Positions 1-15,445 of a DNA stretch of 15,445 nt are shown here, in pieces (the stretch's first letter is position 1; every line of letters begins with the position of its first letter). Made by a program: the position numbers and the translations under genes. Below the pieces are notes generated by a model. It had not been told where the DNA came from. It saw only the letters and a list, made by a program, of their open reading frames with translations, and searched no databases. The stretch is from Roseovarius sp. Its GTDB lineage: Bacteria > Pseudomonadota > Alphaproteobacteria > Rhodobacterales > Rhodobacteraceae. The stretch spans positions 1 to 15,445 of the forward strand of contig SLDH01000224.1 of the NCBI GenBank assembly GCA_007125415.1, in the 5' to 3' direction.

Positions 1-210
1 ATGGGGGCCAGAAACACGGGTGGGTCAAGCCGCGCTATACCGACGGAAACTGTCAAGCGATCCTCCATACTCCTGCTGTTTCTAGGGCGGCCCATGTCAC
101 CGGGCAATGTCGGCGCGTTTTTTTTCGGCAAACAAAATTTCGCTATGCCTAAATTTTAGGCATAGCGCCCTGCCATTGCGCTTTGTCACCGGCGGGCGTA
201 TCTCGTTGCC
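1..210. other. Intergenic leader upstream of ispDF
   Basis: I see no credible gene here. The stretch is AT-rich around 114-165, unlike the rest of the window, with a run of eight T at about 119-126 and a strong palindrome at 141-167. In related genomes ispDF often lies next to the dusB-ntrBC cluster, so this may be part of a divergent promoter region whose other gene lies off the left edge; that is inference. I could not identify a convincing -35/-10 pair. Confidence 0.5.
141..167. promoter_or_regulatory. Perfect 13-bp-arm palindrome upstream of ispDF
   Basis: The left arm CGCTATGCCTAAA (141-153) and right arm TTTAGGCATAGCG (155-167) are exact reverse complements around the single base at 154. 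The centre is AT-rich and the ends GC-rich. It sits 43 bp before the ispDF start. It has no following T run on the + strand, so it is unlikely to be a terminator of a rightward transcript. Read on minus it is followed by AAATTTTG, so a leftward terminator is possible but weak. An operator for a dimeric regulator fits the symmetry better. I do not recognise the motif. Confidence 0.6.
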
Positions 211-1350
211 ATGAGTATCGCAGCTATCATCCTGGCCGCTGGTCGGGGCACCCGTGCCGGAGGCGGTCTGGCCAAGCAATGGCACCTCCTTGCGGGACGC
301 CGTGTGGTGGACTGGACCCTTTCCGCCTTCGAGATGACAGCGCAGATTGATCACATTATCCTCGTTCTGCATCCTGATGATCTGCATATATTTTCTCCAA
401 ATCCGGGCATCGAGATCGTGACCGGGGGAGAGACGCGCGCCGGCTCGGTGCGCAACGGGCTGGAGGCGTTGGCGGCAAGGCCGGAGCGTGACATCGACAA
501 GGTGCTCATTCACGACGTGGCCCGCGCCTGCATCACGCCGGATCTGATTGCGCAAGTGGCGCAGGCGCTGTCCACCCATATGGCTGCTGCCCCGGCCCTG
601 CCGGTGACGGATGCACTTTGGACGGCATCGGACGGCCGGGTGACAGGCACGCAGGACCGCACGGGGCTGTATCGGGCGCAAACGCCGCAGGGCTTCCGCT
701 TGGCGCAGATCCTTGCGGCACACCGGGCATTCGAGGGCGATCCTGCCGATGATGTGGAGGTGGCCCGCGCGGCGGGGCTCGCGGTGCATATCCTGCCCGG
801 CAGCGAGGATAACCTGAAGATCACCATGCCCGAGGATTTCGCCCGTGCCGAGAAGGTATTGAGAGGTAATATGGATATTCGCGTTGGATCAGGCTATGAT
901 GTCCACAGGTTCGGCACGGGGGATCACGTGATGCTCTGCGGCGTGCCCGTGCCGCACACACGCGGTTTGCAGGGCCATTCCGATGCCGATGTGGGCCTGC
1001 ACGCCCTGACCGATGCACTCTACGGAGCCTTGGCAGAGGGCGATATCGGCCAGCATTTTCCACCATCCGATCCGCAATGGAAGGGCGCGGAAAGCCATGT
1101 CTTTCTGACCCATGCCGTGAATATGGTGCGCGAAAAAGGCTATGATATCAGCAATGTGGATGTCACTCTTGTCTGTGAATATCCCAAGATCGGACCACAT
1201 GCCGGCAAGATGCGAGCCAGTCTCAGTGGCCTTCTGCATCTGGGGGAGAACCGTATTTCGGTCAAGGCGACCACATCGGAGCGGCTGGGCTTCACCGGGC
1301 GTGGCGAGGGAATAGCCGCCATGGCGACAGCCACGCTGGTGAGGCCGTGA
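211..1350 (+). CDS. ispDF: Bifunctional IspD/IspF (MEP pathway)
   Basis: This 379-residue fusion catalyses two steps of isoprenoid precursor synthesis: CTP-dependent cytidylylation of 2-C-methyl-D-erythritol 4-phosphate (IspD), and cyclisation to 2-C-methyl-D-erythritol 2,4-cyclodiphosphate (IspF). Residues 1-220 are the IspD nucleotidyltransferase: [16 protein letters not shown] at 8-23 is the CTP-binding loop, HDVAR at 101-105, and RAQTPQGF at 155-162. Residues 221-379 are IspF: GYDVHRF at 228-234 supplies the metal ligands D230 and H232, HSDADV at 256-261 and H264 follow, and [11 protein letters not shown] at 277-287 and [13 protein letters not shown] at 355-367 are signature blocks. The start is fixed by the IspD loop, which begins eight residues in; the Shine-Dalgarno is only a weak GGCGGG. 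The stop overlaps the next gene by 4 nt, so co-translation is likely. Fused ispDF is typical of alphaproteobacteria. Confidence 0.97.
861..873 (+). promoter_or_regulatory. Internal Shine-Dalgarno and ATG at the IspF domain boundary
   Basis: GAGAGG (861-866) lies 4 nt before the in-frame ATG at 871, which is codon 221 of ispDF and matches the position where free-standing IspF proteins start ([12 protein letters not shown]). It could allow separate production of a roughly 159-residue IspF, or be a relic of the ancestral separate gene start. The sequence alone cannot tell which. Confidence 0.35.
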
Positions 1351-1817
1351 CCGATATAGCCGACCTGCTCGCCATGGCCCGGGAAAAGGGTGTCATGATC
1401 GCCACGGCGGAAAGCTGCACCGGCGGCATGATCGCCACGCAACTGACAGATATTGCAGGTTCTTCTTCCGTTTTCGAGCGCGGCTTCGTCACCTATTCAA
1501 ACGCGGCGAAACGCGAGATGCTGGGCGTCTCCGCCGAAAGCCTCGCTCAGTTCGGTGCGGTCTCCGAACCTGTGGCGCGCGAAATGGCCGAAGGGGCGCT
1601 GGCACGCTCAGGCGCCGATCTTGCCGTCTCCGTTACCGGCATCGCCGGGCCCGGCGGCTCCGAGCACAAGCCCGAAGGCCGCGTCTGTTTCGGGCTGGCC
1701 ATGACGGGCCAAGCCGCGCGGACCGGTACGCGCGAGTTCGGCGCGCTTGGCCGTGGAAAGGTGCGTGCACTGAGCGCCCGACACGCGCTCTACCTGCTCG
1801 CGGAGGCGCTGCGCTGA
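1347..1817 (+). CDS. cinA: CinA C-terminal domain protein (nicotinamide-nucleotide amidase, PncC type)
   Basis: This 156-residue protein is a stand-alone CinA C-terminal domain. Characterised members deamidate nicotinamide mononucleotide to nicotinate mononucleotide, salvaging NMN released for example by NAD-dependent DNA ligase; it should act in the cytoplasm. The family block AESCTGG is at 21-27, with the presumed catalytic serine at 23, and VTGIAGPGG at 97-104 (within [10 protein letters not shown]) is the second signature. The length matches the domain alone; the N-terminal molybdopterin-binding-like domain of long CinA is absent. Translation starts with GTG at 1347 in a GTGA overlap with the ispDF stop, indicating coupling. 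It is followed after 19 nt by a convergent gene, and no hairpin terminator is visible between them. Confidence 0.93.
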
Positions 1818-1836
1818 CGCACGGGGCGCGGCTCGA

Positions 1837-2283
1837 TCAGCCGTGCAGTGTCTCGGCACGTTTTTCGAAGGCCCGGACGATGCGTTGCATGGCATCGTAG
1901 AAGAAGAGCCCCGCCGCCGATTGCAGCAATCTGTTGCGAAACTCGAAATCGACAAAGAACTCCACGTCGCAGCCCCCCTCGGCTTCACGGAATTTCCATG
2001 TGGAGATCATGTAGCGGAACGGGCCGTCGAGATACTCCGTCTCGATGATCCGATCCTCGGGCTTCAAGGCGACACGGCTGCCGAACCTTTCGCGAAAGAC
2101 CTTGAAGCTGATGACCAGATCCGCGAGCATGATTTCGCTGCCATCCTCCTGCGGCTCGCGGGTACGGATGCGCGCTGCGGCGGTCCAGGGGAGAAACTCC
2201 GGATAGGAGGCCACATCGGCGACCAGATCATACATCTGTTGCGGCGTGTAAGGGAGCCGGCGCGTTTCGGAATGAGTAGGCAT
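1837..2283 (-). CDS. COQ10/RatA-like START-domain protein
   Basis: This 148-residue protein belongs to the polyketide cyclase/START superfamily subgroup that includes mitochondrial COQ10 and bacterial RatA. The fold makes a hydrophobic cavity; COQ10 binds coenzyme Q and is needed for its proper use in respiration, whereas E. coli RatA was reported to inhibit ribosome subunit association. Visible hallmarks are the N-terminal RRLPYTPQQMYDLVADVASY (8-27) followed by PEFLPW, the central strands, and the C-terminal helix with LFFYDAMQRIVRAFEKRA. In alphaproteobacteria a quinone role is the more plausible one (inference). The ATG at 2283 has only a weak upstream AAAGATG. The gene converges on cinA and is divergent from the small genes at 2353-2597. 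Automated pipelines often call such proteins RatA toxins; I would not infer toxicity from the sequence. Confidence 0.9.
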   Translation of the reverse strand: MPTHSETRRLPYTPQQMYDLVADVASYPEFLPWTAAARIRTREPQEDGSEIMLADLVISFKVFRERFGSRVALKPEDRIIETEYLDGPFRYMISTWKFREAEGGCDVEFFVDFEFRNRLLQSAAGLFFYDAMQRIVRAFEKRAETLHG

Positions 2284-2352
2284 TACATCTTTATTTTACG
2301 TGACACTGGACCGCTGTTTCGTGGAGTATTGGCGGAAATTCAAGGGAAAGTC

Positions 2353-2421
2353 ATGACCGAGCGTTCGCATGTTTTCGATCAGATGGCCGGGGCCCATACC
2401 AGCGCTGGTGGCGGCGCATGA
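2353..2421 (+). CDS. Possible 22-codon leader ORF coupled to the next small gene
   Basis: ATG at 2353 is preceded by a good Shine-Dalgarno, AAGGGAAAG (2342-2350), and opens a 22-residue reading frame beginning MTERSHVFDQMAG. It ends at TGA 2419-2421, overlapping the ATG of the 59-residue gene (ATGA). It may be a leader peptide whose translation feeds the next start. The pattern M-x2-R-x2-V-F-D ... T-S-A-x-G-x-A resembles, from memory, the N-terminus of alphaproteobacterial UbiK/BMFP-type proteins, so it could alternatively be the truncated start of such a gene. With only 22 codons the call is weak. Confidence 0.35.
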   Translation: MTERSHVFDQMAGAHTSAGGGA

Positions 2422-2597
2422 GTCCGCATTGGTTTTTCCGCATGGCGCGTTGGGCGCGCAATCCGCCTTCTCCCCAGAAAGTGAAGTTCGTGTTGATCAT
2501 TGTGGGTATATGCTTTGCGATTGCGGCGGTGGAGCATTTCATCGGCTGGCCTGACGCGCTGAAAGTGGATCGCCGCGATTTTCGTTTCCGGCCCTGA
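2418..2597 (+). CDS. Small membrane-anchored protein, 59 residues
   Basis: ATG at 2418 opens a 59-codon frame ending with TGA at 2595-2597. The N-terminus is amphipathic and basic (HWFFRMARWARNPPSPQKVK, 4-23). A single hydrophobic segment follows at about 24-39 (FVLIIVGICFAIAAV), then HFIGWPDAL and a charged tail with DRRDFRFRP. This predicts one transmembrane helix with the positive N-terminus inside. The composition and the pattern of RW-x-R-N-P-P, one helix and GWP match a small hypothetical protein I associate with Rhodobacteraceae, from memory and unverified. It starts inside the stop of the 22-codon ORF and stops 5 nt short of the convergent MBL-fold gene. Function is unknown. Confidence 0.7.
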   Translation: MSPHWFFRMARWARNPPSPQKVKFVLIIVGICFAIAAVEHFIGWPDALKVDRRDFRFRP

Positions 2598-2602
2598 TGC
2601 GC

Positions 2603-3955
2603 TCAACCGGGGCGCACGCCCGCCCCCTTGCGCCGCAACCGCCGTTGAACGGCGATCAGCCGCTGCAGAAAGACCGCGATCAGGCGCGGCTCGAACACGA
2701 TGCCCGGACCGAAGCGGATCCCGAGATTGTTGAGTGTTTCGACGGAGAGTGATTTTGCGGCCCGCGCAAAGCCGCCCTCCTGTGTCTCCTCAAGGCAGCC
2801 ATTCACGGTGAGCGTGTCAAAGCCGAAGCTGTTCTGAAAGAGAAACCAGAGGGATTCGGAATGCATGGTCAGATGCGGCTCGTCCCTGACCTCTGCGAGT
2901 TCTCCTCGGGCAAGGTCGATCCGGAAGCGCCGGTCAATATCGTCGCATGCCACGATCACGGGTTGGAATACGCGGATCGGGCTGAACCTTTGCGCAAAGC
3001 GCATGAAGGCGCGGCTGTTATTGGCCGACACCCGTGTCAGACAGGCTTCAAAAGCGGCCAGAATGTCTTCTGTGGTCTTTGACTGAAACATCATCGGTGC
3101 CGCTTGCGCGGCCCTCGCATAGGCTGCATCCCAGAAGGTCAGCGCATCTTCCGTCATCTGCCTTGAAGGCTCCCCGGTAAAGACATCCCCCGGCTTCATC
3201 ACCTGCACGTCGAAAGGGGCCGCACGAAACCGCTCCACAACATCCCGCGGCGTGTTGGCGGCGTCATTGAGATAAGCGTTTCGCGTGTTGCCGAAGCGGA
3301 CGAAACTCGCAAAGGGTATCACCACGCGGGGCCTGAGCAGCCGTGCCTGCAGCGCGATATTGTCAAGCTTTTCGGCCGCCGCGGCCGCGCGCCAAGCGCG
3401 ATTATCCGGCCCGCCTTTCCATGCCGCATAGGAAAACTGCGTCAGCAACACGTCACAAGGCCCTGCTTTATCGAGAATTTCATCGGCCCGTCTTTCCGTG
3501 TCCACATGGCAGTCATTGAGGTTGAGCACATGCCGATCCGTCGTCTTGAACGAGGCCAGACTGTCATACCAGTCATCCTTGTAGCAGGTCAGACTGATCG
3601 CCCCGGCCTGACAGGGCTCCCCGAACGGCATTTCACGCAGCGTGATCCCTTGCTGCCGAACGAAGTTCGCGACGCGCTGATCCTTGATCTTCTGAAACCA
3701 GACCGGAATGTCGCGCGCGCGCAGCACCTCCGCGAAGGTTCGAAAGGAGGCAATCGAGAAATGATCGGGGTGCTCATGGCTGAGCCAGATATCGGTGACA
3801 CGCTCGAGAAGCCGCGCAACTGTGTCATCCGGCGTTTCGACAAGCAAGGACCAACCCTTGTGGAAGGCAGGCCCCGAATACCACGGATCTGTCAGAATGG
3901 CGGTGTCACCTTCAGAGATGAGAACAGAGGCGTGATTGACGAATTCGATACGCAT
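2603..3955 (-). CDS. MBL-fold metallohydrolase, CMP-Neu5Ac hydroxylase-like subgroup
   Basis: This 450-residue protein has an N-terminal metallo-beta-lactamase fold. VNHASVLI (6-13) and TDPWYSG (22-28) are the first strand-turn elements, HEHPDH at 60-65 is the HxHxDH metal motif, and LNLNDCHVD at 144-152 resembles the asparagine-aspartate-cysteine block seen in the MBL-like part of CMP-N-acetylneuraminate hydroxylases and UlaG-like proteins. The roughly 200 C-terminal residues carry no motif I recognise. No Rieske iron-sulfur domain is present, so sialic acid hydroxylation is not expected and the substrate is unknown. The start at 3955 has GGAG 8 nt upstream. A possible -10 TAATAT (minus strand, 3997-3992) with a poor -35 lies upstream. 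It faces the 59-residue gene tail-to-tail and is transcribed in the same direction as the beta-oxidation operon but is separated from it by about 400 bp. Confidence 0.85.
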   Translation of the reverse strand: MRIEFVNHASVLISEGDTAILTDPWYSGPAFHKGWSLLVETPDDTVARLLERVTDIWLSHEHPDHFSIASFRTFAEVLRARDIPVWFQKIKDQRVANFVRQQGITLREMPFGEPCQAGAISLTCYKDDWYDSLASFKTTDRHVLNLNDCHVDTERRADEILDKAGPCDVLLTQFSYAAWKGGPDNRAWRAAAAAEKLDNIALQARLLRPRVVIPFASFVRFGNTRNAYLNDAANTPRDVVERFRAAPFDVQVMKPGDVFTGEPSRQMTEDALTFWDAAYARAAQAAPMMFQSKTTEDILAAFEACLTRVSANNSRAFMRFAQRFSPIRVFQPVIVACDDIDRRFRIDLARGELAEVRDEPHLTMHSESLWFLFQNSFGFDTLTVNGCLEETQEGGFARAAKSLSVETLNNLGIRFGPGIVFEPRLIAVFLQRLIAVQRRLRRKGAGVRPG

Positions 3956-4354
3956 GCGGCGGCTCCGAGGGGCTCATCCCATCATGCCCTGATATTACGT
4001 GGGCTGTCATCCCCGGAATACTCGTGCCCGACAAGGCAGTTTCAGAAGGCTGCTGAAAGAGGGAGCCGACTCGAACTTTGCAGGGAAGCTGTTCTTCACC
4101 CATGGCCGGGTCGATGCGCAGAGGGCCGCGCCCGACCCTGGGTGGGCGCTTCCCCACGCTGGGGCTGCAGTGGTTTATGGTCGCCAAACACTTCCGAACT
4201 TTGAGCTGTTTGCACCGTCGCAATGCGCCCTCCCGGGAAGAGGGTCGGGCGCGGCCCGGGCTGGTCGCCCGGACCATGGCGTGGAGGGGTGGCGAAGAAC
4301 AATTTCCCGCCCTCTGTGTCAAAACCGACATGCGCAGGACTTTTTCGCAGCCTG
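3956..4354. other. 399-bp intergenic region between the MBL gene and fadJ
   Basis: I see no supported gene. The long open frames here are open because of GC richness. The left part (3956-4080) is the upstream region of the MBL gene and contains a small hairpin TTTCAG-N7-CTGAAA at 4040-4058 without a T run. The right part (about 4083-4310) is occupied by the dispersed repeat copy A. Directly after the fadJ stop on minus there is only a short GCCTGACAGGC palindrome spanning the stop codon and no classical terminator. Confidence 0.6.
4121..4310 (-). repeat. Dispersed intergenic repeat, copy A
   Basis: Read on minus, this stretch matches 15051-15256 read on +. The core 4134-4238 aligns without gaps to the complement of 15139-15243 with 27 mismatches in 105 positions (74% identity, counted by hand). 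Flanking homology on the fadJ side includes the hairpin CCGGGCGACCAGCCCGG and a GGAAA-x-TG-x-TTCGC block. Internal arms GGGCCGCGCCCGACCCT (4123-4139) and its exact complement (4241-4257) form a 17-bp inverted repeat. An outer pair at 4083-4097 and 4294-4308 matches at 13 of 15 positions. The copy begins about 45 nt downstream of the fadJ stop, in the same orientation as fadJ transcription. It could be a REP/MITE-like element or a structured RNA. Confidence 0.8.
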
Positions 4355-6550
4355 TCAGGCGGCTTTCGCGCCGCTGTCGAAGCGGGCATAGAAGCCCTCG
4401 TTCTTCTCGGCCATGTCGCGCAGCAGCGCGGGGCAGGCAAAGCGGGGGCCGAATCTTTCGGCCAGCTGATCGCAGCGCTCGGCCGCATAGGGCGTGCCGA
4501 TCATGTCGAGCCAGGAGAACGGCCCGCCCGACCATGGCGCGAAGCCCCATCCGAGGATCGCCCCCACATCGCCCTCGCGGATATCCTCCAGCACGCCTTC
4601 CTCCAGCGCGCGCACCGCTTCGAGCACCTGCGCGAACATCAGCCGGTGCTGCACCTCGTGCAGATCGGGCTGCGGGCTGGCCTGCGGATAGCGCCGGGCG
4701 AGCCCGGGCCAGTAGCCCTGCCGCTTGCCCTTCTCGTCATAGTCGTAGAAGCCGGCCCCCGCCTTGCGGCCCAGCCGACCCTCTTTCTCCATCCAGAAGA
4801 TCACCTCGTCCACCGCTTGATCGGGATAGGCCTCCCCCATCGCCGCCTTGGTGGCGCGGGCGATCTTCGCGCCCAGATCGATCGAGGTTTCATCGACGAG
4901 TTGCAGCGGCCCCACCGGGAAGCCAAGCTGCCGCGCGGCATTGTCAATGAGCGCCGGGGCCACGCCTTCGGCCACCATGCGAATCCCTTCGTTGATATAG
5001 GGGATGATGCAGCGGTTGGCATAGAAGAACCGCGCGTCATTGACGACGATGGGCGTCTTGCGGATCTGGCGCACATAGTCGAGCGCCTTGGCCACGGCGC
5101 GCGGGCCGGTGGCCTTGCCCTTGATGATCTCCACCAGCATCATCTTTTCAACCGGTGAAAAGAAATGGATGCCGATGAAGTTTTCGGGCGTGTCGCTTGC
5201 CCTGGCCAGTTCGGAGATGGGCAGGGTCGAGGTGTTGGTGGCGAAGATGCAGTCGGGCCCCACCGCCTTGAGCACGTCGCGCGTGACCTCGGCCTTGATT
5301 TTGGGGTCCTCGAACACCGCTTCGATGATCAGATCGCACCCTTCCAGTGCTGCATGATCCGTGGTGGCGGTGATGCGGGCAAGCGTCGCTTCCTTCTTCT
5401 CGGGCGTGGCCTTCCTGCGCTTGATCCCCTTGTCCATGTAATCGGCGGTATAGGCCTTGCCCTTGTCGGCCGCCGCCTGCTGCTGGTCGATGAGCACCAC
5501 CTCCATGCCCGCCATGGCCGACACTAGGGTGATGCCCGCGCCCATCATGCCGGCACCGATCACGCCCACCTTCTTCACCCTCTGGTCCGGCACATCGGGG
5601 CGGCTCGCGCCTTTTTCCAGCGCCTCCTTGTTGATGAAAAGCGAGCGGATCATGGCGCTGGAGGAAGGGTTCATCAGGATATTGGTGAACCAGCGCGCCT
5701 CGATCCTGAGGGCTGTGTCAAAGGGCACGAGCGCGCCTTCATAGACCGCCGAGAGGAGCGCCTTGGCGGCCGGAAAGGCGCCTTGTGTGCGGCCGTTGAC
5801 CATGGCCGAGGCGCCCACGAAGGTCATGAAGCCTTCGGGGTGATAGGGCGCGCCGCCGGGCATCCTGTAGCCCTTTTCATCCCAGGGTTTGACGATGGCC
5901 GGCTCCGAGAGCACCCAGGCGCGCGCCGCCTCGAGAAGCTGATCGGCGGGCACCACCTCATCGACAAGGCCCGCCCGCTTCGCGCCCGCCGGATCGTTCA
6001 GCTTGCCTTCGAGCAGGAGCGGCGAGGCCCCCATCGCGCCCAGCTTGCGCACCAGCCGTGTGGTGCCGCCCATGCCGGGAAAGATGCCCACCATGATCTC
6101 GGGCAGCCCGATCTTCGCCGATGCGTTTTCGGCGGCAAAGATGCGGTGACAGGCCAGCGGTATCTCCAGCCCGATCCCCAGCGCCGTGCCGGGCAGGGCG
6201 GCGGCGATGGGTTTGCCACCCTTGTTCCTGTCGTCCATCCCGGCGCGTTCGATATTGCGCAGGATGGCATGGGTGCGCATCAGCCCCTCGAAAAGCCCCC
6301 GTGCCGGATCGTCGCCCGCCTCTTCCTTCATCCGGGCGATGACGTTGAGATCCATGCCCCCGGCAAAGCTGCCTTCCTTGCCGGAGGTGATCACGATGCC
6401 TTTCACCGCGTCATCCGCCAGTGCGTCGTCAATGAGGCTGTCGAGCAGCGGCCAGGCCTCCATGGACATCACGTTCATGGATTTTCCCGGAACGTCCCAG
6501 GTGATGACGGCCGCGCCATCATCGTCTTTCTTCATGGTGAAATCGGTCAT
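4355..6550 (-). CDS. fadJ: FadJ/FadB-type enoyl-CoA hydratase/3-hydroxyacyl-CoA dehydrogenase
   Basis: This 731-residue multifunctional enzyme carries out the second and third steps of beta-oxidation: hydration of enoyl-CoA and NAD-dependent oxidation of 3-hydroxyacyl-CoA. The crotonase domain occupies about 1-200, with GMDLN at 65-69, GLEIPLACHRI at 127-137 containing E129, and GLPEIMVGIFPGMGGT at 148-163 containing E151; these are the two acid/base glutamates of the family. The NAD-binding domain starts near 326 with VGVIGAGMMGAG (328-339), and H462 in IGIHFFSPVEKMM is the catalytic histidine of the dehydrogenase. The C-terminal dehydrogenase domains run from about 507 to 720 (NRCIIPYINEG, then GWGFAPWSGGPF at 667-678). 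Its ATG overlaps the cupin stop by 4 nt (ATGA). It is the last gene of the operon and is followed by repeat copy A. Confidence 0.96.
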   Translation of the reverse strand: MTDFTMKKDDDGAAVITWDVPGKSMNVMSMEAWPLLDSLIDDALADDAVKGIVITSGKEGSFAGGMDLNVIARMKEEAGDDPARGLFEGLMRTHAILRNIERAGMDDRNKGGKPIAAALPGTALGIGLEIPLACHRIFAAENASAKIGLPEIMVGIFPGMGGTTRLVRKLGAMGASPLLLEGKLNDPAGAKRAGLVDEVVPADQLLEAARAWVLSEPAIVKPWDEKGYRMPGGAPYHPEGFMTFVGASAMVNGRTQGAFPAAKALLSAVYEGALVPFDTALRIEARWFTNILMNPSSSAMIRSLFINKEALEKGASRPDVPDQRVKKVGVIGAGMMGAGITLVSAMAGMEVVLIDQQQAAADKGKAYTADYMDKGIKRRKATPEKKEATLARITATTDHAALEGCDLIIEAVFEDPKIKAEVTRDVLKAVGPDCIFATNTSTLPISELARASDTPENFIGIHFFSPVEKMMLVEIIKGKATGPRAVAKALDYVRQIRKTPIVVNDARFFYANRCIIPYINEGIRMVAEGVAPALIDNAARQLGFPVGPLQLVDETSIDLGAKIARATKAAMGEAYPDQAVDEVIFWMEKEGRLGRKAGAGFYDYDEKGKRQGYWPGLARRYPQASPQPDLHEVQHRLMFAQVLEAVRALEEGVLEDIREGDVGAILGWGFAPWSGGPFSWLDMIGTPYAAERCDQLAERFGPRFACPALLRDMAEKNEGFYARFDSGAKAA

Positions 6551-7020
6551 TTCATGTCTCCCTTGTAGGGTGTGCCGTCCTTGTGGGTGAAGTCGTTGCC
6601 ATCGGCGGTGATGGTCACCTTGAGGTCGGTATCGCTGTACCAGCAGGTGTCGGTCCCGGTGCGTGTGCCGATCACGAGAAAGCGCGCTTCCTGCCCGCTT
6701 CGATTGATGAAGTGATGGCCATCGGGTACGCTGGCCTTGAACGTCGCGCAGTCACCCGCGCGCATCTCATGCGCGCCCGCATCGTCGATCAGGGTGCAGG
6801 TGCCCTTGATCACCATCACGAATTCATCCTGTGTTTCGTGCCAGTGGCGCAGCGAGGATTTTGCGCCCGGTGCCAGGATCACGATATTCGCGCCGAACTG
6901 CGTCAGCCCGCCGGCATCGCCCACGCGCAGGCTGCTCCGGCCAGCCATTTCGACAGCATGGGGGGCGGGATAGATGGACCCGGTGCGTGGCACGAGCGCG
7001 GAGAGATCGATCTTCGGCAT
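6547..7020 (-). CDS. Cupin-domain protein inside the beta-oxidation operon
   Basis: This 157-residue protein has a single cupin barrel. RHWHETQDEFVMVIKG at 58-73 is the first cupin motif with metal ligand candidates H59, H61 and E66; RAGDCATFKASVPDGHHF at about 87-104 is the second motif, with H102 or H103 as the fourth ligand. The pattern is that of a small cytoplasmic metal-binding or sugar/aldehyde-binding cupin. The C-terminal tail (CWYSDTDLKV ... GTPYKGDMK) is what related proteins use to close the barrel, but I cannot name the reaction. It starts within the thiolase stop (1-nt overlap, TGATG) and its own stop overlaps the fadJ start by 4 nt, so it is translationally locked between two core enzymes. 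No signal peptide is seen. Confidence 0.85.
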   Translation of the reverse strand: MPKIDLSALVPRTGSIYPAPHAVEMAGRSSLRVGDAGGLTQFGANIVILAPGAKSSLRHWHETQDEFVMVIKGTCTLIDDAGAHEMRAGDCATFKASVPDGHHFINRSGQEARFLVIGTRTGTDTCWYSDTDLKVTITADGNDFTHKDGTPYKGDMK

Positions 7021-8231
7021 CAGACCCGCTCGATGATGGTCGCGGCCCCCATGCCCGAGGCGATGCAGAGCGTGGCAAGCCCCACCTCCCGGTCGCGGCG
7101 CTCGAGCTCGTCAAGCAGCGTGCCGATGATGATGGCGCCCGTGGCCCCCAGCGGGTGGCCCATGGCAATCGCCCCGCCATTCACGTTCACAAGCTCCGGG
7201 TCCACCCCGAAGGCCTGCTGGAACCGCAGGACAACGGCGGCAAAGGCCTCGTTCACCTCGAACAGATCGATATCGCCGATCTCCATGCCCGCATCGGCAA
7301 GGATTTTCTCGGTGGCGGGCACGGGGCCCGTCAGCATGATCGTGGGGTCGGTGCCGATCTTGCAGGTCTGGCGGATGCGCGCGCGCGGCGTGAGCCCCCA
7401 CCGCTCGCCAAAGGCTTTCGAGCCGATCAGAACGCCTGCGGCACCATCCACGATGCCCGAACTGTTGCCCGCGTGATGGACATGCTCGATCTGCTCCAGA
7501 TGCGGGTATTTGAGCTTCGCCACCGCATCGAAGCCCGGCATCACCTCCCCCATCTGCAGGAACGAGGCGTTGAGCGCGCCCAGGGTCTGCATGTCGGTGC
7601 CCGGGCGCATGTATTCGTCACGCTCGAGGATCGTCAGCCCGTTCTGATCGGTGACGGGAGTGACGGAGCGCGCAAAGCGCCCCTCGTCCCAGGCGGCCTT
7701 GGCGCGGCGCTGGCTTTCGACCGCCAGCGCATCGGCCTCGTCGCGGCTGAAGCCATATTCCGTGGCGATGATATCGGCGGCAATCCCCTGCGGCACGAAA
7801 TACCGCTCCATGGCCACATCGGGGTCCACGGCGATGGCGGCCCCGTCGCTGCCCATGGCCACGCGGCTCATCATCTCGACACCGCCCGCGATATAGGCCT
7901 CGCCCGCCCCGGCGCGCACCTGATTGGCCGCAAGGTTCACCGCTTCCATGCCGCTGGCGCAGAAGCGGTTGATGGAAAGCCCCGGAATGCGCTCGTCAAG
8001 CCCGGAGGCCAGCACGGCGCTGCGCGCCAGGCAGCCGCCCTGCTCCTTGACTTGCGTGACATTGCCCCAGATCACATCTTCCACGGCATGCCCTTCCAGT
8101 GCGTTGCGCGCCCTGAGGCTGTCCAGCACCTGCGCCGATAGCCGCAATGCGGTCACCTCATGCAGCGCCCCGTCCTTGCGGCCCTTGCCGCGCGGGGTGC
8201 GAATGGCGTCGAAAATATAGGCGTCGGTCAT
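7020..8231 (-). CDS. fadA: Acetyl-CoA C-acyltransferase (thiolase)
   Basis: This 403-residue thiolase performs the thiolytic cleavage that closes the beta-oxidation cycle, releasing acetyl-CoA. All three catalytic blocks are present: C91 in NRFCASGMEAVN (88-99) is the acyl-accepting nucleophile, H359 in NGGAIAMGHPLGATGA (351-366) activates it, and C389 in LCIASGMG (388-395) is the second cysteine. VNEAF at 326-330 is the usual asparagine-containing block. I choose ATG at 8231 because AAGGAG stands a few bases upstream on minus and the N-terminus then matches the family (MTDAYIFDAIRTPRGKG); the frame extends 10 codons further to a TTG at 8261 without a ribosome site. The stop shares one base with the cupin start. 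A biosynthetic role in acetoacetyl-CoA formation is possible, but the operon context favours degradation. Confidence 0.95.
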   Translation of the reverse strand: MTDAYIFDAIRTPRGKGRKDGALHEVTALRLSAQVLDSLRARNALEGHAVEDVIWGNVTQVKEQGGCLARSAVLASGLDERIPGLSINRFCASGMEAVNLAANQVRAGAGEAYIAGGVEMMSRVAMGSDGAAIAVDPDVAMERYFVPQGIAADIIATEYGFSRDEADALAVESQRRAKAAWDEGRFARSVTPVTDQNGLTILERDEYMRPGTDMQTLGALNASFLQMGEVMPGFDAVAKLKYPHLEQIEHVHHAGNSSGIVDGAAGVLIGSKAFGERWGLTPRARIRQTCKIGTDPTIMLTGPVPATEKILADAGMEIGDIDLFEVNEAFAAVVLRFQQAFGVDPELVNVNGGAIAMGHPLGATGAIIIGTLLDELERRDREVGLATLCIASGMGAATIIERV

Positions 8232-8308
8232 TTCTCTCTCCTTCTCAGCCCGCGTCGGCAAGGCTGCAATCTCTTGGGTTTCAACGGTATCTGCTGCAAC
8301 GCACGCCC

Positions 8309-8372
8309 CGGGACGCTCAAAGCCAAGGCCCGGGTTTCTTCTTGGCAGAAATACCCCCCGCGGAGCGTCCCG
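8309..8372. repeat. Nested inverted-repeat element in the acyl-CoA dehydrogenase to thiolase gap
   Basis: The outer arms CGGGACGCTC (8309-8318) and GAGCGTCCCG (8363-8372) are exact complements. Inside them GCCAAG (8322-8327) and CTTGGC (8341-8346) pair around a 13-base loop. The whole could fold as a two-level hairpin in the operon mRNA. No T run follows on minus, so it does not look like an intrinsic terminator. It may be an mRNA-processing or stabilising element, or a REP-like repeat. The inner string GGTATTTCTGCCAAGAAGAAA (minus strand, split over the inner stem) resembles short strings I remember near gene ends in Rhodobacterales; that recollection is unverified. Confidence 0.6.
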
Positions 8373-8403
8373 AAGCTGCCATGATGCGCGGCATCCGCCA
8401 TGG

Positions 8404-9540
8404 TCAGAACGCCCTCGAAATCAGCTCTTTCATGATCTCGTTGGTCCCGCCATAGATGCGCTGCACCCGGGCATCGGCCCACATCTCGGCGATGTCATAT
8501 TCGGCCATGTAGCCATACCCGCCATGAAGCTGCACACATTCATCGAGCACCTCGCCTTGCGTGTCGGTGATGAAATACTTGGCCATCGCCGCCCTCTCCA
8601 CCGAGAGCGCGCCTTCCAGATGTTCGGTGATGCAGGCATCAAGGAAAGCACGGCAGACGGCGGCCTTGGTCTGGCATTCAGCGAGCTTGAAGCGGGTGTT
8701 CTGAAAATCGAGGATCGGTGTGCCGAAGGCCCGGCGCTCCTTGCAATAGGCGATGGTGCGCGCCACGCCGCCTTCGATCGCGCCTTGCGCGCCACAGGCG
8801 ATGACCAGCCGCTCCTGCGGCAATTGCTGCATCATCTGGTAAAAGCCGCGCCCCTCCTCGCCGCCCAGGATGTTCTCGGGCGCAATTTCCACATTGTCGA
8901 AGAAAAGCTCCGAGGTGTCCGCGGCGTGATTGCCCAGCTTTTCCAGATTGCGCCCGCGCGAGAAGCCTGTCGCGCCATCGGTCTCGACCACCACCATGGA
9001 AATGCCGCGCGCGCCCGCGCCGGGGTCCGTCTTGGCGGCCACGATGATCAGATTGGCATGCTGGCCATTGGTGATGAAGGTCTTCTGGCCGGAGAGGCGA
9101 TAGGAATTGCCCTCGCGGACCGCCCTTGTCTTCAGCCCCTGCAGGTCCGAGCCTGCGCCGGGCTCGGTCATGGCGAGCGCGCCCACAAGTTCTCCGGAGG
9201 CCATGCGCGGCAGCCAGCGCTGTTTTTGCTCTTCCGAGCCATAGGCGAGGATGTAATGCGCCACGATGGGCGAATGGATCGGATTGCCCCAGCTGGCGAT
9301 ATTGGCGCGGGCCTGTTCGATGCAGATCACCGCCTCATGGCCGAAATCGCCCCCCGCGCCGCCATATTCCTCGGGCACCGAGGGGCAGAGCAGGCCAAGC
9401 GCGCCGGCCTGCTGCCAGATCTCGCGGTCCATGATGCCCGCACGGCGCCAGCGCGCAAAATGCGGCCGCCATTCGCGGTTGATGAAATCGGCGGTCATCT
9501 CGCCGAGCATCTGATGTTCTTCCGTCATCCAGGAGGACAT
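8404..9540 (-). CDS. Acyl-CoA dehydrogenase, 378 residues, IVD/LCAD-like
   Basis: This flavoprotein oxidises an acyl-CoA to the 2-enoyl-CoA and passes electrons to ETF. The domains are the N-terminal helical part (1-115), the middle beta domain with [13 protein letters not shown] (123-135) and GQKTFITNG (151-159), and the C-terminal helical domain with [14 protein letters not shown] (269-282), QLHGGYGY (337-344) and [16 protein letters not shown] (361-376). The position used for the catalytic glutamate in medium-chain enzymes is glycine here (YGGTNE), while E243 in QQLPQERLV aligns with the alternative catalytic glutamate of isovaleryl- and long-chain acyl-CoA dehydrogenases. The start at 9540 ([10 protein letters not shown]) has CGGAG about 10 nt upstream. 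The frame stays open upstream to 9714, but that region overlaps the small gene. It is in the operon, 13 bp after that gene. Confidence 0.94.
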
Positions 9541-9553
9541 GGGTGCGGCTCCG

Positions 9554-9766
9554 TTATTTCTTGCGGGCTTCGAGTTCCGAATTGAAAAGGCGAATGCGCT
9601 GCATGAACGCCCCTTCATCCATGATGCTGTCGAAATTCTCGAAAACGAAGGACAGCGCCTCGCCCTCATCGAGCCCCGCCTCATCGGCAAAGCGGCGCAG
9701 GCGGCGGTAGCCATCCTCGCTCATGGCGACGGTGAAGCGGCGGGTCAGGCGCAGGCGTTTGGGCAT
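9554..9766 (-). CDS. Small putative ribbon-helix-helix protein, 70 residues
   Basis: The gene lies between two acyl-CoA dehydrogenase genes with gaps of 11 and 13 bp and has GGAG about 9 nt before the ATG, so it looks genuinely expressed. The N-terminus is basic ([11 protein letters not shown]), followed by a possible beta strand RFTVAMS (10-16), a helix [15 protein letters not shown] (17-31), a turn, and a second helix starting near 34 ([12 protein letters not shown]). This order of strand, helix, helix is what ribbon-helix-helix (Arc/CopG-like) DNA-binding proteins show. The remaining 25 residues form a charged tail. If correct, it could regulate its own operon or be an orphan antitoxin-like repressor; no toxin gene is adjacent. 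A structural accessory to the dehydrogenases is the alternative. The fold call is inference from the pattern only. Confidence 0.75.
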
Positions 9767-9777
9767 CGGGCGGCTCC

Positions 9778-11556
9778 TCAGAACTGATCGGCGGTCAGGG
9801 CCATCACAGTATCCGCGCCGCTTTCGATCCGGGCAAGATGCATCTTCGTGGCCGGCAGGCGGCGCGCCATGTAGTAGCGCCCGGTGGCGAGCTTCGCCTC
9901 ATGAAAGGCGCGGTCCGTGGTGCCGTTGCCCAGTGCCTCATGACAGGCCTTGCCCATATGCGCCCACATCAGCCCGAGGCAGACATGCCCGAAAAGATGC
10001 ATGAAATCGTAAGATCCCGCCAGCGCGGCATTGGGGTTCTTCATGCCGTTCTGCATGAAGAACATGCCCGCCTGCTGCAGGTCTTTCGAGGCCGCCTTCA
10101 ACGGGTCGAGGAAATCGGCCCTGAGCGCCTCGTTGTCTTCGTTCTCCTTGAGGAAGGTCTTGACCGTCTCGAAGAAGGCCATGACATGCTTGCCGCCATC
10201 CTGCGCGAGCTTGCGGCCCACCAGATCGAGCGCCTGCACGCCGTTCGCCCCTTCATAGATCATCGCGATCCGCGCATCGCGGGCATATTGGGACATGCCC
10301 CATTCCTCGATATAGCCATGCCCGCCATAGATCTGCTGGGCGAGGATGGTCATGTCGAAGCCCTCATCGGTCAGAAACCCCTTGATGACCGGGGTGAGCA
10401 GGCTGACCATGCCTTCGGCCTGCGCATCCTTGCCGCGATGCGACTGGTCGATCATCTGGCTGCCACAGAGCAGAAAGGCGCGCGCGCCCTCGATGAAGCT
10501 CTTCTGGTCCATCAGGCTGCGGCGGATATCGGGATGCACGATCAGCGGGTCGGCCGGGCCATCGGGGTTTTCAGCGCCGGTCACGGCGCGGCCCTGCAGG
10601 CGGTCCCTGGCATAGGCCAGCGCGTTCTGATAGGCGATCTCGGCCTGCGCGAGGCCCTGCATCCCTACGCCGATGCGCGCCTCGTTCATCATGGTGAACA
10701 TGGCGCGCATGCCCTTGTGCATCTCGCCCAGCAGATAGCCCGTGGCGCCATCGTAATTCATCACGCAGGTGGCATTGCCGTGAATGCCCATCTTCTCTTC
10801 GATCTTGCCGCAGGAGACGCCATTGCGCGCCCCCAGCGAGCCGTCTTCATTCACCAGAAATTTCGGCACGATGAAGAGCGACACACCCTTGATGCCCTCC
10901 GGCCCGCCGGGGATCTTGGCGAGCACGAGGTGGATGATGTTCTCGGCCATGTCATGCTCGCCCGAGGAGATGAAGATCTTCTGCCCGGTGATGGCATAGC
11001 TGCCATCGTCCCGCGGCTCGGCCTTCGTGCGCATGAGCCCCAGATCGGTGCCGCAATGGGGCTCGGTGAGGTTCATGGTGCCGGTCCAGTCACAGGCGGT
11101 CATCCGCGGCAGGTAGGTGGCCTTCTGCGCGTCCGTGCCATGGGCGAGAATGGCGCTTGCGGCGCCATGGGTGAGGCCCTGATACATGGTGAAGGCCTGA
11201 TTGGCGCCCGAGAACATCTCGCCCACGGCCGTGCCCATGATATAGGGCATGTTCTGCCCGCCGAATTCCTCCGGCAGGTCGATCCCGGGCCAGCCGCCCG
11301 CCTTGACCTGCTCGAACGCCTCGCGGAAGCCCTCGGGCGTGCGCACCACGCCGTTCTCCAGCCGGCAGCCTTCGGTGTCGCCCACGGTGTTCAGCGGAGC
11401 GAGGACCTCGGAGGCCAGCCTGCCCGCCTCATCGAGCACCGCGGAGGTGAACTCGGGGTCAAGCTCGGCATAGCCCGGTGTATCGGTCTGGCTGATCCTG
11501 AGCACATCGTGCAGCACGAATTGCATGTCGCGGGTCGGGGGGGTGTAGCTGGGCAT
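9778..11556 (-). CDS. FadE/DmdC-type acyl-CoA dehydrogenase with C-terminal extension
   Basis: This 592-residue flavoprotein belongs to the large acyl-CoA dehydrogenase class with an extra C-terminal domain; members include FadE-type enzymes and the methylmercaptopropionyl-CoA dehydrogenase DmdC of roseobacters. Landmarks are the N-terminal [28 protein letters not shown] (94-104), [13 protein letters not shown] (161-173) at the flavin/substrate site, [16 protein letters not shown] (191-206), [13 protein letters not shown] (408-420) and [17 protein letters not shown] (433-449), where E435 is the presumed catalytic base. The region after about 455 is the C-terminal extension. Fatty acyl-CoA oxidation is the safest function; the operon has the full spiral but no DmdB or DmdD candidate, so a DMSP role is not supported here. 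Start at 11556 with AGGGAG upstream; the frame runs 32 codons further without support. Confidence 0.94.
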
Positions 11557-11597
11557 CGGGGTCTCCCTGTCGGTGCGTGTCTCGGGGGCCGCTGCAA

Positions 11598-11999
11598 TTA
11601 TCCGGCGGCGCGGCGGGGTTTCTTGAAATCGCCGAGTATCTTGAACCCCCATCGCATCTGCTCGCGCAGGTCGCTGATGGCGCTGTCGAGTTCCGCGCGC
11701 TGGCGCTCCATTTCAGCCAGGCGGCGTTCGGCCAGCGCATAGGCGGTGGCGATCTGTGTCTCCTGTCGGTCACTACGATCATAGAGATCGAGCAACTGGC
11801 GCAGCTCCTCAAGGCTGAAGCCGAAGCGCTTGCCCCGCAGAATGAGTTTCAGCCGCGCGCGGTCACGTCGGGTGAAGAGCCGCTTCTGGCCCACGCGCCG
11901 GGGCGAAAGCAGTTCCTTCGCCTCATAGAAGCGCAAGGTGCGTGGCGTTACGCCGAAAGTGTCGCACATTTCGCGAATGGTCATCAGATCGTCGTTCAT
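11598..11999 (-). CDS. MerR-family regulator 1
   Basis: This 133-residue regulator has a MerR winged helix-turn-helix at about 6-75 ([20 protein letters not shown] from 6, then wing and [20 protein letters not shown]), followed by a coiled coil (about 85-118, heptad-like [21 protein letters not shown]) for dimerisation and a short basic tail KKPRRAAG. It lacks the cysteine arrangement of metal-sensing MerR proteins. The short effector-less architecture resembles LiuR-type regulators of acyl-CoA catabolism, so it probably controls this operon (inference). Start at 11999 has TGAGGACCGAG just upstream; a longer frame to 12059 lacks a ribosome site. It lies 41 bp upstream of the FadE-type gene and is a paralogue of MerR 2. 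Confidence 0.92.
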
Positions 12000-12080
12000 C
12001 TCGGTCCTCAAGCAGGCGGATAGCATGGTTTCATGACACCCACCTGTGACTGTCTCCACGGGATTACAACGGGACGCGTG

Positions 12081-12123
12081 GTTTACGTAACCCGGACGTC
12101 ACGTCACTTTCAGGGTGACGTAA
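12081..12123. promoter_or_regulatory. ACGT-rich dyad cluster upstream of MerR 1, candidate MerR operators
   Basis: TTACGTAA (12083-12090) is a perfect palindrome. ACGTCAC (12101-12107) and GTGACGT (12115-12121) form a perfect inverted repeat with a 7-bp spacer, extending to 8 of 9 with the next outer pair. The region lies about 80-120 bp upstream of MerR 1 on minus. MerR-family LiuR sites are known to be ACGT-containing palindromes, so binding by one or both MerR proteins is plausible. No promoter hexamers stand out. Confidence 0.5.
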
Positions 12124-12197
12124 GATCAAGAAAGGTAAATGTGCGAACGGGGTAATTTTCAAACCCGCCGACTTGCCCTTGACGGCCGATCCGCGCG

Positions 12198-12566
12198 CTA
12201 CTCGAGCGATTTCGCGCTTTCGTCGCGCACGGCCTTCAGCTCCGAGATGGAGCGCTCGAGCTGCTCCTTCTGGCTTTGCAATTCCACCAGTTGCCGGTCG
12301 GCAAGATCGATCCAGCTGCGCAACTGGGATTGCGTGCCTTCCTTCTCGTAGATGAGCAGCCATTGGCGGATTTCCTCGAGGGCGAATCCCCAGCGCCGCC
12401 CGCGCAGGATCAGCGTCAGGCGTGCCACCTCGCGCGGGCCGTAGAAGCGCGAGCGGCCTTCGCGCTCGGGCTGGAGCAATTCGATATACTCGTAATAGCG
12501 AAGGGTGCGCGCGGTCACTTCGAATTTTTCGCACATTTCCTTGAAGGACAGGCGTGTTTCGCTCAT
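12198..12566 (-). CDS. MerR-family regulator 2
   Basis: This 122-residue protein shares its plan with MerR 1: winged helix-turn-helix at about 6-75 (SFKEMCEKFEVTARTLRYYE from 7, then RLTLILRGRRWGFALEEIRQW), and a coiled coil at about 84-112 (ADRQLVELQSQKEQLERSISEL). The blocks EMC, VT-x-RTLR-x-YE, L-x-LILRG-x-R-x-GF-x-LEE-x-RQ are common to both, so the pair looks like a tandem duplication or a heterodimer set. No metal-binding cysteine cluster is present. ATG at 12566 is preceded by GGAGGG, about 10 nt away; the frame stays open to 12716, but that part lies in the divergent control region. Its TAG is followed by a 198-bp gap before MerR 1. It could control both the beta-oxidation operon and the divergent thioesterase genes. 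Confidence 0.9.
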   Translation of the reverse strand: MSETRLSFKEMCEKFEVTARTLRYYEYIELLQPEREGRSRFYGPREVARLTLILRGRRWGFALEEIRQWLLIYEKEGTQSQLRSWIDLADRQLVELQSQKEQLERSISELKAVRDESAKSLE

Positions 12567-12602
12567 GTCAGGCTTCCCTCCACCTTCGAGCCTAAGCCGA
12601 TC

Positions 12603-12686
12603 TGCCCTGCAGGGCAACAGGGAGCAGCGCCCGCATGCGGGCGCGGGGCCTCTTGCAGTGCCGCCGCTTTGCGCCCCATAAGGGGC
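12603..12686. promoter_or_regulatory. Three dyads in the MerR 2/thioesterase divergent region
   Basis: TGCCCTGCAGGGCA (12603-12616) and GCGCCCGCATGCGGGCGC (12627-12644) are perfect palindromes of 14 and 18 bp. GCCCC-ATAA-GGGGC (12673-12686) is a hairpin within a wider TTTGC...GCAAA context. All lie in the 142 bp between two divergent starts. They may be operators or RNA hairpins in the two 5' leaders. None is followed by a T run. Confidence 0.5.
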
Positions 12687-12708
12687 AAATGACGGATGGG
12701 GGCCAGCG

Positions 12709-13143
12709 ATGAGCACGCAGGATCAAGACCGGAAAGAAGCGCTGATCCGCCAGTTTTTCGGCGCGCTGCCCCATGCGAAGGCGCTGGGCATGGAGGTGCT
12801 CGACGTGGGCGCGGGGCAGGCCACCTTCGCGATGGCCTATGATCCGCGTTTCATCGGCGATCCGGATACGGGCGTCATTCATGGCGGGGCCGTCTCGGCG
12901 CTGATGGATACCTGTTGCGGGGCGGCGGCGATGAGCCATCCGGACAATCCCGGCACCAGCGCCACGATCGACCTGCGGATCGACTACATGCGCCCGGCCA
13001 CCCCCGGACAGGCGATCAGGGCGGTGGCGGAATGTTTTCATGTCACCCGCTCGGTGGCCTTCGTGCGGGCCCATGCGGTGGACGGCGATGACGCGCGGCC
13101 CGTGGCCACCGCCACCGGCACCTTCACGGTGGAGGCCCCCTGA
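12709..13143 (+). CDS. PaaI-type hot-dog thioesterase 1
   Basis: This 144-residue protein has the PaaI/YdiI hot-dog signature: HGGAVSALMDTCCGAAA at 58-74, with the HGG turn (58-60) and D67 on the hot-dog helix where these enzymes place an acidic catalytic residue. The second half carries the strands TSATIDLRIDYMRPA and a closing TATGTFTVEAP. Such enzymes hydrolyse acyl-CoA (aromatic or medium-chain) in the cytoplasm. Its neighbourhood, opposite the beta-oxidation operon and next to a second thioesterase, suggests release of stalled or toxic acyl-CoA. Start at 12709 has GGGGG about 9 nt upstream. The TGA shares one base with the next ATG (TGATG). Confidence 0.92.
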   Translation: MSTQDQDRKEALIRQFFGALPHAKALGMEVLDVGAGQATFAMAYDPRFIGDPDTGVIHGGAVSALMDTCCGAAAMSHPDNPGTSATIDLRIDYMRPATPGQAIRAVAECFHVTRSVAFVRAHAVDGDDARPVATATGTFTVEAP

Positions 13144-13652
13144 TGGCGCGCCCCCGCCCGGAGCCCGTGCAGGTCGTGAAGCAACGGCGCGATGCCGCGC
13201 TGAAGGCGCTGGTGGAGGGGGTGCCCTATATCCGCTTTCTGGGGGTCGAGTTCGAGCGGCGGGGGGACGAGTTGACAGCCGTGATGCCGTTCTCCGACAC
13301 GCTCATCGGCAACCCGGTGCTGCCGGCCCTGCATGGCGGGGCGACAGCGGCCTTTCTGGAGATGACCGCCATCATCGGGCTCAGCTGGTCGCTCCTGTGG
13401 AGCGAGATCGAAAGCGGCGCGCTGGAGGTGGAGGCGCTGGCCGCGGGCAAGCTGCCGCGCCTGCCCAAGACCGTGGGTTTCACCGTCGATTACCTGCGCA
13501 CCGGGTTGCCGCGTGACGCCTATGCGCGCGCGCAGGTGGCGCGCTCGGGGCGCCGCTATGCCTCGGTGCATGTCGAAGCCTGGCAGGACAATCGCGCGCG
13601 CCCCTTCGCGCAGGCGACGGGGCATTTCGTGATGCCGCGCCAGGATGGCTGA
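13143..13652 (+). CDS. PaaI-type hot-dog thioesterase 2
   Basis: This 169-residue protein is a second, diverged hot-dog thioesterase. LHGGATAAFLEMTAI at 63-77 gives the HGG turn (64-66) with E73 at the acidic helix position, where the first thioesterase has D67. KTVGFTVDYLRTGLPRDAYARAQV (about 109-132) is the central strand pair. An insertion of about 20 residues (WSEIESGALEVEALAAGKLP) separates the helix from these strands, making it longer than its neighbour. The different acid suggests a different substrate range, or a two-subunit enzyme with thioesterase 1 (speculation). It starts inside the stop of gene 1 and its last 8 bases overlap the MATE gene, so the three are translationally coupled. 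Confidence 0.9.
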   Translation: MARPRPEPVQVVKQRRDAALKALVEGVPYIRFLGVEFERRGDELTAVMPFSDTLIGNPVLPALHGGATAAFLEMTAIIGLSWSLLWSEIESGALEVEALAAGKLPRLPKTVGFTVDYLRTGLPRDAYARAQVARSGRRYASVHVEAWQDNRARPFAQATGHFVMPRQDG

Positions 13653-14970
13653 CACCGCCGCCGCGCAAGGCCCGATCACCCATGCCCGCGTGCTCAGGAT
13701 CGCCGGGCCCATCGTGCTGGCCAATATCAGCGTGCCGATCCTCGGTGCGGTGGATACCGGCGTGGTGGGCCAGTTGGGCGAGGCCGCGCCCATCGGTGCG
13801 GTGGGCATCGGATCGGTCATTCTGACGGCGATCTACTGGATGTTCGGCTTCCTGCGCATGGGCACCACCGGCCTGACCAGCCAGGCGCATGGTGCGGGCC
13901 GGACCGGCGAGGTGGCGGCCCTGCTGACCCGGGCGCTGATCATCGCCGCCGCCGGCGGGGTGGCGCTCGTCGCCCTGCAATGGCCGATCTTCGCCGGGGC
14001 CTTCATGCTGGCACCCACAAGTGACGCCGTGGAAGAGCTTGCGCGCGCTTACATGACGATCCGGATCTGGAGCGCGCCGGCAATGATCGCCACTTTCGGG
14101 ATCACCGGCTGGCTCATCGCGCTGGAGCGCACCCGCGCCGTTCTTGCCCTGCAACTGTGGATGAACGGGTTGAATGCGGCGCTGAGCGTCTGGTTCGTGC
14201 TGGGCCTGGGCTGGGGCGTCGAGGGGGTGGCGCTGGCCACGTTCCTGGCGGAATGGAGCGGGCTTGCCATGGGGCTCTGGCTCTGCCGTGCCGCGCTGCG
14301 CAAGCCGGCCGCCACGGACTGGCCACGGGTATTCGAGCCCGAGGCGCTCAAGCGGATGGGCACGGTCAATGGCCATATCCTGCAACGCTCCTTCATGCTC
14401 GAAGGGATCGTCGTGTCCTTCCTTTTTGTGGGCGCGCGTTTCGGCGATGTGACCCTGGCGGCCAATCAGGTTCTGTTGCAGTTCCTGCATTTCACCGGCT
14501 ATGCGCTCGACGGGTTCGCCTTTGCCGCCGAGGCGCTTGTGGGGCAGGCGGTGGGCGCGCGCGCCCGTGCCCGGCTCAGACAGGCGGCGATCCTTGCCAG
14601 TCTCTGGGGGCTGATGATCACGGCGCTCATGGCGCTCGCCTTCTGGTTTGCGGGCGGATGGATCATCGACATCATGACCACCTCTCCCGAGGTGCGCAGC
14701 GCGGCGCGCAGCTACCTCGTGTGGATGGCGCTGGCGCCTTTGCTGGGCCTGAGCGCCTGGATGCTCGACGGGATCTTCATCGGTGCCACGCGCACCCGCG
14801 ACATGCGCGACATGATGGCGGTCTCGCTGGTGATCTATATCCTCGCGGTGCTGGCGTTGATCCCGCTTCTGGGCAATCACGGGCTCTGGGTGGCGCTGCT
14901 CATCTCCTATGTGGCGCGCGGCCTGACCCTTGGCGCGCGCTATCCCGCGCTCGAGCGCGCTGCCGCGTGA
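13645..14970 (+). CDS. MATE-family efflux transporter (DinF/NorM type)
   Basis: This 441-residue inner-membrane protein has about twelve hydrophobic segments in two similar halves, the usual MATE architecture and length. Early landmarks are IAGPIVLANISVPILGAVDT (19-38), with D37 in the VDTGVVGQLG block, and MGTTGLTSQAHGAG (72-85), both typical of the DinF branch. The second half holds AANQVLLQFLHFTGYALDGF and AEALVGQAVGARA. MATE proteins export cationic drugs or metabolites using a proton or sodium gradient; the substrate cannot be read here. ATG at 13645 lies in an ATGGCTGA overlap with thioesterase 2, so the exporter is produced with the thioesterases. Repeat copy B follows about 80 nt downstream of the stop. 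Confidence 0.93.
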   Translation: MADTAAAQGPITHARVLRIAGPIVLANISVPILGAVDTGVVGQLGEAAPIGAVGIGSVILTAIYWMFGFLRMGTTGLTSQAHGAGRTGEVAALLTRALIIAAAGGVALVALQWPIFAGAFMLAPTSDAVEELARAYMTIRIWSAPAMIATFGITGWLIALERTRAVLALQLWMNGLNAALSVWFVLGLGWGVEGVALATFLAEWSGLAMGLWLCRAALRKPAATDWPRVFEPEALKRMGTVNGHILQRSFMLEGIVVSFLFVGARFGDVTLAANQVLLQFLHFTGYALDGFAFAAEALVGQAVGARARARLRQAAILASLWGLMITALMALAFWFAGGWIIDIMTTSPEVRSAARSYLVWMALAPLLGLSAWMLDGIFIGATRTRDMRDMMAVSLVIYILAVLALIPLLGNHGLWVALLISYVARGLTLGARYPALERAAA

Positions 14971-15378
14971 GCCTTCGGCCCGGGCGCTAACGCCGGATCC
15001 GGGTTAACAGGATGCTGAGAAGGTGCCTGACACCCCCCTTCAGGCGCGTTGAGCCGGAAAACTGCTTCGCGCCACGCTTGCCCCATCGTCTCGCCCGGGC
15101 GACCAGCCCGGGCGGCGCCCGACCCTCCCCCGGGCCTCCCCCGGGAGTGCGCATTGCAACATTGCAAGAAGCACAACGGTCAGAAGGTCTTGGCTGGCAT
15201 AGAGCACAGTCGCCCCAGCGTACCAAGGCGCCCACCCAGGGTCGTGCGCCACCCTCTTCTATCGCGTGTCGCATTTGATCGGGTTCACCTCTTTCCGATG
15301 ACAGGGCATGCGAACGCCCGGGCGGGGATGAAACCGATTTGGCGCAACATGCTGTGGCGCGCCGCAGCCCCCGGCGGA
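14971..15378. other. 408-bp gene-free region after the MATE gene
   Basis: I see no supported gene. Directly after the stop there is a bulged hairpin around 14981-14996 (CGGGCG-CTAA-CGCCGG) with no T run. The region 15051-15256 is repeat copy B. The stretch 15257-15378 contains only a short GCCCGGGC palindrome near 15318 and nothing I can name. Confidence 0.55.
15051..15256 (+). repeat. Dispersed intergenic repeat, copy B
   Basis: This copy reads on + and matches copy A read on minus (core 15139-15243, 74% by hand count, no gaps). It retains the hairpin CCGGGCGACCAGCCCGG (15095-15111) and the inner inverted repeat: GGCGCCCGACCCT (15114-15126) against AGGGTCGTGCGCC (15238-15250), with one mismatch in 13. 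Like copy A it lies downstream of a gene stop in the same orientation as that gene, here the MATE transporter. It differs from A by a longer C/G-rich run around 15126-15146 and by lacking a clear outermost arm pair. Confidence 0.8.
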
Positions 15379-15445
15379 TCACAGCCCCTTATGCACCCAT
15401 CGGGCAGAGCCCGCCATGACCAGCACCGTCAACAGGATCCGCACC
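15379..15445 (-). CDS. Possible C-terminal end of an unknown protein (partial, runs off the window)
   Basis: On minus a frame is open from the right edge to TGA at 15381-15379, encoding a 21-residue hydrophobic-then-basic tail (RILLTVLVMAGSARWVHKGL at its end). This reads like the last transmembrane helix and cytoplasmic end of a membrane protein, but 22 codons are too few to be sure. An opposing + frame from ATG at 15411 also runs to the edge and cannot be excluded. No family can be named. Confidence 0.35.
   Translation of the reverse strand, partial: VRILLTVLVMAGSARWVHKGL

Follow-up and report, generated by a model that had tools for sequence, protein, structure and literature searches.

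Both repeat sites in a contig of Roseovarius sp. (SLDH01000224.1, positions 1 to 15,445; this whole stretch of 15,445 nucleotides is called the window) consist of two nested things, an outer IS5-type MITE and an inner palindromic core of about 135 nt. We consider it probable that a non-autonomous IS5-type MITE inserted at both sites and that it carries a separate, more widespread core with a putative role at gene 3′ ends. The original prediction had recognized two copies of a non-coding repeat, each downstream of a gene, but overlooked the MITE layer with its terminal inverted repeats, YTAR target, and 4-bp duplication.

Two homologous sites in the window

Comparison of the window with itself aligned copy 1 and copy 2 at 74.2% identity over 163 bp (E = 2.6e-25), in agreement with their predicted homology. 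The 105-bp ungapped alignment with 27 mismatches described earlier was reproduced, and our alignments contain the hairpin and the inverted repeat in both copies. The names given to the upstream genes are plausible: fadJ encodes enoyl-CoA hydratase and 3-hydroxyacyl-CoA dehydrogenase domains, and the MATE gene encodes a MatE domain. The reported lack of classical terminators was also borne out by a simple scan, which found no site at copy 2 (0.4 expected) and one weak site at copy 1 (0.8 expected), inside the element and on the strand opposite fadJ. The proposed distance of 45 to 80 nt from the stop codon did not hold, since the end of copy 1 touches the fadJ stop codon and copy 2 starts at 15008, 37 nt past the MATE stop. 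The features of the two sites are as follows.

4042..4045, no strand: target-site duplication TCAG, left of copy 1 (same 4-mer on both flanks)
4046..4354, minus: MITE copy 1, 309 bp; its IS5-type terminal inverted repeats, located at 4046-4059 and 4341-4354, are degenerate (terminal repeat pairing, 2 mismatches per end)
4122..4260, minus: structured core of copy 1, scoring 106 bits with covariance model R1 (and itself one of the 43 sequences used to build R1)
4123..4139, minus: arm II, AGGGTCGGGCGCGGCCC, partner of I
4140..4149, minus: arm II′, GCGCCCACCC, partner of I′
4225..4234, minus: arm I′, GGGAGGGCGC
4241..4257, minus: arm I, GGGCCGCGCCCGACCCT
4255..4272, minus: hairpin H0, CCGGGCGACCAGCCCGGG, adjacent to the core and overlapping arm I at its outer end
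4355..4358, no strand: target-site duplication TCAG, right of copy 1; CTGA on the minus strand, with TGA the fadJ stop
15008..15263, plus: MITE copy 2; its left end (15008-15021) follows target TTAA (15004-15007)
15110..15254, plus: structured core of copy 2, with I 15110-15126, I′ 15143-15152, II′ 15228-15237, and II 15238-15254 (from alignments; arm coordinates from the sequence)

The 27 mismatches fall 9, 9, and 9 on codon positions 1, 2, and 3, which argues against selection for a protein, as had been proposed. One frame was stated earlier to be open in both copies; this is the point in favor of a protein-coding remnant, a reading to which we assign almost no weight given the even mismatches, a spacer that varies in both sequence and length, and the stem covariation described below.

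The outer layer is an IS5-type MITE

The MITE is commonly about 312 bp long, with ends CAGGCTGCTGAAAA. This end pattern had 150 matches in the host genome, compared with 6 for the reversed control, and further host copies align to all or part of MITE copy 1 at 75 to 91% identity. YTAR, the IS5 target, adjoins 36 of 77 MITE ends (background, 0.089%). Copy 1 is flanked by the 4-bp duplication TCAG/TCAG at the fadJ stop codon; among two-ended copies, only 2 of 25 have identical 4-bp flanks, and the 9 of 25 with at most one flank mismatch are not clearly above the 5.9 expected from shuffled flanks (p = 0.09). MITE ends lie exactly at the stop of a converging reading frame in 11 of 73 cases (open frames, low score cutoff). 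The right end of copy 2 was not recognized, its right arm entering a different repeat from about position 15264.

A full-length element with matching ends is found on a plasmid, where an ISRssp10-family element reads TTAA, CAGGCTGCTGAAAAAGTC...GACTTCTTCAGCAGCCTG, TTAA, with ends as in the MITE and TTAA duplicated. Over 18 nt, its left end is identical to well-preserved MITE ends, and its right end is one base off; two related elements are flanked by TTAG/TTAG and TTAA/TTAA. By blastn, copy 1 matched 4 plasmid records among 72,556 and none of the 50,697 phage records. A PF05598 search of the host genome, which is 87% complete, found no intact transposase with MITE ends; it returned a broken gene with one similar end (contig C241) and a fragment (contig C233). 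The same MITE ends occur in genome G089, and they flank 7 of 8 HGW-Alphaproteobacteria-6 cores on both sides. Neither MITE ends nor the pair of arms I and II were present at 29 other fadJ loci of the genus, whose flanks are too distant to match; at 5 of the 29, arm I occurs alone with one mismatch.

On sequence grounds, terminal inverted repeats matching full-length IS5-family elements (ISRssp10), YTAR enrichment, and the copy 1 duplication assign the outer layer to the IS5-family MITEs, with which it also shares its non-coding character and tens of copies. It differs from them in carrying a structured core that exists independently in most sampled genera.

The core is a separate, more widespread repeat

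The core folds by pairing of its four arms, I with II and I′ with II′, and the loop between them ranges from about 4 to about 90 nt. Short forms retain the arms but have a loop of just a few nucleotides. Copy 2 has 10 nt extra in a C-rich bulge. Hairpins resembling H0 adjoin many other cores, the arms are able to form local hairpins, and many type 2 copies have TTTT directly after I′. The RNA fold z score of the copy 1 core is −3.88 on the minus strand and −2.97 on the other strand.

A covariance model of the core matched 107 of 150 Rhodobacteraceae genera, with at most 22 candidates scored per genome, and, weakly, 1 of 112 other genomes in a sample of the class (at most 29 candidates scored per genome). 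Of 121 named cores, 22 of which come from one genome, 112 show no IS5-type MITE end. The ends of core-bearing units differ: they are IS5-type in the host (G000) and G089, whereas a 240-bp unit in G131 has ends like GCGCGGA...TCCGCGC, and none were seen in G126 and G067. Single genomes hold sets of similar copies. The core is a separate element, more widespread than the MITE, and the predicted dispersed, non-coding structured family is supported by many intergenic copies. At the gathering score, Rfam had no match in the window; in three relatives it gave four subthreshold hits, with E values of up to 1, and these did not cover the core. We found no published description of the repeat in titles and abstract openings, and a term search of PMC3733652, PMC2267715, and PMC10969869 returned no Rhodobacterales name.

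Stem covariation

Cores were collected with a search pattern that fixes arms I, I′, and II′; among the pattern matches listed, 6 were discarded as too close to the edge of a locus. A first alignment had mixed orientations, served as a lead only, and was excluded from counts. Alignment A1 comprised 79 of 99 diverse cores, the 99 chosen from 161, and alignment A2 comprised 43 cores. In A2, the long-range structure pairs 94.6% of cells, and changes on both sides occur at 8 pairs and in 57 cells, a count reached in 0 of 500 shuffles. These covarying stems are as anticipated for a structured family, with few independent events, since 33 of the 57 cells belong to two adjacent pairs that separate two main sequence types. 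The local-hairpin alternative has 1 cell with a paired change. On the core strand, stem mismatches number 16 G·U versus 50 A·C, come largely from a small set of columns and related genomes, and do not point to RNA selection there.

Gene context and orientation

None of the 121 cores was intragenic: 54 lay between convergent genes, 43 between tandem and 5 between divergent genes, and 19 at locus edges. Convergent gaps were strongly favored (54/102 versus 41/362; Fisher p = 1e-17), with genes called by our own codon-usage script, which was trained on these loci and gave 78% coding. Insertions that survive neutrally in convergent gaps would produce an identical context. The shared polarity of each window copy and its upstream gene had been taken as a clue to a 3′-end RNA role. 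This does not extend to other genomes, where 24 of the 43 tandem cases have the same and 19 the opposite orientation (p = 0.54); the like polarity of the two window copies is what chance gives.

One recurrent site lies between cysS and cimA, where full-length cores occur at the same place and in the same orientation in several genera. We covered 130 of the 140 genomes with cimA. Eleven such copies (ortholog set A6, which leaves out L122, whose bulge contains an additional hairpin, and the oppositely oriented L370 and L102) show changes on both sides at 6 pairs, a number that none of 500 shuffles reached, with 5 of the 6 cells coming from a single sequence, L343. Overall, the orientation at this site was the same in 14 and opposite in 26 of 40 cases, and most cores lie near genes other than cysS or cimA; a cis-regulatory RNA in fixed orientation upstream of the same gene was therefore set aside.

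Alternative explanations

The core could be a purely selfish repeat whose hairpin is needed only for copying or moving, with its gene-end position a leftover of purifying selection. This is a real possibility, though we lean against it. Sets of similar copies within genomes, the association with units of different ends, the absence of polarity, and the occurrence of both orientations at cysS-cimA all fit such a repeat. The shared placement of full-length cores at that site across genera and the paired stem changes there, mostly from one sequence, weigh against it, as does the exclusion of Y1/RAYT as the enzyme in most high-copy genomes. That same exclusion makes a BIME/REP family moved by a RAYT (Y1) transposase very improbable: the paired inverted palindromes, intergenic location, and high copy number of the REP/BIME-like family suggested originally do fit, but 17 of 20 high-copy genomes, including the host, lack Pfam Y1_Tnp, and 3 of 20 genomes with no model hits have it. 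REP with RAYT was rejected on this basis.

A bidirectional terminator or insulator between convergent genes, with local hairpins formed by I:I′ from one side and by II:II′ from the other, appears unlikely. The convergent enrichment, the capacity for local hairpins, and the TTTT after I′ would suit this function, and, by visual inspection, the position after fadJ that the MITE occupies in the host has a classical terminator in most of the 29 relatives. Against it, our in-house scan found terminator-like sites in no more than 37 of the 121 cores in the forward direction and 17 in the reverse, the local fold has its single paired change in A2, and neighboring terminator-like sites are not depleted. 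Of 118 gene ends, 19 have such a site ahead of the element, versus 240 of 2,360 length-matched controls, the opposite of replacement, so that neither a replacement terminator nor a general terminator role is supported.

Less likely again, in our judgment, is a family-wide Rhodobacteraceae regulatory switch, in which H0 and local I:I′ would compete with the long I:II stem (they share bases, and both have paired changes), maintained at long-lived sites, cysS-cimA among them, and carried to new gene ends through repeated pickup by unrelated miniature transposons.

Proposed mechanism and comparison with known repeats

In the reading that we favor, MITE insertions carrying a core with a 3′-end role, an IS5 transposase would move the MITE in trans. 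Two stop codons, TAA and TAG, are contained in YTAR, and TGA in near-matches to it, so that insertions often land in a stop codon; through the 4-bp duplication the gene still ends in one. With this target and duplication, the MITE layer accounts for copies at stop codons. The outer core pairing appears to be preserved through paired changes, and H0 shares bases with the outer stem. Transcribed from either side, the core may adopt a highly stable hairpin by which 3′ ends, mainly those between convergent genes, are marked, protected, or insulated. By analogy, the core may act as an ERIC/REP-like 3′-end structure.

A similar 3′-end role has been proposed for ERIC and BIME repeats. ERIC/IRU sequences (the subject of PMC2229807 and PMC2759123) are intergenic inverted repeats of about 130 nt, spread over one family, the Enterobacteriaceae. 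Likened by description, the core shares with them a length of about 130 nt, an inverted repeat, intergenic location, and spread within one family; it differs in occurring in another family, in having full and short (tiny-loop) forms, in a C-rich bulge able to hold a further hairpin, and in H0. With REP/BIME and RAYT it shares paired inverted palindromes at gene ends, but it lacks Y1_Tnp in most high-copy genomes and its unit is about 135 nt, not the 20 to 40 nt given for REP in the abstract of PMC3733652.

Of the 150 genera sampled in this well-studied family, 107 thus carry a covarying structured repeat that has no Rfam match, and a single covariance model allows gene-end annotation across the Rhodobacteraceae. 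Several host contigs end in a copy, so the repeat may explain some contig breaks in such genomes. IS5-type target choice lets a miniature transposon settle in stop codons with the stop retained. If the core is functional, it would be a structured element spread by transposons.

The window copies and their surroundings

The following features of the window are considered here:

4046-4354, minus strand: copy 1 of the repeat, after fadJ
From 15008, plus strand: copy 2, after the MATE gene
15264-15352: a short palindromic repeat distinct from copy 2, which it adjoins
11791-11972 and 12358-12539: neighboring genes, 65% identical in DNA over 182 bp

The two copies are homologous, as originally noted (74.2% identity over 163 bp, E = 2.6e-25, in a within-window comparison), and the 105-bp core described from sequence alone indeed has 27 mismatches, distributed 9, 9, and 9 across codon positions. 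The names given to the upstream genes are also plausible: the fadJ-like gene encodes enoyl-CoA hydratase and 3-hydroxyacyl-CoA dehydrogenase domains, and the MATE gene encodes a MatE domain. The claim that neither site has a classical terminator held by a simple scan, which detected none at copy 2 and, at copy 1, one weak internal site on the strand opposite fadJ.

The repeat at 15264-15352 matched the host genome at 42 listed sites (best 40 of 55 candidates scored), of which at least 7 lie, by coordinates, within 100 nt of an element end or core (contigs C13, C58, C93, C216, C217, C263, and C275). The gene pair, which we take to resemble MerR-type regulators, is probably an old tandem duplication.

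An IS5-type MITE in the host genome

Both copies were used as DNA queries against the draft host genome (3.09 Mb, 410 contigs, 87% complete), with the best 40 of 115 first-look candidates scored for copy 1 and the best 40 of 118 for copy 2. Further host copies, proposed as a check, were found, with 64 merged regions above 50 bits in the part of the genome examined. An alignment of copies with their flanks, in which orientations were mixed, gave a first indication of common ends. The end motif CAGGCTGCTGAAAA, allowing up to 2 mismatches, matched the genome 150 times (6 for the reversed control). Ten of 25 two-ended elements were 309 to 316 bp long and the others spanned 138 to 397 bp; shortened elements of 138 to 215 bp that kept both ends were observed on contigs C328, C141, C401, and C281.

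The tetramer YTAR adjoins 36 of 77 MITE ends, compared with 0.089% of tetramers in the same sequence (binomial p = 1e-88, with shared descent ignored). Identical 4-bp flanks were retained by 2 of the 25 two-ended elements, including copy 1 (TCAG); flanks with at most one mismatch (9/25) did not clearly exceed the shuffled expectation (p = 0.09). Most of the MITE copies look old. A Roseovarius plasmid carries an IS5-family element, placed by its annotation in the ISRssp10 family, bounded by TTAA|CAGGCTGCTGAAAAAGTC on the left and GACTTCTTCAGCAGCCTG|TTAA on the right, and two related plasmid elements have flanks TTAG/TTAG and TTAA/TTAA. In the host genome, the search for a transposase with such ends found only a broken relative with one similar end. 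An IS5 transposase would be expected to mobilize the MITE in trans.

Because YTAR contains TAA and TAG, and its near-matches contain TGA, such a target would often place the MITE at gene ends. Among 73 ends with enough flank, 35 had the stop of a converging reading frame within 150 nt and 11 lay exactly at a stop; at copy 1, the duplicated CTGA includes the TGA that ends fadJ. In 29 other genus members, whose loci are too distant to act as empty sites, neither MITE ends nor the paired arms I and II of the core occurred in the 420 nt downstream of fadJ; most had a classical terminator hairpin there by eye.

A palindromic core across the Rhodobacteraceae

Inside the MITE lies a palindromic core of about 135 nt that is distributed more widely. 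When 60 relatives were searched with copy 1, partial matches appeared in 19 other genomes, every one belonging to the same genus; a MITE end was absent nearby in 22 of 23 such loci inspected, the single end-like match being in locus L107. A pattern scan of named genomes recovered at least 117 stretches, and the titles of those listed comprise Rhodobacteraceae genera, unassigned proteobacterial MAGs, and one Oceanobacillus record (L179, 6495-6691), outside the family and suspected to be mislabeled or contaminated. Among 121 named cores from the matches listed, MITE ends flanked 8 on both sides (7 in HGW-Alphaproteobacteria-6, 1 in Rhabdonatronobacter), 1 on one side, and 112 on neither. Ends differ among carriers: the IS5-type ends recur in G089, G131 carries a 240-bp unit bounded differently (by ends like GCGCGGA...TCCGCGC), and in G126 and in G067 nothing outside the core and its hairpin is shared between copies. 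Ends of more than one kind have therefore become joined to the core.

A covariance model of 43 cores (R1) matched 107 of 150 family genomes, one per genus (best 22 candidates at most scored per genome; 10 genomes reached 22). Among 114 genomes sampled across the class, it matched the host, one other family member, and 1 of the remaining 112 (kinship established for 21), the last a single weak match (E = 5.6e-6). Rfam gave no match to the repeat in the window or relatives. The family name follows record titles; NCBI now divides Rhodobacteraceae into Paracoccaceae and Roseobacteraceae.

Paired changes in the core stems

RNAalifold on 79 cores chose long-range pairing (arms I:II and I':II'), which leaves 94.6% of cells paired across 43 cores; slid versions fell to 36 to 50%. 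The covariation that had been proposed as a check was present in this alignment, as two-sided changes (both partners altered) in 8 pairs and 57 cells (0/500 shuffles as high). Of these cells, 33 belong to two adjacent pairs that distinguish the two main sequence types and another 12 to a single additional pair, which lowers the number of independent events. For the local fold (I:I' and II':II), one two-sided cell was counted, in an alignment that handles a one-base shift between sequence types badly; this fold may also form. Constancy of I, I', and II' in named cores is partly by construction, since the scan pattern fixed those arms; it placed no constraint on arm II or the outer stem. The long-range structure is also the fold of copy 1 (z = −3.88; opposite strand, −2.97). 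Stem mismatches showed no G·U excess (G·U 16 versus A·C 50). An extra hairpin within the C-rich bulge forms a three-way junction in L319, L362 (G208), and L122.

The cysS-cimA site

Clustering the flanking genes of 149 core records identified the cysS-cimA gap as the most recurrent site (9 loci); a second is common to three congeneric genomes (L107, L109, and L110). Among the 130 genomes examined of the 140 in the family that have cimA, 40 contained an R1 match in the 440 nt before that gene (30/100 and 10/30), with a further match 517 nt away in G122. Fixed orientation was not supported (14 in the cimA direction, 26 opposite). Only 5 of the 40 are full length, 4 in the cimA direction; the other 35 are mostly short forms of 64 to 75 nt with a loop of few nucleotides and the arms as one hairpin.

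In eleven full-length cimA-direction copies (5 from the genus and 6 from elsewhere), the start lies, as judged by eye, some 19 to 43 nt past the cysS stop; parts of the spacer are common to several of them. Six stem pairs changed on both sides (0/500 shuffles), with five of the six changes coming from L343; the number of pair types was not above shuffles (416/500). For the neighboring hairpin H0 taken together with the local hairpin, two-sided changes affected 3 pairs (8 of 500 shuffles) and 6 cells (0 of 500). On this modest evidence, some copies look long-lived with maintained stems. In L343 (G104), the outer stem is longer and largely different, yet paired. The gap is also a tolerant place, because other genera carry other palindromes there: several of those without the core (e.g., L397, L408, and L438) have a recurrent palindrome, GGGGGGCTGTCTGCCCCCC then CCCCGAGGATATTT, and a third is GTCCCGGGCTTGACCCGGGAC.

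Genomic context and possible function

An in-house gene caller placed the 121 named cores from the matches listed: 0 intragenic, 54 convergent, 43 tandem, 5 divergent, and 19 at locus edges, versus 41 convergent, 227 tandem, and 94 divergent element-free gaps at the same loci. Fisher p values (1e-17 for convergent enrichment, 5e-7 for divergent) overstate the case because Pararhodobacter oceanensis contributes 22 of the 121 and HGW-Alphaproteobacteria-6 another 8. Two plasmid copies were inspected, one with convergent genes on its two sides and the other, a short match, with tandem genes.

The original observation that the repeat shares the orientation of the preceding gene did not extend to the family, as named cores in tandem gaps showed no strand bias (24 same, 19 opposite). 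Terminator replacement was likewise not supported: terminator-like sites preceded the element at 19/118 gene ends versus 240/2360 length-matched controls, p = 0.045 in the opposite direction. A link to RAYT (Y1) was not supported. The core may have a 3'-end or insulating role.

Sequence analysis shows IS5-type ends and target, a widely spread core, paired stem changes, and placement at gene ends. MITEs and ERIC/BIME repeats are already known kinds of element, and no published description of this repeat was found in the literature searched, which covered few subscription papers. What is new is a family-wide, covarying core that certain lineages carry within a MITE and others on its own.
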